Part shown: positions 1 to 64,000 of the stretch, piece by piece
Numbering within the stretch: position 1 is the stretch's first letter
How the letters are laid out: every line of letters starts with the position of its first letter
Assembly: GCA_900317745.1 (NCBI GenBank)
Contig: ONHW01000002.1
Coordinates: forward strand, 1-64,000
Source of the DNA: an uncultured Bacteroidales bacterium
GTDB lineage: Bacteria; Bacteroidota; Bacteroidia; Bacteroidales; Paludibacteraceae
DNA: 64,000 bases
Direction: 5' to 3'
Translations under genes and position numbers: made by a program
The notes under the pieces: model-generated
Database searches by the model: none
The model's input: the letters and a program-made list of their open reading frames with translations, nothing else
What the model was told of the DNA's origin: nothing

Positions 1-125
1 AATTGGCGCAGTTACTCAATTATAGCGAAAAGAGTATAAGGAGCATCAAACTGAACGCGGCTAAAAAATTAGGTACAACAAGTGCTCATTTACATGATTA
101 TCTAATGCAAAAAGCCACAGAATAG
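1..125 (+). CDS. C-terminal fragment of a helix-turn-helix regulator
   Basis: The window opens inside a gene; frame 3 reads about 40 residues and stops at TAG 123-125. The peptide has the shape of a LuxR/GerE-type DNA-binding helix pair: LAQLLNYSEKSIRSIK resembles the turn and recognition helix, followed by a lysine-rich AAKKLGTTSAHLHDYL. Bacteroidota often place such a domain at the end of membrane-bound TPR-type regulators, so this is probably the tail of one (inference). The sensor part lies outside the window. It is followed by about 280 bases without a long gene. Confidence 0.5.
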   Translation, partial: LAQLLNYSEKSIRSIKLNAAKKLGTTSAHLHDYLMQKATE

Positions 126-224
126 ACGTTCTAATCCCTTCCCCTAAAACATTTTTCTACATCCAAAATGATGTAACAAATTGATTTTAACTCTTTTGTA
201 AGAAAAAACTTTTCTACAAAAATA

Positions 225-256
225 TTTGCATATTTGCAAAAAAAGCAGTAATTTTG
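225..256 (+). promoter_or_regulatory. Bacteroidota-type promoter
   Basis: TTTG at 225-228 and TAATTTTG at 249-256 are 20 nt apart, matching the Bacteroidota -33/-7 consensus. Transcription should begin near 262 and read through a short ORF into the BspA-like gene at 406. Confidence 0.65.
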
Positions 257-317
257 CACTTGGAATCGTAAGAACGGTTTCAAGTGCTTATTTACATGTA
301 CAATACAAAATTTTGCA

Positions 318-404
318 ATGATGGAAACAAAAAATCTTCTATGGCTTCTCGTGAGCCTATTTATGCTAACTGATTCTTATGTAAAATCATTTATAAAGCA
401 ATGA
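318..404 (+). CDS. Possible 28-residue hydrophobic leader peptide
   Basis: A short ORF starts ATG-ATG at 318 and stops at TGA 402-404, one base before the ATG of the next gene (406). It begins MMETKNLLWLLVSLFMLTDS, one hydrophobic stretch with charged ends. It lies downstream of the predicted promoter, so it would be in the same transcript, and its stop is placed for translational coupling. It may be a real small membrane peptide, a leader, or chance; no family is recognised. Confidence 0.25.
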   Translation: MMETKNLLWLLVSLFMLTDSYVKSFIKQ

Positions 405-405
405 T

Positions 406-1830
406 ATGAAACGCATTATAATGCTTTGCAGTCTCTGCTTTTGCATTGGTATATCCAATGCCAAAGCATGGGACTTTGCAGAACCTAATCAAGATGGTGA
501 TACGATTTACTATAATATTGAATATGGTAATGCCATATTTGATGGTTGGAATACGTTTGCAGAAGATTGCCGTTATAAAACAGATACATTTAGAATCCCT
601 GAAACTGTTGAGCATAACGGAATAACCTATAAAACAGGGTGGCGTTTTATTGGGAATAATGGTCAACTGGCATTTTTATTAGGTGCAACAAAAGCATCAC
701 CACAATATGTTTATATTCCAAAAGCACTATTCACGGATATAAAAGACAACTATTCATATAAAATATTTTTAATGCCCGTGTATAATCCATATTTCTCAGG
801 TTACATAGTTGACAAGGAGCATCCTTTGCTGACATCAGATGATGGCGTAATATTCTCAAAAGAGAAAGATTCGTTGCTATTTTTCCCGACAGAGCAAAGA
901 GGGACATACAATGTCCCCAAATATGTAAAATACGTCGATCAATATGCATTTGTTGCCACATCGTTAGATTCCCTTGTCTTTTCTGATTATTTTGATGTTC
1001 AGTTTGGGTATAATTTCATTGAACAAGCACGCTTCATGAAAAGTTTTCGTTTCCCAAATGCAACAAGATCATTACCTAACGGTATAGGCATTTCCGGAGA
1101 GCAATTGGAAGAAATTATATTGGGTTCTGATTTGCAATACATTGGAGGACTATATTTCGGAAATAAGCAAAGTGCATTAAAGCGTATAATATGTTTGGCT
1201 GTTAGTCCTCCTAAAACTACGGTTGAGAAATTCTATGGAACCGATGAGTTAACTTTATATGTCCCAAGGAAAAGCGTCACTCAATATAAATATTCAGATG
1301 GCTGGAAATGGTTTGATCGTATTGAGCCGATTGAGCCACCTGTGGTGTCCGGTGTGAATAGTGCGGAAATAAGCTGGGTCACCAATGCCGATGCGTCATC
1401 GTATTCACTGACATTGTATCTGGATGCAGAGCATACGCGCAGACTTTTGACGCTGACTTTTGATAATCGAGGTTATCTACAAAATATGGACATCAATTCT
1501 GATGCTTATACTCAACCACAATCCATGGCGCGTCACGTCCGCCAATTGGCAGAACAACAGGAAAGCGAAGGATTTAATAGTTACCTCAGTTTCACTGTAA
1601 CGGGGTTGCATGCCGGCAGCGACTATTATTTTGTCCGCCGCACCTACAATGTGCTTGATGAAGTCATCGACGAGGAGCAAGGCTCGTTCACCACACTCAA
1701 TGACATGGGAACAGCTGTGGGGCAGAACATGTCAGATGATGCAAGCAACAGAAAAGCCCTGCACAACGGTCAACTCCTCATCCTCCGTGGTGACAAGACC
1801 TACGATGCCCAAGGCAGGGAGATAAAGTAA
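406..1830 (+). CDS. BspA-like leucine-rich surface protein with T9SS tail
   Basis: A 474-residue exported protein. Residues 1-21 are a signal peptide (hydrophobic core ending in NAKA). The middle (about 160-300) has LRR_5/BspA-type phrases such as VPKYVKYVDQYAF and ends with the usual LYVPRKSVTQYKYSDGWKWF closing motif. From about 311 a fibronectin-III-like segment follows. The last 20 residues (NGQLLILRGDKTYDAQGREI) are the short T9SS sorting tail seen on other proteins here, so export across the outer membrane is expected. Bases 406-1330 are clearly AT-rich while the last 500 are richer in GC, as if an acquired repeat region were joined to a resident tail. Ligand unknown; BspA relatives are often adhesins. 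Confidence 0.75.
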   Translation: MKRIIMLCSLCFCIGISNAKAWDFAEPNQDGDTIYYNIEYGNAIFDGWNTFAEDCRYKTDTFRIPETVEHNGITYKTGWRFIGNNGQLAFLLGATKASPQYVYIPKALFTDIKDNYSYKIFLMPVYNPYFSGYIVDKEHPLLTSDDGVIFSKEKDSLLFFPTEQRGTYNVPKYVKYVDQYAFVATSLDSLVFSDYFDVQFGYNFIEQARFMKSFRFPNATRSLPNGIGISGEQLEEIILGSDLQYIGGLYFGNKQSALKRIICLAVSPPKTTVEKFYGTDELTLYVPRKSVTQYKYSDGWKWFDRIEPIEPPVVSGVNSAEISWVTNADASSYSLTLYLDAEHTRRLLTLTFDNRGYLQNMDINSDAYTQPQSMARHVRQLAEQQESEGFNSYLSFTVTGLHAGSDYYFVRRTYNVLDEVIDEEQGSFTTLNDMGTAVGQNMSDDASNRKALHNGQLLILRGDKTYDAQGREIK

Positions 1831-1857
1831 CAACAAGCGATTAATTTCTCATCACAC

Positions 1858-1890
1858 CGCCGCCGCATACTTCCATGCGGCGGTATTTTG
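1858..1890 (+). terminator. Rho-independent terminator
   Basis: A perfect 9-bp GC-rich stem (1860-1868 with 1875-1883, loop acttcc) is followed by TATTTTG, 30 nt after the stop of the BspA-like gene. Confidence 0.75.
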
Positions 1891-2152
1891 TATCCATGCA
1901 TTAGTAATATATCCGCATCACACATTATTTATGTTGCTTTTAAATGCTTTACCCTGCAGGGGTCGGGGTTTGATGGTAAAAACTATCCGGGAGTTCACTC
2001 ACGAGGAGTTTTAACAGCAAAGCACGAATAAAGCGTAGCTGCAAGCATTTATAAGTGTTTTTTCGGTTTATTTTCTAACAATTAATTGCTGAAATTGTGG
2101 ATAATTTTGGACGCCCGAAATCTCATCCTGCTGAGATTTGCGCAAGCAATTA

Positions 2153-2184
2153 TTTGCAAATCCGGAAATTTTGCTGTATCTTTG
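2153..2184 (+). promoter_or_regulatory. Bacteroidota-type promoter, no clear gene behind it
   Basis: TTTG 2153-2156 and TATCTTTG 2177-2184 at 20-nt spacing. The nearest ORF start is almost 400 nt away and has its own promoter, so this could drive a long leader or a small RNA. Confidence 0.5.
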
Positions 2185-2445
2185 CAGCGCTTATCTACCA
2201 CCTCTGCAACTCATCTGCCACTTCCGCATAACCCGAGACGTGTGTGAGACGAGGGCAAGACGAAGGCAAAAGCGAATTGAAAGCAGGTTAACCCGAGACT
2301 TCTTTTGCTAAAATTCGTAAATTTTGGTGGATACAACGTAACTCAACAACAAGTGTGAAGCCGATTTAAGTGACGAGTGTAATTGCAGATCAAGATTACA
2401 TTTTTGGCATATTCACCACAATTGCACCTCAGCAGGCAAAAAATA

Positions 2446-2477
2446 TTTGCATAATTCACGAAAAACGTGTATCTTTG
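2446..2477 (+). promoter_or_regulatory. Promoter of the DUF4143 ATPase gene
   Basis: TTTG 2446-2449 and TATCTTTG 2470-2477, 20-nt spacing. The predicted transcript starts just before the 33-bp repeats and shows that the coding start lies downstream of them. Confidence 0.65.
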
Positions 2478-2480
2478 TGC

Positions 2481-2579
2481 CAATTTGTTGGAAAAACGGA
2501 CGAAACATCCAATATGTGTATTGGAAAAACGGACAAAATGCCAATTAATTGTATTGGAAAAACGGACAATGATATGCTA
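2481..2579 (+). repeat. Three tandem 33-bp repeats over the ATPase start
   Basis: The core TTGGAAAAACGGAC begins at 2488, 2521 and 2554, exactly 33 bp apart; surrounding bases are partly conserved. The period is a multiple of three and the frame stays open (each unit would read xGKTD). The array fills the space between the predicted promoter and the chosen ATG at 2574. Confidence 0.8.
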
Positions 2580-3917
2580 AACAGACACATTGACAGCGTG
2601 ATTGCGCATCATTTTGCAACAACGAACAAAGCTCTGCTGCTTACTGGTGCACGTCAGACTGGCAAGACCTATGCTATCCGCAGATTTACACAGCAAGCGG
2701 GATGGCAGTTGGTGGAATTGAATTTACTCTTGCAACCGGAGACCAAGCGGATCTTCGCAGGTGCAGCAAACGTACAGGACTTGCTCCTGCGCATCTCTGC
2801 ACTTGCCAATCAGCCATTACAAACCGGAAAGACACTGATCTTCTTCGATGAGGTGCAGGAGTATGCTGATGTCCTGACATGGGTGAAAGCTCTGGTAGAT
2901 GAGGGGCGGTTCAAGTATGCGTTGAGCGGCTCGCTACTAGGGTTGGAACTGAAGAATGTTCGCTCGGTGCCTGTAGGGTACATGTCCGAATTCAGAATGT
3001 ACCCGTTGGATTATGAAGAGTTCATCCGAAACATCGGTGTATCCGATGAAGTGATTGCATCGGTGCGTCAGGCTTGGGAACAACGCAGACCGGTAGATGC
3101 ATATGTTCATGAGAAACTGATGCGTCTGTATAACTTGTACTTGATAGTGGGCGGTATGCCGGCTGCTGTGCAAACGTATGCGGACACGAATGACCTGCAG
3201 CGCGTGCTGCTGGAGCAACAAGCCATATTGGGGCTGTACAAGACTGACATTGCACGATATGATCCTGTGGACAAATTGTACATTAACGACATCTTTGATC
3301 TCATACCCTCTGAACTGAATGCCAAGAATAAACGGTTCATACTGAAGAACTTGAACGAGCATATCAAGTTCTCACGGCACGAAAATAGCTTTGTGTGGCT
3401 GCGCGATGCGGATATGGCTTTACCTACATATAATGTGGACGAACCGCGCGTACCGCTGAAGCTCAACGAACTGCGCAATTTGTTCAAATTGTTCCAGAAC
3501 GATGTAGGATTGTTGGCATCGCAGTATGTTGGTGGTATTCAACTGAAACTCCTGCAGGGGGATGTCAATATCAACAATGGGGCAATCTATGAGAATGCTG
3601 TGGCACAAGAATTGCACGCACACGGCTGGGCGTTGCGATACTTCAATAGTAAGAAACAGGGCGAGGTGGATTTTCTGTTGGAGCAGGACGATGAGATCAT
3701 TCCTTTGGAGGTAAAATCCGGCAAGGACTATCAGCGACATTCGGCACTCAGTAATGTGCTCGCTAACAAAGAATATCATATCAACCGCGCCATTGTGCTA
3801 AGTAACAACAATCTTTCGGTAAAGGGCAACATTGTGTATGCGCCTGTTTATATGACGATGTTTATGCATCATCAGGCGCAGATTGCACCTATCATATATA
3901 AGCCGGAACTGCCTTAA
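2574..3917 (+). CDS. AAA-type ATPase with DUF4143 domain
   Basis: A 447-residue protein of the widespread archaeal/bacterial ATPase-DUF4143 family, whose cellular role is not settled. Walker A GARQTGKT is residues 25-32, Walker B LIFFDE ends at D92-E93, and a sensor-like SGS follows near 122. The C-terminal domain has a PD-(D/E)xK-like pattern (D366, E379, K381 in GEVDF...LEVKSG), as usual for the family. I start at ATG 2574 because relatives begin just before RHIDxxI and because the promoter ends at 2477; in-frame ATGs at 2514 and 2538 lie within the 33-bp repeats. It stands alone between a terminator and a protease gene. Confidence 0.85.
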   Translation: MLNRHIDSVIAHHFATTNKALLLTGARQTGKTYAIRRFTQQAGWQLVELNLLLQPETKRIFAGAANVQDLLLRISALANQPLQTGKTLIFFDEVQEYADVLTWVKALVDEGRFKYALSGSLLGLELKNVRSVPVGYMSEFRMYPLDYEEFIRNIGVSDEVIASVRQAWEQRRPVDAYVHEKLMRLYNLYLIVGGMPAAVQTYADTNDLQRVLLEQQAILGLYKTDIARYDPVDKLYINDIFDLIPSELNAKNKRFILKNLNEHIKFSRHENSFVWLRDADMALPTYNVDEPRVPLKLNELRNLFKLFQNDVGLLASQYVGGIQLKLLQGDVNINNGAIYENAVAQELHAHGWALRYFNSKKQGEVDFLLEQDDEIIPLEVKSGKDYQRHSALSNVLANKEYHINRAIVLSNNNLSVKGNIVYAPVYMTMFMHHQAQIAPIIYKPELP

Positions 3918-3978
3918 GGAGGATGCTGATAGCCTTGACTACCAACGAACAAACATCTGATTATAAACATCGCGCATT

Positions 3979-4917
3979 ATGCTTAAGGCCCGACATAAAG
4001 ATCTTCATCCGCTGCTGAAGGCTGCGGAGTGGTTGCTGATCATGGTTGTATGCATGGCGGCAGTATTTGCCCTGTGGCAGGTGCTGCCTGTCAATCACGC
4101 TTCGACAGGTGCACTGCTGCTGTTTCAGGCGCTGCAGGCTATAGGACTGTTCATCGTTCCACCGTTTGTAGTAGCATACCTGTGGAGCGATTGGCCGCTG
4201 GAGTGGCTGCATATAGTCGATAGTCGAAAGTCGAAGACACCCCACTGCGCGCATTGCTTGTGGGGACCCCGTACAGTCGAAAGTCGAAAGACAGGGCGGT
4301 TGGCGTTGCTGAGTATAGGTATAATGCTCACAGCCTTGCCGCTGATCAACCTGCTGGTGAGCTGGAACGAGCAGATACGTCTGCCGGAGAGTCTGAGCGG
4401 ACTCGAGCAACTGATGCAACAGATGGAAGCACAAGCCGACCAGCTGCTGCAGAACTTCCTCACCTATCAGAATGGCGCATGGTGGGTGCTGCTGCTGAAT
4501 CTGCTTGTGCTCGCCGTGCTGCCGGCCATAGGTGAGGAACTGACGTTCCGAGGAGTGCTGCAGCAACTGCTAGTCAGTCGAAAGTCGAAAGTCGAAAGTC
4601 GAGAGCATGTGGCTGTTTGGGTGACGGCTTTCATCTTCTCGTTCATACATTTTCAGTTCTACGGCTTCATACCGCGACTGCTGTTAGGCGCGTTGTTAGG
4701 CTACGCGCTGCTGTGGAGCGGAAACATCCGCTACAGCATGATCATGCATGCCACCAACAACGCGTTGTCGGTGCTGCTGTTCTACTTGGGTACATACGTG
4801 TGGGATATGACGCAGGCGCAGCTTGATGCCTTAGGCACGGAGCATACATGGTGGCTCACGCTGGTATGCACACCGCTGATGCTGGCGCAGGTGTATGCCT
4901 TCCGAAAAGGTGCCTAA
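3979..4917 (+). CDS. CPBP-family membrane metalloprotease with repeat inserts
   Basis: A 312-residue multi-pass protein of the CAAX-protease/bacteriocin-processing (CPBP, Abi) family. The zinc-site motifs are present: GEELTFRG (E186, E187), FIHF (H224) and MHATNN (H257). These proteases cleave within or beside the membrane; the substrate is unknown. Two segments do not belong to the family: about residues 79-105 and 198-210 are translations of GTCGAAA-type heptamer repeats inserted in frame. Both sit in loops, the second between the first two catalytic motifs, so the enzyme may still fold. It converges on the DUF4465 lipoprotein gene 19 bp downstream. Confidence 0.85.
   Translation: MLKARHKDLHPLLKAAEWLLIMVVCMAAVFALWQVLPVNHASTGALLLFQALQAIGLFIVPPFVVAYLWSDWPLEWLHIVDSRKSKTPHCAHCLWGPRTVESRKTGRLALLSIGIMLTALPLINLLVSWNEQIRLPESLSGLEQLMQQMEAQADQLLQNFLTYQNGAWWVLLLNLLVLAVLPAIGEELTFRGVLQQLLVSRKSKVESREHVAVWVTAFIFSFIHFQFYGFIPRLLLGALLGYALLWSGNIRYSMIMHATNNALSVLLFYLGTYVWDMTQAQLDALGTEHTWWLTLVCTPLMLAQVYAFRKGA
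4214..4296 (+). repeat. Heptamer repeats flanking a hairpin, inside the protease gene
   Basis: AGTCGAAAGTCGAA-type repeats at 4216-4237 and 4274-4292 enclose a segment able to pair (CCCCAC with GTGGGG). The whole insert keeps the frame of the CPBP gene. Confidence 0.7.
4571..4607 (+). repeat. GTCGAAA heptamer array inside the protease gene
   Basis: About four to five tandem copies of AGTCGAA, translated as SRKSKVESR. The reverse complement of the same word (TTTCGAC) forms the array before adk at 33440. Confidence 0.8.
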
Positions 4918-4936
4918 AAAAGCAGACACACTTACT

Positions 4937-5641
4937 TTACTTCTTTGCACCGAGGTTATCGATTGCAAAGTATAGCGGAGTGGTCACACCGTAATCGTTC
5001 TTCTTCGAGCCGGTGAGCGCGAACTTCAGTGCATCGACCTTACCCAGCGAACTGAGGTCAACGTACGTCCAATCCTTGATATACTCCGTACCTTTGGCAA
5101 GCTCCACACGTACCTGGCTGTTAGCATCTACGCCGTTCAGTGAGCCGGTGATAGTCAGTGTGAAGTAGTCGTCAGCGCCAAATGGTGCGCCATTGTCATC
5201 CGACATGCCGTCACCATTAACGATGGCATCTACCACCCACGGCGTGTTGCATACGTACATACCCGGTACAACAAATGCTTTCTTCAGAAGAACGCTGTCC
5301 AGCCCGACATACGAACCTGTCCACACAACAAAGTTCTTGCCTGCAAAAGCACCGCCCTTGGCAGACATATCGTTCTGATAGTCACCTTTGTACTCGTTGC
5401 TCGTCTGGTTGCTGACAACATTGCCGTAATAGTATGTTCCCCAGTCTGAAGCACTTACCTCCTGCTGGAACACAAAGTCACCGCTCTCAAACGTACCGCT
5501 CTGGCTGAGGTGAAGCACGCTCTCGGATGCAAGAGTAATGTTCTCAAAGTCGGCTACCTGAAGGCTCACCTCCGGCTCTGTAGGTTTACAAGCCGACAGC
5601 GCCAAAGCTGCTACGGCTACAATCAAAAATGATTTTTTCAT
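4937..5641 (-). CDS. DUF4465 lipoprotein, predicted B12-uptake accessory
   Basis: A 234-residue lipoprotein: MKK start, hydrophobic core and lipobox LSAC with Cys18, so probably on the outer-membrane surface. The rest is one DUF4465 domain, a beta-sandwich ending in WTYVDLSSLG...TTPLYFAIDNLG. DUF4465 proteins are commonly found in Bacteroidota cobalamin loci. The BtuH-type surface B12 binders are an obvious comparison, but I cannot confirm that relation. It is the last gene of the riboswitch-controlled btuB unit, 18 bp after its neighbour. The giant protein at 10418 carries a second copy of the domain near its C-terminus. Confidence 0.75.
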   Translation of the reverse strand: MKKSFLIVAVAALALSACKPTEPEVSLQVADFENITLASESVLHLSQSGTFESGDFVFQQEVSASDWGTYYYGNVVSNQTSNEYKGDYQNDMSAKGGAFAGKNFVVWTGSYVGLDSVLLKKAFVVPGMYVCNTPWVVDAIVNGDGMSDDNGAPFGADDYFTLTITGSLNGVDANSQVRVELAKGTEYIKDWTYVDLSSLGKVDALKFALTGSKKNDYGVTTPLYFAIDNLGAKK

Positions 5642-5659
5642 CTTTTAGTTGGTTTTTAG

Positions 5660-6772
5660 TTAATAAATATTGGTTATTTTAATCCCTAATGGGTTATATT
5701 CGTTTTCGTTGCGAATAATGGTCAGTTTCCCATGGCGTATCACCTTTGACGCCTTGCCTGCTTTCCCGCCTAACCTATTGTTATCTACGCCGGTTGTTTC
5801 TGCATCGGGGTGCAGGTCGCGTGCGCCCTTAATCTCGGTGGACGTCTCGCCAATCGAGCCCAACCATTGGTGTAGGGCGGTATATACCTTGACGAAATCA
5901 ATCTGCGTGAGTCCTGCCGGTGTGCCATCGGCGCGTACTGCCCAATCGATGTTCAGTTGCGCCTCGGCAGCACTGTTCGGGTGGTTGTCGGCATAGCCGT
6001 AGGCGTACGGGTAGAGTACGTACTGGTTGTTCTTCCACTCGTAGTTGTCCGGCAGACGTGCACCGGTAAACGTCAGGTTGTCGGCATCAATCCACTCGGG
6101 GTAGTACGGCTGCTTGTGAAAACTGTTCTTCTCCACATATCCGCTTGCACCCCGGTTGTCCGTCCAGCGAATGTACGTTGTGTCTGTGCGGTACTTCTTA
6201 TCCTTGTCCGGCGTGGCAACATGACTGTCGTCAGGACGCTCGTAGGTAACGCTGTAGCCGTGAACGGTCAGCGGGTTGGTATATTCCGAGCCTGCAAGTT
6301 CGTACCATTCGTCATCAGGTTTGCCGTTGCCGTTGGCATCGGTGCTCACCATTACTATGCCGGGTTCGCAACTGCCCCCACCGGCTGCACCGGTTTGCTT
6401 GTTGGCATAGAAAGCGTTACCCTCAATGATCAGGTCGTATGCTCCGGGCATGTTCACTACGGGGTGGTCAAAACCGAACACCACATATCCTCCCCAGCTG
6501 CCCAAGGTGATCATGCCGCCGTTGTTGTCGGCAATCTGTTCTTCCACCTTGCGGCACATAGCATCCATATCGTCGCCCGGCTCATACTCCGGCAATGTGT
6601 TCACAAACTGCCCGGGTGCAGGCATATACTCATACACACGCGTCAGGTACGGGCTGTTCTGTGCCACCAGCGGCAGCACCGCACACAGGCATAAAATGCC
6701 AATGCCGTATGAGCGCTTCGCTGTCGGAGGGTTAGTGCTCAACGATAAAAGTTTGTTTACTAATGCTCTCAT
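5660..6772 (-). CDS. T9SS surface protein of the B12-uptake operon
   Basis: A 370-residue secreted protein. I start at ATG 6770-6772; an open frame extends to 6931 but that extension only translates the GC palindromes. Residues near 20-37 are the signal peptide core ending in PLVAQ. The mature part is a single predicted beta-rich domain (YEYMPAPGQFVNTLPEYEPG, later STDANGNGKPDDEWYELAGS). It resembles surface-layer-type proteins found beside BtuG in Bacteroidota; its function is unknown. The end (HGKLTIIRNENEYNPLGIKI) is a T9SS tail, so here it would be secreted rather than lipid-anchored. N-terminal residues TNPPTAKRS are a repeat word also found in lpxB. Confidence 0.7.
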   Translation of the reverse strand: MRALVNKLLSLSTNPPTAKRSYGIGILCLCAVLPLVAQNSPYLTRVYEYMPAPGQFVNTLPEYEPGDDMDAMCRKVEEQIADNNGGMITLGSWGGYVVFGFDHPVVNMPGAYDLIIEGNAFYANKQTGAAGGGSCEPGIVMVSTDANGNGKPDDEWYELAGSEYTNPLTVHGYSVTYERPDDSHVATPDKDKKYRTDTTYIRWTDNRGASGYVEKNSFHKQPYYPEWIDADNLTFTGARLPDNYEWKNNQYVLYPYAYGYADNHPNSAAEAQLNIDWAVRADGTPAGLTQIDFVKVYTALHQWLGSIGETSTEIKGARDLHPDAETTGVDNNRLGGKAGKASKVIRHGKLTIIRNENEYNPLGIKITNIY

Positions 6773-6795
6773 ATTATCTTTCAATTTTGCTTCCC

Positions 6796-6872
6796 TTACT
6801 CCCCTCCTTTCAGGGAGGGGTTGGGGGTAGGCTTTCACTCCCCTCCTTTCAGGGAGGGGAAGGGGGTAGGCT
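6796..6872. repeat. Two GC-rich palindromic repeats (REP-like)
   Basis: Two copies, each able to pair CCCCTCC with GGAGGGG and followed by a G-run and GTAGGCTT. They lie in the 104-bp gap between the btuG-like gene and the next gene of the unit. Related elements occur at 51150-51262, 52508-52546 and 53902-53932. Confidence 0.8.
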
Positions 6873-6876
6873 TGTC

Positions 6877-8073
6877 TCATTTGGTTACAAACGCAATCTG
6901 CGAAGGTATATCCCCCGTTTGCACCGCCCACTTATGCGTGCCGTTGGGTGCATAGCAGTGCAACATACCGGGATTGACGTAATTCTTTGCATCCGACACG
7001 TAGATATCCCTTGTCAGCGGATGTACCTTGACGCAGTATGGTTTTTGTATTTGTGTCTCTGTCCCGTCGGTGATAAAGTTCGTGCTCACCACCTTGTGCG
7101 TGCGGGTGTTGATGATAGAGTAGGTCACTACGTCCTCGTAGTTGATGTAGTCCCACGCTGTGGCGCAGGCGTAGAGCGAGTCGCCGGCTATATCCATAGC
7201 CGACACGGCAATGCTGATCGAGTCTGTTACTTGGTCGGTAGCCGGATCGATGCAATAGAGTTTGGCAGGTGTGCCGTAGTAGTCGCCTCGCGAACTGACC
7301 CACAACTGTCCCTGCGCATCGGTGCGTACCCGCCAGAGGTTCTTTGCCACGGTGATACGTTTGGTCTGCATGAAGGTCTTCAGGTCAATTACCGACACCG
7401 TGCTGTCGTAGTCCGGCACCATGTATCCGCCGGAGTTAGCTACGTACAGTTTGCCGTTAGCCACAGCCAACTCGTCCGGCTGGTAGCCTACCAGACAGGT
7501 GCTGTCAATCTGCAAGGTGGCTGTGTCGAACCGTGCCACGTAACCTATCTGCGCATGACTCGCGTCCAGCGACACCGGACCGGCGTACGAGGTGACGTAT
7601 GCATACTTGCCGTCGAAGGTTATGTACCGGCAGTTGGGTATATTCACCTGCCCGATACGTTTGCACGTTCGCGCATCGAGTACCTCCACCTTGTTCGAGC
7701 AGTTGATCACGGCATATAACCTGTTACCATATATCTTCAGGTCGTTGCCCACATCGCCCAGCTCCTTCGGCACGTCGGGATTAGCCTCGCCGTAGATGTT
7801 CCGGCGGTAGGTGGCGGTGGTGTAGTCGTAGTAGTCGAGCGTCGATTTGTTGCTGCCCATATTCCCCTCGTTGAGCAGGTAGAAGCCTACGATTACCGGC
7901 TGCCGTATGCTTGCAGAGTCGGTAGGTGGAACAACGATGAGGGTATCGCCTATGTGCTCCTCTTCCACAGGAATGACAGGCTCATCGTGGCGGCAGCAGG
8001 TAAATAAGACCGCTGACGCTGACAGAAGAGAGAACGCTGACGCTGATAGAAGCCTATGTACAAATGCTATCAT
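6877..8073 (-). CDS. btuG: BtuG-like surface B12-binding beta-propeller lipoprotein
   Basis: A 398-residue lipoprotein (lipobox FTC, Cys26) with a long run of propeller blades of the YncE/DUF5074 kind: YVTSYAGPVSL, YQPDELAVANGKLYVANSGG, YCVKVHPLTRDIYVSDA. BtuG proteins of gut Bacteroides are such seven-bladed propellers; they sit on BtuB and capture cobalamin very tightly. The gene lies 24 bp after a btuB-like receptor under a cobalamin riboswitch, which makes the assignment strong by context. The signal peptide contains a duplicated SLLSASA, encoded by two 24-bp repeats; this does not break the hydrophobic core. Cobalamin-contact residues cannot be judged by eye. Confidence 0.8.
   Translation of the reverse strand: MIAFVHRLLSASAFSLLSASAVLFTCCRHDEPVIPVEEEHIGDTLIVVPPTDSASIRQPVIVGFYLLNEGNMGSNKSTLDYYDYTTATYRRNIYGEANPDVPKELGDVGNDLKIYGNRLYAVINCSNKVEVLDARTCKRIGQVNIPNCRYITFDGKYAYVTSYAGPVSLDASHAQIGYVARFDTATLQIDSTCLVGYQPDELAVANGKLYVANSGGYMVPDYDSTVSVIDLKTFMQTKRITVAKNLWRVRTDAQGQLWVSSRGDYYGTPAKLYCIDPATDQVTDSISIAVSAMDIAGDSLYACATAWDYINYEDVVTYSIINTRTHKVVSTNFITDGTETQIQKPYCVKVHPLTRDIYVSDAKNYVNPGMLHCYAPNGTHKWAVQTGDIPSQIAFVTK
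8008..8054 (-). repeat. Two 24-bp repeats in the btuG signal peptide
   Basis: GACCGCTGACGCTGACAGAAG and a near copy 24 bp later (plus-strand text). They encode the doubled LLSASA. About 13 bases (AGCGTCAGCGGTC on the other strand) recur in the insert of the cca gene at 21768-21815. Confidence 0.7.
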
Positions 8074-8097
8074 AATATCCTTTCAATTTTCAATTTA

Positions 8098-10167
8098 TTA
8101 AATGGTTATTCGTATGATACCTTTGCCGTTGATACCCGGCATAGGGTAGTTGAGTATAACTTCGTATTGCTGGTTGAACATATTATTGATTTCAATGGCG
8201 AAATGCAGTCGTGGTCGGGTAGGTAAATCATAACTGATGCTCATATCATGCGTGTACCACGGCTGCTCGTGGTTGGCCGGTATATTCGCGCTATTATGAT
8301 AGCGCTCGCCCACATAGATGAACGCGTAGTTTACACTCAGTCCGTTCCATTGCAGGTTTACCGTCGCGCTGCCGCTGTGCCACGGGATATAGGCTATCTG
8401 TCCGCCGTAGGTCATCTCGCCCGGGTCGGTAAAGTCTTGTGCCTTTTGATAGGTGTACGCTGCGGCTACAGTCAGCAGCACCTCGTTTGTCAGGTCGAAC
8501 GTGCCGGAGGCATTCACGTCGCAGCCGCGGATCTCTACATACCCGAGGTTCATCATCTGCCAGCGGTACTGACCGTTGCCCTTGGGGATGGCTACGATCT
8601 TGTTCTTCACCTGGTTGAAGTACCCGTCAGCCTTGATGCTGAGCATTCGGCACACGCCTTCCTGCCAACGTTTGTCGTACTGCACACCACCGTCGTACTG
8701 GGTCGTATATTCAGGCAGAAGAGAGATGTTACCCACATCGGTGTAGTACAGGTCGTTGAACGTTGGCATGCGGAAGATGCGTTTATAGTAGGCGCGCAGG
8801 AAGAGCTCCTCGCTCAGGATAGGCTGATAGCTCACAAACACCGCCGGCGTGAACTGCGGTTTCTGCTTGTAGGCGGTCGGAGTGCTGAGGGTAGGCTGGT
8901 GGATCTTGTCGAAGATGAACGTACCCAGCACGGATGCCTGTGTTTTCAGGTACTTCCAGTACAGCTGCGTAGCCGCGGCTGCAAGCACGGTGTTGCGTTC
9001 GGGAAAGACGAAGTTGGCAAGGTTACCCTCCAGGTAGTTCCACTGCCAGTCGGCACTGAGCGAGACGTCCCAGTTCACATCGTTGTGCGGCACCAGACCT
9101 TTCACACCTACCACTGCCAATCGGTGCGCCATACTCAGGTAGATTTCCTGCTGGGTGAACGTATTGTCGATATACATCAGCGTAGTGTCGGGGTTGAGGT
9201 AACGCATCCGGTCGTTGCTGTACTTGGCGTTCACCTGCACGTCGTAACCTTTTGTCACGCGCTGGGTGTAGTTGCCCTGCGCAAATGCGTTTCTGTCCCA
9301 CTGCCGCTGGCTGTTCGTCCATACATTGTTCACTATTGCTCCGGGTATACCTTTCTCGCTCCGGTAGTAGTAACCCTTCACGTGCCACTTGCCTTCGGGC
9401 AGGTACCCGAACAGCCCGACCTCGGCTCTGCCTGCCTGCACATCGCCGTTCTGACGGACAGCGGTCGTGTCCCACGCAACAGCACCGCTCGGCAGTACCC
9501 TGCGGTAGCGGAAGTGATAACGCCCGTGGGCGTATGTATATTCGCCGCTTGCCGACAGATGGATATTGTCCGTCAGTTTCTGCTCGTACAGGATAGAGGG
9601 ATTAGCCAGCCCGAATGTGCCGGCTTTCATTGTGATGCTCAGGTTGTAGTTCTTGCCCGGTGTGAACTTCGGGCGGCGGGTCTTGATGTATAGTGTACCG
9701 GCACTGCCGTAATCCTTGGCGGGCTGGAATATCTCTGACTTCTGACCGTTGTACAGCGCCAGCTCCTCTATATTGTCCATCGAGAACTTACCCAGATCGA
9801 CTGTCCCGTTCTGTGCGTTGCCTATCTCTATGCCGTCGTAGAACACGCCGAGATGGTTCGTACCCATAGAGCGCACGTCGATCGTCTTCATGCCGCCTAC
9901 GCCGCCATAATCCTTGATCTGCACGCCCGAGAAGTACCGTGCTGCATCCGCCACGCTCTGCGTGGATAAACCCTCCAGCCGCGCACCGCTGAGCGTCTGC
10001 ACAGGTATAACAGGCTCCTCGCGCCGGCGTGCAGTCACCTCCACTTCATTCAGATTAAACTGATGAGTCAGGCTGTCAAGGTCAGATGCCGATACAACAG
10101 AAACGGCTTCTGCCTGAACAGCAGTGCACGCAACAAAAGACACTATGAATAGTAGCGAATGTTTCAT
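8098..10167 (-). CDS. btuB: TonB-dependent cobalamin receptor, BtuB type
   Basis: A 689-residue outer-membrane receptor. Signal peptide at 1-19; TonB-box-like segment LNEVEVTARRR near 40; plug domain about 45-160 with VADAARYFSGVQIKDYGG and FYDGIEIGNAQNG; then a beta-barrel to the C-terminal strand INGKGIIRITI. It would take up cobalamin using TonB energy. The substrate rests on context: the start codon lies 33 nt after a cobalamin riboswitch and the next gene is BtuG-like. Length is typical of Bacteroidota BtuB proteins. The inner-membrane transporter BtuCDF is not in the window. Confidence 0.88.
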   Translation of the reverse strand: MKHSLLFIVSFVACTAVQAEAVSVVSASDLDSLTHQFNLNEVEVTARRREEPVIPVQTLSGARLEGLSTQSVADAARYFSGVQIKDYGGVGGMKTIDVRSMGTNHLGVFYDGIEIGNAQNGTVDLGKFSMDNIEELALYNGQKSEIFQPAKDYGSAGTLYIKTRRPKFTPGKNYNLSITMKAGTFGLANPSILYEQKLTDNIHLSASGEYTYAHGRYHFRYRRVLPSGAVAWDTTAVRQNGDVQAGRAEVGLFGYLPEGKWHVKGYYYRSEKGIPGAIVNNVWTNSQRQWDRNAFAQGNYTQRVTKGYDVQVNAKYSNDRMRYLNPDTTLMYIDNTFTQQEIYLSMAHRLAVVGVKGLVPHNDVNWDVSLSADWQWNYLEGNLANFVFPERNTVLAAAATQLYWKYLKTQASVLGTFIFDKIHQPTLSTPTAYKQKPQFTPAVFVSYQPILSEELFLRAYYKRIFRMPTFNDLYYTDVGNISLLPEYTTQYDGGVQYDKRWQEGVCRMLSIKADGYFNQVKNKIVAIPKGNGQYRWQMMNLGYVEIRGCDVNASGTFDLTNEVLLTVAAAYTYQKAQDFTDPGEMTYGGQIAYIPWHSGSATVNLQWNGLSVNYAFIYVGERYHNSANIPANHEQPWYTHDMSISYDLPTRPRLHFAIEINNMFNQQYEVILNYPMPGINGKGIIRITI

Positions 10168-10200
10168 TCTGACTTCCTAATCCACGAGGAATACACGTCA

Positions 10201-10340
10201 ACGTACGCCAGGTCTTCTGGCTTACTCCGCGGTTCAGCGCCTTCCCGCCTACATGGCAGTGACGTAATGCCGAACCGTTGTCAGGAGATAACAGCAGCGG
10301 GTCTGCACAGGACTTGCACCTGTTTCCCTTAATCGTACGT
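10201..10340 (-). promoter_or_regulatory. Cobalamin riboswitch upstream of btuB
   Basis: Read on the minus strand the element has the conserved cobalamin-aptamer blocks: GGGAAACAGGTGCAAGTCC, a GTCACTGCC block (B12-box region), GGCGGGAAGGCG and GTAAGCCAGAAGACCTGGC. The ends pair (10201-10207 with 10334-10340, ACGTACG/CGTACGT) as the P1 stem. It is expected to switch off the btuB unit when adenosyl- or related cobalamins are abundant, probably by hiding the start region, since only 33 nt separate it from the ATG. Confidence 0.93.
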
Positions 10341-10345
10341 GGCAG

Positions 10346-10377
10346 CAAAGGTACAAAAAAAAATCCACATTTGCAAA
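10346..10377 (-). promoter_or_regulatory. Promoter of the btuB riboswitch unit
   Basis: On the minus strand TTTG (10374-10377) and TACCTTTG (10346-10353) are 20 nt apart. It lies just upstream of the riboswitch and inside the hairpin that ends the giant gene. Confidence 0.75.
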
Positions 10378-10398
10378 TTTATGTGGATTTTTTTTGTT
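10353..10398 (-). terminator. Terminator of the giant gene, overlapping a promoter
   Basis: A near-perfect inverted repeat: ACAAAAAAAAATCCACAT (10353-10370) and its complement from 10381, loop TTGCAAATTT. On the minus strand it follows the stop of the 2069-residue gene and ends in a T-run. The -33 element of the btuB promoter falls in the loop. Confidence 0.75.
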
Positions 10399-10417
10399 TA
10401 ATATGTGCGGAAACCAA

Positions 10418-13400
10418 TTACTTAACAAGTGCACCCTGTGTATTGAATTGTTTCCCGTCCGACGTAATGAGATACAATATACCATTCCTAATGCATTTGA
10501 CGGCCTTTTGCGAACCGTTGATGTTTTCTGCTCCTGTTGCCGGATCGTGCGTGGCAGCACCGAAGTTATCCAGGCAGAAGTAGGTCGGTGTGGTGAATCC
10601 GAATTGATCGGATTTGGTGGTGAACATCTCAAACTCCAGACGTGTCACAGCACCTAACCGGCTCAAGTCAAGCCATTTCCACTCCTTCATGGCAAAGCGC
10701 TCGCTTTCATTCGCACTGCGATAATCGGCAAGGTAGAACATCACTTCGCCTGTCAATGTCTCGCCATTGTACCCCTTGACGGTAAGGCTCAGGTAGTCAC
10801 CTTCGCCGAAGGCGTCGTTGGCATAATCACCATTCAGTATAGCGTCCAGAGTGTAAGCACTGTTCGTCACATAGAACCCGGTTATGGGCTTTGCCTCGGT
10901 TGTATAGGTCAGTGTGATCGGGTCTTTGTAGCCGGCATACCAACTTGACGGGGCTGAATAGTAAGCGATGGCAAAGTTGTCGCCTTCGTATGCACCGCCT
11001 GCAGCCGAGCGGAACTGATCAATCATGTATTCGCCGGTAGCTTCATTGGATTTGTCTGCACTGATTACGTAGCCGCTGAAGGCATTGTATGACTTGTTCG
11101 GCACATTGGCAAAGGCGTAACTGCCACTATACAGATACGTCTCTCCCCCGTCTGCCCATGCATCGTCAACCATCTTATGTCCGCTTTCGGGCAACGTATA
11201 TTCCTCAAAGGTAGCTGCATCGGCAGTCTCTACCCACACGTGTGCCGACACATAGGCATCCTGCCCGAACTTGTCTGTCACGTGGCAGATATACTCCGTT
11301 GCGCGTGTAGCATTGATGTTCAGCGTAGCCTCGTTGCCAATCTCATCGTTGCTGAACGCCGTGCGCCATGAGTAGGTATATGGCTTAGCCTGCTCATACT
11401 CGGTGGTTAACGTAGCTGTCAGCGAGAGAGCTGTTCCTGCTGCTACTGTTTGTTCGGCGATAGTATTCAGCATAACAGGACGCAGCGTCCAGAGTGTAGT
11501 GAATGACTCTGTGGCAGTAACCGCAGCAGCCGCGTCACCCAACGGCGAAAGAGTTACAACATACGCCTTGTAAGCCGTCTCTTCGTTCAGCCCCTTGATA
11601 GTAATACTTGCCTCGGCATCCTTTTGCAACGTCAGTTCGGCCCCTTGTGCTATAACGGTTTCAACACCCGGAGCCTCGGCATCGGCAGCCAGCACAAGCA
11701 CGCGTGCCGTACCGATATTATTCGCCTTGACTACTATATCCGCCAGACTATCCTTCACATTCAGCACAGCAGGGTACCCTTCTGCCAATGCCGGTACGCG
11801 GAACAAGTCGGCGTCGTACTCGTATGCTCCGATGGTAGGCGTAGCGGCACGGGTCTTGCCGGTGATGTCGGTGGTGACGGAGGCCATCACTTCGGCAGTC
11901 AGCAGACGGCCCTCGTTGGTCTCTTTCGGGATGAGGAGCGTTGCGGAAGCGAAAGTAACGGCTTCGTTCAGGTTTCCGTCCTCGTCAGTGGCACCCACTG
12001 CGGTCTTCCAGTCTGCAAAAGTGCCGACATTGGCGGTAGGCATACCGAAGGTTGCTTCCGGCGTATAGAGGATATTATGGCGGAAGACGGTATTGGCAAT
12101 CGAGCCGGCGTTCTTATAGCGGATTGCGTACCCCTTGCCTGAGGCTTGAATAATGTTGTTCACAAAGAGCGAACCTGCAACCGGCGCCGACTGGATATAG
12201 ACCGGCGAAGCGGCTGTACCTTCCGCATGGAGCACAATCGTGTTGTGCGCAACCAGCAGTTTAGGCAGGTTGGAATTGAGATTGACGGCATAGGACGCGT
12301 AGGTGGAAGCGTTGGCTGCATAGATTGTATTGTTGATAACAAACAGCACGGCGTTCTCCTTGTCCTGATAGCTGTTTGGACGGAAATAGAGCGCCTGGTA
12401 GTTCAGGTTGTCCGAAGCCTCGGCAGTCATGTAAATATCATTGCCGGCAATGACAGCCGTGTCGCCAATCAAGAGCCAGTCAATAGCCGCGCAGTTGCTC
12501 TTCTTTACTTCTGTACGGAAAGTATTGTTGAGCACCTGCAGTTTGCTTACTGCATCGCCGTAGAGCATCTGGTTACCTTGGTTGCGGAAGGTATTCCGGC
12601 TAATGAGCATGTTCTGCTGTAGGGGGTCAGCCGCAGCCTTGTGCCCAGTTACGTGGAGACCCATATATCCGCCCTCCAGCACACTGTTAGTAAGAGCAAA
12701 ATCATTATTGTAATTGTTCTCCCCTGCGTCCACGGAAAGCAAATCCAGACGCATGGTATATTCTGTCATCCGTTCGGCGTAGATGCGGCAACTGTCAATC
12801 GTCACATGCGTAGCGGCATTGCGTACAATGACCACCGCCGGGCTCTGGTTGGAAGTATAGGTGGAGGTGAAGGAGAGACCTTTGAGGGTCACATAGTCGG
12901 CACCATCAATGGTGAAGACACCCTTCTCGGCGGTCAGCGTGTTGTGGTATTGGTAGGTCACGTCGTTGTATTTTCCGGAAAGCGAACGGATAGTAATGGT
13001 GTTCGCTGCACCGGCGCCGTTGATTTCAGGCACAGTGACTTGTTCTGTGTATGTCCCCGGTTCGACAGCTATCTCTACCGCGCCGTCCATGCCGATGGTG
13101 CTGATGGCTTGGAGCGCCGCTGTGAGGGTGGGGTAATCCGCCAGCGCACTCGCTCCGACACGGTAGAAGCCATGTGCGCCGCTGACCACATTGATGGAGA
13201 CAGCGGCTGTGCCCTGCGGAGCTATCTTCTGCTCGCCCAGCACCACGTTATCCAGCGTGAGCGACACAACATTACCTACCTCTGCATCGGCATCCACAGA
13301 GCCTACGAACCAGAAGTAATAAACGCCCTTCTCGTCCATGACATAACTATCGGTAAACTCATTCGCGGTAGAGAACGTGGTGGAATGGCCGGTAGCGTAT

Positions 13401-16400
13401 ATATGGCGGTCGATGAGAAGGTCCGAAGTTGTCTGTTCAAAGGCGGTAATGGTAAGCGGTGTGCGGTCGCCGGAGACATAGACAGCCGCTCGCATCAGAC
13501 GGATGTCGCCTGTTCCTTTGGTAGCCTCCGCCGGTGCCATCGGTGTAACGAGTACCGAGTCAACCGTGAGATTGGTCAACAAATGTTGGCGTACCTCTAC
13601 CTCAAAGCCTCTCATCCGGCTGGACGGCATCTTGACATAAACAGTCAGTGAACCATCCGCAGCACGAGAGATGACACTCTCATTTTCTGCCGGCTTGGAG
13701 TACATACCGTATTTCTTATCCGAGGTGGCCTCGGTGTCATAGGCGTTGGCGTAATAAATATGGAATGGATCGCCGGAGAGATAAGCGACATCAAAGTCTT
13801 TGAATACCAACTCTACGGCATAGCCTTCGGTAGCCGGCACGAAAGTGATATATCCCTCGAAATTTGCGGTGTAGTTCTCGTCCGCTCCGCCGTCGTCATA
13901 GAACATCAGGCTGTTTTCGCCGATGGTCACTGTGCCGTTGTCCCCGGCTTGCAGGTAACGCACGTTCTTCACCGTACGGCTGCCTTCGGGATCGCCGTCG
14001 GCAATGGCTTGGGCATTGCCGCTCAGAGTAACACTCTTCAGTGCGGCATCAACAGCAGTCTCGACCGTAGCATCGGCTTTGATGTCTGCAGCAACGACAA
14101 AAGCATTGTCGTATTCAGCGAGTGTAGCAGGTGTCTCCAATGTCAGTGTCACCTGTGCCGCTGCGGCAGCCTGTGCCAGCACGTTCTCGCCTTGCAGCAG
14201 ATAGATAGTCTCAACATTGTTTTCCGTGCCTTTCATGTCAACGGTCAGTGCATCCATGGTCAGCGGATTGAGCGTACCCAAGGTTTGCAGGTTGATGTCC
14301 AGAAGTGCTGCTTTCTGTTCTCCCAACTGTACAAGTTTCGAGCTCGCCTGACTAACGCTGACAGACTCCAACTGCATGTTCTGCAACTTGTATTCCTTGA
14401 CTGTCGCATGCCACCCCTCGCCATTGTAATATGTGGAGGTCGTGTTGGGGTTGAATACGATAGTGATCGCGCCGTCGGCTGCCGTAGAACGAATCTGCGT
14501 AGGTTTCTTGCCGTTGGCATCCAGTTCCCATAGTTTGTCACCACTCGTGCCTTCGCCTGCATATACAATATATTTAGCGCGCGTGCCGTAATAGGAACTT
14601 GAGGAATAATAGGCATCAAAGTCCGCATAATCTATCTGGATGACGTACCCCTCATGTATCGGCTTGAATACCACCGTCTGGTCGCAATCCTCGGCTTTGT
14701 ACTTCGTGCTGTACTCGTTGGCTACGGTATGGGTATATTGCCACTCGCCCTGAATGTTAAATACCTGACTGCCACACGCCTGTACGGCTTCGTTCTTGAT
14801 GGTCAGTTGTCCGTCAGCCGCAGCGAACGAGGCATACTCCGTGCCGTTGGTGAACAGCAGTTTCTCAAGTGCCACATCTACAGTCATGCCATTCTCAGCC
14901 AAGGTGTGGATGTCATATACGAGCCACAGGTAGTTCTCACCCTCGCGGAAACTTACGCTGTTGGTGGCTGCCAGTGTTACTTTGTTGTCAGCGATGGCTA
15001 CCTCACCCAATAGGTTGCTTGTAGCAAAACTGTTGCTCTTGGTGTAGTACAGCTTGGCTTTGGCGAGTTGCGTATTGGTATTGTTGGTATTGAACTGCAA
15101 CTCCTTCACTGCCAGAGCCGGCTCAGTCTCTACTGTTGTCACCTTCAGCGAGGCTATCAGCACATCTTCTGCTCCGGCTGATACGGTGGTGCCGGTCTGC
15201 TTGGTTGCCTCTACACCGCTTACCGTCATAGCCTGAGGCATGAACTCACTGACTACGGCTTCCCAACCGGATTTGAGGTTGGAGTCGTAAGATATATTGT
15301 TCTTGTGCGTGATCGTCAGTTTGCCGTCAGCGGCGGTACTCTTGATCACAATGTCCGACTTGCTTGATGCCTCTGCATGCGTCAGTTGCCACAACAGGTC
15401 TTTTTCGTCCGTGCTGTTGCCATTATACACCTTGATATAATCGACATACCCCGTAGAGTTGGCTGCATAATCGGTGTAGAAGACATCTATCTCCTTAAAC
15501 GTCAACTGCACTTTCTTTCCATCCGTGGCAGGCGCGAACACTACCTTACCGTCAAAGCCCTTGACAACCTTGCCGTCCTTACCGCCTTCGTCGTAGAACT
15601 TTGTGTCCTGTGCGATGCTATAGGTTGCATCCGTAGCCATCAGGTACATCGGCTGTACCATCAGTGTGACAGCCGCAGCCGGAGTAAATGCCGTAAATCC
15701 GCCTGCTGTGGCAATGCCGGTCACATTCACCGATGCTGTCGCATTGAATGCTGCCGAAGTCATAACATCACCGCCCAGACAGAACAGGTTCGCACCATTG
15801 CTCAGCGAGTACGCGTCAGTCAGGGTATAGGTATATACCCCTTCCGATTCAGTAATAGTACCTGCCACTTCGGTCAAACCTGCCACAGAGGCTGACTGAC
15901 CGGCATACAGTTTCAGAGCGGTAGCATCAATCACCGCTGCATTGGTGCATGTAAAAGTCAGCGATTGCAGTTTGTCGGGTGAAGAGTAGCCCTCTGTCGT
16001 TATTCCAAATCCTGCTACACCTACGCCCTGCTTGCCTGCCCAAATCTCACCGTCTACAAAATCGTTATTACCCGAAGCGGCCTTGACGGTCATGCTCTCC
16101 AGCAACACCTCCTCAACCGTAGCTTTCCAATAGGACTCTTTTGGGGAAGGATCTTTTGAATACAAGCACACCGACAGACAGCCGTCCGCCGAACCGGAGA
16201 TATACGTCGGCAGCGGGGTGACAGTACCGTCACCGGGAATGTAAGCAATCTGGTTTGCATTTTCAGCAAATCTGCCAGACGGATTGCCACTCGTGGGATA
16301 CGTTGTCCCATCTACATCATACTGACCGTTGTAAAGACGCAAGTACACATCATACGAGGCACTATACCTGGTCAGGTTCAACTCCTCAAAACTTATCTTA

Positions 16401-16627
16401 ATCGAATAGCCCTCTGTGGCAGGCTTGAAGATAACTGTTGAGAATGCTGATTGGGTAAAATGAGTATCTGCTCCCTTGAAATCATAAAAGGTTATCGGAG
16501 CATCTTTCGACACCACTTTTGTGTCGTAACCATACTGCGGCATCAGGTAATCCTCAGCTGCCGCTGTGCCGCTTAGCCAACTCATGGCAAAGACGGCAAA
16601 ATACATAAGTAGTTTTTTCATAAGCAT
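10418..16627 (-). CDS. Giant riboswitch-controlled T9SS protein with DUF4465 domain
   Basis: A 2069-residue secreted protein. After a signal peptide (to about 25) come four CUB-like domains (about 35-175, 327-462, 624-746, 892-1020). They alternate with segments resembling the BNR-associated N-terminal domain of sialidases (phrases like SFREGENYLWLVYDI). Residues about 1150-1605 look like a right-handed beta-helix (LTAALQAI...PGTYTEQVTVP, ends TPTIGAYEYD). A fibronectin-III segment, an Ig/PKD-like segment and a DUF4465 domain (about 1803-2023, ending WKWLDLSRLG...TTPTYFCLDNFG) follow. The last 30 residues are a T9SS tail (NGILYLITSDGKQFNTQGAL). A cobalamin riboswitch and its own promoter lie upstream. 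The DUF4465 domain matches the lipoprotein at 4937, so a role in surface B12 capture is likely but unproven. Confidence 0.8.
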   Translation of the reverse strand: MLMKKLLMYFAVFAMSWLSGTAAAEDYLMPQYGYDTKVVSKDAPITFYDFKGADTHFTQSAFSTVIFKPATEGYSIKISFEELNLTRYSASYDVYLRLYNGQYDVDGTTYPTSGNPSGRFAENANQIAYIPGDGTVTPLPTYISGSADGCLSVCLYSKDPSPKESYWKATVEEVLLESMTVKAASGNNDFVDGEIWAGKQGVGVAGFGITTEGYSSPDKLQSLTFTCTNAAVIDATALKLYAGQSASVAGLTEVAGTITESEGVYTYTLTDAYSLSNGANLFCLGGDVMTSAAFNATASVNVTGIATAGGFTAFTPAAAVTLMVQPMYLMATDATYSIAQDTKFYDEGGKDGKVVKGFDGKVVFAPATDGKKVQLTFKEIDVFYTDYAANSTGYVDYIKVYNGNSTDEKDLLWQLTHAEASSKSDIVIKSTAADGKLTITHKNNISYDSNLKSGWEAVVSEFMPQAMTVSGVEATKQTGTTVSAGAEDVLIASLKVTTVETEPALAVKELQFNTNNTNTQLAKAKLYYTKSNSFATSNLLGEVAIADNKVTLAATNSVSFREGENYLWLVYDIHTLAENGMTVDVALEKLLFTNGTEYASFAAADGQLTIKNEAVQACGSQVFNIQGEWQYTHTVANEYSTKYKAEDCDQTVVFKPIHEGYVIQIDYADFDAYYSSSSYYGTRAKYIVYAGEGTSGDKLWELDANGKKPTQIRSTAADGAITIVFNPNTTSTYYNGEGWHATVKEYKLQNMQLESVSVSQASSKLVQLGEQKAALLDINLQTLGTLNPLTMDALTVDMKGTENNVETIYLLQGENVLAQAAAAAQVTLTLETPATLAEYDNAFVVAADIKADATVETAVDAALKSVTLSGNAQAIADGDPEGSRTVKNVRYLQAGDNGTVTIGENSLMFYDDGGADENYTANFEGYITFVPATEGYAVELVFKDFDVAYLSGDPFHIYYANAYDTEATSDKKYGMYSKPAENESVISRAADGSLTVYVKMPSSRMRGFEVEVRQHLLTNLTVDSVLVTPMAPAEATKGTGDIRLMRAAVYVSGDRTPLTITAFEQTTSDLLIDRHIYATGHSTTFSTANEFTDSYVMDEKGVYYFWFVGSVDADAEVGNVVSLTLDNVVLGEQKIAPQGTAAVSINVVSGAHGFYRVGASALADYPTLTAALQAISTIGMDGAVEIAVEPGTYTEQVTVPEINGAGAANTITIRSLSGKYNDVTYQYHNTLTAEKGVFTIDGADYVTLKGLSFTSTYTSNQSPAVVIVRNAATHVTIDSCRIYAERMTEYTMRLDLLSVDAGENNYNNDFALTNSVLEGGYMGLHVTGHKAAADPLQQNMLISRNTFRNQGNQMLYGDAVSKLQVLNNTFRTEVKKSNCAAIDWLLIGDTAVIAGNDIYMTAEASDNLNYQALYFRPNSYQDKENAVLFVINNTIYAANASTYASYAVNLNSNLPKLLVAHNTIVLHAEGTAASPVYIQSAPVAGSLFVNNIIQASGKGYAIRYKNAGSIANTVFRHNILYTPEATFGMPTANVGTFADWKTAVGATDEDGNLNEAVTFASATLLIPKETNEGRLLTAEVMASVTTDITGKTRAATPTIGAYEYDADLFRVPALAEGYPAVLNVKDSLADIVVKANNIGTARVLVLAADAEAPGVETVIAQGAELTLQKDAEASITIKGLNEETAYKAYVVTLSPLGDAAAAVTATESFTTLWTLRPVMLNTIAEQTVAAGTALSLTATLTTEYEQAKPYTYSWRTAFSNDEIGNEATLNINATRATEYICHVTDKFGQDAYVSAHVWVETADAATFEEYTLPESGHKMVDDAWADGGETYLYSGSYAFANVPNKSYNAFSGYVISADKSNEATGEYMIDQFRSAAGGAYEGDNFAIAYYSAPSSWYAGYKDPITLTYTTEAKPITGFYVTNSAYTLDAILNGDYANDAFGEGDYLSLTVKGYNGETLTGEVMFYLADYRSANESERFAMKEWKWLDLSRLGAVTRLEFEMFTTKSDQFGFTTPTYFCLDNFGAATHDPATGAENINGSQKAVKCIRNGILYLITSDGKQFNTQGALVK

Positions 16628-16887
16628 ATCATTGTTTTATTCACCTTTCACCTTTCACTTTCCCAACAAGACCTCAGGGGCAGCCTGCCTCACGGCAAGT
16701 TGCTCCTGCATAACACCCAATAATGATTGGCAGAAGAAATGATGAGTGTATGTTGTCCTGTTGCGCATTGTGCATTGCATTACTTGCGTCACAAGACTAC
16801 ACTATCGAACCATACACACGTGAAAACTGCGCAGAATATGCGCTGCTGTATTCGTTCGTCTCCAGTCCGCGGGAGTCTTGTGAACGC
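16628..16887 (-). other. Leader between riboswitch 2 and the giant gene
   Basis: About 260 nt without a convincing gene; the btuB leader has only 33 nt here. Just before the start codon is a short repeat (plus strand ACCTTTC three times, 16637-16660). A stem is possible around GCAGCCTGCC...GGCAAGTTGC, but no T-run terminator is evident. How the riboswitch acts here is not visible. Confidence 0.4.
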
Positions 16888-17030
16888 TCGGCTATGGCAG
16901 GTCTTCTGGCTTACTCCGCGGTTCAGCGCCTTCCCGCCTCAATGGCAGTGACGTAATGCTGAACCGTTGTCAGGAGATAACAGCAGCGGGTCTGCACAGG
17001 ACTTGCACCTGTTTCCCTCTTAGCTCTTGC
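16888..17030 (-). promoter_or_regulatory. Second cobalamin riboswitch, upstream of the giant gene
   Basis: The core (about 16895-17018) is almost identical to the riboswitch at 10201: same GGGAAACAGGTGCAAGTCC, GTCACTGCC, GGCGGGAAGGCG and GTAAGCCAGAAGACCTGCC blocks on the minus strand. Its flanks differ, so the end stem is not shared. The near identity of the core suggests a fairly recent duplication or conversion. Confidence 0.92.
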
Positions 17031-17110
17031 ACATGGCAAGAGAACCGTAGTCGGTATGTAAATTGCTCTGCGGAGTATGCTCATACACGCATTTTCCGCA
17101 AAAGTGACTG

Positions 17111-17142
17111 CAAAGTTAAGCATTTTTTTGCAATAAAGCAAA
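17111..17142 (-). promoter_or_regulatory. Promoter of the second riboswitch unit
   Basis: Minus strand TTTG (17139-17142) and TAACTTTG (17111-17118), 20-nt spacing, about 80 nt upstream of the aptamer. Confidence 0.7.
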
Positions 17143-17236
17143 TAAATCGTTCAAATTTTGCCAAATTGAAATTTCTACGTTGAAAAATAGTGGTATGAAT
17201 AGCACACTTTACCTCGAAGATGGATCGAACATGCTC

Positions 17237-17267
17237 CGATAATGGCCCGATCGAACGGAACGTTTTT
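17237..17267 (-). repeat. 31-bp inverted repeat, left copy
   Basis: Identical, in reverse orientation, to 22517-22547. Contains TTCGATCGGGCCATTATCG. The pair brackets the dacB-birA-rfbB-cca block. The left copy lies between the riboswitch promoter and the dacB promoter, in about 200 bp with nothing else recognised. Confidence 0.85.
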
Positions 17268-17340
17268 GCTAAAAAATCCAACTGCAGAGATATAAAAACA
17301 TCGGACTTTGGCAAGTATTTCCCGAAAAATACTGCAAAAA

Positions 17341-17372
17341 TTTGGAAAAGTCAAATATTTTTACTATATTTG
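17341..17372 (+). promoter_or_regulatory. Promoter of the dacB-birA unit
   Basis: TTTG 17341-17344 and TATATTTG 17365-17372, 20-nt spacing, 36 nt before the dacB ATG. Confidence 0.65.
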
Positions 17373-17408
17373 TAGGCTCTTTTGGTAAAGAGGTACAAGT
17401 TATAGCAC

Positions 17409-18848
17409 ATGTTCAGGTCGCGAATCCTACATATCTGTTTGCAGCTCTGTCTGCTGGTTCTGTCCGCGCAAGCGGCGCAGGGTGGAAGTAGCATAGATAT
17501 CCTGCTCCGCAACCCTGTTACCTCCTCCGCCAATATCAGTCTGCTCGTTCAGGACCTGCAGTCCGGCGAGGTGATTGACGCGTTCCGCAGTACGAACGTT
17601 GCACCGCCTGCGTCCGTCATGAAACTTCTGCCTACTGCCACTGCGTTGGAGACCCTCGGTGCCGATTACCGCTTCAGCACATATATCGAGTATAGCGGAC
17701 AGATCACCGGCGGTGTGCTCCATGGCGACCTGTATGTGCGCGGCACGGGCGACCCGACACTCGGGTCGCAGAAGGTGGGCGACCGCAATCTGCTCAACAC
17801 CTGGGTGCGCGCCATACGCGAAGCTGGCATACGTGAGATTCGCGGATCGGTCATTGCCGATCTCAGTTACTTCGATGCCGACGCTATCAACCCCGGATGG
17901 ATATGGGAGGACATTGGCAACTACTACGCGCCCGGCATATATGCCCTGTCGTACATGGATAACACAATGAACGTTATCCTCCGCTCCGGTCCTGTGGGCA
18001 GTATTGCCGAGGTGCTGTACACTGTGCCCGAGGTGCCGGGCGTGCAGTTTGACAACCATATACGCTGCACCACTATCACCCACGATGGAGCGTACGTCCA
18101 CGGCGCAGCGTACAACTATACCCGTTACCTCACAGGCAGCGTGCCGTGCAACCAAGGCTCGTTCGGCGTGCAGGGCGACCTGCCTAACCCGGGACTGCTG
18201 CTTGTGCAGCACCTCTCGCAACGACTCGAGGAGCACGGCATAACCATCACTGCCGAACCGACATATATATCCGAAGCGGACGGCAAACACCGTACACTGC
18301 TCTATACATGGCAGTCTCCGCCGCTGTCGGAGATCATCATGGAGACCAATATCCACTCCAACAACATGTACGCCGAGTCGCTGTTTCGTACGTTCGGCTC
18401 GCGTTACTCGCTGCCGTGCACGATTCACAACTCTGCGGATTTTGAGAAAGACTACTGGTTGCGCCGCGGTGTGAACACCCGCAGCACACGTATAGTTGAT
18501 GGTTGCGGTCTGGCACCGCAGGACGCTATCAGTGCCGAGACGCTCGTGCAACTGCTCACGTATATGTACCGCTCGAGTAACAGCGACGCGTTCTACGCCT
18601 CACTGCCCGTCAGCGGACAAACAGGCACGTTGCGCTCGCTGCTGCCCGGCACACCGCTCGACGGCAAGGTACACGCCAAGTCGGGAACGATAGCCGCAAC
18701 CAAGAACTTTGCCGGATACATCGAACTGCCTGACGGACGCACATGGGTCTTTGCCGTGATGGTCAGCTTCGGCAACGGCAAGTCCAAACAGATACAGAAG
18801 GTTATCGGCGATTACCTGCTCGACCTGTATAACACCAAAGGTAAATAA
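17409..18848 (+). CDS. dacB: D-alanyl-D-alanine carboxypeptidase/endopeptidase (PBP4, S13)
   Basis: A 479-residue exported serine peptidase that trims or opens peptide cross-links in peptidoglycan. Signal peptide to about residue 22. All three penicillin-binding motifs are present: SVMK (Ser69, Lys72), SNN (317-319) and KSG (424-426). The large insertion between the first two motifs, with GDLYVRGTGDPTLGS, is characteristic of family S13. Length is normal. A promoter lies 36 nt upstream, and birA begins 15 nt after the stop. Confidence 0.92.
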   Translation: MFRSRILHICLQLCLLVLSAQAAQGGSSIDILLRNPVTSSANISLLVQDLQSGEVIDAFRSTNVAPPASVMKLLPTATALETLGADYRFSTYIEYSGQITGGVLHGDLYVRGTGDPTLGSQKVGDRNLLNTWVRAIREAGIREIRGSVIADLSYFDADAINPGWIWEDIGNYYAPGIYALSYMDNTMNVILRSGPVGSIAEVLYTVPEVPGVQFDNHIRCTTITHDGAYVHGAAYNYTRYLTGSVPCNQGSFGVQGDLPNPGLLLVQHLSQRLEEHGITITAEPTYISEADGKHRTLLYTWQSPPLSEIIMETNIHSNNMYAESLFRTFGSRYSLPCTIHNSADFEKDYWLRRGVNTRSTRIVDGCGLAPQDAISAETLVQLLTYMYRSSNSDAFYASLPVSGQTGTLRSLLPGTPLDGKVHAKSGTIAATKNFAGYIELPDGRTWVFAVMVSFGNGKSKQIQKVIGDYLLDLYNTKGK

Positions 18849-18852
18849 AAGC

Positions 18853-18872
18853 ATCAGCCATGCATGGCTGAT
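18853..18872. repeat. 20-bp perfect palindrome containing the birA ATG
   Basis: ATCAGCCATGCATGGCTGAT is its own reverse complement and holds the first birA start codon (18864). A copy with one mismatch is inside the cca gene at 21036-21055. Confidence 0.8.
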
Positions 18873-19664
18873 ATACACATGTACATAGTATCTACCGATA
18901 GCACCAACAACCTGATGCAGCGCCTGCTGCGCGGCGAAGAACCGCAGTATGCAGCCTGTCTTGATGAGGATATACCTCTGTTGTACACGGGCTATCAGTC
19001 CTCCGGACGCGGACAGACAGGCAACGGTTGGGAGTCTGAGCGCGACAAGAACCTGCTGCTCACCTACCTGTTGCGGCTGCCCGAGGTGACACCCGCCGGA
19101 CAGTTCATGCTGAACATGCTCGCATCTATTGTCACCCACCGCACGCTGGCTGCCTACCTGCCTGAGCAGCAACGCGAACGACTGACCATCAAATGGCCGA
19201 ACGATATCTACTTCGATGACAGAAAGATAGCCGGTATACTGGTGGAGAACAGCCTGAGCGGCAGCCGTGTGCTGCACAGCATTGCAGGCGTAGGTATCAA
19301 TCTGAATCAGGAGCACTGGTTAGGCAACGCGCCCAACCCGGTCAGCCTGAAGCAGATAACAGGTGCGGAGGCGGATATCCACTGTGTGATGCAGATGTTT
19401 ATGCAAATGTTGTGCTTCACCATGAAGTGGAACGCCGACGACTGCCGTGATTATTACCTGCAGCACCTCTACCGCCGCGAAGGTTTCTATCCCTATGTGG
19501 AACGCGAGGTCAGCACCGCACCCACAATGATTGCTACAGAGGCGGATACAGGGCAGTTCATGGCGCGCATCGAGGATATACTGCCCACCGGCGAGATTGT
19601 ACTATGCGACAGTCAGGGCAACCGCCGCACCTACCACTTCAAGCAGATACGCTTCGTTGTCTGA
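18864..19664 (+). CDS. birA: Biotin-[acetyl-CoA-carboxylase] ligase
   Basis: A 266-residue cytoplasmic enzyme that makes biotinyl-AMP and attaches biotin to the carrier lysine of carboxylases. The biotin-binding loop GRGQTGNGW (48-56), KWPNDI (110-115) and KIAGIL motifs are clear, with GVGINLNQ after them. There is no N-terminal repressor helix-turn-helix, so it is a ligase only. The first ATG lies inside the palindrome; ATG 18879-18881 region (MYIVSTDSTNN) is a likely alternative because relatives start just before the STN motif. It follows dacB closely, probably in one transcript. Confidence 0.88.
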   Translation: MADIHMYIVSTDSTNNLMQRLLRGEEPQYAACLDEDIPLLYTGYQSSGRGQTGNGWESERDKNLLLTYLLRLPEVTPAGQFMLNMLASIVTHRTLAAYLPEQQRERLTIKWPNDIYFDDRKIAGILVENSLSGSRVLHSIAGVGINLNQEHWLGNAPNPVSLKQITGAEADIHCVMQMFMQMLCFTMKWNADDCRDYYLQHLYRREGFYPYVEREVSTAPTMIATEADTGQFMARIEDILPTGEIVLCDSQGNRRTYHFKQIRFVV

Positions 19665-19679
19665 ATGGCTAAATAGCCC

Positions 19680-19727
19680 AATGACAAAATAAATGAACCA
19701 ATCGTAAATCGTCAAATCGTAAATAAT
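19680..19727 (+). repeat. AATCGTAAATCGTCAAATCGTAAAT-type array before rfbB
   Basis: Short tandem words (TCGTAAA) directly before the rfbB ATG, one example of the locus-specific repeats described in the findings. Confidence 0.6.
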
Positions 19728-20858
19728 ATGAACTCCATCATTATCACCGGCGGAGCCGGATTCATCGGAAGTCACGTCGTACGTCTGTTTGTGAACAAGT
19801 ACCCCGACTATCGCATTATCAATGTTGATAAGCTCACTTATGCCGGCAATCTGGCTAACCTCAAGGATATAGAGGACAAGCCCAACTACCGCTTTGTGCG
19901 CGCGGATATCTGCGACTTCGATACAATCTACGCCCTCATGCAGGAGGAGCACGTCACCGGCGTTATTCACCTGGCTGCCGAGAGCCATGTCGATCGCTCG
20001 ATCAAAGACCCGTTTACCTTCGCCCGCACGAACGTCATGGGCACGCTCAGTATGCTGCAGGCTGCCAAACTCTACTGGGAGAGCCTGCCGGAGAAGTACG
20101 AAGGCAAACGCTTCTATCATATCTCTACCGACGAGGTCTATGGCGCACTCGAACTCACTCACCCCGAGGGACTGCCGTCGCCGTTCACTACCAAAGCCTC
20201 GGCAGACGGACACGAGACCTACGGAGAAAACTTCTTCGTGGAGACAACCAAGTACAACCCGCACTCGCCCTACAGTGCCTCCAAGGCAAGCAGCGACCAC
20301 TTTGTGCGCGCGTTCCACGACACCTACGGCATGCCTACTATCGTTACGAACTGCTCGAACAACTACGGTCCCTACCAGTTCCCCGAGAAACTGATCCCGC
20401 TGTTCATCAACAATATCCGTCACCGCAAGCCGCTGCCCGTATATGGCAAGGGCGAGAACGTACGCGATTGGCTCTATGTAGAGGATCACGCCCGCGCTAT
20501 TGACCTGATCTTCCACAAGGGCAAAGTGGCAGAGACGTATAACATCGGCGGATTCAACGAGTGGAAAAATATCGATATCATCAAAGTTGTTATCCGTACC
20601 GTTGACCGTCTGCTCGGACGCAAGGAGGGCGAAGACATGGATCTTATCACCTTCGTTACCGACCGTGCCGGACACGATATGCGTTATGCTATCGACTCGC
20701 GCAAACTCCAACGCGAACTTGGCTGGGAGCCGACCTTGCAGTTTGAGGAAGGGATAGAGAAAACCGTCCGCTGGTACCTCGAAAACGAAGCCTGGGTGGA
20801 CAATATCACCTCCGGCGAGTACGAGAAATACTACGCCGAGATGTACAACAATCGCTGA
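19728..20858 (+). CDS. rfbB: dTDP-glucose 4,6-dehydratase
   Basis: A 376-residue short-chain dehydrogenase/reductase that turns dTDP-glucose into the 4-keto-6-deoxy sugar, second step to dTDP-rhamnose and related sugars for surface polysaccharide. NAD-binding GGAGFIGS is residues 8-15, the catalytic TDE is 134-136 and YSASK is Tyr182-Lys186. RDWLYVEDHARAI and DRAGHDMRYAID are family signatures. Length is a little above the usual 350. The partner enzyme rfbA is 22 kb away on the other strand at 42902. cca follows after 8 bp. Confidence 0.94.
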   Translation: MNSIIITGGAGFIGSHVVRLFVNKYPDYRIINVDKLTYAGNLANLKDIEDKPNYRFVRADICDFDTIYALMQEEHVTGVIHLAAESHVDRSIKDPFTFARTNVMGTLSMLQAAKLYWESLPEKYEGKRFYHISTDEVYGALELTHPEGLPSPFTTKASADGHETYGENFFVETTKYNPHSPYSASKASSDHFVRAFHDTYGMPTIVTNCSNNYGPYQFPEKLIPLFINNIRHRKPLPVYGKGENVRDWLYVEDHARAIDLIFHKGKVAETYNIGGFNEWKNIDIIKVVIRTVDRLLGRKEGEDMDLITFVTDRAGHDMRYAIDSRKLQRELGWEPTLQFEEGIEKTVRWYLENEAWVDNITSGEYEKYYAEMYNNR

Positions 20859-20866
20859 AACCCCTC

Positions 20867-22516
20867 ATGATCATTACTGATCCTAAAATACAGAATCCCA
20901 TCCTCAAGCTTGTTGGCGAAGAAGCCGACAGGCTCGGCATCGACTGCTACGTAGTAGGCGGCTGGGTGCGCGATCTCCTCCTCCACCGCGAAAGCAAGGA
21001 TATCGACATTGTTGTTGTCCAACCGGCCTCCACCCATCAGCCATGCATGACTGATCATAGTGACTCCGAGGCTCCGCGCTGGGGGATCCTCCTCGCCGAG
21101 GCTGTTGCCAAGCGTCTGGGCAAAGGTGCACACCTCTCTATCTTCAAGACCTACGGCACTGCCCAGGTGAAGAAAGGGGATACCGAACTCGAGTTCGTCG
21201 GTGCACGCAAGGAGAGCTACCGCCACGACTCGCGTAACCCTATCGTTGAGGACGGAACGCTCGAAGAGGATCAGAACCGCCGCGACTTCACCATCAACGC
21301 CATGGCTATCTGCCTCAACCACGACCGCTACGGCGAACTGCTCGACCCCTTTGACGGCTGGTACGACCTGGAGGACTGTATTATCCAGACACCGCTCGAC
21401 CCCGATATCACTTTCAGCGACGATCCGCTGCGTATGATGCGCGCCATACGTTTTGCCACGCAACTCGGCTTCAACCTCACAGGCGAGTGCTTCGATGCTA
21501 TCGCGCGCAACCGCGAGCGTATCCGTATTATCACGCGCGAGCGCATAGCCGACGAACTGAACAAGATCATGCTCTCGCGCCGACCGTCAGAGGGCTGGTT
21601 ACTGCTTGACAAGACAGGCTTGCTGCCGATCATCTTCCCCGAACTGGCTGCACTCAAAGGCGTGGAAACAGTCAACGGCCGTGCCCACAAAGATGTGTTC
21701 TACCACACCCTCAAGGTCCTCGACAACGTCGCCGAACTGCAACACCAACAGCAGTCTTTTGTCTATGAGCGTCAGCGGTCTGTCAGTGAAACGGTCTCTC
21801 AGCGCCAGCGGTCTAATAGTCCGCAGGACGCTCTCCTCTGGCTTCGCTGGGCTGCCCTGCTGCACGACATAGGCAAACCCAAATCGAAGAAGTTCGAACC
21901 CAAGGTCGGCTGGACGTTCTACAACCATAACTATATAGGCGCAAAGATGGTCCCGCGCATCTTCAAGGCGCTCAAGCTCCCGCAGAACGAGAAGATGGAT
22001 TATGTTGTCAAGATGGTCGATCTGCACATGCGTCCTATCAACCTGATAGAGGAGACGGTCACCGACAGTGCCGTACGCCGCCTGCTGTTCGAGGCTGGCG
22101 ACGACATCGGCGACCTTATGCTCCTCTGCAACGCGGATATCACTTCGCGCGACCAGAACAAAGTCAAGCGCTACCACGACAATTACGAACTCGTCATGCG
22201 TAAGATGGTCGAACTCGAAGAGCGCGACCGCATTCGTAACTTCCAGCCGCCTGTGATGGGTGACGAGATCATGCAGATGTTCCATCTCGAGCCGTGCTCG
22301 CTCGTGGGCGAACTCAAGTCGGCTATCAAGGATGCTATCCTCGATGGCATTATCCCCAACGACCACGACGCCGCTGTCGCGTTCCTTCTCCGCCTCGCCG
22401 CCGACAAAGGTCTCACTTTTGATCCAAACCTCCCTGCCGCCCCAGCCGCCACTCCTGATCAGAATTCCACTGCTGCCCCGGCCGTCAAAGCCGACCCTAA
22501 TACTGTCTCCAAATAA
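20867..22516 (+). CDS. cca: CCA tRNA nucleotidyltransferase/poly(A) polymerase family, HD domain
   Basis: A 549-residue enzyme, probably adding or repairing the tRNA 3' CCA end. Nucleotidyltransferase: GGWVRDLLL and DIDIV with Asp45 and Asp47; RRDFTINAMA and DDPLRMMRAIRFA follow. HD domain: LLHDIGKP with His333-Asp334. Two stretches look inserted. One is about residues 50-72, containing the palindrome copy. The other is about 295-321 (QSFVYERQRSVSETVSQRQR), made from CAGCGGTCT-like repeats, just before the HD motif. A Pro/Ala-rich tail of about 30 residues ends the protein. Members of this family are usually near 480 residues, so the inserts and tail explain the excess. Confidence 0.85.
   Translation: MIITDPKIQNPILKLVGEEADRLGIDCYVVGGWVRDLLLHRESKDIDIVVVQPASTHQPCMTDHSDSEAPRWGILLAEAVAKRLGKGAHLSIFKTYGTAQVKKGDTELEFVGARKESYRHDSRNPIVEDGTLEEDQNRRDFTINAMAICLNHDRYGELLDPFDGWYDLEDCIIQTPLDPDITFSDDPLRMMRAIRFATQLGFNLTGECFDAIARNRERIRIITRERIADELNKIMLSRRPSEGWLLLDKTGLLPIIFPELAALKGVETVNGRAHKDVFYHTLKVLDNVAELQHQQQSFVYERQRSVSETVSQRQRSNSPQDALLWLRWAALLHDIGKPKSKKFEPKVGWTFYNHNYIGAKMVPRIFKALKLPQNEKMDYVVKMVDLHMRPINLIEETVTDSAVRRLLFEAGDDIGDLMLLCNADITSRDQNKVKRYHDNYELVMRKMVELEERDRIRNFQPPVMGDEIMQMFHLEPCSLVGELKSAIKDAILDGIIPNDHDAAVAFLLRLAADKGLTFDPNLPAAPAATPDQNSTAAPAVKADPNTVSK
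21036..21055 (+). repeat. Copy of the birA palindrome inside cca
   Basis: ATCAGCCATGCATGACTGAT, one base different from the perfect palindrome at 18853. It is translated within a region lacking in typical relatives. Confidence 0.7.
21768..21815 (+). repeat. Degenerate tandem repeat inside cca
   Basis: GAGCGTCAGCGGTCTGTCAG and a diverged second unit ending CAGCGCCAGCGGTCT. Shares about 13 bases with the btuG signal-peptide repeat. Confidence 0.6.
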
Positions 22517-22547
22517 AAAAACGTTCCGTTCGATCGGGCCATTATCG
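22517..22547 (+). repeat. 31-bp inverted repeat, right copy
   Basis: Starts at the base after the cca stop codon and matches 17237-17267 in inverse orientation. Confidence 0.85.
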
Positions 22548-22940
22548 AGGTTTTGTCGTACTTAATCCGATGTTTTGCCTGGTGTCCTGTGTTCGCGATT
22601 TCCATGAGCGAATCTTTGTCAGTCGTTTAGTGCGTGCGGAGTCCCCGATAGAGCCTGCTCTATGGGGGTGCACTGCCGCTGTTCCTGCAAGTAATCCTTA
22701 GCGTGATTTTGATTATAAACAATTGTTGCTAATTGTCGATAATCGTTGCTCCCTAACAACTCGTTCGCAAATTGTTGGTAATGGTTGATAATGGTTGACC
22801 CCAAAAATAATTATTGACCCATCCTGTTCCTCGCATTGTTGATGTTTTTTGCTTTTTTCCCCTCTCTTACCCCTGTTTTTGCCCAATTTCGTTAAAAAAC
22901 GCACAAATTTCTACATTTTTCTCCAAAAATTGCAAAATAA
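22548..22940. other. Intergenic stretch after cca
   Basis: About 390 bases with no convincing gene. A hairpin near 22641-22667 pairs CCCCGATAGAG with CTCTATGGGG but lacks a T-run. Further on, near-repeats such as TAATGGTTGA occur twice around 22780-22796. The last 100 bases are AT-rich and lead into the next promoter. Confidence 0.4.
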
Positions 22941-22972
22941 TTTGTAAATTCAGAAACTTATTTGTATCTTTG
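22941..22972 (+). promoter_or_regulatory. Promoter of the discoidin-domain giant gene
   Basis: TTTG 22941-22944 and TATCTTTG 22965-22972, 20-nt spacing, about 100 nt before the start codon. Confidence 0.7.
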
Positions 22973-23073
22973 TTCGTTTTTGCGTGTAAATAGCAAAGCG
23001 CCCCTTAGCGCACCTAAACTTTTAGGCGTCCTAACCCATAACAAAAGAATAAAAAATTAATCAACATATAGCA

Positions 23074-26000
23074 ATGAAATACATAGTGCGTTTAACTGAT
23101 CAAACTATGAAAAATTCCCTGAATACAGAGGCCTTTGCCCCTCTAAGCCGCAACCTTACCTCATTAGGCACTCGGCTTTTACTAAGCTTTAGTCTTATTC
23201 TGACCATGCTCTTCACCTTTGGTGTGGGAGAGATGTGGGCGGAGGCGTTCTGGCCTTACGCAGGTTTTTATGAGGTGTACATGACGTACTCCTATAGTGG
23301 GAACAATACTAACTATTCGTTTTATAGTAGTGACAACAACAGCAGTCAATCGTTCGACTTGGGAACACTGACAGCTGATTTCAAAGTCAATGATCTCTAT
23401 TTTAAGTGTTACAAAAACACAAATGATTGGGGGAAATATGGCAATATTTGTGGAGGTTTGATGATTTATAATACCGGAAGCGGAGACACTGAGTACCAAC
23501 CAACTTGGTCTGGCTGGGATGATGACAAAGGCTGGGATGATGGATTTCAGGCTCACAAGAGAGAACTATATAAGACAGGATGTAATAAAGTTATCGCTTC
23601 ATACAATTCTGGACCTTCGGGTAGTTATACAGCACAACTTTGTTTTAAAATGTGGGGAAGTGATGACAATGGAAGCGATTGCGGAGATATATGGTGGATA
23701 AGTAACAATAGCTATAATTACAAATTTACGTATAATATAGCTCCTCCGGCAGTCAGTGGCTTTACCATAACTCCTTCGGGTGAAGGCTATGTTAGCGGTA
23801 CCGGTACAGAGTCCGATCCATATATTATGAGACATGATGCCGGAAACCTTGTGCTTACTATGTCCGGTTCAAAAGCGCGCACAGATGCCAATTCTTCTGC
23901 CAAATATTATAATGGCTCTTCTTGGAGCGCGACAGCAACCAAAACAATATACTACGCAAATGGCTCTACAACAAAGCAGAGTATTACATTGAAGATGAAG
24001 TACAATAACAGTGACGCATCTTTGGATGGAGCAGTAAGCGAAAAAACAGTATATTACCAGCGTGAAACAGCTTATACTGTTTCGAAGGCTGCCACAACAG
24101 GCGGTTCGTTTACTGTAGCTTCTTCAGTTGGAGCTAAGTCCGGTGGTGCAGTAACGGCAACTCCTAGTACCGGATATAATTTCAGTGCATGGTCTATAAC
24201 AAGTGGTTCGGGTACATGGGCACAAAGCACATCAACAGCATCCAATACGTTTTACCCGACAAGTAATTCTACCATAAAAGCCACTTTTACTGCCAAGAAT
24301 TATACCGTTACGTTGAACAAAAACGGCGGTGTTGCAGATGGTACGGTACAGACAACTTACAATGCGAATACAACTGCTGGTTTCACAGCCGTAACGCGTA
24401 CAGGGTATACATGTGACGGTTATTATACTTTAGCAGATGGAGGCAATAAGGTTGTTAATGCTGATGGTACATTGGTGGATGGCTCTGTTTCAACATGGCT
24501 CAGCTCGGGATATTGGATAAAAGATGCAGCCACCATCACTCTCTACGCCCATTGGACTCCCAATACCTACACCATTACTCTCGATCCCAACGGCGGTACA
24601 GGTAGTACAGCAAGCGTGGAAATCGACTATGGTCAAACGCCACCGAACACGGATGATGTGGGTAATCATTACTTCAGCATCACCAACCCCACCAAGCCCG
24701 GATATACGTTCCTCGGTTGGTACACGGCTGCAGATGGCGGCAGCGAAGTGATTGATGAAAATGGCGCTTTCCTCGCTCCTGTTGCTGATTACACGTCCAA
24801 TTCCGCAGGTAACATCTGGATTCGCCCGGACAACGCCACCCTCTACGCTCACTGGGAACAAACGAACCTTGCCTTAAATAAAACTGCCTATGCCGGTTGG
24901 TCGCGAACAGTGACCGAAAAAAATGATGGTGAAGTTCCCTCTAAAGCTGTGGACGGCGATTTGAGTTCTCAGCATATTCAATGGGACATCAATGATAACT
25001 TTGCAACCAAAGGTTGGTGGGGAGTTGATTTAGGTGATAATTATGTGCTAAGTGATCTGTATATCTACTGGCAAGCTGGAGAGGACGGGCGTGCACCACG
25101 CTATTATGAGATCCAAGCGACTGTTGATGCGCCGACAGATTTTTCTAACGATCATGTAATGGACGATGGCATTCATTGGCATACAATCAAAACGATTTCC
25201 GGTGTTGCGCAGAATTTAGGTTCTACGCCTAATATTATTTCCTTTACTTCCGGAGAGCATGTAACAGCTCGATACGTACGTATTGTAAACAAGGATGCCT
25301 CGCGTAAGCCCATGGCTATCGCCGAGTTCCAGGCGTATGCCTATGACGTAGAGAGTTGCTCTGCTGCTGCTAATACACCCACAGCCTCGTTCGCAGGTAT
25401 AGTAGGCGGACGTGTCAAACTTAATCTGGCTGCTACAGATGCGAATAGTGAAGCGTTGACCAATTTCGCTGTTTTGTACGATGGCATATACTACGATGTC
25501 ACGGCTTCTGCCGGTGTCGGGTACGTAACACTTCCATCACATAGAGATATAACCGTTCGGGTATATGCGTACAACACTTGTATGCAACGCAGTTCCGGCT
25601 ATGTGGAGGTTGAGATAGGTGACTATGTCAATCCTCAGGAGAACCTGGCTGAACTCAAAACGACTTGGGTTAGTTATACCAATAACAACAATGACGAAAA
25701 GCAGGCAAACCTCAATGACGGCGTGCTTGATACCAAGGGCTGGATCCCATATCAAAACACAGGAAAGAATGCGTGGATGGTTGTGGATCTGGGCGATACG
25801 TATCAGATAAGCACTATTCAGACATTCTTTGCTACTGATCGTCGATCGACCAACTACAAGATCTATGGTCGCCAGAATGACCCTTCAACAGACGATGTCC
25901 GTGGCGATAATACAAAATGGGTTGAGTTGGCAAGCAAATCTTCGTCAATTAATGCAGGTGCTACCGAAAGTGATGTAAATGAGAGTGCTGTCTCTTTCAC

Positions 26001-29000
26001 TGGTGCAGTTCGATATGTCCGTTTTGAGTCGTTTGCGGAAGAGTGGGACGACGTGGCAAACGGATTCAAACTGCTCGAGTTCCGCGTGTTCGGTAGTGCA
26101 TTTAAGTCTGCCGATGTAACCGGCCCTGTTATCTCCACATGTGAGATAGATGCTTCTGCTGAAAACGTGACATCTACCGTCTTGCATTTGGTGGCTACCG
26201 ATGCAGTGGATGGCGAAGTGTTCAACTATGAGATAAGCACAGATGGTGGTTCTAACTGGACGAAATATAGTACCGATCCTGTTACCCGATTGGTTACGAT
26301 TACTGACCTTACAAGCGGATCTTATACCTTTACTGTCAGGGCGTATGATATAGTCGGCAATTATTCTGCCAATAGCACTGTAAGTGTAGATATCTGGAAT
26401 CCGGCTGCCAACCTTGCTCTCAACAAAACTTCGTGGGCGGGACACGAAACAGGTGGAGCAGGCGAAGCAAAGGATAAGGCTAATGACGGTAGTCTTACCA
26501 CGTTCTGGACTTCGTGGGATGGGGCTAACCCCGGTGACGACTGGTGGTGCGTGGATTTGGGTAATTATTACCAACTGAGCGAAATTGATGTGTTCTGGCA
26601 TCAGATGGATGGCTCAATCAATCTTCATTCGGAGAAATATACCATACGTGCGCGTCAGAATTTGAGCGGAACGGCTTCTGAGATGGAGGCAATTATGCGC
26701 GACAGCACACTATGGTACACCATTGTTCGTCAGTCCACTACGCCTAATGTGGGAAATACTGAAAGCAACAAGAATGCTTATTATCCGCTTAACACACCGG
26801 CACGCTACCTGTTGCTCAAGTCAACACAACGTAATGCACTCAATCAGCAGATTCGTTTGTCCGAATTCCGTGCATACGGCTCGGGGTTTGCTGCCGCTGA
26901 CACGCATGTGCCGGTTATATCCTCTGCTACGGCAAGTTACAATGACGATGGTAAGGCATATTTGACTCTGACGGCAACGGATACTGAAGATGGAACTGTC
27001 AGACTGTTCCGTATATATAATCCATATACCGAAACGTATAGCCTGCAGCAGACAAACGGATCTAATCAAATCGTGATTGACGGTCTGCCGACTTGTACCG
27101 ATTATACGTTCCGAATCCAAGCAATGGACAAGGCTGCTCAATTGTCGGAAGTCACGAATCTGGTAGTGAATGTACCTTTGATTTCTACCACTAACCTCGC
27201 TCCGTTGGCTACCATAACGTCAGGTACGAATAGCGGTGCAGGTCTCCGCAATCTTGTGAACGGCAATACGGCTGATACATGGGAAGTTGCAGATGGTACG
27301 ATTGCAGGAGATAATGAGTGGGTGACTTTCCAATGGGAGCCCCCGTATAAGATATCTACTGTCAAAGTCTATTGGGAGACCCACGCCGGAGGAGGTTCTC
27401 GTCCTAAGGACTATGAGTGGCAGGTTTCCAACGATGGTACACATTTCGTCCCGGTTCTGCACTATACTACCAAACCCGACGCAGAAGAGACTTACACGAT
27501 TAATACAACTGCGCAGTATATCCGCTTGTTTGTAAATAAGCATGATCAATATAAAGGTATGTGTCTCAGGGAGGTAGAGATGCGAGGAGACTGTGCAGAG
27601 GATTCTGACCTGCCGATCATGCTGTTTGCGGAGGTGAAGCTTGAAGATATCTTCCGAACCAACGCTAAAGTGCATGTAGGTGCTATCCATAAGACTATAC
27701 CGTCCAACGAATTGCTCTATCATGTTATTGTTAATAACGGTGCACCCATTACAATCACGGCAGGACAAGTGGTTGACAATTATATAACAATTAGCGGGTT
27801 GACTAAGGAAACAGCGTATAATGTCAAGATTTATGCAGCCAAGATTAGTGATACCGAGGAAAATCGCTCTGCTAACTATAAGGAAGTCAATTTCACTACT
27901 CAAGGTGATTATTCCGATTATTATCTGGCTAATTCAATTAACGGTTGGCTGGCGGTTAACGGTGGTGAATGGACCGACGCAATGAACGCATGGCGCTTCC
28001 GTACTACAGACGTGGACGGAATATATAATCTTACACATGCGGTTAGCGTCACCGAGAATTGGACATACTTGATTTATAACCGTGCTACCGGTACACGCAC
28101 TCCGGGTGACAGAACAGCAAGCGTAGTTGCAGGAAGGAATTTCAAGGCTGTAATGCACGACTTGGACCATTATGTCACTAATTATTCCAACCTTTATATA
28201 GCCGGTACGGCTGTTGGTACAGCTGAAAATACTCGTTCCGAACAGAATCGGCTCACATGGATTGACGCCACGCGTGCCGTGTGGGAGGGACGCGTGACGA
28301 ATGGCGGTACGTTCCGTATTATATCGTACGACAATGTGCTGCAAACCGATTTTATCACTCCTACTGCACAAACCTACAACGAAGGGTATTCACATGCGCG
28401 TCTGACATTTACGTTTGACGATGAAGCAGACTTTACGTGGACGTGGAAGGAACTTCCTTCTGAGCAATTCTGCTCGCGTAGCGGAGGAGCCGGAAGTGGC
28501 GCTGTATTGGATGGTTCAGCATTCGGCGTAGGGGAGAGTTATTCTGTATATGCCTATATGTCCGCTGGTGGCAAATGGATTGTGGAGGCAACATGTAGCG
28601 GTATTGAAGCTGCTAATGCCTATCTGCAACCGTTTACTTCTCTCGCCGGTGACGGACGACAGGAGTTCGCTATGGCAAAGATTGATAATTATTTCCGCGT
28701 GGAAATTGATCCGGCTTCCATAACCTACAAACTTAATAATCTTGCTCGCTACGTAGTTAAGTTTGCTGTCCCTGCAGGTATTCGCTATACCGATGTCCAC
28801 TACTACGACTTCACCGGCTCGGGCGAGTGCGCACCCGACTTCTTCGATATCTACCACCACGACGACGTAGCCGCGGCGCCCGAAGGAGCACAAACCTCGT
28901 TTGTCGGCGGTGTGATCATGCAGCCTATACGTTACTTCCGTCACTACGACAACTCCGATTGGACAACCGTTTGCGTACCGTTCGATGTCAGCAAGGTTAC

Positions 29001-29727
29001 TGTTTACGATACGGAAGCCGAGCGCGACTATTCGCTCTACCCGCGGTTCAACAACGGCACTGAGGATGTCGAGGGTTTCTACTGGCTCAAGACCTTCTCT
29101 GAGGCGCTGCCGATCACCTCGTTTGAGTCGGCGTGGGAGCAACTGACGGTCAACACGGCTGAGTCTAATGCAGACGTGCTCACCACACTGGTTAAGCCTG
29201 CCAAGAACACACCGTATATCATAGCCTTCCCGGACGGTGACGGCTACTACACCACCAACTGGGTAGTCTTCCACGGTGCTGCAGGACAGACTATCGACTC
29301 CGAATTCACCGGGCGTTCCAGTATAGCGCTCACCGACGGCTACGACTTTAGTCAGGTGCAGCTGCAGGGCAACAATACAATGCACCAATCGTCCACACTC
29401 ACCAATATCTATACTATCGACGAGGGTGACGACTACTTCACCCGCAAGACCGTTGCCGTGCCCGCATTCGAGGCTTACCTGATCGGTACGGCACAGGTGC
29501 AGGCGAGCTATGCAGCTGTGCGCTACCGTGGCGGACAATCCGTGCCTACCGGCGTGGATAACCTGCCTTCCACAGGCGACATGCAGGGCAGTATATACAC
29601 CGCAACGGGAGTGCGAGTCGCTTCTTTCGACGGCAGAGATGCAATGGAACACTGTCTCAACCATCTTTCCACGGGCGTGTATGTTGTCTATACACAGAGC
29701 CAAGTTAACAAAATTGTAATACCTTAA
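23074..29727 (+). CDS. 2217-residue surface protein, InlB repeats and four F5/8C domains, T9SS tail
   Basis: A very large secreted protein. The start may be 23074 or ATG 23107 (MKNSLNT); the hydrophobic export segment is about residues 35-57. A beta-rich unknown region follows, then InlB B-type (Listeria-Bacteroides) repeats at about 332-595 (YTVTLNKNGG, YTFLGWYTAADGG, LYAHW). Four discoidin/F5-8 type C domains come next: about 597-757, 855-1010, 1111-1272 and 1373-1506 (NLALNKTA, WWGVDLG). A stretch near 1610-1710 recalls SusE/F-type domains. The end (about 2157-2217, STGVYVVYTQSQVNKIVIP) is a classical type A sorting domain. F5/8C domains bind glycans, so an adhesin or glycan scaffold is likely. 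No catalytic domain is seen. Base composition changes sharply near 24.5 and 28.8 kb. Confidence 0.78.
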   Translation: MKYIVRLTDQTMKNSLNTEAFAPLSRNLTSLGTRLLLSFSLILTMLFTFGVGEMWAEAFWPYAGFYEVYMTYSYSGNNTNYSFYSSDNNSSQSFDLGTLTADFKVNDLYFKCYKNTNDWGKYGNICGGLMIYNTGSGDTEYQPTWSGWDDDKGWDDGFQAHKRELYKTGCNKVIASYNSGPSGSYTAQLCFKMWGSDDNGSDCGDIWWISNNSYNYKFTYNIAPPAVSGFTITPSGEGYVSGTGTESDPYIMRHDAGNLVLTMSGSKARTDANSSAKYYNGSSWSATATKTIYYANGSTTKQSITLKMKYNNSDASLDGAVSEKTVYYQRETAYTVSKAATTGGSFTVASSVGAKSGGAVTATPSTGYNFSAWSITSGSGTWAQSTSTASNTFYPTSNSTIKATFTAKNYTVTLNKNGGVADGTVQTTYNANTTAGFTAVTRTGYTCDGYYTLADGGNKVVNADGTLVDGSVSTWLSSGYWIKDAATITLYAHWTPNTYTITLDPNGGTGSTASVEIDYGQTPPNTDDVGNHYFSITNPTKPGYTFLGWYTAADGGSEVIDENGAFLAPVADYTSNSAGNIWIRPDNATLYAHWEQTNLALNKTAYAGWSRTVTEKNDGEVPSKAVDGDLSSQHIQWDINDNFATKGWWGVDLGDNYVLSDLYIYWQAGEDGRAPRYYEIQATVDAPTDFSNDHVMDDGIHWHTIKTISGVAQNLGSTPNIISFTSGEHVTARYVRIVNKDASRKPMAIAEFQAYAYDVESCSAAANTPTASFAGIVGGRVKLNLAATDANSEALTNFAVLYDGIYYDVTASAGVGYVTLPSHRDITVRVYAYNTCMQRSSGYVEVEIGDYVNPQENLAELKTTWVSYTNNNNDEKQANLNDGVLDTKGWIPYQNTGKNAWMVVDLGDTYQISTIQTFFATDRRSTNYKIYGRQNDPSTDDVRGDNTKWVELASKSSSINAGATESDVNESAVSFTGAVRYVRFESFAEEWDDVANGFKLLEFRVFGSAFKSADVTGPVISTCEIDASAENVTSTVLHLVATDAVDGEVFNYEISTDGGSNWTKYSTDPVTRLVTITDLTSGSYTFTVRAYDIVGNYSANSTVSVDIWNPAANLALNKTSWAGHETGGAGEAKDKANDGSLTTFWTSWDGANPGDDWWCVDLGNYYQLSEIDVFWHQMDGSINLHSEKYTIRARQNLSGTASEMEAIMRDSTLWYTIVRQSTTPNVGNTESNKNAYYPLNTPARYLLLKSTQRNALNQQIRLSEFRAYGSGFAAADTHVPVISSATASYNDDGKAYLTLTATDTEDGTVRLFRIYNPYTETYSLQQTNGSNQIVIDGLPTCTDYTFRIQAMDKAAQLSEVTNLVVNVPLISTTNLAPLATITSGTNSGAGLRNLVNGNTADTWEVADGTIAGDNEWVTFQWEPPYKISTVKVYWETHAGGGSRPKDYEWQVSNDGTHFVPVLHYTTKPDAEETYTINTTAQYIRLFVNKHDQYKGMCLREVEMRGDCAEDSDLPIMLFAEVKLEDIFRTNAKVHVGAIHKTIPSNELLYHVIVNNGAPITITAGQVVDNYITISGLTKETAYNVKIYAAKISDTEENRSANYKEVNFTTQGDYSDYYLANSINGWLAVNGGEWTDAMNAWRFRTTDVDGIYNLTHAVSVTENWTYLIYNRATGTRTPGDRTASVVAGRNFKAVMHDLDHYVTNYSNLYIAGTAVGTAENTRSEQNRLTWIDATRAVWEGRVTNGGTFRIISYDNVLQTDFITPTAQTYNEGYSHARLTFTFDDEADFTWTWKELPSEQFCSRSGGAGSGAVLDGSAFGVGESYSVYAYMSAGGKWIVEATCSGIEAANAYLQPFTSLAGDGRQEFAMAKIDNYFRVEIDPASITYKLNNLARYVVKFAVPAGIRYTDVHYYDFTGSGECAPDFFDIYHHDDVAAAPEGAQTSFVGGVIMQPIRYFRHYDNSDWTTVCVPFDVSKVTVYDTEAERDYSLYPRFNNGTEDVEGFYWLKTFSEALPITSFESAWEQLTVNTAESNADVLTTLVKPAKNTPYIIAFPDGDGYYTTNWVVFHGAAGQTIDSEFTGRSSIALTDGYDFSQVQLQGNNTMHQSSTLTNIYTIDEGDDYFTRKTVAVPAFEAYLIGTAQVQASYAAVRYRGGQSVPTGVDNLPSTGDMQGSIYTATGVRVASFDGRDAMEHCLNHLSTGVYVVYTQSQVNKIVIP

Positions 29728-29744
29728 TTATACCCTGCGAGACA

Positions 29745-30197
29745 ATGAAAACATTACGATATATAGCTCTGATCGTTCTATCCGGCTGCGCTTTCTGCGC
29801 TGCCGAGGCACAACTGCAATCCGCCTTCGGCAGCAAAGCACAATTGCCGGCTGCTTTTGGCAGTATGAGTACCGTTACTTGCGCTATGCAATCCACTTCT
29901 TCATATAGTGCAGCTGCCTACCGCGGGCAGACTGTTTCTCCCTATGCCGAAGCTCCGGCTTATGTTCCTTCCGCCGCAGGCGACCTTGATCCGTTTGGTG
30001 CCAGCAGCGCTGCTCCTGCCATCCGCAAGACTCCTCCGGGTACCGGTGGCGACAAAGATAACCCGAGTATGGAAGGCGATCTTGCCGACGGCACTTGGTT
30101 CCTGCTCATGCTTGCTGCATTGTCTGCTGCTGTAGTCTCCCTCCGCCGCCAACGCGCATTGTCCGTGCAACTGACTCAATCGTCTCTGCCGGATTAG
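29745..30197 (+). CDS. Small exported protein with C-terminal membrane anchor
   Basis: A 150-residue protein, 17 bp after the giant gene and surely in its transcript. Signal peptide at 1-21 (LSGCAFCAAEA); LSGC could also be a lipobox. The middle is Ala/Ser/Pro-rich with a short repeat (QSAFGSKAQL, PAAFGSMS). The end has three parts: a Gly/Asp-rich stretch (PPGTGGDKDNP), a hydrophobic helix and then RRQRA. This layout resembles C-terminal sorting signals of the CTERM kind, but no described class is matched with confidence. Function unknown; a membrane-held partner of the giant protein is plausible. Confidence 0.55.
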   Translation: MKTLRYIALIVLSGCAFCAAEAQLQSAFGSKAQLPAAFGSMSTVTCAMQSTSSYSAAAYRGQTVSPYAEAPAYVPSAAGDLDPFGASSAAPAIRKTPPGTGGDKDNPSMEGDLADGTWFLLMLAALSAAVVSLRRQRALSVQLTQSSLPD

Positions 30198-30229
30198 TAT
30201 CTCCGAGCCGCAAACAATGCATACAAAAC

Positions 30230-30260
30230 AAAAAGGATGGCCATTCTGACCATCCTTTTT
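30230..30260. terminator. Bidirectional terminator
   Basis: AAAAAGGATGG (30230-30240) pairs with CCATCCTTTTT (30250-30260). A-runs and T-runs on both sides allow it to end both the 150-residue gene (plus) and the tRNA (minus). Confidence 0.85.
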
Positions 30261-30262
30261 CG

Positions 30263-30335
30263 TCGAGAAGAGGCGACTCGAACGCCCGACCCCCACGTCC
30301 CGAACGTGGTGCGCTACCAACTGCGCTACTTCTCG
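30263..30335 (-). tRNA. tRNA-Pro (CGG anticodon)
   Basis: The minus strand folds as a complete cloverleaf. Acceptor CGAGAAG/CTTCTCG has 7 bp, discriminator A; the D-arm is GCGCAGTTGGTAGCGC. Anticodon stem CCACG/CGTGG holds loop TTCGGGA, so anticodon CGG reads proline codon CCG. The T-arm is GGGCG-TTCGAGT-CGCCT. The 3' CCA is not encoded and must be added by the CCA enzyme. Length 73 nt. Confidence 0.95.
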
Positions 30336-30345
30336 AAAGCGGCTG

Positions 30346-30377
30346 CAAAGATACTACTTTTTTCGCATTTATGCAAA
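30346..30377 (-). promoter_or_regulatory. Promoter of tRNA-Pro
   Basis: Minus strand TTTG (30374-30377) and TATCTTTG (30346-30353), 20-nt spacing, about 10 nt before the mature 5' end. Confidence 0.75.
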
Positions 30378-30566
30378 TTATTCCGACAAAAAATATCGAA
30401 AATCCTGCAAATTATGCGTATTTGTGCATTGTTGGTTGCATTTCTTCCCTTTGTAGGTTGCATGTACTACCCGTTATTGGTCGCATTTTTCCCCTGTTTC
30501 TCCTCTCTTCTCTCGTATCCTGCCCGTATCCTGCCCTCCATCGCTTCGTAATTATTTTTAGATAAT

Positions 30567-30609
30567 CTTTAGTTCTTCTTTAGTTCTTCTTTAGTTCATC
30601 TTTGGTTCA
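30567..30609. repeat. 11-bp tandem repeat
   Basis: CTTTAGTTCTT about three to four times, the last unit altered (CTTTGGTTC). Intergenic, between the tRNA promoter and the terminator of the small lipoprotein gene. Confidence 0.75.
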
Positions 30610-30639
30610 TATGCCTCTTTTTGCCTAATGTTCACCAAC

Positions 30640-30670
30640 AAAAAAACAGGCGTGGATTTTTCCACGCCTG
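30640..30670 (-). terminator. Terminator of the small lipoprotein gene
   Basis: CAGGCGTGG/CCACGCCTG stem (30647-30655 and 30662-30670) with a seven-T run on the minus strand, downstream of the gene ending at 30704. Confidence 0.85.
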
Positions 30671-30703
30671 CGTGCTTTGAAACGAATGTTTCACTGCAGT
30701 AGA

Positions 30704-31090
30704 TTAGTCTTTGTCGTTGTTCTCAAGACACGACTCTGAATCGAAGTAGGGTGCATTGATGTAGGTGTACGAAGCCTTAGCGTTGACAACCACGTTAGTC
30801 TGAGCGAAGGCATACATTGCTGTCTCGCAAGCAGCAACCAGATCGAACTCGGTACCCCAGAGATACTCTTCGGTAGAACTGGTTACACCAACAACGGTAG
30901 CTTTCATAGTCCAGCACCAGCATTTCTCTTTCTGGTTGTCGTACTTCTTACCGTTTACGGTTGCTTTGTCGGCATCAATCTGGGGCTCCTTGCCGTCCTT
31001 GTAGTACTCACTACCATTGCCACCTGCTGAGCAGCTTGCAAAGAAACCTACTGTCAGGGCCATAATGGCCAAATAAAGGAATTTCTTCAT
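30704..31090 (-). CDS. Small putative lipoprotein, unknown function
   Basis: 128 residues with a lipoprotein signal (MKKFLYLAIMALTVGFFASC, Cys20). The mature part is acidic and lysine-rich, with CWCWTMKATVVGV in the middle, a conserved-looking aromatic and cysteine patch. No family is recognised. It has its own promoter (31127-31157) and terminator, so it is a single-gene unit. Predicted location is the inner or outer membrane, facing the periplasm or surface. Confidence 0.65.
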   Translation of the reverse strand: MKKFLYLAIMALTVGFFASCSAGGNGSEYYKDGKEPQIDADKATVNGKKYDNQKEKCWCWTMKATVVGVTSSTEEYLWGTEFDLVAACETAMYAFAQTNVVVNAKASYTYINAPYFDSESCLENNDKD

Positions 31091-31126
31091 AATTATGAAT
31101 AATAATAAATTAATTAATTAACATGC

Positions 31127-31157
31127 AAAGGTACAACATTATTTTGAATTTTGCAAA
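31127..31157 (-). promoter_or_regulatory. Promoter of the small lipoprotein gene
   Basis: Minus strand TTTG (31154-31157) and TACCTTTG (31127-31134), 19-nt spacing. Confidence 0.65.
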
Positions 31158-31232
31158 TATTGTTGCCTTTTTTTGACTCTTTGTGCCTTATTTTGCTATT
31201 TTTATATCAATTATACATAGCAAAATCCGCCC

Positions 31233-32138
31233 TTATTGGTCAATATACACCTCCAGAGCTCGCAAATTGCCGTTGATTTCTACTTCACCGTTATCTTCTG
31301 CCGGCAGCAGAATCAGCATCCCCGGAGTGAGTGCGGCTGTCTGCCCGTGTCCGGTTATTGTTCCTTCGCCGTTCAGGCATATCAAGCATACAAAACTGTC
31401 CAGCCGGCTATAGTCGCGCGCGACAGGCTGATTGATCTGCAGCACGTTGGTCGTGAAGTACGGGCAACTAACCAGCTTTACTGGTTCGTTAGGCTTGCGC
31501 TCATAGTGCACACGATAATCGTCCTGTACCGTATAATCAATACTCTCTGCGGCACGCTCGGTGTGCAGTTCGCGCGGGTGACCGTCCTTGTCCACGCGGT
31601 CATAATCATAGATGCGGTACGTGGTGTCGGATGTCTGCTGTATCTCGCATAGCCGGCAACCCGAGCCTATGGCGTGGATGCGTCCGGCTGGTATGAAGAA
31701 GCTGTCGCCGTCCTTCACCGGATATTCGGCAAGGGCGTTCAGGATCGTTTTGTCGGCTACCATCTGTTTGTAACTCTCAGGTGTCAGCTGCTGCTTTAGT
31801 CCGCAGTAGAGACGCGCCTGCGGTTCGGACTCTGTGGCGTACCACATCTCCGTCTTGCCGAACGGCTCCCCGTACTTCTGCGCCAACGCATCCGACGGAT
31901 GAACCTGCACACTCAAATCGTCGTGCGCATCGATGAACTTGATCAGCAGCGGAAACGTATCGCCGTAGCGCTCCCAGATATGTTTGCCTACCAGACGCTC
32001 TTTCTGCTCACAAAGCATCTTCCAGATGTTCTGACCTGTTTCTACGCAGATACTGTCGCGTCCCGGATAGGCTGACAGTATCCACTGTTCTGCGCCCCAG
32101 ATCATTGGCCTGTCGATTGGATGAAAGTGATATATCAT
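31233..32138 (-). CDS. manA: Mannose-6-phosphate isomerase, class I
   Basis: A 301-residue cytosolic zinc enzyme that interconverts mannose-6-phosphate and fructose-6-phosphate, feeding GDP-mannose or glycolysis. Family signatures in order: IWGAEQW, LLIKFIDAHDDLSVQVHPSD, GKTEMWY and GRIHAIGSGCRLCEIQQTSD, which supply the His/Glu metal ligands. Length matches the short form common in Bacteroidota and Firmicutes. It is 51 bp downstream of the rhomboid gene on the same strand and may share its transcript. Confidence 0.92.
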   Translation of the reverse strand: MIYHFHPIDRPMIWGAEQWILSAYPGRDSICVETGQNIWKMLCEQKERLVGKHIWERYGDTFPLLIKFIDAHDDLSVQVHPSDALAQKYGEPFGKTEMWYATESEPQARLYCGLKQQLTPESYKQMVADKTILNALAEYPVKDGDSFFIPAGRIHAIGSGCRLCEIQQTSDTTYRIYDYDRVDKDGHPRELHTERAAESIDYTVQDDYRVHYERKPNEPVKLVSCPYFTTNVLQINQPVARDYSRLDSFVCLICLNGEGTITGHGQTAALTPGMLILLPAEDNGEVEINGNLRALEVYIDQ

Positions 32139-32189
32139 GTCTTGTGGTCGCTGCGCGACGTTGTGCTGTTAAATTGTTTAAGTGCTATG

Positions 32190-32915
32190 TTACTTGTCCT
32201 CATCAATGGAGGAGTGGTAGTGGTAGCCCGAGAAGTCGCGCTCACCTTTCTCGCGCTCGTCGGACGCAATGTGTATACGGCTCTTGCGGCTGCCGTCGAA
32301 CAGACCTTTCTGCCAAGCTAATATAAGCAGCCAGCCGAACAACATTCCTCCCAGATGGGCGAAGTGCGCCACATTGTCACCGGTGAAGTTTGCCAGACCG
32401 GCAAACAACTCGATTACTGCATATCCGATCACAAACACGCGCGCACGTATGGGCACGGGTATAAATAATAGGAATAACGGCGTGTCGGGAAACAACCAGC
32501 CGAACGCAAACAATATGCCGAACACGGCACCGCTGGCACCAATCGTTACGCCCGGCATGCCGGGCATAAACGCCATCCATACAAGTTCCTGAATCAGGGC
32601 TGCACCTATTCCGCACACCAGATAGTAGAGCAGGAACTTGCGCTCGCCCCATTCGCGCTCCAATAGCGGACCGAACATCAGCACGGCGAACATGTTACAG
32701 AACAGGTGACTGAAGTTGGCGTGCATGAACATATACGTGAACGGTTGCCACAGGTGAAACGAGCCGGTGGGTGAACCAAATGCCGAAAACGACCAACTCA
32801 CCAGCCCGAACCACTCAACCAGATGCACTCCGTACCGCTTTAGCAGCGTATCCAGCAGCCAAACAATCACGTTGGCAAGCAGGATATTCTTCGTTACATT
32901 GGGTAAATTTCTCAT
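32190..32915 (-). CDS. Rhomboid-family intramembrane serine protease
   Basis: A 241-residue membrane protein with about six hydrophobic helices. The rhomboid hallmarks are present: HANFSHLFCNM in the second helix, the nucleophile in GASGAVFG and the catalytic histidine in AHFAHLGGMLFGW. Such proteases cut single-pass membrane proteins; the substrate is unknown. A charged cytoplasmic tail of about 35 residues ends the protein. It lies upstream of manA. No strong promoter was found in the AT-rich 32916-33010. Confidence 0.9.
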   Translation of the reverse strand: MRNLPNVTKNILLANVIVWLLDTLLKRYGVHLVEWFGLVSWSFSAFGSPTGSFHLWQPFTYMFMHANFSHLFCNMFAVLMFGPLLEREWGERKFLLYYLVCGIGAALIQELVWMAFMPGMPGVTIGASGAVFGILFAFGWLFPDTPLFLLFIPVPIRARVFVIGYAVIELFAGLANFTGDNVAHFAHLGGMLFGWLLILAWQKGLFDGSRKSRIHIASDEREKGERDFSGYHYHSSIDEDK

Positions 32916-33014
32916 AAATACGTACTAAAATACGCTAAAAATACTACAATTATCGTGCTAAAACGCAAAAAAATGCAAAAATATGCTGTTTTAGTGCATT
33001 TTTTCTCGAAAATA

Positions 33015-33046
33015 CTTGCATTATTCATTTTTTTTTTATAACTTTG
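33015..33046 (+). promoter_or_regulatory. Promoter of the HU gene
   Basis: CTTG 33015-33018 and TAACTTTG 33039-33046, 20-nt spacing; the transcript would have a leader of about 60 nt. Confidence 0.65.
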
Positions 33047-33112
33047 CATTGTGAATTCGGGGTGTGAGGCACTCCGTGAGGAATTAAACGTTTAATTAAT
33101 CTAACTACAATT

Positions 33113-33376
33113 ATGAACAAAGGTGAACTCGTTGCTGCCATCGCAGCAAAGGCTGAAATCTCGAAGGCAGCTGCTGCCAAAGGTTTGGACGCTGCTATTG
33201 ACGCAATCGCTGAGGCTCTGAAGAAGGGTGAGGCTGTACAACTCGTTGGTTTTGCAACTCTGAAGGTAGCTGAGAAGGCTGCTCGCCAGGGTATCAACCC
33301 CGCTACAAAGCAGGCTATCACTATTCCTGCTAAGAAGGTGGTTAAGTTCAAAGCTGGCGCTAAACTTGCGTTCTAA
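33113..33376 (+). CDS. HU-family DNA-binding protein
   Basis: An 87-residue nucleoid protein that binds and bends DNA as a dimer. It starts MNKGELVAAIAAKAEISKAA and has the helix pair of HU, then beta arms (VGFATLKVAEKAARQGINPA) and the C-terminal KVVKFKAGAKL. The arm is slightly shorter than E. coli HU but typical for Bacteroidota. It is a single-gene unit with its own promoter and terminator. Confidence 0.95.
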   Translation: MNKGELVAAIAAKAEISKAAAAKGLDAAIDAIAEALKKGEAVQLVGFATLKVAEKAARQGINPATKQAITIPAKKVVKFKAGAKLAF

Positions 33377-33399
33377 TCTTGATGGTTCAAGGAAAATGG

Positions 33400-33426
33400 G
33401 TTATCCGAAAGGATAACTCGTTTTTT
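33400..33426 (+). terminator. Terminator of the HU gene
   Basis: GTTATCC/GGATAAC stem with GAAA tetraloop, then TCG and six T residues. Confidence 0.88.
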
Positions 33427-33439
33427 GTGCATAAATAAA

Positions 33440-33501
33440 GACTTTCGACTTTCGACTTTCGACTATCGACTTTTGACTATCGACTATCTACTTTCGACTA
33501 T
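33440..33501 (+). repeat. TTTCGAC heptamer array before adk
   Basis: About eight diverged copies of GACTTTC/GACTATC, ending two bases before the adk ATG. It fills nearly all the space between the HU terminator and adk and is the complement of the words inserted in the CPBP gene. Confidence 0.88.
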
Positions 33502-33502
33502 T

Positions 33503-34078
33503 ATGAAGAATATCATCTTATGCGGCGCGCCCGGTTGCGGCAAGGGCACACAAGCGGAGTTTATTGTTGCTCACTACGGCTTGGTGCACCTCAGCACAGG
33601 ACAAATGATGCGCCGTGAGGCTGCCTCGGGCAGCGAACTCGGCAAACTTATTGAGTCTTACACAGCGCAGGGACACCTCGTTCCCGACGATATAACCATT
33701 CGCATGCTCGAGGAGTATATTAGTACGCTGCCTGCAGACACCAAAGGGTTGATCTTTGACGGTTTTCCCCGCACACTCAACCAGGCTGTGCAGCTCGAGC
33801 GACTCATGAAGAAACGCGGTGACGAAACGGCTATCCTCATTGACATCAACGTGCCAGAGGACGAACTTATTCGCCGTCTCATTGAGCGTGGCAAGATCAG
33901 CGGTCGTGCCGACGACAATCTGGAAACAATCAAAGAGCGCCTCGTGGTCTATCACGAGCAGACGCGTCCCGTGGACGACTATTACGAGCTCCACGACAAG
34001 TACGCACGTATCCAGGGACTCGGTACGATCAGCGAGATCTTCGGACGTATCAGCCGTATTCTGAACAAGATATATTGA
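33503..34078 (+). CDS. adk: Adenylate kinase
   Basis: A 191-residue cytosolic enzyme converting ATP plus AMP into two ADP. P-loop GAPGCGKGT is residues 8-16; HLSTGQMMRR, GFPRTLNQA and GKISGRADDN follow. The LID is the short form without zinc ligands. An open frame extends upstream to 33425, but those 26 residues only translate the heptamer array, and relatives start at MKNIILCG, so ATG 33503 is chosen. No promoter of its own was recognised. Confidence 0.95.
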   Translation: MKNIILCGAPGCGKGTQAEFIVAHYGLVHLSTGQMMRREAASGSELGKLIESYTAQGHLVPDDITIRMLEEYISTLPADTKGLIFDGFPRTLNQAVQLERLMKKRGDETAILIDINVPEDELIRRLIERGKISGRADDNLETIKERLVVYHEQTRPVDDYYELHDKYARIQGLGTISEIFGRISRILNKIY

Positions 34079-34094
34079 TTCTTGCTCAACGCTG

Positions 34095-34130
34095 ACAAGA
34101 AGGCGCATCCCTGTGGTGCGCTTTTCTTGT
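34095..34130 (+). terminator. Terminator of adk
   Basis: ACAAGAA plus GCGCA pair with TGCGC and TTCTTGT across a short loop; the 3' arm ends in a T-rich run, 17 nt after the stop. Confidence 0.75.
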
Positions 34131-34232
34131 ATCTCTTATGCCGTGCATCATGTTTTTGTGGCGGATTTGTAAGAATGATTGTATATTGATTACTTAATTG
34201 TAGGTATCAAATACATAAAAATAGAACAAATA

Positions 34233-34264
34233 TTTGCAAATGTAATTTTTTTTTCGTAATTTTG
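34233..34264 (+). promoter_or_regulatory. Promoter of obgE
   Basis: TTTG 34233-34236 and TAATTTTG 34257-34264, 20-nt spacing, 37 nt before the ATG. Confidence 0.7.
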
Positions 34265-34301
34265 CCGCACATTTTAGTTACTGATTACTGAATTCTGAAT
34301 C

Positions 34302-35480
34302 ATGGCAACAAACTTTATAGATTACGTTAAGATTTACTGCCGCTCGGGCAAAGGTGGTGCAGGCAGTCTGCATTTCCACCGCGCGAAGTACGTCCCCAAG
34401 GGCGGACCTGATGGCGGAGACGGCGGTCGCGGCGGACATATCATACTGCGCGGCAACCGTAACCTCTGGACTTTGCTTCACCTTAAGTACCAGAAGCACA
34501 TACAGGCGACCGACGGAGGCAAAGGCGGTGAGAGCCGTTCGTTTGGCAAGGACGGTGAAGACCGTATAATCGAAGTACCCTGCGGAACTGTCGTCTATGA
34601 CGGCGATACGGGCGAGTGGCTCACCGAAATCAAGGAGCACGGCGAGCAGGTTATTCTGCTCAAGGGCGGTCGCGGAGGATTGGGTAACTGGCATTTCCGT
34701 ACAGCTACCAACCAGGCTCCGCGTTACGCGCAGCCCGGCGAACCCGCGCAGGAACGTACAATAATCATGCAGATCAAGGTCCTGGCGGATGTAGGTCTTG
34801 TAGGTTTCCCCAATGCCGGTAAATCAACCCTGCTCAGTGTCGTTTCTGCCGCCAAGCCGGAGATAGCGGATTATCCGTTTACTACCCTCACACCGCAGTT
34901 GGGCATTGTATCCTACCGCGACGACCGGTCGTTCTGCATGGCGGATATACCCGGAATCATCGAAGGCGCTGCCGAGGGCAAAGGTCTTGGTCTGCGCTTC
35001 TTGCGCCATATTGAACGCAACGCTGTGCTCCTGTTCCTCGTTCCCGCATGCAGCGAGGATCCGAAACATGAGTACGAAGTGCTCCTGTCGGAGTTGGAGA
35101 AATATAATCCCCAACTGCTCTCGAAAGCACGAATACTCGCTGTTAGCAAGTCCGACACTATGCCCGAAGAAGATGTTCGTAAGATAGTCGCCAACCTTAG
35201 CGACGCCTATGATATACCTGTTGTAGCCTTCTCTTCGGTGAGCGGACAGGGCGTGAGCGAACTGAAAGATATACTCTGGGACGAACTGAGTAAGGAGCAG
35301 AATCAGGTAATCGAAATATCGCACTCGCCGCTGGATATTGAGCGCGTTGAGCGTGAGGAACCCGAAGCTGCAAACGACCAGGAAGAAGGAGAACACACCA
35401 TCTACCTGAACGAAGTGGAGGAAGATTGGGATCTGAGCAAGTACGAAGGCATAGGCTGGGATACGCAATCTGAAAACTGA
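34302..35480 (+). CDS. obgE: Obg-family GTPase
   Basis: A 392-residue ribosome-associated GTPase involved in 50S maturation and stress control. The glycine-rich Obg fold fills 1-160 (GGPDGGDGGRGGHIIL). The G domain has G1 GFPNAGKS (168-175), the switch region DYPFTTLTPQ, G3 DIPG and SKSD as G4. An acidic C-terminal tail (EEGEHTIYLNEVEEDW) is usual for Bacteroidota. The promoter is 37 nt upstream. The stop lies within an ACTGATA/ACTGAATA repeat leading to the ClC gene. Confidence 0.95.
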   Translation: MATNFIDYVKIYCRSGKGGAGSLHFHRAKYVPKGGPDGGDGGRGGHIILRGNRNLWTLLHLKYQKHIQATDGGKGGESRSFGKDGEDRIIEVPCGTVVYDGDTGEWLTEIKEHGEQVILLKGGRGGLGNWHFRTATNQAPRYAQPGEPAQERTIIMQIKVLADVGLVGFPNAGKSTLLSVVSAAKPEIADYPFTTLTPQLGIVSYRDDRSFCMADIPGIIEGAAEGKGLGLRFLRHIERNAVLLFLVPACSEDPKHEYEVLLSELEKYNPQLLSKARILAVSKSDTMPEEDVRKIVANLSDAYDIPVVAFSSVSGQGVSELKDILWDELSKEQNQVIEISHSPLDIERVEREEPEAANDQEEGEHTIYLNEVEEDWDLSKYEGIGWDTQSEN

Positions 35481-35510
35481 ATACTGATAACTGAACACTG
35501 AATACTGAAG
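35469..35510 (+). repeat. ACTGAATACTGATAACTGA-type array between obgE and ClC
   Basis: Tandem 7-8-mer words (ACTGAATA, ACTGATA, ACTGAACA) span the obgE stop codon and end just before the ClC start. A similar word, ACTGATTACTGAATT, lies just before the obgE start (34279-34300). Confidence 0.75.
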
Positions 35511-35511
35511 G

Positions 35512-37260
35512 GTGGTCAAGTGGATTGAGCAGCATATAGGTCAGAAGCAGTTGGTACTGCTCTTGAGTCTGATGGTGGGCATATTGTCCGCTATTGCTGC
35601 GTATGCGCTCAAACTGTTTATCCACCTTATCCAGTACCTGATCAATACCTACCTCATTGCCGGCGAGCACTATTGGTGGCTGATTGTATGTCCGATGATA
35701 GGCATTGCTCTGGCGGCACTGTTCGTACGGTACGTGGTGCGCGACGATATATCCCATGGTATAACGAAGATCCTGTTTGCTATCTCGCAGCGCAAATCAA
35801 TCATCAAGCCGCACAACACCTGGTCGAGTCTCATTGGTAGCGGCATAACCATCGGCTTTGGCGGTTCGGTAGGTGCCGAGGCGCCTATTGTGTTGACAGG
35901 TGCGGCTATTGGCTCTAACCTTGCCAAACTCTTCCACCTCGATCAGAAAACAATGATGCTGATGATCGGTTGCGGTGCAGCCGGTGCTATTGGCGGCATA
36001 TTCAAGGCGCCTATTGCCGGTTTGGTTTTCACGTTGGAAGTCCTTATGATGGACATCACAATGAACTCCATCGCTCCGCTGCTCATCTCATCCGTTACTG
36101 CTACAGCCATTGCATACTTTACGACCGGCTTCACGCCGATGTTCGAACTGACAACTATTGAGGCGTTCACTCTGGGGCGTATCCCTTGGTACTTGCTCCT
36201 TGGCGTAGCCTGCGGATTTGTGTCGCTGTACTTCACACGTGGAATGAACAAACTCGAGCAGCACTTCAAGCGCCTGCCGAACATGTGGGTGAAGATCCTC
36301 ATTGGCGGCACAGTGCTGGGCGCACTGGTCTATCTGTTTCCGCCATTGTACGGCGAGGGCTACGATGTAATCCTGCAACTGTTCAACGACGACCCGCAAT
36401 CCGGCATAGCATATAGCCCGTTTGCACGGCTGGGGGACGGCGTGTGGGTGGTGATTGTATATTTCTCACTGGTGCTCCTGCTGAAGATCGTGGCCTCTGT
36501 TGCCACCAACGGCGGTGGCGGTGTGGGAGGTATATTTGCTCCCTCGCTCTTCATGGGTGCACTGACCGGATTCCTGTGCGCCTACCTGCTGAAGGCTGTA
36601 GGCGTGAATGTGCCTGTGGTGAACTTCACGTTGGTAGGTATGGCGGGACTGATGTCCGGTGTAATGCACGCGCCGCTGACAGGAATCTTCCTGATTGCCG
36701 AACTGACAGGCGGCTACCACCTGCTTATGCCGCTGATGATCGTTGCTGTGGTGTCGTATCTGACAATCATGCTCTTTGAGCCGCACAGCCTCTACGCCAT
36801 GCGTCTGGCGCAGAAGGGCGAACTGCTCACTCACAACAAAGACCGCTCAGTCCTCACTCTGTTGAAGATGGATAGTGTGCTGGAGACCGACCTTCGAACC
36901 GTGTCGCCGGATATGACCCTCGGACAACTGGTGAAAGTGATAGCGGATAGCAAGCGGAATATCTTCCCCGTAGTGGACGCCAAAGGCGAACTGCAGGGCA
37001 TATTGCTGCTGGACGAGGTGCGTAATATCATGTTCCAGCCGCGATTGTACAATCGCTTCACCGTTGGGCAACTGATGAACTACCCACAGATCATTCTCCG
37101 TCACGATATGCCTATGGAGAAAGTGATGGAGATCTTTGAGGACACCGGCGCGTGGAACTTGCCTGTAGTAGATGAGCAGAACAGGTATTTGGGCTTTGTA
37201 TCCAAATCGAAGATATTCAACTCCTATCGTCACGTGCTTGTGCACTTCTCCGAAGAATGA
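35512..37260 (+). CDS. ClC-family chloride channel/antiporter with CBS pair
   Basis: A 582-residue membrane protein with a ClC core of about 10-18 helices. Signature regions: GSVGAEAP with the gating glutamate Glu123, GGIFKAPIAGLVFTLE and GGGVGGIFAPSLFMGA. The gating glutamate favours chloride/proton exchange. Residues about 450-580 hold two CBS domains, often nucleotide-binding regulators. The start is GTG at 35512. The 3' end overlaps trmO by 4 bp (ATGA), so the two are translationally coupled. Confidence 0.9.
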   Translation: MVKWIEQHIGQKQLVLLLSLMVGILSAIAAYALKLFIHLIQYLINTYLIAGEHYWWLIVCPMIGIALAALFVRYVVRDDISHGITKILFAISQRKSIIKPHNTWSSLIGSGITIGFGGSVGAEAPIVLTGAAIGSNLAKLFHLDQKTMMLMIGCGAAGAIGGIFKAPIAGLVFTLEVLMMDITMNSIAPLLISSVTATAIAYFTTGFTPMFELTTIEAFTLGRIPWYLLLGVACGFVSLYFTRGMNKLEQHFKRLPNMWVKILIGGTVLGALVYLFPPLYGEGYDVILQLFNDDPQSGIAYSPFARLGDGVWVVIVYFSLVLLLKIVASVATNGGGGVGGIFAPSLFMGALTGFLCAYLLKAVGVNVPVVNFTLVGMAGLMSGVMHAPLTGIFLIAELTGGYHLLMPLMIVAVVSYLTIMLFEPHSLYAMRLAQKGELLTHNKDRSVLTLLKMDSVLETDLRTVSPDMTLGQLVKVIADSKRNIFPVVDAKGELQGILLLDEVRNIMFQPRLYNRFTVGQLMNYPQIILRHDMPMEKVMEIFEDTGAWNLPVVDEQNRYLGFVSKSKIFNSYRHVLVHFSEE

Positions 37261-37949
37261 CCTCCGCTACCGATCCCAATACCCTTGTTATGCGTCCTGT
37301 TGCGTATGCCCGCAACGGGTTTACCGACAAGTTCGGTATCCCCCGGCAGGCACGCGAGCACACGAGTCTGCGTACGCGCATTGTGTTCTGCCCCGCGTAC
37401 CGCAGCGAGGATGCTATACGCGGCATAGAGGCGTTCAGTCACCTCTGGCTGGTGTGGGGCTTTCACACTGTGCCGCAATCCGACCGTCCCAACCTGACTG
37501 TTCGTCCGCCACGATTAGGCGGCAACACGCGAATGGGCGTTTTTGCCACACGTTCACCCTACCGCCCCAATCCTGTAGGACTGACATCTGTCCGTCTGGT
37601 AGAAGTGGAGCATGACGCCAACGGCGCGCCGGTGCTGGTGGTGGAAGGAGCGGATATGATGGACGGAACGCCGATCTACGATATCAAACCTTACTTGGGC
37701 TACTGCGACAGCCACGCCGATGCGCGTGACGGTTTTGCGGGCAGCACACCCCGGCAGTTGTTACAGGTGCGCTGGTCGGCACCGTTGCCGGGTGGCGTGC
37801 CGCAGCAAGAACTGCAAGAGATACTGGAGCAGGATCCGCGACCTGCCTACCATGAGGATTCAGAGCGTGTATATGGCATTGATTATGCCGGGTGGAATAT
37901 CCACTTCCGCGTAGCGGATGGCGTGCTGGAAGTGGTGGATATACAATGA
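37257..37949 (+). CDS. trmO: tRNA (t6A37) N6-methyltransferase TrmO
   Basis: A 230-residue protein of the TrmO/TsaA (YaeB) family, which methylates N6-threonylcarbamoyladenosine at position 37 of certain tRNAs. Family signatures: FGIPRQA near the start, AFSHLWLVWGFH, the loop RMGVFATRSPYRPNPVGLT and LDIKPY-like YDIKPYLGYCD. The C-terminal domain with YGIDYAGWNIHF is also normal. Overlaps the ClC gene by 4 bp and converges on lpxB with a 3-bp gap. Confidence 0.92.
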   Translation: MTSATDPNTLVMRPVAYARNGFTDKFGIPRQAREHTSLRTRIVFCPAYRSEDAIRGIEAFSHLWLVWGFHTVPQSDRPNLTVRPPRLGGNTRMGVFATRSPYRPNPVGLTSVRLVEVEHDANGAPVLVVEGADMMDGTPIYDIKPYLGYCDSHADARDGFAGSTPRQLLQVRWSAPLPGGVPQQELQEILEQDPRPAYHEDSERVYGIDYAGWNIHFRVADGVLEVVDIQ

Positions 37950-37952
37950 ATA

Positions 37953-39098
37953 TCAGACTTCCCCGATGATTAGTTCGGCAGCCGCCTCTGCGGCACGCGA
38001 GGTGCCTAAGAGCCGTTGCACGTCATGATAGCCGGTTTGCATGGCTGCGACATAATTGCTGTCGGTCAGCAAGCGGCGTAACTCGTCACGAGTAGCCTCA
38101 ACGGTAAACTCGTATGCCAGCAGTTCGCGAATAACCTCGCGCCCGGCAACTATATTCACCAGCGTGAAATGCGGTATCTGGAACATGATAGGCCGCAACA
38201 ATCCCAATAGATGTCCGAAAGCCAGATGATAGACTGCCACTTGCGGGCAGCCGAGTAGTGCTGTCTCCAGTGTGGCTGTGCCCGAGTTGACGATTGCGGC
38301 TCGTGCGCTGCAGACAGCAGCGTAGGTATCGGTGGTGAGTTGTACCAATGGATGATTGGCACATAACCGCTCATATACTTGCGGCTCTATGCCCGGTGCC
38401 TGCGTGACAACTATCGTGCGTATGTCCGGCAAATCGCTGATAGCCTGCTCCGCAGCCAGAAGCATCTTAGGCAGGCAGTTTTCTATCTCATGCCTGCGGC
38501 TGCCAGGGAGGAGGGCTACGCTGTCGGACGCTTTGCTGTTTGAAGGTTTGAGCGCTTCGCTGTTTGAGGGTTGCGTTGCTTGGGTGTAGTCAGCGATAGC
38601 TTCGGCAGTGGGGTTGCCAACGTAGGTGCAAGTGTAGCCGTAGCGGGCGTAAAAGTCAGGCTCGAAAGGAAAGATACCCAATATACGGTCGCAATACTTG
38701 CCAATGGAGTGCACACGCCAACGTTTCCACGCCCAGATTTTTGGCGGTATATAATACGTAACGCGCGTGTCAGGCAGGTGGCGCTTGGCGAACTGTGCTA
38801 TATGCAGGTTGAAACCCGGATAGTCAATCAGTATAAGTTCGTCGGGGCGCTCGCTGAGCAGTGCCTGCTCGGCAATGCGGATGTTCGTGCGTATATCCTT
38901 CAGGTGAGTCAGTACCGCTACATAACCCATATAAGCCATGTTCCTGTAGTGCTGATACAGTCGGCAGCCTGCCGCCTGCATCTTGTCACCGCCCAAGCCG
39001 ACCATTACAGCCTCGCTGTCGTGCTGACGCAAGGCAGTAATCAGTCGGGCGGCGTGCATGTCGCCCGAGGCTTCACCGGCTATGAGGAAATACTTCAT
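37953..39098 (-). CDS. lpxB: Lipid-A-disaccharide synthase with repeat insert
   Basis: A 381-residue glycosyltransferase joining UDP-diacylglucosamine and lipid X in lipid A synthesis at the inner membrane. It starts KYFLIAGEASGDMHAARL; the family motifs YYIPPKIWAWKRWR, FPFEPDFY and YVGNPTAE are present. Residues about 168-190 (TQPSNSEALKPSNSKASDS) are a tandem repeat inserted just before LLPGSRRHEI, a site between the two domains. Normal relatives go almost directly from the YVGNP region to LLPGSR. It is the last gene of the long rfbA unit. Confidence 0.92.
   Translation of the reverse strand: MKYFLIAGEASGDMHAARLITALRQHDSEAVMVGLGGDKMQAAGCRLYQHYRNMAYMGYVAVLTHLKDIRTNIRIAEQALLSERPDELILIDYPGFNLHIAQFAKRHLPDTRVTYYIPPKIWAWKRWRVHSIGKYCDRILGIFPFEPDFYARYGYTCTYVGNPTAEAIADYTQATQPSNSEALKPSNSKASDSVALLPGSRRHEIENCLPKMLLAAEQAISDLPDIRTIVVTQAPGIEPQVYERLCANHPLVQLTTDTYAAVCSARAAIVNSGTATLETALLGCPQVAVYHLAFGHLLGLLRPIMFQIPHFTLVNIVAGREVIRELLAYEFTVEATRDELRRLLTDSNYVAAMQTGYHDVQRLLGTSRAAEAAAELIIGEV
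38527..38575 (-). repeat. 21-24 bp tandem repeat inside lpxB
   Basis: Two units of a word containing TTCGCTGTTTGAGGG (plus strand), reading PSNSEAL/PSNSKAS in lpxB. A 24-bp segment here (38549-38572) matches 22 of 24 bases at 6711-6734, inside the T9SS protein of the B12 operon. Confidence 0.75.
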
Positions 39099-39142
39099 GT
39101 TAGTCGAAAGGTCGGGTGCGCCCGACAGCGTAAATTAAGTAA

Positions 39143-39424
39143 TCAAAGGAGGATAATGGCGGCGGCCATATACGGGATAACTGCCACAATCACTCCTTTG
39201 GCAAGTTTCCAAAGATTGAACTCATACAGCACGAATGTTGCTGCCATGTTGACAAAAGTACCAAGCAGCACCATACGCCCGATCACAGGTCTGAGGGTCT
39301 GAAACATTCCCTCCTGCCACAAGTGATCCAGACTGATGGTGTGCGCGTATGCCAGGCAGAACAGTGCCGGCAGAATAAGTCCTGCCAGCAGCCCGAGCCA
39401 AAAGTTATCCCACTTGGAAGTCAT
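39143..39424 (-). CDS. Small conserved membrane protein
   Basis: 93 residues with three hydrophobic helices (LGLLAGLILPALFCLAYA, VLLGTFVNMAATFVLY, GVIVAVIPYMAAAIIL). It lies between surE and lpxB on the same strand. To my knowledge a small membrane protein is often found at this place in Bacteroidales, but no function is known. It may help envelope biogenesis given its neighbours (inference). Confidence 0.7.
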   Translation of the reverse strand: MTSKWDNFWLGLLAGLILPALFCLAYAHTISLDHLWQEGMFQTLRPVIGRMVLLGTFVNMAATFVLYEFNLWKLAKGVIVAVIPYMAAAIILL

Positions 39425-39469
39425 GGGTTGTTGATGATTTATGATTTAAAATTTCAAATTTATAATTTT

Positions 39470-40228
39470 TCAAAGCAACTGGTACGCCGTGAGGTCGAGC
39501 GAGGTAGGAGTGATACTGATGCGGTGGTGAGCAAGCGCATACTCGTCGGTATCCTCGGCATCAGGCTCAAGATTGACATAGTTGCCAACGAGCGTGTAGT
39601 AGGTACGCCCCTGCTCATCGGTGTGCGGTGCCAGTTCTTTCTCCCAATGTCCGCGGCACTGGCGCGTCCACTGTATGCCTTCAATCTGCCCGACAGGGAA
39701 ATTGACGTTATAGCAGATACCGTACGGCACCTCTTCCTCCAGCAGGTGGCGGGTAATCTCAGGTATATACTTTTCCGCCTCGGTGAGGTCGATATCCATC
39801 GCGTGGTCGTTGTATGAGAATCCGATAGCAGGTATACCATGCTCTGCAGCCACGAGGCACGCGCCCATCGTACCGGAGTAGATGACATTGATCGTGGCGT
39901 TCGAGCCGTGGTTGATACCCGACACCACGAGGTCAATCTTTGTTGCATCGCCTTCGTACAGCGCGTTGATGGCAAGTTTGAGCGCGTCGGCCGGTGTGCC
40001 GTTGGTGGTGTAGATCTCCGCCTCGCCCAAGCCGTACTCCGTGCCATCAATGCGCGTGAGGTACATGGGCTTGTTGACGGTTATGCCTGCTGCAGCACCG
40101 CTACGCGGTCCGTCAGGGGCGATAACCACTACGTGCCCGAACGGAAGCATGGTGCGCACGAGAGTCAGTATGCCCTGTGTGCCCCAACCATCATCGTTTG
40201 TTATGAGTATGTTCAAGTCATTTGCCAT
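39470..40228 (-). CDS. surE: 5'/3'-nucleotidase SurE
   Basis: A metal-dependent phosphatase of nucleoside monophosphates, linked to stress survival. The start is set at ATG 40226-40228 (MANDLNILITNDDG), giving 252 residues; a start 15 nt earlier (MVNDK) lies in the CATTT-repeat spacer. Metal ligands are Asp12 and Asp13, with the downstream motif SGINHGSNA; SGTMGACLVAAEHGIPAI is the usual helix. It sits between glmM and the small membrane gene, spaced for co-transcription. Confidence 0.92.
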   Translation of the reverse strand: MANDLNILITNDDGWGTQGILTLVRTMLPFGHVVVIAPDGPRSGAAAGITVNKPMYLTRIDGTEYGLGEAEIYTTNGTPADALKLAINALYEGDATKIDLVVSGINHGSNATINVIYSGTMGACLVAAEHGIPAIGFSYNDHAMDIDLTEAEKYIPEITRHLLEEEVPYGICYNVNFPVGQIEGIQWTRQCRGHWEKELAPHTDEQGRTYYTLVGNYVNLEPDAEDTDEYALAHHRISITPTSLDLTAYQLL

Positions 40229-40249
40229 TTTGTCATTCACCATTTACCA

Positions 40250-41617
40250 TTATTTGATTGCGTCTTTGATTTGCTGTGCGAGTGCGTCAGCCTGCTCGAT
40301 GGTTGCAGCCTCGCTATAGATACGGATGATCGGTTCGGTGTTCGACTTGCGCAGGTGTACCCAGCCGTCAGCAAAGTCAATCTTTACACCGTCGATTGTC
40401 GTAATCCGCTCGTTGGCGTACTTCTGTTTGATACGTTCGAGCAGTGCGTCAACGTCCATGTCGGGCGTGAGGTCGATGCGGTTCTTGGAGATGCAGTAGT
40501 TGGGGTAGGTGCGTCGCAGTTCGCTGACCTTCATGCCGCTGTGTGCCAGATGGCTAAGGAACAGAGCCACGCCAACGAGTGCGTCGCGACCATAGTGGCT
40601 GGCTGGATAGATCACTCCGCCGTTGCCTTCGCCGCCGATCACGGCATTGTTCTTGCGCATGAGTGTGGTGACGTTCACTTCGCCTACAGCCGAAGCCTCG
40701 TAGGTGCCGCCGTAGCGACGGGTGACATCAGCCAGTGCGCGTGTGGAGGAGAGGTTGCTGACCGTGTTACCCGGCGTATGCTTGAGCACATAGTCGGCAA
40801 CGCTGACCAACGTATATTCCTCACCGAACATATCTCCGTTTTCGCAGATGATAGCCAAACGGTCAACATCCGGGTCAACTACAAATCCTACATCCGCTTT
40901 GCCGCTACGCAGCAGGTCGCTGATCTCGGTGAGATGTTGCGGCAGCGGTTCGGGGTTATGCGGGAAGTGTCCGTCGGGTGTGCAGTTGAGGCGGATAATA
41001 TTCTTCACTCCGAGTGCCTCCAGCACGGCAGGAATAGCTAATCCGCCAACGGAGTTGACGCAATCAATAGCCACGGTGAAGTTAGCCTTGCGTATCGCCT
41101 CGACGTCCACAAGTTTCAAGTTCAGTACGTTCTGCACGTGGTAGGGCAGATAATCTTTGTGCTCGATAGCGCCGAGTTCGCCAATCTCGGCGAAAGTGAA
41201 GTCTTCGCGCTCGGCGATGGCGAGCACCTCTTTACCCTCTTTGTCAGAGAGGAACTCTCCGCGCTCGTTAAGCAGTTTGAGCGCGTTCCACTGCATAGGG
41301 TTGTGGCTGGCGGTGAGGATGATACCTCCTGCAGCCTGCTCACCAATGACTGCCAGTTCAGTGGTAGGCGTGGTGGCGAGACCGATGTTTACCACGCGGT
41401 AGCCCATACCGCTTAGTGTGGCTGTAACGAGCATGTCAACCATCTGACCACTAATGCGTGCGTCACGACCTACGATGAGTGTGCGGTTGTCGGGCATAGC
41501 CTGGCGACGCTGGGTGGCGTATGCTGCACTGAAACGAACGATATCTACGGGATTGAGTCCCTCGCCTACGCGGCCGCCTATCGTACCGCGTATGCCGGAA
41601 ATGCTTTTGACTAACAT
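40250..41617 (-). CDS. glmM: Phosphoglucosamine mutase (phosphohexomutase family)
   Basis: A 455-residue cytosolic enzyme; the Bacteroidota type converts glucosamine-6-phosphate to glucosamine-1-phosphate for UDP-GlcNAc. It starts MLVKSISGIRGTIGG; the phosphoserine loop TASHNP has Ser104, the metal loop is DPDVDR, the sugar loop GEGNGG and the phosphate loop RKSNTEP. Phosphomannomutase activity cannot be excluded by sequence alone. Within an operon with surE, lpxB and rfbA it fits cell-envelope precursor supply. Confidence 0.9.
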   Translation of the reverse strand: MLVKSISGIRGTIGGRVGEGLNPVDIVRFSAAYATQRRQAMPDNRTLIVGRDARISGQMVDMLVTATLSGMGYRVVNIGLATTPTTELAVIGEQAAGGIILTASHNPMQWNALKLLNERGEFLSDKEGKEVLAIAEREDFTFAEIGELGAIEHKDYLPYHVQNVLNLKLVDVEAIRKANFTVAIDCVNSVGGLAIPAVLEALGVKNIIRLNCTPDGHFPHNPEPLPQHLTEISDLLRSGKADVGFVVDPDVDRLAIICENGDMFGEEYTLVSVADYVLKHTPGNTVSNLSSTRALADVTRRYGGTYEASAVGEVNVTTLMRKNNAVIGGEGNGGVIYPASHYGRDALVGVALFLSHLAHSGMKVSELRRTYPNYCISKNRIDLTPDMDVDALLERIKQKYANERITTIDGVKIDFADGWVHLRKSNTEPIIRIYSEAATIEQADALAQQIKDAIK

Positions 41618-41629
41618 AAAGATATTTGC

Positions 41630-41700
41630 GATTTGGTCATTTACTATTTGGTTATTTACTATTTGGCTATTTACAATTTTGACATTTATTTTGTCATTTT
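41630..41700. repeat. ATTTACTATTTGGTT-type tandem array before glmM
   Basis: Three near-identical units of ATTTGGTTATTTACT followed by ATTTTG words. It begins 13 nt upstream of the glmM start (minus strand) and fills most of the gap to the DUF4827 gene. A related word, ATTTACCATTTGG, precedes the PfkB gene at 55404. Confidence 0.8.
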
Positions 41701-41734
41701 GTTATTTTGCTGTTTTGTCCGGATGGCTGAAGAA

Positions 41735-42277
41735 TTAGTATCTCGGAATCTGGATATGCATGTCGTAGCCGTACGGGATAACGGCACTCTTTTCGGCATC
41801 CATGCCCTGCTTGCTGGGGCAGATGATCTTGCACGCGGCACCGTTGTGCTTCATATATCCGACTGCCACGAGCCATCCGCGAGGAACGGAAGTCTCGGTG
41901 AGCGTGTAGGTGAAGGTGGTGGGATACGCCTGCTCGATGGTATTCATGTAGCGTGCGGTATCTGCGATGGCATTGAGGGTGTAACGAATGTAACGGACGT
42001 TGATCTTGTCGTACTCCTTGACGGTATATGAAGAATCGCCTGCCTTGACAAGGTGGTAGTACAAGTCGTCGTAACCCGGAACCTTGAGGTAATCTTTTTC
42101 TCCCCAGTCGGCTTCGCTATCGGGTTCCTCGTAGATAATGTTGATACCTTGCCGCTTGATAAAATCGGCAATCAGTTTGTCTTCCTCTGCGCGCTTGGCG
42201 GAGTAGCTATTCTTGTTGCAAGCCGTCAGCCCTGTCAGTAGGAGCAGAGAGAGGATTATTAGGGTTGAATGTTTCAT
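41735..42277 (-). CDS. DUF4827 lipoprotein
   Basis: A 180-residue lipoprotein (MKHSTLIILSLLLLTGLTAC, Cys20) of the DUF4827 family found in Bacteroidales. The C-terminal half (GWLVAVGYMKHNGAACKIICPSKQGM, then YDMHIQIPRY) resembles an FKBP-type fold in outline, and it follows another FKBP-like lipoprotein. Its first 71 bases overlap the end of that gene in another frame. Peptidyl-prolyl isomerase activity is not shown for the family as far as I know. Confidence 0.75.
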   Translation of the reverse strand: MKHSTLIILSLLLLTGLTACNKNSYSAKRAEEDKLIADFIKRQGINIIYEEPDSEADWGEKDYLKVPGYDDLYYHLVKAGDSSYTVKEYDKINVRYIRYTLNAIADTARYMNTIEQAYPTTFTYTLTETSVPRGWLVAVGYMKHNGAACKIICPSKQGMDAEKSAVIPYGYDMHIQIPRY

Positions 42278-42905
42278 ATTCGTTTTGCCCGATGGGCACT
42301 AATATTACTTTGTTGTCAGTTGAGTCGCTCGTCAGTCTTACATCTTCGAGCGGTGTGGTGTGCATAGTGAGCAGTACGCGCAGGTTGGCGAATGGCGGAA
42401 TTACTCCGCGACCTTCTTTCCCGTAGGCTGCGTACCATGCTGTGAGAATGAGCACTGTGTCCTGCGGTACCATTTCAGAGAGCATGATCTGATAGGCAAA
42501 CGGTTCTTCTTTTTCGGGTGTGTCAGAGCCTTCAGAGCAGCGGTCGTAGGTGCGGATGGCATCGAGCAGCAGTTGTCCGTCGAGTGTGCATACTCGCTCG
42601 TGGATGAGCATGCATGTGTCCTGCGGCAATGGCGTGTGCATGTAGTTGATATGCTCTTCAGCCTTGTGCGTATAGCGGTACCACCATCCGAGCTCGTGCT
42701 GCACCCATCTGCCGGTGTCTGCCTTGACAGCGGCAGTCACCTCGTTTTCCGCCATCAGAGTCTGGCGTTGCTTGGCGAGGATCTGTTCGGTGTTTTGCGG
42801 CTCGTCGCTGCTGTCATTGTGTGCCGATGAACTATTTGTCTGCCGGTGGCAGCCGACAGATGGTATGAGCAGTAGTGGAAGAATGAGTGCAGTCAGACGT
42901 TTCAT
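42207..42905 (-). CDS. FKBP-like peptidyl-prolyl isomerase lipoprotein
   Basis: A 232-residue lipoprotein (lipobox VGC, Cys19). After a Ser/Asp-rich spacer, the segment ending AAYGKEGRGVIPPFANLRVLLTM is the typical C-terminal part of an FKBP domain. Similar lipoproteins (GldI-like) accompany envelope and T9SS functions in Bacteroidota, so a periplasmic folding role is plausible. It overlaps rfbA by 4 bp and the DUF4827 gene by 71 bp. The last 20 residues are encoded in the overlap and look unstructured. Confidence 0.7.
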   Translation of the reverse strand: MKRLTALILPLLLIPSVGCHRQTNSSSAHNDSSDEPQNTEQILAKQRQTLMAENEVTAAVKADTGRWVQHELGWWYRYTHKAEEHINYMHTPLPQDTCMLIHERVCTLDGQLLLDAIRTYDRCSEGSDTPEKEEPFAYQIMLSEMVPQDTVLILTAWYAAYGKEGRGVIPPFANLRVLLTMHTTPLEDVRLTSDSTDNKVILVPIGQNEYETFNPNNPLSAPTDRADGLQQE

Positions 42906-43783
42906 GCTTTCGTTTGTGCCATACGAATGAGATACTGCCCGTAAGAGGTCTTACCCATCTGTTCGCCCAGAGTGCGCAGTTCGTCGCTGCTGATCCAGCC
43001 GTTGCGCCATGCTATCTCCTCGATGCAGCTGACGTAGAAGCCTTGGCGGTTCTGAATGGTAGCAATGAAATTGCCTGCCTCAATCAGGCTGTCGCAATTG
43101 CCGGTGTCGAGCCAGGCAAAGCCGCGCGAGAAGAGTTTGACGCTCAGGTTGCCTTCGGCGAGGTAGGTCTTGTTGAGATCTGTGATCTCGTACTCGCCAC
43201 GTTTGGACGGCTGCAGTGCTGCGGCTTTGGCGGTGACTGTTGCGTCGTAGAAGTACAGACCGGGAACAGCGTAGTTCGACTTGGGGTGCTCGGGTTTCTC
43301 CTCGAGCGAGAGAACATGTCCGTCGGCATCGAACTCCACCACGCCGTATGCGCGCGGATCCATTACTTCGTAGCCGAAGATGCAGGCGCCGCCGTTGGTC
43401 TCGACCTGCTCGACTGCGTCACGCAGTATATGGCGGAAGCCATGTCCGTAGAACAGGTTGTCGCCCAGAATGAGGCAACCCGGTTCGCCGCCAAGAAACT
43501 CTTTGCCCAGTACAAAAGCTTGCGCAAGTCCGTTAGGCACGAGTTGAACTTTGTACTCCAGGCGCATGCCTAAGCGCGAACCATCGCCAAGCAGTTCTTC
43601 GAACATAGGCAAGTCGCGCGGTGTGGAGATGATCAGCACTTCGCGGATGCCTGCCATCATAAGTGTAGAAAGCGGATAGTAGATCATCGGCTTGTCGTAC
43701 ACAGGCATGATCTGTTTGCTGATAGCTTTGGACAGCGGATAAAGTCGCGTGGCACTACCGCCCGCCAGAATAATTCCTTTCAT
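42902..43783 (-). CDS. rfbA: Glucose-1-phosphate thymidylyltransferase
   Basis: A 293-residue cytosolic enzyme making dTDP-glucose from dTTP and glucose-1-phosphate, first step to dTDP-rhamnose. The nucleotide motif GIILAGGSATRLYP is followed by KAISKQIMPVYDKPMIYYPL; LGDNLFYG, EEKPEHPKSNYAVPGLYFYD and GFAWLDTG are family signatures. The product feeds RfbB (19728). It is the first gene of the minus-strand envelope unit and has a strong promoter match at 43831-43862. Confidence 0.95.
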   Translation of the reverse strand: MKGIILAGGSATRLYPLSKAISKQIMPVYDKPMIYYPLSTLMMAGIREVLIISTPRDLPMFEELLGDGSRLGMRLEYKVQLVPNGLAQAFVLGKEFLGGEPGCLILGDNLFYGHGFRHILRDAVEQVETNGGACIFGYEVMDPRAYGVVEFDADGHVLSLEEKPEHPKSNYAVPGLYFYDATVTAKAAALQPSKRGEYEITDLNKTYLAEGNLSVKLFSRGFAWLDTGNCDSLIEAGNFIATIQNRQGFYVSCIEEIAWRNGWISSDELRTLGEQMGKTSYGQYLIRMAQTKA

Positions 43784-43830
43784 TGTATGGGGTGTTTGGG
43801 TATAATCTTGTTATTATTGCTAAACGCCCA

Positions 43831-43862
43831 CAAAGTTACGAAAAAAAAAGCAAATATGCAAA
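43831..43862 (-). promoter_or_regulatory. Promoter of the rfbA-lpxB envelope unit
   Basis: Minus strand TTTG (43859-43862) and TAACTTTG (43831-43838), 20-nt spacing, 47 nt before the rfbA ATG. Confidence 0.75.
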
Positions 43863-43911
43863 TTTTCTGCAATAAATATGCAAGGAATTTTTATTCTGCG
43901 TTGTTTCTTGT

Positions 43912-46900
43912 TCAGTCTTTCCGTTGCCCGAGCATGGTGAATGTGCCTGACGAGTGGCGGATAAACAAGTGCCCGTTATGAAGGAACTTCCGTAAATTTT
44001 CTGGAGTTTCTGCTGTTATGTTCAGCCCTGAACCTTCTTGTACGTTCTCTGATTTCCACTGTGCGCCGGTATCGGCGCCTGACCAGTTATTGCGGTCATC
44101 GGCGGCGAAGGCGGCATAGTAGTATATTTGTCCTACTATGGCTGTCGGGTCGGCGCAAGTCTCCGCCTTGCCGCGGTAGATCTCTGTGCCGTCGGTAGGA
44201 GAGGAGGGAAAACTATTATCCTTGCGGATAATCACCGTTTGTGCATAATCCGGCGCAGGATAGATGTCACCGCTCAGATGCAGGTTGTCCAGCCAGAATG
44301 TGCCTGACACAGCCTCGCCGGTTGATACGCCGAACGAGATACGTGCCACGCCTTCCAGCCGATTGTGATCGTCGGTGTTGCTGTACCAGTCGAATGCCTG
44401 CAGGGTAGTTAAGTCCAGTGTTACTGTTTGCCAATCGGCATTGGAGAGTGTAAGTTGCTCGGTGTACCACCAGTCTTCGTGATTGGCGGAGATATTCTTG
44501 CATACGATACGCAGGCTGGTGTTTGTGCCGTTGCCTTTGAGACGAAAGGTTAGGATAGGTGTCCGGTGCATATCTGCGGGAGAGTCAAACACGTAATCAG
44601 CCGAGGCGGTAGCCCATGCTTTGGTTAGGCTATAGTCGCATTTGAGTGCACTGTCAGCTATGCTGACGTCCATAGTTGCGCCTTCATCGCCCACAGCCTC
44701 GACGGGTGACGTGCCGCTACTGAAATCAGTAAGCAGATTGTCGAGATGCACCAGATGGGTAGGGTTGCGCCAGGTGAGGTGGTACTGACAGTTGTTCTTG
44801 TATCCGCCAAGTGCCGTTGGTGCAGGCGGTGGTGTGGTGTCCTCCAATAGTGTGACTTCGGCTGTGTTGCCGCCCATGTAACTCTTGTTGCCGGAAGTGA
44901 TAACAGCGTAAATGTAGTAATCACCTTTCGGATAAATGTCGCGCGTGTGCCATACGTATTTTTCCTCCTTGCCGGAGAGGTAGGTCGCAATAGGTGTCAT
45001 GTTGGTTATGTCGGTAGCTCCTGCAGTCTGCGAGTAGTAGAATGATACTTTGGCGTCACCTGCGGGGTCGAACGTGAACCAGCGGAGTGTGATAGAGTCC
45101 TCTACTGCGACTCTCTTGGACGGTACGGTGAAGTTCACCGAGGGATTGATCACTTCGCCGTCGTGCAGGAAATTGTAGGTGTAGAAGATATTACCCACTG
45201 AGTCGTAGACGGTGAGTGCAATGGTTGAGGCATCGGCTGCCATGTCGAGGGTGGAGAAGCAGGAGATCTGCTTGTAGAATATGGAGTATTTGAAGTCCTT
45301 GAGTTGCTTTTGCTGGCTGTAGTTGGCATCGCGTCCGCAGCCCGGGCGCACGTAATGCACGCCATCTTTATATAAGTGTTCAAATGAATGGTCGTCGCCG
45401 GAGAGGGAGATGATACGTTTGCCTAATGCTGCATGTTTCTCAAATAGTGCACCCATCTGCCGCGGTTCGTCTGCCCACTGACCGTGATAGCCTGTGGTGT
45501 GAACGCCCACATGGTGGCAGATGATTATCCATGGGCGTGTGCAGGTGCCGAGGATAGAGTCTGCCCAGTGGTACTGCTTGCTGCCCGGCAGGAAATGCGG
45601 GCTGGACGGGTCACCGTTGAGGTTGAGCATGATTATGTCGGCGTTGCCGTAAGTGAAATGGAAGTATGCCTCGCCGCGCGGGTCAATGGTGTCGCCTTCG
45701 GATACGCCCTCGTGCGGGAACTGATGGAAATAGTCGTAGAACGACGACCAGCGGAAAGTGAACGGATCGCCTGTCTCATGGTTGCCGGAAGAAGACATAA
45801 CGGGCACTTGGCTCAAAAACTGTGCACCGGGAGTGAAGAAATAGTTGTTCCAGTTTCGGTCGTCGCCCTTGCTGCTGACGAAGTCGCCGTTCATGAGAGC
45901 GATATCGCAGTTGAGGTTGCAGATGAAATCTTGCATGTTCGACCAGTTGTTGCGCGCATTGCCGTGGATGTCGCTGATGGTGAATATGCGGTAGGCTGTG
46001 CCGGGTTCGGGTGCGGTTTTGGTGCTGCTGATCTTGTCAAAGCGGCGTGTGGCACTGGCGCCTACGGTGAAGTAGTAGCGGGTGTCGGGTTGCAGGTTGG
46101 TGAGTGTGACAACGTGTACAAAGCCTTCGCCGGTTACGTTCCAACCGCTGTTGGTTTGAACCTGCTGATTGAGGTCGTTAGGGTCTGTGCCGTAATACAC
46201 GAGTGCATCGGTTGGTTCGGTCTCTTCGTTCATTTGCCAGAGCACCTTTACGGAGTTCGTGGTCGGTGACATGGAGTACGGCTGCTTGTACGGGATATAC
46301 GGGTCGTGGCTGCTGTCGTGTGACTCAGCGGATACGCCCCAACGTGGGTCACCGAGATTGCTTCCGTCGGTAGCGACGCCAACGGCGGGACTATTCTTGT
46401 AGAGCTGGAAGTTACCTGCATTGGCATCAACGAAGTACGGGTTACGGTTAATGCAGTTGTTCTGCACTGCGCCTGAGCTTAACTTGATTGGCGCATTGCA
46501 GCACAGGCTGTTTTCGATCTTTGAGTTAGCGCCGTATAGGGCATAACTGACAGCACCGGAGCGTTCTTCGGTGTTCATGAAGATGCAGTTGGTGACGTGA
46601 GCACCGTTGATGTTTGCCAGATAGACGCCTCGTGTGTCGGTGCTGTTGTAGAACGTGCAGTGGTCAATCAGGCAGGTGCCTTCCAGAGGTATAGCGGTGT
46701 CCTCGTTGCCGGAGTGCAGGTAGATCATACGTCCTGTGCCCTGTGCGTCGCCATTGAAAGTGCTGTTGCGGACAAGCAGGCTACGGAGTTGGACAGGTGC
46801 TTTGGTAGCCGCAATGGCGCGCGCGGTGTTGGCGGCTTCTCTACCCATCAGGAAGAGGCAGTTGTCGATCGTCAGGGTGTTGATGTACGGTGCAGACTGT

Positions 46901-47298
46901 TCGGTGTTATATGCGCGGATGAAGTACGAGGAACAGCCGCTGAGTTGACAATCTGTCACTATCACGTTGTACGCTGAGTTGCCGGGCACCATACGTATGG
47001 CTTCGCCGGTACTCTCAATCGTAACGCCTTGGATGGTGAAGTCTGCCTTCACTTCGAAGCGGCTGGATAGCTTGATTACGGGTTTTGCGCCGTTTGCCGC
47101 CTTGATGGTAAGTGCTACGGTTGGTTTGAGCGATGATTCGGTGTACTCGCCATCAGTCAGAATGAGGATGTCACCGACGGTAGCGTTGGTGACTGCAGTT
47201 TTCAGCGTTCCCGAACCCGGGGCAACGTTAACCGTAGCGGCGCTGATCAGCGCCGCATACGTAAGTACACTTAAGATGGTGAAGATATGTCGTTTCAT
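43912..47298 (-). CDS. Beta-helix plus metallophosphoesterase surface protein, T9SS tail
   Basis: A 1128-residue exported protein. Signal peptide 1-20; residues about 25-320 form a pectate-lyase-like beta-helix (AVTNATVGDILILTDGEYTE, GVYLANINGAHVTNCIF). A fibronectin/purple-acid-phosphatase N-domain follows (about 335-420). The phosphoesterase (about 438-660) has TISDIHGN, MNGDFV, SGNHE, IICHHVG and SGDDHSFEHL, a complete set of metal ligands. Next are fibronectin-like and carbohydrate-binding-like domains (LTDFSSG...ISFGVSTGEAVSGTFWLDNLHL) and a T9SS tail (NGHLFIRHSSGTFTMLGQRK). Substrate unknown. It is a distant relative of the three phosphoesterases at 56-64 kb and shares the beta-helix plan with the 970-residue protein next to it. 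Confidence 0.8.
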   Translation of the reverse strand: MKRHIFTILSVLTYAALISAATVNVAPGSGTLKTAVTNATVGDILILTDGEYTESSLKPTVALTIKAANGAKPVIKLSSRFEVKADFTIQGVTIESTGEAIRMVPGNSAYNVIVTDCQLSGCSSYFIRAYNTEQSAPYINTLTIDNCLFLMGREAANTARAIAATKAPVQLRSLLVRNSTFNGDAQGTGRMIYLHSGNEDTAIPLEGTCLIDHCTFYNSTDTRGVYLANINGAHVTNCIFMNTEERSGAVSYALYGANSKIENSLCCNAPIKLSSGAVQNNCINRNPYFVDANAGNFQLYKNSPAVGVATDGSNLGDPRWGVSAESHDSSHDPYIPYKQPYSMSPTTNSVKVLWQMNEETEPTDALVYYGTDPNDLNQQVQTNSGWNVTGEGFVHVVTLTNLQPDTRYYFTVGASATRRFDKISSTKTAPEPGTAYRIFTISDIHGNARNNWSNMQDFICNLNCDIALMNGDFVSSKGDDRNWNNYFFTPGAQFLSQVPVMSSSGNHETGDPFTFRWSSFYDYFHQFPHEGVSEGDTIDPRGEAYFHFTYGNADIIMLNLNGDPSSPHFLPGSKQYHWADSILGTCTRPWIIICHHVGVHTTGYHGQWADEPRQMGALFEKHAALGKRIISLSGDDHSFEHLYKDGVHYVRPGCGRDANYSQQKQLKDFKYSIFYKQISCFSTLDMAADASTIALTVYDSVGNIFYTYNFLHDGEVINPSVNFTVPSKRVAVEDSITLRWFTFDPAGDAKVSFYYSQTAGATDITNMTPIATYLSGKEEKYVWHTRDIYPKGDYYIYAVITSGNKSYMGGNTAEVTLLEDTTPPPAPTALGGYKNNCQYHLTWRNPTHLVHLDNLLTDFSSGTSPVEAVGDEGATMDVSIADSALKCDYSLTKAWATASADYVFDSPADMHRTPILTFRLKGNGTNTSLRIVCKNISANHEDWWYTEQLTLSNADWQTVTLDLTTLQAFDWYSNTDDHNRLEGVARISFGVSTGEAVSGTFWLDNLHLSGDIYPAPDYAQTVIIRKDNSFPSSPTDGTEIYRGKAETCADPTAIVGQIYYYAAFAADDRNNWSGADTGAQWKSENVQEGSGLNITAETPENLRKFLHNGHLFIRHSSGTFTMLGQRKD

Positions 47299-47314
47299 AT
47301 TGAATTAAATATGA

Positions 47315-47464
47315 TTACAAAGGATCAATGGAGCCCGGAGTGGCAGCACCACCCATGCCGAGACCGGCATTGCCACCTACAGACATTCCGCCAGAAGCAC
47401 AAATAAGACTTGTTGCTTGCATCGGGTGCAACTGCGTTTCGGGTTGAATATAAAGTGCTTTCAT
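47315..47464 (-). CDS. 49-residue Gly-rich small protein
   Basis: An ORF from ATG 47462-47464 to TAA 47315-47317, lying between two large T9SS cargo genes. It begins MKALYIQPETQLHPMQATSL and continues with a Met/Gly-rich end (SGGMSVGGNAGLGMGG, then PGSIDPL). Bacteroidales often carry such small proteins, starting MKK-Y-x-P-x-x and ending Gly-rich, next to surface-protein genes; their role is unknown. Good spacing (16 bp to the next ATG) and lack of any alternative explanation support it. Confidence 0.6.
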   Translation of the reverse strand: MKALYIQPETQLHPMQATSLICASGGMSVGGNAGLGMGGAATPGSIDPL

Positions 47465-47525
47465 ATTACTTGCGATTTAATGATTTACGATTTATTATTC
47501 ATCTGCTCAGTTGTAGTTTTATCCG

Positions 47526-50438
47526 TTAGAAGCGGACTCCCATTACGTTGTAACGTTTGCCGTCGCGGATAAGGATGAGTTGTCCGTTCTCGATAGTCTT
47601 GATTGTGCCGTTGGCAGATTTGACTTCCTGCCACTCGCCGTTGACGAACTCAAGAGCTGTAACAACGTTGCCTTGCTCTACGATACGTGCCTGGCGTATT
47701 GGTGCGCCTGACGGAACGTCATGAATCTGGAAGTAAGCGCGCATGCCTTTGATAGTTGTGGCAGCTTCCGAGAAGTACAGAAGGTCGTTTGCGCCGAGGA
47801 AAAGGTTGTCCTCACCTGCAGGAACAGTACCCTTGATGAACGAACCGATGAAGTTGGCGTTGTCGCCGGTAGCTACGTTGTAACCTGTGCTTTCGTTAAT
47901 GGTGTGCCCTGTTCCGAAGATAGGATTCGTAACATCTTTAGTCGGCTTAATTAGGTACGGTCTGCCGTGACCGAGTTCGGTAACGGTGTTGAAATTCAGA
48001 TTTAGAACATCTCCATCCATTTCTGCGGTATTCAGTTGTAGAAGCTGGTAGCCTGTGCCAAAAACAAGTTCCAAACTGCTATTCCAATCGCTAAACGGCA
48101 AGCAGATTGTGTTGTACATGCCAGCTCTGAAGCTACGCATAAGTGCAATTCTCTTCGTATTTACTCCGTTATTATCATGAATCACGCTATTGTCTGTGGC
48201 ATTCTCGTCGAGAACAATTATGTCGCTTTTCGCTGCAGCGAGGGATAGCAGATAACCGTTGGAGTTATTGGCAGGATTTGACAATCTAAGTACGTAGTCA
48301 CCTGCGGCAAGAATCCACTCAGGGGAAGTAATTACTTTATCTTCTCCTGTATAGGTGTATTGCGGTGTGTAGGAGTACAATTCATTCTCATCAGTATCTA
48401 ACACTTTGATGGTCAGATTTGAATAGTTTGTACTTGTGCAATGGGCTGTGAAGGTATATACTCCCTCTGAAGCGGCATGTATGTTCCATTTAGCGTATTC
48501 GCCGGAGATTGTGCCGAGGTGATCACCATCGGTGAAGTGGAGATCATCGCCATCCATATAGGCGCGTGCGCTGAGGATTGCCTCTGATAAAGTGATTGTG
48601 CCTGGGATGTCTTGAACGGCACCACCCGCAGCGACTAATTCTACGCTGATAATTTTAGGTTGCGCACCATTTTCTGCATTGGTTACTTTGACGACGTATG
48701 TGTTGCCACCTGTAAGTGTTGTTTCGCCCAGATCAATAGCTAACGGCGTTCCGAATGTTTCATTCCATGAACTTTCCGTGAGGGAAGCAACCGGAGATTC
48801 ATCCTCATTTAGATAGAAGCTAACTGTGAATCGATGTCCGTAAGCTGTAGGATTGTTGATGTTGAGCGTAACTGCATATGCCTGTGCCCCTGAACCACTG
48901 GTGGAAGCATTCCATTTTACCCATTGGTCCTCATACGTCGAGAAAGAAATCATTCCGTCAGCGCGCGTACCTTTGTTTGAAAATACTGCATCTGCTGCAG
49001 TCAGTGTGCCTGGGATATCTTGCGTAGCACCGCCTGCGTAAGATAGTGTAATACCTTGAATGGTAGCAACTGAGCCATTGCAGATGTTGGAAAGCCGAAT
49101 GGTATAGTCTCCTGCTTCGGGGAGATAGATTGCTCCAGTAAGCATTATATTTGTTTTGGCGTCAGACCATCCACTTTCTCCTACTTCTCCTATTTTCTCT
49201 GAATTAGAGTTATAAATTGCAACTTTGTATGTATGTCCATATAGGCTGCCAGAATACATGTTCAAAGTCGTTTGTACACTTGCCGGCGTATTGCTATGGA
49301 TTCGCCATTCAGCAATTCCGTATTCGGTAGTTACAGGGTCAGGGTTAGCAGATTTGAGATAGTTGTTGGCATCCAAAGAATAATAAGCATTTTTGGTTGC
49401 ATCAACAGCTTCCAGAACTAACGGGGAAGAGAAGTCTGTAACTATAGGAATGATTTCTGTCCATCGGGGATCGCCAATAGCAGAAGCATCTGTTGCAGCA
49501 CCGCGAGCAGGTGAGCCCATCCGAAGCGTAAAATCATTATTGGCAGCATCCATGAACAGCGGATTAGCCTTGACGCAATCAGTAACGGTTGCCGTGTTGT
49601 AATGACCGTAAGGCTGCCAGTTGTCGTAGTTGTAGGTAAGAGTATTTTTCACCTGTCCGCCAGCCGGAAGTTTTGTAGCACAAATATTACCACTTGTGGG
49701 AAACATAAAGATACAATTCGAAACCGTAGCGTCAGCAAGTGTTGTAGTAACAACCCCCGAACCAGCATCCGCTTGTTCCACATTGTAGAATGTGCAATGG
49801 TCAACTACGAGCTTTCCACTTGTGGCTGGGATATATATCGGGGCAGCCCAATAGGTGCCAGAGATGTTGGCAAAAGTAGAATTATTAATCTCGACACCTA
49901 TCAAATTAGTATCTTCACAATATAAAACGCTTTTGTAACAATCATGGAAATAGCAATTATTGATAACAATAGAGTCTATTTTACTGCCAGAGGGAGTGCG
50001 TAGGATGGCATTATTCTGCGCCCAACCGTAGAATTCGCAATCTGTAAGAATGAGTTTCTTGCCATCAGTATTATCATTAGTAGCAATGAGATTGCTATAT
50101 GAAGATATATCACTTAAGTGCCCGCAGTCGAATTTAATTCCAATAAATTCAGCACGAGATCCCTCTTTAAGACGGATTTGCACTTTGGGTACAAGTATAA
50201 CCTCGGCACCTTCAGCTGCACGCACGGTAACGTTCTTGCCAGTGAAAGCGATGTAATTGGAGTTAGACTCCTCATATGTGCCGGCAGCCATTTCAATAAT
50301 GTCGCCATCGGCTGCGCCATCTAATGCCCGACGCAAATTATCACTGGATTTAGGCGATGTTGGGGTAATGTTAATCACTGTGGCATTCGCGAGGAGCGAA
50401 AGCAGTAATGCGGGGATAAAAAAGAAAAGTTTTTTCAT
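47526..50438 (-). CDS. Beta-helix and carbohydrate-binding-like T9SS surface protein
   Basis: A 970-residue exported protein: signal peptide 1-19 (ALLLSLLANA). Residues about 25-320 form a beta-helix (LRRALDGAADGDIIEMAAGTY) closing with AARGAATDASAIGDPRWTE, the same phrase as its neighbour. Then come three similar beta-sandwich repeats of about 130 residues, each opening near QDIPGT and containing YTIRLSN/YVLRLSN, probably CBM6-like sugar-binding domains. The last part has the conserved pre-tail region (CLPFSDWNSSLE) and the T9SS tail NGQLILIRDGKRYNVMGVRF. No catalytic site is obvious. Bases 48.1-50.3 kb are AT-rich, the tail region is not. Confidence 0.78.
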   Translation of the reverse strand: MKKLFFFIPALLLSLLANATVINITPTSPKSSDNLRRALDGAADGDIIEMAAGTYEESNSNYIAFTGKNVTVRAAEGAEVILVPKVQIRLKEGSRAEFIGIKFDCGHLSDISSYSNLIATNDNTDGKKLILTDCEFYGWAQNNAILRTPSGSKIDSIVINNCYFHDCYKSVLYCEDTNLIGVEINNSTFANISGTYWAAPIYIPATSGKLVVDHCTFYNVEQADAGSGVVTTTLADATVSNCIFMFPTSGNICATKLPAGGQVKNTLTYNYDNWQPYGHYNTATVTDCVKANPLFMDAANNDFTLRMGSPARGAATDASAIGDPRWTEIIPIVTDFSSPLVLEAVDATKNAYYSLDANNYLKSANPDPVTTEYGIAEWRIHSNTPASVQTTLNMYSGSLYGHTYKVAIYNSNSEKIGEVGESGWSDAKTNIMLTGAIYLPEAGDYTIRLSNICNGSVATIQGITLSYAGGATQDIPGTLTAADAVFSNKGTRADGMISFSTYEDQWVKWNASTSGSGAQAYAVTLNINNPTAYGHRFTVSFYLNEDESPVASLTESSWNETFGTPLAIDLGETTLTGGNTYVVKVTNAENGAQPKIISVELVAAGGAVQDIPGTITLSEAILSARAYMDGDDLHFTDGDHLGTISGEYAKWNIHAASEGVYTFTAHCTSTNYSNLTIKVLDTDENELYSYTPQYTYTGEDKVITSPEWILAAGDYVLRLSNPANNSNGYLLSLAAAKSDIIVLDENATDNSVIHDNNGVNTKRIALMRSFRAGMYNTICLPFSDWNSSLELVFGTGYQLLQLNTAEMDGDVLNLNFNTVTELGHGRPYLIKPTKDVTNPIFGTGHTINESTGYNVATGDNANFIGSFIKGTVPAGEDNLFLGANDLLYFSEAATTIKGMRAYFQIHDVPSGAPIRQARIVEQGNVVTALEFVNGEWQEVKSANGTIKTIENGQLILIRDGKRYNVMGVRF

Positions 50439-50797
50439 AATATTGTGGTTTTAAAAATTTACGTGTATGAGATGTGTTTTTTTATGTGCTTTTTATTGTG
50501 TTTTTGAGATGTTTCGGGCAGGTTGCCCCATAAAAAGCGATGCAAAGTTACGAAAATTATTCCATATACGCGCGTACAATTATAATGTTATGAAACATAA
50601 AAACAAGTGAGGATGTAAGTGGCTTTGCTATAAGATGTTGATAATTAAGCATGTATGCTGATTTGTGTGTAGTAAGAGAATGCAGCATTTCGTTTTTCGT
50701 AACGTTTCGGAACTGATGGGGTTAGCGATATGTAAAATTACAAGAACTGCACAAAGAGAGACCGTAAATGGATCGAAAATGACGTACGAAGCACAGG

Positions 50798-50841
50798 CTT
50801 ACCACAGACTTATCACGCATTTACCACAGACTTATCACGCA
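50798..50841. repeat. 22-bp direct repeat
   Basis: TTACCACAGACTTATCACGCA occurs twice in direct tandem, period 22. Confidence 0.85.
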
Positions 50842-50865
50842 CTAAAATTTTGATTAAACATGCTG

Positions 50866-50890
50866 GTATTATATACGTAGTATATAATAC
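50866..50890. repeat. Perfect AT-rich palindrome
   Basis: GTATTATATAC and GTATATAATAC flank GTA. It could be an operator for a dimeric repressor; no regulator is adjacent. Confidence 0.7.
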
Positions 50891-51105
50891 TAATGTGTAT
50901 CGTGAGGTCAGCCCGAATGGCATTCGGGTATTCATATCAACGGATGCGCTTTTCTTCTGACATATTTTCAGCAGATGAGAAGAGCGGAGATTGGATAGGG
51001 AATTTTCGAAAGGTTACGAAATGACAAATGAAACGTGTAAGTAGTTGAAATATGTGATGTTATGGCGAATTGTTTCGGAAATATGCTAAAGAGCATACGA
51101 AATAC

Positions 51106-51137
51106 TTTCGAAATGTCAACAAAATTTTGTAATTTTG
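51106..51137 (+). promoter_or_regulatory. Promoter of the sugar-phosphate/phosphoesterase cluster
   Basis: TTTC 51106-51109 (one mismatch to TTTG) and TAATTTTG 51130-51137, 20-nt spacing. The leader to the first ATG is about 240 nt and contains repeats. Confidence 0.55.
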
Positions 51138-51149
51138 CAGCGTGATAAA

Positions 51150-51262
51150 AAAGGCCTACCCACAGCCACTCACTGATGGAAAGAAGCCTACCCCCAACCC
51201 CTCCCTAAAGGGAAGGGGGAAAAGAGGAAGCCTACCCCCGGCCCCTCCCTAAAGGGAAGGGA
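51150..51262. repeat. GC-palindrome repeats (REP-like), three diverged copies
   Basis: Units of the form AAGCCTACCCCC(A/G)(A/G)CCCCTCCC TAAAGGG with pairing CCCTCCC/GGGAAGGG-type arms. The same family occurs at 6796-6872 in the opposite orientation. Confidence 0.85.
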
Positions 51263-51316
51263 GAAAAAGAGAGGGAAATGGAAGGGGAAAAGAGAAGATA
51301 AGTGAAAAACAGAAAC

Positions 51317-51375
51317 CATCATTAACTTCAAAAGACATCATTAACTTCAAAAAGATATCATTAACTTTAAAAATA
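51317..51375 (+). repeat. CATCATTAACTTCAAAA tandem repeat before the first gene
   Basis: Three copies of about 20 bp, ending eight bases before the ATG at 51384. Confidence 0.85.
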
Positions 51376-51383
51376 CAACGATT

Positions 51384-52502
51384 ATGAACAATTTCACGTT
51401 TAACGAGATTCATCAGCAGCCCGCCATGTGGCGCAAAGAGTTGCAAGCCCTGCTAAATGCAAAGGCAGAGATCAGTGCATTCATGCACAAGTACCTAACT
51501 CCTGACACAGACGTTGTACTGACAGGTGCAGGTACGTCGGCATTCATCGGCGATGCCATATGCCCTGTGATGCGCGGTATGTGGCGTAACGTTCGCAGCG
51601 TTCCGACAACGGATCTGATTACTCACTCGGAGTATCTGCTGGACAAAGAACGTCCGTTGCTGCTGATCAGTTTTGCCCGTTCGGGAAACAGTCCTGAGAG
51701 CGTAGGCGCAGTGAACCTGGCGAACAAGCTGTGCAAGAACGTGGCACACGTATATATAACCTGCAACAAGAACGGCAAGTTAGCACAGCAAGCCGCAGGC
51801 AAGGACAATATTCTTCTTCTGCTGTTGCCGGAAGAGACCGATGACAAGAGTCTGGCAATGACGAGTTCGTTCTCAACAATGCTGCTGACCTGCCTGATGT
51901 TGGGTCACATTGATTGTCTGGAGAACGATGCCGCGATGATTGAGAAAGCCGTGAAGAACGCGGAGTGCGTGATAGCCGATTACGAAGAGAAACTGAAAGA
52001 GATAGGTGGCAGGAAATTTGAGCGCGGTGTGTTCCTCGGTTCGGGTGCACTAAAAGGTATCGCGGAGGAGTGCCACCTGAAGTTGCAGGAGCTGACCGAC
52101 GGTGCGGTGGTTTGTAAGTTTGACTCGTTCCTCGGTTTCCGTCACGGCCCAAAAGCGGTGGTAAACGACAAGTCGATCGTTGTGTATCTGATGACAGACG
52201 AGGAGAACGTGATGCGTTATGAGCGCGATCTGGTCCGTCAGGTGGATGGTAACAACACGCCTGTGGCACAGGTGATTGTGATCTCGGGGCGTGATCCTGA
52301 GATGCCTGAGGTGAAGGCAGACCTTGTGGTGAAGATGCCCTACAGTAAGGCAGAGACTGATTTCTATGGCATAGTGCCGTACGTGCTGGTAGGTCAGTTG
52401 TTGGGCTTCTATGCCTCGAAAGCGCACGGGCTGAACCCCGATACCCCGAGTGTGAGCGGTAATATACACCGTGTAGTAGAGGGTGTTACTATTTACGAAT
52501 GA
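51384..52502 (+). CDS. agaS: SIS-domain sugar isomerase/deaminase, AgaS type
   Basis: A 372-residue cytosolic protein with two SIS domains. VVLTGAGTSAFIGDA and LISFARSGNSPESV are the first phosphosugar-binding site; FLGSGALKGIAEECHLKLQELT and GFRHGPKAVV the second. AgaS deaminates and isomerises galactosamine-6-phosphate to tagatose-6-phosphate in GalNAc breakdown. The neighbours (tagatose-bisphosphate aldolase subunit and PfkB kinase) fit that path. The exact substrate cannot be decided by sequence. First gene of the cluster. Confidence 0.82.
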   Translation: MNNFTFNEIHQQPAMWRKELQALLNAKAEISAFMHKYLTPDTDVVLTGAGTSAFIGDAICPVMRGMWRNVRSVPTTDLITHSEYLLDKERPLLLISFARSGNSPESVGAVNLANKLCKNVAHVYITCNKNGKLAQQAAGKDNILLLLLPEETDDKSLAMTSSFSTMLLTCLMLGHIDCLENDAAMIEKAVKNAECVIADYEEKLKEIGGRKFERGVFLGSGALKGIAEECHLKLQELTDGAVVCKFDSFLGFRHGPKAVVNDKSIVVYLMTDEENVMRYERDLVRQVDGNNTPVAQVIVISGRDPEMPEVKADLVVKMPYSKAETDFYGIVPYVLVGQLLGFYASKAHGLNPDTPSVSGNIHRVVEGVTIYE

Positions 52503-52507
52503 AAAAA

Positions 52508-52546
52508 AGACCCAACCCCAGCCCTCCCCTTATAGGGGAGGGAGTA
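52508..52546. repeat. GC-palindrome repeat (REP-like)
   Basis: CCCTCCCCTTATAGGGGAGGG, a near-perfect palindrome between agaS and the gatZ-like gene. Confidence 0.8.
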
Positions 52547-52643
52547 AATAGATAACGTGGATACCAAACAACTGAAACAAAGAAATCAGACAGTTGAAAC
52601 GATAGATTATAAAAGACAAATTAGAAAAGAAATAACCAATATT

Positions 52644-53879
52644 ATGGCAAAGACAGAAAACATCCTCCGCGTGATGGAGGAAAGAAAAAAAGCAACCGGA
52701 GTTCCTATGACACTGTTTGCAGCGTGCCCGAACTCCTTGTCAGTAATCAAGGCATCGTTCCGCGCAGCGAAACGTAACAACTCGCCGATATACTTCGCAA
52801 CGACACTGAACCAGGTGGACTGCGACGGCGGTTACACGGGAATGACTCAGGAGATGTTCACGAAGATCCTCGCCCGCGAGGCAGCTGCTGTGAACTATAC
52901 GGGTCCGTACGTGGTAGCAATCGACCATGGCGGTCCGTGGTTGAAAGACAAACAGAGCATTGAACGCTGGGACACCGAGCGTGCCATGAATGGCGTGAAG
53001 AAGAGCTACGAGGCAGCAATCCTTGCCGGATATGACCTGATTCACGTTGACCCGACCGTAGATATCTTCCTGCCGAAAGGCGAGATCATCGATATCCATG
53101 TAGTGGTTAAGCGTACGGTGGAGCTGATCAAGCATGCAGAGGATTTCCGCAAGGCACACAACATTGCTCCTATCAGTTATGAGGTAGGTACAGAGGAGGT
53201 GCACGGCGGTCTGGCAGACGAGAAGACGTTCGACACGTTCCTGGAGGGACTGAAAGCCGGATTGCATGAGGTTGGTTTGGACGATATATGGCCTTGCTTC
53301 ATAGTAGGTAAGGTAGGTACGGACCTGCACACGACGTTCTTTGACCCGCAGGTAGCCCGCGAGCTGACCGCGAAGGTTCGTCCGTACGGCAGTTACATCA
53401 AAGGTCACTACAGCGATGACGTAGAGAATCCCGAGGATTATCCGAAGGCAGGCATGGGCGCCGCCAATGTTGGTCCGGAGTTCACGATGAACGAGTATGA
53501 CGCACTTGCCGAGCTTGAGGAAGTGGAGAAGAAACTGTTCGCCGAAGGCAAGGTAGCTCAGCTGAGTAACATGACACAAGTGCTGTGGCAGTGCGTATAT
53601 GAGTCGAACCGCTGGAAGAAATGGTTGCACGGCGAAGAGGTAGGCAAAGACCTGAAAGACTGCACTCCCGACCGTCAGTTGTGGCTCGTGAAGACCGGCT
53701 GCCGTTACATCTGGCAGAAGCCTGAGGCACTGGTAGCCCGTCAGCTTCTCTATGACAATCTGGAGCGCTTCGGCATACAAGCCGAGGAGATCGTGCTGAT
53801 GCGCATTGAGCACAATATGGACAAATACTATAATGCGTTCAATATCGTGAACCTCAATGATTATATGAAGGAGGTTTAG
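52644..53879 (+). CDS. GatZ/KbaZ-type tagatose-bisphosphate aldolase subunit
   Basis: A 411-residue cytosolic protein starting MAKTENILRVMEERKKATG. The upstream open frame to GTG 52557 would give 440 residues but is low-complexity and lacks family features. GATZ_KBAZ motifs include YFATTLNQVDCDGGYTGMT, IDHGGPW, HVDPTVD, YEVGTEEVHGG and IKGHYSDDVENPEDYP. In enterobacteria this protein supports the class II aldolase GatY/KbaY, which is not found in this window. Either the catalytic subunit is encoded elsewhere or the protein acts alone on another ketose phosphate (inference). Confidence 0.85.
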   Translation: MAKTENILRVMEERKKATGVPMTLFAACPNSLSVIKASFRAAKRNNSPIYFATTLNQVDCDGGYTGMTQEMFTKILAREAAAVNYTGPYVVAIDHGGPWLKDKQSIERWDTERAMNGVKKSYEAAILAGYDLIHVDPTVDIFLPKGEIIDIHVVVKRTVELIKHAEDFRKAHNIAPISYEVGTEEVHGGLADEKTFDTFLEGLKAGLHEVGLDDIWPCFIVGKVGTDLHTTFFDPQVARELTAKVRPYGSYIKGHYSDDVENPEDYPKAGMGAANVGPEFTMNEYDALAELEEVEKKLFAEGKVAQLSNMTQVLWQCVYESNRWKKWLHGEEVGKDLKDCTPDRQLWLVKTGCRYIWQKPEALVARQLLYDNLERFGIQAEEIVLMRIEHNMDKYYNAFNIVNLNDYMKEV

Positions 53880-53968
53880 GGTTGAGTGTTGAGTGTTGAG
53901 TGACACCCCTCCGGCTCCCCTCTCAGAGGGAAGAGTAGTTGAGAGTTGAGTGTTGAGAGTTGAGCGTT
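53880..53968. repeat. TTGAGTG heptamer arrays around a GC palindrome
   Basis: GTTGAGTGTTGAGTGTTGAG at 53881-53900, then a CCCCTCCGGCTCCCCTCTCA-type palindrome, then TTGAGAGTTGAGTG repeats to 53965. Two repeat classes are nested here, directly before the esterase gene. Confidence 0.85.
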
Positions 53969-53999
53969 CAGCAACTCACTTGACAAAAACAAAAGCATT

Positions 54000-55403
54000 A
54001 TGATTAAGAAGTATTCAATATTTCTGATTTGGCTGATGGCGATGGTTCTGGTGGCATGCGGAGGCTGCAAAGGTCCCGTGCCCCAGGACGATCCCAATCC
54101 GCAGGAACAAGGGACGCCTGATACTCCTGAAGAGCCTGCCGACCTGTCGCTGATCAAGCAATCTGTTCCGGTGACCGATGACTGGGTGTGGAGCGGCAAG
54201 CCGGATATAACGATTCATATCGAGAACGGCAACGCGACGGATGTAAAAGTAGGCGTGTCGGTTCGCTATGCGACAGACAAGAAGAAAGAAGTGGAGACCG
54301 TGGCAGACAGCGTGGTTATCCCCGCAAACGGAGCGCTTGACTACAAAGCCACCACGACACAAGTTCTGGAGCCGGGTATATACCGCGCCAGTTGCTTTGT
54401 TAACAACAAGGCTGCCCGTCACTTCAACTTCGCCATCGATCCGTTCAAGATAGAGTCTGCGCCTGACAAGCAGTCTGACTTCGATTCGTTCTGGCAGACA
54501 GCCAAGGATCAGTTGGCAGCCGTTGATATGAACGCTAACCTGATTGATTTGCCGGAGAAGAGTAGTGCGACGCGCAAGGTTTATCTGGTGGAGATGTTCT
54601 CCGTGCCCGACGATCCGGAAGGTGAACCGGTTAAGATTCGCGGATACTACTGCGAGCCTCAGGACGGTCAGAAGCACCCTGTGATCATGCACTTCTACGG
54701 CTATGACACGCAGGGCAGCAAGAGCAAGTGCGAGTGTCCGAGCGGCGGTTCGTCGCAGTATGCCGAGTTCTACCTGTCGCATCGCGGACAATACCTGAAC
54801 AACCGTCCCGCCTCGACGGGTAACCTCGGTGTGACAGAGGATTGCGAGAATATATACGGTGACTGGTTCTCGTACCATTTCGGCAATGCTGACACGTGGT
54901 ACTATCGTGGTGCGTTTATGGATGTGGTGCAAGCGGTGCGGTTCATGGCGACCCGTGAGTCGAGCGATATGACCAAGCTGTTTGCCGAAGGTTCGAGCCA
55001 AGGCGGTGCGCTGACGTATGCGTGCGCTGCGCTGAGCGATTATCCGTGTGCCGCCATTGCGTGCAACGTTGCGTTCTTGGGCGATTATGCCGACGCCATG
55101 GACATCGGCGGTCTGGCAGCCGAGACTTCCAAACGCTGTCAAGGCTCCATGACAAAGGAAGAGATGCTGCGATTCCTGTCGTACTTCGATACGAAGAACC
55201 TTGCCACACGTATCTCCTGCCCGGTGCTCGCCAGCAGCGGATTGCAAGACGGTGTGTGCCCACCGCGGACGAACATTGTGCCGTTCAACAACCTCGCTAC
55301 CCCCGCGGCTGACAAACAGTACATATTCGGTCCGGAGATGGGACATGACTATCCGAAGAACTGGAGCACGAAGATGTGGGAGTTGTTTAAGAGTAAGATG
55401 TAA
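54000..55403 (+). CDS. CE7-type acetyl (xylan) esterase lipoprotein
   Basis: A 467-residue lipoprotein (MVLVAC, Cys20) with an acidic Pro-rich linker to about 50. Residues about 60-150 are an Ig-like sandwich and 155-467 an alpha/beta hydrolase of the AXE1/CE7 family. SHRGQ (RGQ motif), nucleophile Ser333 in GSSQGG, Asp417 in GLQDGVCPP and His449 in GHDYP form the triad. CE7 enzymes remove acetyl groups from short oligosaccharides and are usually cytoplasmic; a lipid-anchored one suggests action at the surface or in the periplasm. It lies between the gatZ-like and PfkB genes. Confidence 0.85.
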   Translation: MIKKYSIFLIWLMAMVLVACGGCKGPVPQDDPNPQEQGTPDTPEEPADLSLIKQSVPVTDDWVWSGKPDITIHIENGNATDVKVGVSVRYATDKKKEVETVADSVVIPANGALDYKATTTQVLEPGIYRASCFVNNKAARHFNFAIDPFKIESAPDKQSDFDSFWQTAKDQLAAVDMNANLIDLPEKSSATRKVYLVEMFSVPDDPEGEPVKIRGYYCEPQDGQKHPVIMHFYGYDTQGSKSKCECPSGGSSQYAEFYLSHRGQYLNNRPASTGNLGVTEDCENIYGDWFSYHFGNADTWYYRGAFMDVVQAVRFMATRESSDMTKLFAEGSSQGGALTYACAALSDYPCAAIACNVAFLGDYADAMDIGGLAAETSKRCQGSMTKEEMLRFLSYFDTKNLATRISCPVLASSGLQDGVCPPRTNIVPFNNLATPAADKQYIFGPEMGHDYPKNWSTKMWELFKSKM

Positions 55404-55446
55404 AAACATTTACCATTTGGTTATTTACCATTTAACCATCGAATCA
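55404..55446. repeat. ATTTACCATTTGGTT-type repeat before the PfkB gene
   Basis: Tandem ATTTACCATTT words immediately upstream of ATG 55450, related to the array before glmM. Confidence 0.7.
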
Positions 55447-55449
55447 ATT

Positions 55450-56397
55450 ATGAAAACATTTGATATAATAGCCTTAGGTGAGCTGAATGTAGATCTGATA
55501 CTCAACCAGATCGAGGGTGAGCCTGAGATCGGCAAAGAGAAGTTCGCCAAGCAGATGACTCTGACCTTAGGTAGCAGTACCGCTATTTTTGCCGCCAACG
55601 CAGCAGCGCTGGGTGCGAAAGTGGCTTTCTGCGGTATGATCGGCGATGACAGTTTCGGCGACCTGGTTGCCAGCAGTCTGCGTGCCAAAGATGTGAACAC
55701 ACGATTCATCATCCGCCAGAAGAAATATGCCACGGGTGCAACCATCTGCATGAGTTACGACGAGGATCGCGCTAACCTGACCTATCAGGGCGCAATGGAT
55801 TATATGTCGCTCAGCGATATCAATCCCGATGTGTTCACCGAGACCAAACATATACATATATCCTCTATCTTTATGCAGAGCGGTATCAAGCGTGACTTGC
55901 TGAAGATCCTGGAGTTGTGCAAGCAGAACGGTGTAACCACCTCGCTGGACAGCCAATGGGATCCGATGGAGCGTTGGGATATCGACCTGAAGAAAGTGTT
56001 GCCGCTGGTAACGGTATTTATGCCGAACGAGACGGAGCTGAAGTTCCTGACCAGGAGCGAGACTCTGGAAGAGGCGATAGAGAAGATCCGCCCGTACACC
56101 AACGCCGCCGTTATCAAGTGCGGCAGCAAAGGCTCGATACTGATGCGTAAGGGAATGCCCGACCGCAAGCAGGCCGCATTGCTGAACAAGAACGTGGTGG
56201 ACTGCATCGGTGCAGGCGACTCGTTTAACTCAGGATTTATCACTCGTCTTGCTGCCGGTGATCCGTTGGACAAGTGCCAGGAGTACGGCAATATGACCGG
56301 AGCTGTGAACACCACCGCAGCTGGCGGTACGACAGCCTTCACCTGCCGCGAGGATGTGGAGAAGGTCGGCCGCGAGCGGTTCGGGTGGAGCAGATAG
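55450..56397 (+). CDS. PfkB-family carbohydrate kinase
   Basis: A 315-residue cytosolic ribokinase-like enzyme. It starts MKTFDIIALGELNVDLIL; a longer open frame from 55201 overlaps the esterase and is discarded. LGSSTAIFAANAAALGAKV is the first sugar site; the anion hole and catalytic base are in CIGAGDSFNSGF with Asp257. In GalNAc-type pathways a PfkB kinase makes tagatose-1,6-bisphosphate for the aldolase, which fits agaS and gatZ here. Other sugars are possible. Confidence 0.88.
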   Translation: MKTFDIIALGELNVDLILNQIEGEPEIGKEKFAKQMTLTLGSSTAIFAANAAALGAKVAFCGMIGDDSFGDLVASSLRAKDVNTRFIIRQKKYATGATICMSYDEDRANLTYQGAMDYMSLSDINPDVFTETKHIHISSIFMQSGIKRDLLKILELCKQNGVTTSLDSQWDPMERWDIDLKKVLPLVTVFMPNETELKFLTRSETLEEAIEKIRPYTNAAVIKCGSKGSILMRKGMPDRKQAALLNKNVVDCIGAGDSFNSGFITRLAAGDPLDKCQEYGNMTGAVNTTAAGGTTAFTCREDVEKVGRERFGWSR

Positions 56398-56440
56398 AGA
56401 CCGCTTCGCTGATAGAATAGAGACCGCTTCGCTGAAAGAG
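56396..56440. repeat. AGACCGCTTCGCTGA 22-bp tandem repeat
   Basis: Two units starting right at the PfkB stop codon and ending about 10 nt before the next ATG. The word CGCTTCGCTG also occurs in the repeats of lpxB and the 5660 gene. Confidence 0.8.
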
Positions 56441-56450
56441 GAAAGACGCA

Positions 56451-58919
56451 ATGAAACGACTGATTTACACAATGTATCTCGTAGCGCTGGCGCTGAGTGC
56501 GTCAGCGGCTACGTGGTACGTGCGTGTGGACGGCGATGACCGCGAGGACGGACGTAGTTGGGAGGCCGCACAAGCCACATTGCGGCTGGGTATAGACAAC
56601 TGCCATGCGGGCGACACACTGTTTGTTGAGGTCGGGACGTATCACGAGGCTATTGTACTGAAGGACGGTATAACCGTGATAGGCGGCTGCACAGCATTCG
56701 AACCATTCGACAAGCGCAGACGTAATCATCAGCAGAAGTCTGTACTGGAGGGCAAAGGTCTTCGTTCGCGACTGATCAGTTGCGAGCAGGATTGCCAATT
56801 GCCGACACATGTGGAAGACTTCGTTTTGCAGAACGCACGTCATGAGCAGCGTGGCGGTGGTGCATGGCTTCGCGGCAAGGTATCGATGCGTCATTGTGTT
56901 GTACGCGGTTGCAGCGGCGTACAATGCGGCGGTGTGCTGATCAAAGGTGACTTGCCCGAGGCTTCTGCTTTGGGCGCGAAGTTAGAGGAGTGCGTTATAC
57001 ACAACTGCACCGCTACGGGTCATGACTGGCCTGATGCAGGCGGCGTGGCGAACTTCGACGGCACACTCATCCATTGCACCATAGCCAACAACTACGGCGA
57101 CCGCTACGGCGGCATACACAGCGAGAGTTCGGTGTATGCCTGCACAATGTGGGGTAACGTGAACGAGTACGGCTTTGTTGATCCTGCTAACTATGTGTCT
57201 GATGAGAGCACATCCGGCATGAGCCGTGCGGATGAGGGCTTTGAGGCGCACTTCTTTGAGCAGCCGTGGCTGAGTAGCGATAACGAGGCGGCTGATGGTC
57301 CGCATTTCCGCGACCCGAGTACGTTTGCAGGTGTGCCTGTGACCGAGGCGGAGGAGGCGATCGTGCTGACGGCTGACTACAGTATAGGCGAGCCGACACA
57401 CCGCATTGCAAAGATGGCACCGGCGGAGCGTAGAGAGCAACCGTCAGACTATATACTATATAATAAGGTGGATTACACCGTACCTTCGTTCATACAGTTC
57501 TTACAAACCAAGGATTCGGCTGTATTGGTGGAACCGGAAGCGCCGTACTGCGCAGTGGCGAATATCAACGGTGACCCAAAGACGCGTATGGCGTTCTGCT
57601 GGTTTACCAACGAAGGGGTGACGGACGGAGTAGTGGAGCTTTGGGAGATTAGAGGTGAGAGGCTAGTGTTTCCGGCGACCGCAACAACCACCGTACCATT
57701 ACACTACGCTATTTCCAGTTCGGGGATACTGAAGAAGGCGAAGATTGACAAGCGTACAGCGTTCCGCTATGTGAGTCACAAGGCTGTAGCGACCGGTTTG
57801 AAACCGGGTGCAGAATACAGCTGGCGCGTAGGTACCCAAGGACATTGGAGCGAGACAGGACACTTCCGTACCGCAGATGTCGAACAGGAGGAGTTCTCGT
57901 TCATCTATATGACCGACAGTCATATACAGAATCAGGAGTATATCGATGCCGCCCGCCTGTGTGCCGAGGCGGTGGCACGATATGAGAGGGATGCACGGTT
58001 CTGCGTGTTCCCGGGCGACTTTGTGGATACAGGCACAGACAATAACAGTGAATGGGAGTGGGAGCGTTGGTTTGAGGAAGTGTTACGGCCGGTGATCATG
58101 CGTATGCCTATCGTTCCTACCGATGGTAATCACGACGATTCACCGCTACTGAACTATACGTATCACTTCAATACCGATACGACGTTTAATTTGCAGACGA
58201 AAGTTCGTCCGCAATTCGCGGGTATCAACTACTCGTTTGAGTACGGTCCGATGCAGCTTATCGCGTTCTCGGAGCAGGACTTCTGGCGCGGTGAGTATGA
58301 TTATGCTGCCGGCACGTCAGAGTACCTGGAACGCGATTTGGGCGGCTGGTTCCGCCGGCAAGTAGCAGCTTACCCCGATGCCAAGTGGCGTGTTGGACTG
58401 GTGCACAAGAACCTGTTCTCCGGTTCTGACCATCAGCGCGACAAAGAGACGCCACTGCTGCGCAAGACACTATTGCCGGTTATGAAAGATTGCAAGATCG
58501 ACCTTGTGCTGCAAGGTCACGACCATACGTACGAGATTATAGGTCCGGTGGACCCCGATACGCGCAAGCCACTACTGTCAGCTATCAGCGGTCAGCAGTC
58601 CGTGCCGGTGGATTCGCTGCGAAACCTGACCGGCAAGAAAGGCGGAACCTATAATGTGAAAGGCGGTACTTTATATTTCATAGGCGCTACCTGCGGTGCG
58701 AAGCGTTATACACCGCTCAGCCGCGAGGAGATGGATGCCTCAAAGCATATTCATAAGATTGACAACTACTTCGACTTGTTTACAGGAATGTTCGGTCAGC
58801 CGGGTGCGCCCTCATACACGCGCGTAACAGTAAGGAAGAAAGACCTGCTACTTGAGTCGTTCAAGGTGCTACCCAACGGCAAGATTGAACTATTCAATGA
58901 GATAACGGTGACTAAATAA
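56451..58919 (+). CDS. Secreted beta-helix metallophosphoesterase, paralog 1
   Basis: An 822-residue exported protein with a signal peptide to about 20 (LALSASAATW). Residues 20-310 are a choice-of-anchor beta-helix (WYVRVDGDDREDGRSWEAA, DGTLIHCTIANNYGDRYGGI). A purple-acid-phosphatase-like N-domain (NINGDPKTRMAFCWFTNEG) precedes the phosphoesterase, whose ligands are Asp489 and His491 (TDSH), Asp523 (GDFV), Asn560-His561 (GNHDD), a His in VHKN and GHDH (689-692). Unlike paralog 3 it has no T9SS tail, so it may stay in the periplasm or use another route. Substrate unknown. Confidence 0.82.
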   Translation: MKRLIYTMYLVALALSASAATWYVRVDGDDREDGRSWEAAQATLRLGIDNCHAGDTLFVEVGTYHEAIVLKDGITVIGGCTAFEPFDKRRRNHQQKSVLEGKGLRSRLISCEQDCQLPTHVEDFVLQNARHEQRGGGAWLRGKVSMRHCVVRGCSGVQCGGVLIKGDLPEASALGAKLEECVIHNCTATGHDWPDAGGVANFDGTLIHCTIANNYGDRYGGIHSESSVYACTMWGNVNEYGFVDPANYVSDESTSGMSRADEGFEAHFFEQPWLSSDNEAADGPHFRDPSTFAGVPVTEAEEAIVLTADYSIGEPTHRIAKMAPAERREQPSDYILYNKVDYTVPSFIQFLQTKDSAVLVEPEAPYCAVANINGDPKTRMAFCWFTNEGVTDGVVELWEIRGERLVFPATATTTVPLHYAISSSGILKKAKIDKRTAFRYVSHKAVATGLKPGAEYSWRVGTQGHWSETGHFRTADVEQEEFSFIYMTDSHIQNQEYIDAARLCAEAVARYERDARFCVFPGDFVDTGTDNNSEWEWERWFEEVLRPVIMRMPIVPTDGNHDDSPLLNYTYHFNTDTTFNLQTKVRPQFAGINYSFEYGPMQLIAFSEQDFWRGEYDYAAGTSEYLERDLGGWFRRQVAAYPDAKWRVGLVHKNLFSGSDHQRDKETPLLRKTLLPVMKDCKIDLVLQGHDHTYEIIGPVDPDTRKPLLSAISGQQSVPVDSLRNLTGKKGGTYNVKGGTLYFIGATCGAKRYTPLSREEMDASKHIHKIDNYFDLFTGMFGQPGAPSYTRVTVRKKDLLLESFKVLPNGKIELFNEITVTK

Positions 58920-58973
58920 AGCTCGTGGCCCGAGATCACGTAATGACGATATAACGAATAAAATAATACTACA

Positions 58974-60698
58974 ATGAAAAAGATTTATTCCCTCCTGATG
59001 GTTAGCTGCATGGTATTGTTTGCAGCTTGTAAACCCGATCCTGTTGTAGAACCGGATGATCCGAAGCCCGAACCCAAAGATTCTACCGAACAGATTGTTT
59101 CCAAGACAGAGTGGGAGATGGCAGACTCGTTGTACACGGTAGCTGACTACACAGTGCCCAGCCACACGATGTTGAAGATTGCCATTCAGGCTTGCACCAA
59201 GGACTCCAGCGAGGCTAACAAACAAGCTTTGCGTCAGGCAATCAAGAATCTTGTACCGAAAACCGAACCTTACTGCATGATAGCGAACATTAACGGTGAC
59301 CCGAAGACCCGTATGGGTTTTGCGTGGTTCACCAACGACGGCGTGACCGACGGCGAGGTGCAGATTGTAGCTGTAGAGGATGCCAAAGAGGCAGACTTTG
59401 AGAGTGGTAATGTTATTACCGTACCTGCAGGTGCTACGCAAACCAAGTCCTTGCGTTACTCCGGCAAGGCGACGTATATCGTCAACAAGTCAGGAATTAA
59501 AGCAAGTGTGCGATACAAATACATCAGCCACAAAGCTGTAGCCACCGACCTTACTCCCGGTACAGCATACTCGTGGCGTTGCGGTTACGAGGGACACTGG
59601 AGTCCTATCGGACATTTCCGCACCGAGGATGCCGCTCAGGGAGAGTTCTCGTTCATCTACATGACCGACAGTCATATTATGAACGATACATACATCAAAG
59701 AAGCCCGCCGTTGTGCACTGGCAGCAGTAAAGACTGTTCCTGATGCACGTTTCTGTGTGTTCCCGGGTGACTTTGTTGAGGATGGCGATGCCAACAACTC
59801 CGAGTGGGAGTGGGAACGCTGGTTTGAGGAGGCACTTGAGCCGGTAATCAAAACAATGCCGATGGCGGTGACTGACGGCAACCATGACGACAGCCCGAAC
59901 ATCAACTATACCTACCACTTCAACACCGACAACTGGTTTAATTACAACATTACCAACAAACCGCAGTTTGAAGGTATAGTGTATAACTTCGTGTACGGTG
60001 ATGTACTGTTTCTGGTATTCTCGATGCAGGATTTCTGGCGTGAGAGTTATGACCAGGTAGCCCGTACGTGGTCAACGTATCTTGACGAACATGTGAGCAA
60101 GTGGTTTAGGCAGACGGTGATTGAGAACCCCGACACGAAGTACCGCATCTCACTGGCGCACTTCAACCTGTTCTCCGGTTCGGATCACTCGACCGACGAA
60201 GAGCCGCCTTTGTTCCGCAAATGTATGTTGCCGACTTTCAAGGCTTGCGAGATTGATATCGCTCTGCAGGGACACGACCACACCTATGAGGTTATCGGTC
60301 CGGTTAATCCTGACGACTGCACACCTATACTGAGCGCCATTAGCGATGTAGAGGAAGTAGCAGTTGACCGCAACAAGAACATGACCGGCAAGAAGGGCGG
60401 TACGTTCTGCACGGATGACGGCACGTTCTACTTCATTGGCGCCACCTGTGGCCATAAGCGTTATTATCCCCACAGTCGCGAACGGATGGAGGATGATTAT
60501 GCAGAGGACATTGAGACGATTTTCGACAACAAGCACCATAATGTAAAGAACTACTTTGATCTGTTCACCGGTATGTTCGGTCAGCCCGAGAAGCCTTCGT
60601 TCACGAAGATTACGGTTAAGAGCGACTGCATCGAGTTCAACTCCTATACGGCAGATGATGATGAGGGCAACGTTACGCTGTTCAACACGATGAAATGA
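58974..60698 (+). CDS. Lipoprotein metallophosphoesterase, paralog 2
   Basis: A 574-residue lipoprotein (MKKIYSLLMVSCMVLFAAC, Cys19) with an acidic Pro-rich linker (DPVVEPDDPKPEPKD). It lacks the beta-helix but keeps the N-domain (NINGDPKTRMGFAWFTNDG) and the catalytic domain: TDSH at Asp232-His234, GDFVEDG, EWEWERWFEE, GNHDDS and GHDH at 433-436. All metal ligands are present, so it should be active. The lipid anchor would keep it on a membrane, next to the lipid-anchored esterase. Confidence 0.85.
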   Translation: MKKIYSLLMVSCMVLFAACKPDPVVEPDDPKPEPKDSTEQIVSKTEWEMADSLYTVADYTVPSHTMLKIAIQACTKDSSEANKQALRQAIKNLVPKTEPYCMIANINGDPKTRMGFAWFTNDGVTDGEVQIVAVEDAKEADFESGNVITVPAGATQTKSLRYSGKATYIVNKSGIKASVRYKYISHKAVATDLTPGTAYSWRCGYEGHWSPIGHFRTEDAAQGEFSFIYMTDSHIMNDTYIKEARRCALAAVKTVPDARFCVFPGDFVEDGDANNSEWEWERWFEEALEPVIKTMPMAVTDGNHDDSPNINYTYHFNTDNWFNYNITNKPQFEGIVYNFVYGDVLFLVFSMQDFWRESYDQVARTWSTYLDEHVSKWFRQTVIENPDTKYRISLAHFNLFSGSDHSTDEEPPLFRKCMLPTFKACEIDIALQGHDHTYEVIGPVNPDDCTPILSAISDVEEVAVDRNKNMTGKKGGTFCTDDGTFYFIGATCGHKRYYPHSRERMEDDYAEDIETIFDNKHHNVKNYFDLFTGMFGQPEKPSFTKITVKSDCIEFNSYTADDDEGNVTLFNTMK

Positions 60699-60780
60699 AG
60701 GTGGTTCGCAACAAGGCGCACGGCGTTCCTACTCCCGGATTGTAGGATCACGATGATATTAACCTCAAAATATTCATAAC

Positions 60781-63700
60781 ATGAAAAGAATTCTATCCCT
60801 ATTGATGCTCAGCACGATAGTGCTATGGGCATCTGCAAGCAACCATTATGTCAGCCAGGCAACCGGTGATGACAGCAATGACGGCTTGTCGTGGTCGTCA
60901 GCCATGAAAACGATGGCACAAGGTTTCGGCGCTTGCTCGGACGGTGATACGCTGTTTGTGGCAGCCGGTACGTACAACGAGCGCGTGACGATCACCACGA
61001 ATAAGTTTGTATCCATTCTCGGCGGCTACGATGCAGCCTCCGGTATGCGTGATCCGGAAGCGTTCCAGACCATTATGGACGGAACCGACTTGGGGAAGTG
61101 TCTTATCAAGGCTGAAGCAGAACCGACTATTCCGCTGCTCTTTGACGGTCTGGTACTGCAAAACTCAGAGTATGCTTCATCCGGTAGTGCATCGTATATG
61201 CGTGGTAACATGACGCTCAACAATTGTATCATCCGCAACTGCCACTCGCAGTCGGCTGCTGCTATCTATGCGAAACAGGATAACAAGGATCTTCCCTGTG
61301 TCATCAGCAATTGTCTTATCGAGTTGTGTACTGCCGCCAGTTCGGCAAGTGCTATCCACAGTGAAAGTGCAACCATCGTGAATTGTATCATTCGCGGTTG
61401 CGAAGGCGGTTATGGTTCGGTTGCAATGCGTGGAGGTACGATCACCAACTGTGTGTTCTATAATAATACAGGCGGCGACAGCTGGCCCAACTCAGGTGGC
61501 GTGTATAATCCGTCGGGTATAGTAACCAACTGTACATTCGCCAATAACTACGGTGCCAAATATGCCGGTATTCACTCGGATAATCCGGTGTATAACACGG
61601 TTATGTGGGGTAACAGAGGCGAGGACGGTTTTGCCGATCCGGCGAACTATGTTGCCGGCAGTCCTTCAAGCCACAATATCGCTGATCAGGGATTCAATGC
61701 TTCACCGTTTATCAGTTTGACTCTCAATGCCGATAACAGTGCTGCTGACGGTCCGCGTTTCGTAGCGCCGACCAGTTTCGTGGGTGTACCTACGAATCCT
61801 GCGCAGGTAGCAGAAATGCAGGCAGCGGACTGGTCGATTGAGGCAGGTTCGTTCCTGATTGACAAGGGTTTGGCTGACCAAGCTCCTGCTACTGACCTTG
61901 CCGGTGTGGCAAGACCGAAGGGCGCAGGTGTAGATGTGGGTGCATACGAGTACGACCCTGATGCTCCGATTATACCGCTGGAGGGAATAGATATCTTCCA
62001 GGATACACTCTTCATCTATGCTGAGAGTATGGCAAGCGCAACCGTGATCTTTACTCCGCGCAAGGCAACCAACAAGCAGCTCACCTGGAAGAGTGACGAC
62101 CCTGCAATTGCTATAGTGGACGAGCGCGGCGTTGTGACCGGTGTTGCGGAAGGCAAGACCAATATCCGTGCTACCAGTGTTGACGGCGGATTCACGGATT
62201 ATCTGGTGGCCGTGATTGCTCCGAAGCCTCCTGTACTCTTCCCGAAAGAGGTGTTGGAGGCAGACGAACTCTACAAGATAGAGGATTATACTATTCCTTC
62301 GTTTATTCCGTTCTGGGTAGCCAAAGAGGCTGCACGCGTTGACAGTTTCTGGGCTTCGGCTGAGGAGATTGAAGCTATTCAGGGCAAGATTGACGCAATG
62401 TACGAGGCTGCTACCAAGCTCGTGCCGAAAGAGGAGCCGTACTGTATGGTGGCAAACATCAACGGCAACCCGCGCACGAACATGGCGTTTGCATGGTTCA
62501 CCAACGAAGGTATCATGGACGGCAAGGTACAGATCATTGCCAAGGCTAATGCTGTTGCTGCTGATTTCGAAGGCGACAATGTGCTGACACTTGATGCAGA
62601 GGCAACAGTCACCAAGGATCTGCGTTATGCTGTGTCCACCTCGGGTCTGCTGAAAGCAACGGGTATGAGCAACAAGACTGCATTCAAGTATGTGAGCCAC
62701 AAGGCAATGGCAACGAACCTGATGCCGGGTACGGCGTATAGTTGGCGTGTAGGATACGAGGGACACTGGAGTCCGATCGGACGTTTCCGTACGCAAAATT
62801 CCGCACAAGGCGAATACTCGTTCCTGTACATGACGGATAGCCATATTCAGGATGCCGAGTATGTCGAGAATGCCAAGTGGTGTGCTACGGCAGCTGCAAA
62901 CACGGTGCCGGATGCACGTTTCTGCCTCTTCCCGGGTGATTTTGTAGAAACAGGAACAAACGCTAACAGTGAGTGGGAGTGGGAGCGCTGGTTTGAGGAA
63001 AGCATCAAACCTGTAATCATGAAGATGCCGATTGTTCCGACTGACGGTAACCATGATGACAGCGAAAACCTGAACTACGATTATCACTTCAATACACCGA
63101 CTGATTTTGCCATGTCCGTGCCGGCATCTTATCGCCCGCAGTTCCATGGTATCACGTACAGTTTCGTATATGGCGACGTACTCTTCCTCGTTTATTCGCT
63201 GCAAGACTGGTGGCGTTCGTCGGAAGGTGAGTCTTCGATGAAATCGACCTATTTGTCGGTGGATGTCAAGAACTGGTTCAAGGAGCAGATTGCTCTGCAC
63301 CCCAACACCAAGTACCGTGTAACCCTGTCGCACAAGAACATCTTCTCCGGCTCGGGTCACTCGGTAGATAGCGAGACACCGCTGTTCCGCGAGATTATGT
63401 TGCCTATCCTCAAGGAGTGCGAGATTGACCTGGCTATCCAGGGGCACGATCACTGCTATGAGGTGATTGGCCCGGTTAATCCCGACACTCGTACGGTGGT
63501 AGAAGGTTCTGTTGCCGACACTACGCACGTAGCTATCAACACCAATACGAATATGACCGGTGTAGAAGGCGGTACATATACTACCGACGACGGTACATTG
63601 TACTTTATCGGTGCTACCTGCGGACGCAAACGTTATTATCCGTACGATCGCGAGAAGATGGATGCCAACTACGACAAGCACAAAGTTACCAACTATTTCG

Positions 63701-63990
63701 ATCTGATGACAGGTATGTTCGGTCAGCCGGGTGCACCGTCGTTCACCAAGTTCACCGTCAAGAGCGATTGCATAGAGGTCAACTCCTTCACAGCCAATGC
63801 CAACGGCACGGCTAACCTGATCAACACGATGCAGATTAAGCGTACCAAACCGCACACAGCTATAAGTCTGGGTGTTGACAATATCAATACCGTAATGACC
63901 GAAGGTGAGAAGTTTATCCGCGACGGGCAGATACTTATCCTTAAGAATGGACAGGTGTACAACGTTCTTGGACAGAAGGTTGAACAATAA
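60781..63990 (+). CDS. Beta-helix, BIG2 and metallophosphoesterase T9SS protein, paralog 3
   Basis: A 1069-residue exported protein. Signal peptide to about 19; beta-helix at 20-395 (HYVSQATGDDSNDGLSWSSA, ending GAGVDVGAYEYD). A BIG2 Ig-like domain follows at about 400-480 (LTWKSDDPAIAIVDERGVVTG), then the PAP-type N-domain (NINGNPRTNMAFAWFTNEG). The phosphoesterase has TDSH at Asp686-His688, GDFVETG, GNHDDS and GHDH at 888-891. The end, GQILILKNGQVYNVLGQKVE, is a T9SS tail. The three paralogs thus differ in anchoring but not in active site. The gene ends 10 bases before the window does. Confidence 0.88.
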   Translation: MKRILSLLMLSTIVLWASASNHYVSQATGDDSNDGLSWSSAMKTMAQGFGACSDGDTLFVAAGTYNERVTITTNKFVSILGGYDAASGMRDPEAFQTIMDGTDLGKCLIKAEAEPTIPLLFDGLVLQNSEYASSGSASYMRGNMTLNNCIIRNCHSQSAAAIYAKQDNKDLPCVISNCLIELCTAASSASAIHSESATIVNCIIRGCEGGYGSVAMRGGTITNCVFYNNTGGDSWPNSGGVYNPSGIVTNCTFANNYGAKYAGIHSDNPVYNTVMWGNRGEDGFADPANYVAGSPSSHNIADQGFNASPFISLTLNADNSAADGPRFVAPTSFVGVPTNPAQVAEMQAADWSIEAGSFLIDKGLADQAPATDLAGVARPKGAGVDVGAYEYDPDAPIIPLEGIDIFQDTLFIYAESMASATVIFTPRKATNKQLTWKSDDPAIAIVDERGVVTGVAEGKTNIRATSVDGGFTDYLVAVIAPKPPVLFPKEVLEADELYKIEDYTIPSFIPFWVAKEAARVDSFWASAEEIEAIQGKIDAMYEAATKLVPKEEPYCMVANINGNPRTNMAFAWFTNEGIMDGKVQIIAKANAVAADFEGDNVLTLDAEATVTKDLRYAVSTSGLLKATGMSNKTAFKYVSHKAMATNLMPGTAYSWRVGYEGHWSPIGRFRTQNSAQGEYSFLYMTDSHIQDAEYVENAKWCATAAANTVPDARFCLFPGDFVETGTNANSEWEWERWFEESIKPVIMKMPIVPTDGNHDDSENLNYDYHFNTPTDFAMSVPASYRPQFHGITYSFVYGDVLFLVYSLQDWWRSSEGESSMKSTYLSVDVKNWFKEQIALHPNTKYRVTLSHKNIFSGSGHSVDSETPLFREIMLPILKECEIDLAIQGHDHCYEVIGPVNPDTRTVVEGSVADTTHVAINTNTNMTGVEGGTYTTDDGTLYFIGATCGRKRYYPYDREKMDANYDKHKVTNYFDLMTGMFGQPGAPSFTKFTVKSDCIEVNSFTANANGTANLINTMQIKRTKPHTAISLGVDNINTVMTEGEKFIRDGQILILKNGQVYNVLGQKVEQ

Positions 63991-64000
63991 AACAGTCAAC

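Follow-up and report, generated by a model that had tools for sequence, protein, structure and literature searches.

Introduction

The characterised B12 scavengers of Bacteroides thetaiotaomicron, BtuG, BtuH and BtuJ, are lipoproteins, the largest one named being BtuG1 with about 70 kDa (PMC10404256). BtuH2 carries N-terminal Ig-like domains (PMC8941943), and BtuJ corresponds to the DUF4465 family, for which an HI-loop motif has been described (PMC12751083, PMC13398666). Eight DUF4465 members have been tested in print and all eight bind B12, whilst the tally given in PMC12751083 (section 8) assigns the signature IPR026444 to 229 of 824 DUF4465 proteins. With regard to regulation, the account of X. 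ruminicola KHP1 in PMC11575231 reports four cobalamin riboswitches, two of them directly 5′ of genes annotated as cobalamin transport or biosynthesis. Here we describe a DUF4465 protein of a very different size, whose architecture we did not find in print.

Results

A giant gene and a btuB-G-H-J operon, each with its own riboswitch

The whole stretch of DNA analysed, hereafter the window, comprises 64,000 nt from an uncultured Bacteroidales bacterium of the Paludibacteraceae (assembly of 2.6 Mb, completeness 95.6%). An earlier note on this DNA had described a promoter, a near-canonical cobalamin aptamer and one huge ORF, and all three are confirmed (Table 1). The aptamer, on whose covariance-model scoring that note had made its proposal depend, covers the full RF00174 model (1-189) and clearly exceeds the curated cut-off of 31.5 bits, and the promoter pattern TTTG-N18-23-TANNTTTG has 12 matches in the window vs 0.74 expected by chance. 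Directly downstream of the giant gene, and absent from the earlier note, lies a btuB-G-H-J operon under a second riboswitch; no RF00174 copies beyond these two were found in the 2.6-Mb assembly. The inverted repeat between both units overlaps promoter 2 and does not appear in the list of the terminator scan. Since the leader of the giant gene has no listed terminator either, control at translation or by Rho seems likelier. The source genome contains a methylmalonyl-CoA mutase, and a search of it for CobQ gave no match.

Table 1. Positions in the window of the giant gene, its predicted modules, the neighbouring operon and their regulatory elements
Feature	Position	Strand	Remarks
Promoter 1, Bacteroidota-type, TTTG-N20-TAACTTTG	17111-17142	-	pattern match
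Cobalamin riboswitch aptamer 1, ahead of giant gene	16879-17064	-	RF00174, 108.3 bits, E 3.5e-26
Leader, aptamer 1 to start codon	16628-16878	-	no terminator listed
Giant ORF	10418-16627	-	2069 aa, ATG start; orthologs known
Signal peptide, N-terminal, without lipobox	16556-16627	-	residues 1-24; cleavage site placed by eye
CUB-like module 1	16112-16555	-	residues 25-172
BNR_assoc-like module 1	15650-16105	-	residues 175-326
CUB-like module 2	15248-15646	-	residues 328-460; Pfam CUB, E 4e-5
BNR_assoc-like module 2	14792-15244	-	residues 462-612
CUB-like module 3	14390-14785	-	residues 615-746; best-conserved stretch of the family (651-750)
BNR_assoc_N module 3	13958-14386	-	residues 748-890; Pfam BNR_assoc_N 769-871, E 6e-11
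CUB-like module 4	13580-13954	-	residues 892-1016
BNR_assoc-like module 4	13178-13576	-	residues 1018-1150
Right-handed beta-helix, probable, weak	11813-13177	-	residues ~1151-1605; Beta_helix 1235-1371, E 0.042, under cut-off
Fn3-like, then Ig-like domains	11228-11800	-	residues ~1610-1800, limits by eye; FN3 tandems among model matches
DUF4465 (BtuJ-type) domain	10550-11218	-	HI loop TTPTYF 2012-2017
C-terminal short tail, exported-protein (T9SS-like) kind	10421-10525	-	likeness to other tails
Inverted repeat, A/T-flanked, probable terminator	10356-10395	-	fold -18.2; between giant gene and riboswitch 2
Promoter 2, TTTG-N20-TACCTTTG	10346-10377	-	pattern match
Cobalamin riboswitch aptamer 2, ahead of btuB operon	10190-10364	-	RF00174, 80 bits
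btuB	8098-10167	-	PDB 8BLW BtuB1, E 4e-119
btuG (DUF5074 propeller)	6877-8073	-	8BLW chain B 36-362, E 9e-44
btuH	5660-6931	-	short tail of the giant's kind; listed start probably too far upstream
btuJ-type DUF4465 lipoprotein	4937-5641	-	Pfam and structure-chain matches

A predicted BtuJ-type B12 pocket at the C-terminus

Among the domains that the earlier note had listed, DUF4465, CUB and BNR_assoc_N are supported by Pfam, and the beta-helix is a weak match. Neither Fn3 nor Ig has a Pfam match at E ≤ 1 in the giant protein, although FN3-type folds appear among the matches of a predicted model of residues 1570-2069 (pLDDT 89). The HMM and structure comparisons proposed for the C-terminus agree on DUF4465, which Pfam places at residues 1846-2022 (143.8 bits vs a cut-off of 25, E 9.6e-42). 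The same model matches the B12-bound structure 9HMU (TM 0.82 by target length) and BtuJ1 9FCT (TM 0.80 by target length), and predicts the augmented beta-jellyroll seen with bound B12. The NTPAY-like HI-loop motif, with its Tyr, is present, and the aromatic residue of the DE helix is Y1925, which opens a helix in the model and would answer to BtuJ1 Y146 according to the alignment to 9HMU. The note had merged DUF4465 with BtuH, which is a different domain encoded by a separate gene of the operon: no BtuH domain of the 7BIZ/8BLW type was detected in the giant, and the three chains matched at E ≤ 0.01 (9HMU, 4JQR and 4E9K) all belong to the DUF4465 family. The giant's sequence also lacks the lipobox signal peptide of BtuJ lipoproteins.

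DUF4465 was found in 71 of the 72 family C-termini scanned, as was the HI-loop Tyr (71/72), whilst Tyr or Trp occupies position 1925 in 69, at C-terminal identities to the window protein of 15-95%. A single clade of the giants' DUF4465 domains is rejected (p-AU 3e-60, in a tree of unknown root from which 7 rows were dropped and in which size labels were corrected for giants fragmented in short loci), which suggests either an exchange of the domain between giants and small proteins or a descent of small ones from giants. The picture of a B12-regulated and exported giant that probably captures B12 is supported by inference.

Probable export through the type IX system

The T9SS tail claimed for the protein finds indirect support. 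Neither of the curated sorting models (TIGR04183/PF18962) matches the giant itself, for which NCBIfam gives 0 families at E ≤ 1, but TIGR04183 is found in 14 of 72 family C-termini, in the giant of B. salyersiae and, at the same place, in 3 of 5 full-length same-genus orthologs. A short-tail pattern, devised after inspection of the tails, ends 13 of 181 ORFs of the contig vs 1 of 20,000 internal 45-mers. The giant thus shares its tail with other exported proteins in a genome that encodes T9SS machinery (SprA, PorU), and its translocation and processing by PorU are predicted. SprA is present in 27 of 28 giant-bearing genomes (those available for 28 of the 78 loci described below) vs 188 of 198 genomes of the order; being nearly universal there, it says little about T9SS dependence and is not taken as proof of it. 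As for IPR026444, we take it to be the T9SS tail. Given that the eight tested DUF4465 members bind B12 and that tailed ones had already been tallied, both domain and export route were known, and a C-terminal targeting tail on a DUF4465 protein is not new in itself.

A riboswitch-linked family

Two N-terminal peptide patterns retrieved 78 distinct giant loci from GTDB species genomes (best 80 of 136 relatives), distributed among Paludibacteraceae, Prevotella, Muribaculaceae and Bacteroides salyersiae. A cobalamin riboswitch lies upstream on the same strand in 73 of the 76 loci with a 5′ end, at up to 600 nt in 56, 600-1700 nt in 14 (hence ≤1.7 kb in 70) and 2.2-4.6 kb in 3; riboswitch-free loci are 3 of the 78, a further 2 are without 5′ end, and at L097 no riboswitch was found within 10 kb of upstream sequence. 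These counts come from a self-built model, R1, and exclude a weak match (L074 5202, E 0.046); three of the 78 loci (L070, L072, L115) share contigs with the sequences used to build R1. In Bacteroides salyersiae DSM 18765 the giant is accompanied by a riboswitch scoring 110.7 bits. Curated Rfam agrees with R1 in 11 of 12 loci checked, and the separate Rfam scan took 16 (L035-L050) of 20 fetched loci, leaving out L051-L054. No lipobox pattern occurs within the first 60 residues of the 76 relatives with a 5′ end. In the flanks searched of the 78 loci, BtuB, BtuG and BtuJ were found in 16 each and BtuH in 33, with any of them in 36 and none in 42.

Five full-length orthologs occur in the same genus, where 6 of 37 genomes, many of them incomplete assemblies, contain a DUF4465 frame of at least 1800 aa, a patchy spread indicating that the giant is not essential. 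An order-wide profile search matches 182 of 198 genomes, a figure that we do not use as a measure of the giant's spread, since mostly single repeats or DUF4465 are found among the matches listed. Those near full length among the matches listed, besides the source genome, are G233 (ORF of 2468 aa, covering 67-2025 in two pieces) and G152 (2555 aa, 331-2069 in two pieces), and G193 covers 9-1618. Giant gene and switch recur together in dozens of related species. The gene is therefore real and conserved, and the protein, treated by itself in the earlier note, is no isolated curiosity but one member of a family with its riboswitch attached.

A collinear N-terminal array

Across the family, the four CUB-like/BNR-associated pairs are constant in both order and length. 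Among 65 of the 68 complete proteins (L099, L118 and L143 excluded beforehand), every 50-residue bin is filled in at least 86%, and residues 651-750 show 58-60% identity to the window protein vs 43-50% for the bins of 1801-2000. The best-conserved stretch thus lies in CUB-like module 3 and not in DUF4465, and the chain may serve mainly for something other than B12 binding. A model of the N-terminal region, based on an alignment of 58 of the 78 loci, has cubilin (3KQ4 chain B) second in its Foldseek list, with a low TM (0.25 by target). Since matches to neuropilin, MASP, C1r/C1s and other CUB proteins were obtained too, the likeness is one of fold, and we claim no homology to cubilin.

Discussion

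The most likely pathway, in our judgement, is one in which the giant and btuBGHJ are expressed at low B12, DUF4465 captures cobamide at the surface and the array holds a partner. A fall in intracellular B12 would permit expression of the giant through riboswitch 1, presumably an OFF switch, alongside the operon under riboswitch 2. The protein would be exported via the Sec and type IX systems. In the latter, PorU removes the C-terminal tail and the chain becomes anchored through the end thus created; DUF4465 would then adjoin the outer membrane, where its conserved DE/HI loops would bind cobamide for hand-over to BtuG/BtuB. The four pairs and the probable beta-helix would reach outward, where they most likely hold a partner, a surface or a carrier.

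The placement of DUF4465 bears on the idea, put forward in the earlier note, of a binder displayed at the tip of a long stalk. A repetitive modular architecture could indeed merely carry the domain away from the cell, but the expected C-terminal anchoring would put DUF4465 at the wrong end for this, and the array is fixed in length and order, with a conservation equal to or above that of DUF4465, all of which makes a plain stalk very improbable. The same conservation can be read the other way round: the CUB-like array would be the working part of a B12-regulated adhesin or partner-binder, tethering the cell where B12 occurs, be it to a surface, a host glycoprotein or a neighbour, and DUF4465 would just sense or store the vitamin. 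CUB folds are ligand-binding modules, the collinear array has this fold likeness in its model and more than half of the loci show no BtuB, BtuG, BtuH or BtuJ in the flanks searched; we nevertheless hold this reading to be possible but rather unlikely, as DUF4465 and its HI-loop Tyr are kept almost without exception and the giant is co-located with btuBGHJ in the window.

Two further scenarios can be weighed. That the protein is secreted or borne on outer-membrane vesicles, collecting B12 for common or private use, is an unlikely course, suggested by the vesicle localisation of B. thetaiotaomicron BtuJ proteins (PMC13398666, introduction), whereas the giant's size would argue for anchoring. It is hardly credible that the domain has lost B12 binding here and that the riboswitch was inherited through operon history, given that both the switch and the pocket-loop Tyr persist in nearly all loci despite the wide divergence of the C-termini. 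Returning to surface capture by an anchored giant, it is a speculative and quite improbable extension that the array acts as a receptor for protein-held B12, bringing a carrier to the membrane-proximal DUF4465, which would take the vitamin over; the carrier could come from the host, as haptocorrin or intrinsic factor, or from neighbours, as a B12-binding protein or a vesicle. Oral, rumen and gut Bacteroidales would then possess a bacterial equivalent of cubilin in function, which B12 starvation induces.

Given that this riboswitch-linked protein, about 2,000 residues long, is conserved in Prevotella, Paludibacteraceae, Muribaculaceae and B. salyersiae, many Bacteroidales species are predicted to spend resources on a B12 surface device far larger than the lipoproteins of B. 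thetaiotaomicron, and the conserved array raises the specific question of which partner is held. Cultured strains carry the giant, which opens its regulation, binding and anchoring to direct experiment.

As to the known systems, the giant has the same domain, fold and HI loop as BtuJ1 and BtuJ2 of B. thetaiotaomicron (DUF4465, IPR027828; 9FCT, 9QPM, 9I2L), and all of them belong to cobalamin-riboswitch loci. BtuJ proteins, however, are small lipoproteins, with solved chains of 244-305 residues, whereas in the giant DUF4465 ends a 2069-residue exported chain that also carries the CUB-like/BNR pairs, the probable beta-helix and the Fn3-like and Ig-like domains. The tailed DUF4465 set tallied in PMC12751083 likewise combines this domain with a C-terminal sorting tail, but that tally consists of counts alone and describes neither the giant architecture nor the riboswitch link. 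BtuH (7BIZ; the BtuG1 H-domain in 8BLW) is a surface B12 binder of riboswitch loci (PMC8941943), as the giant is predicted to be, and differs in its B12 domain. Finally, cubilin bound to intrinsic factor-cobalamin has an array of CUB folds, as the giant does in its model, in a eukaryotic protein.

Giant gene, riboswitches and btu neighbours

The riboswitch-headed giant described in the earlier note is real, as an ORF of 2069 residues with a Pfam DUF4465 match (E 9.6e-42) and an aptamer that the full RF00174 covariance model, the scoring proposed there, places at 108.3 bits. Promoters of the type that precedes aptamer 1 have 12 matches in the window against 0.74 expected, and an Rfam search found no cobalamin aptamers in the whole 2.6-Mb assembly other than the window's two. 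The inverted repeat, which is absent from the listing of the terminator scan, is probably where the giant transcript ends, ahead of aptamer 2. The two aptamer cores (10209-10332 and 16898-17021) are nearly identical across 124 bases, as would be seen after a recent duplication or conversion; at a related locus, L039, the aptamer that follows the giant has a much lower score (42 vs 103 bits).

Features of the giant gene and its surroundings
Feature	Position	Strand	Remark
Giant ORF	10418-16627	-	2069 residues encoded
Cobalamin aptamer 1	16879-17064	-	RF00174, 108.3 bits, full model
Promoter TTTG-N20-TAACTTTG	17111-17142	-	pattern match
Cobalamin aptamer 2	10190-10364	-	between giant gene end and btuB
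Inverted repeat with A/T runs	10356-10395	-	sequence/fold

The first gene after aptamer 2 matches BtuB1 (8BLW chain A, E 4e-119), and it is accompanied by a BtuG gene matching the 8BLW chain B propeller, a BtuH gene matching the H-domain of the same chain and 7BIZ, and a gene for a BtuJ-type lipoprotein, whose DUF4465 domain shares 37% identity with that of the giant over 180 columns. The genome (95.6% complete) retains methylmalonyl-CoA mutase and gave no match for CobQ or the MetH activation domain, in keeping with an organism that would use B12 and not make it. Elsewhere in the window, 23074-29727 encodes a protein of 2217 aa that combines F5/8-type C domains with Listeria-Bacteroides repeats.

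A family of giants in Bacteroidales

DUF4465 was matched in 45 of the 61 genomes searched, own genome included, and a DUF4465 frame of at least 1800 aa occurs in 6 of 37 genomes of the genus, again with its own. The five same-genus orthologs (2069-2191 residues) are 41-73% identical to the giant over nearly the whole length, and several other genomes of the genus have fragments where a contig ends, or else shorter DUF4465 proteins. When GTDB species genomes were scanned with two N-terminal peptide patterns, and the best 80 of 136 relatives were retained, a selection biased toward complete giants, 78 distinct loci were obtained; five of them (L070, L072, L085, L089 and L115), on contigs equal in length to those of the same-genus orthologs, are taken as the same loci. 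The records of the 78 loci are labelled Paludibacteraceae, Prevotella, Prevotellaceae, Muribaculaceae, Porphyromonadaceae, Bacteroidaceae and Bacteroides salyersiae, and their complete frames span 1719-2784 residues, with the exception of the frameshifted L099.

Other DUF4465 arrangements were also seen. Three loci of the same genus (L040-L042, ORFs of 1320-1408 aa) show a second, shorter architecture with a different N-terminus and the short exported-protein tail; in L041 and L042, a cobalamin riboswitch is located some 2.7 kb upstream, separated from the ORF by another DUF4465 gene. Single ORFs of about 530 aa in L033 (G006:C10), L026 (G026:C149) and G008:C33 contain a tandem pair of DUF4465 domains.

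A riboswitch model built from 13 aptamer cores and searched over 84 sources placed a same-strand riboswitch less than 600 nt upstream of the giant in 56 of the 78 loci, at 600-1700 nt in 14 and at 2.2-4.6 kb in three; two loci lack the 5′ end of the giant. It was not found upstream in the remaining three, L080 and L129, with only 332 and 85 nt of upstream sequence, and L097, a true miss. Rfam's own model bore out the riboswitch in 11 of 12 loci checked, all but L097. The stretches between riboswitch and giant held a BtuH-like gene in 9 of 11 loci inspected, several of these genes ending in the same kind of C-terminal tail. Relatives of BtuB, BtuG and BtuJ were each found in 16 of the 78 loci, of BtuH in 33 and of any of them in 36, all lower bounds, given the short flanks of many loci and queries drawn from the proteins of the window itself.

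Domain architecture and C-terminus

Apart from DUF4465, Pfam detects BNR_assoc_N, CUB and a sub-threshold beta-helix in the giant. In profile-profile comparisons, the four CUB-like modules are mutually alike (6/6 pairs, E 2e-16 or better), as are the four BNR_assoc-like modules (6/6 pairs, E 2e-14 or better); between the two kinds, no match has a better E than 0.0017. The model of residues 1-1160 (59 sequences, pLDDT 88.8, pTM 0.51) was compared in Foldseek; its first and several other matches were large multidomain chains of the alpha2-macroglobulin/complement type, and CUB proteins were also included at low TM-scores, with cubilin (3KQ4) second by E-value. In the structure prediction suggested earlier for the C-terminal region, covering residues 1570-2069 (72 sequences, pLDDT 89), the best nine matches are all DUF4465, including B12-bound 9HMU and BtuJ1, with FN3 tandems lower in the list.

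The C-termini were compared as 72 pieces of 500 residues, from the window and 71 of the 78 loci (six were cut by a contig end and one was frameshifted). DUF4465 was matched in 71 of the 72; the HI-loop Tyr (2016) is kept in 71 and Asp 2020 in 70. At position 1925, 52 pieces have Tyr and 17 have Trp. The curated sorting tail TIGR04183 was matched in 14 of the 72. A lipobox pattern was found in 0 of 76 relatives. One piece, L124 by its sequence letters (C-terminus at 15973), carries a dockerin (Pfam Dockerin_1, E 2.4e-9), which seems to stand in place of the sorting tail and thus suggests anchoring via a cohesin.

Curated tail models gave no match for the short tail of the window giant; in three of the same-genus orthologs, its place is taken by a TIGR04183 tail. 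A pattern written by us to fit this very tail terminates 13 of 181 non-overlapping ORFs of the contig, giant and btuH included, against 1 in 20000 random internal pieces, and most of the 13 have signal-like starts, as judged by eye. SprA and PorU are present in the genome. SprA was also found in the genome of L105 (G077, Bacteroides salyersiae), and the same search gave no match in the control Bacteroides ihuae. BtuH proteins of the group with a short exported-protein tail occur at window 5660-6931 and as intervening genes in loci such as L074, L078, L083, L084 and L090, so that T9SS may take the place of lipidation for BtuH too.

Probable B12 capture and the N-terminal array

Capture of B12 at the cell surface is the likely role of the giant. 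The earlier note held DUF4465 at the end of a long stalk. When 65 full-length proteins are aligned, none of the 50-residue bins of the window protein is filled in fewer than 86% of them, and mean identity to the window protein is 58-60% in residues 651-750 (CUB-like module 3), above the 43-50% of the DUF4465 bins (1801-2000). This argues against a stalk, since variable length and composition would be expected of a mere spacer. T9SS substrates that PorU processes are anchored by their C-terminus; if the giant is anchored likewise, DUF4465 would lie close to the membrane with the array projecting outward. The N-terminal array is likely to do specific work.

Relation to described systems

According to the available text of PMC13398666, eight divergent DUF4465 proteins bind B12, and tyrosines of the HI and DE loops are named; that of PMC12751083 gives IPR026444 in 229 of 824 DUF4465 proteins. 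BtuH was defined in PMC8941943, whose main text, as available, lacks the terms T9SS, type IX, sorting and multidomain. The accessible part of PMC10404256 reports riboswitch control of the btu loci and an ability of BtuG2 to acquire B12 bound to intrinsic factor, and a giant-type protein is not described in those of PMC11575231 or PMC9723704. The open-licence literature on DUF4465/BtuJ/BtuH, cobalamin riboswitches, T9SS and CUB, preprints apart, yielded no description of the giant family in the text available. DUF4465 is already known, also in combination with a sorting tail. New within the literature searched are the fixed architecture of the giant, its link to a riboswitch in several families of Bacteroidales, and the likely specific work of the N-terminal array.
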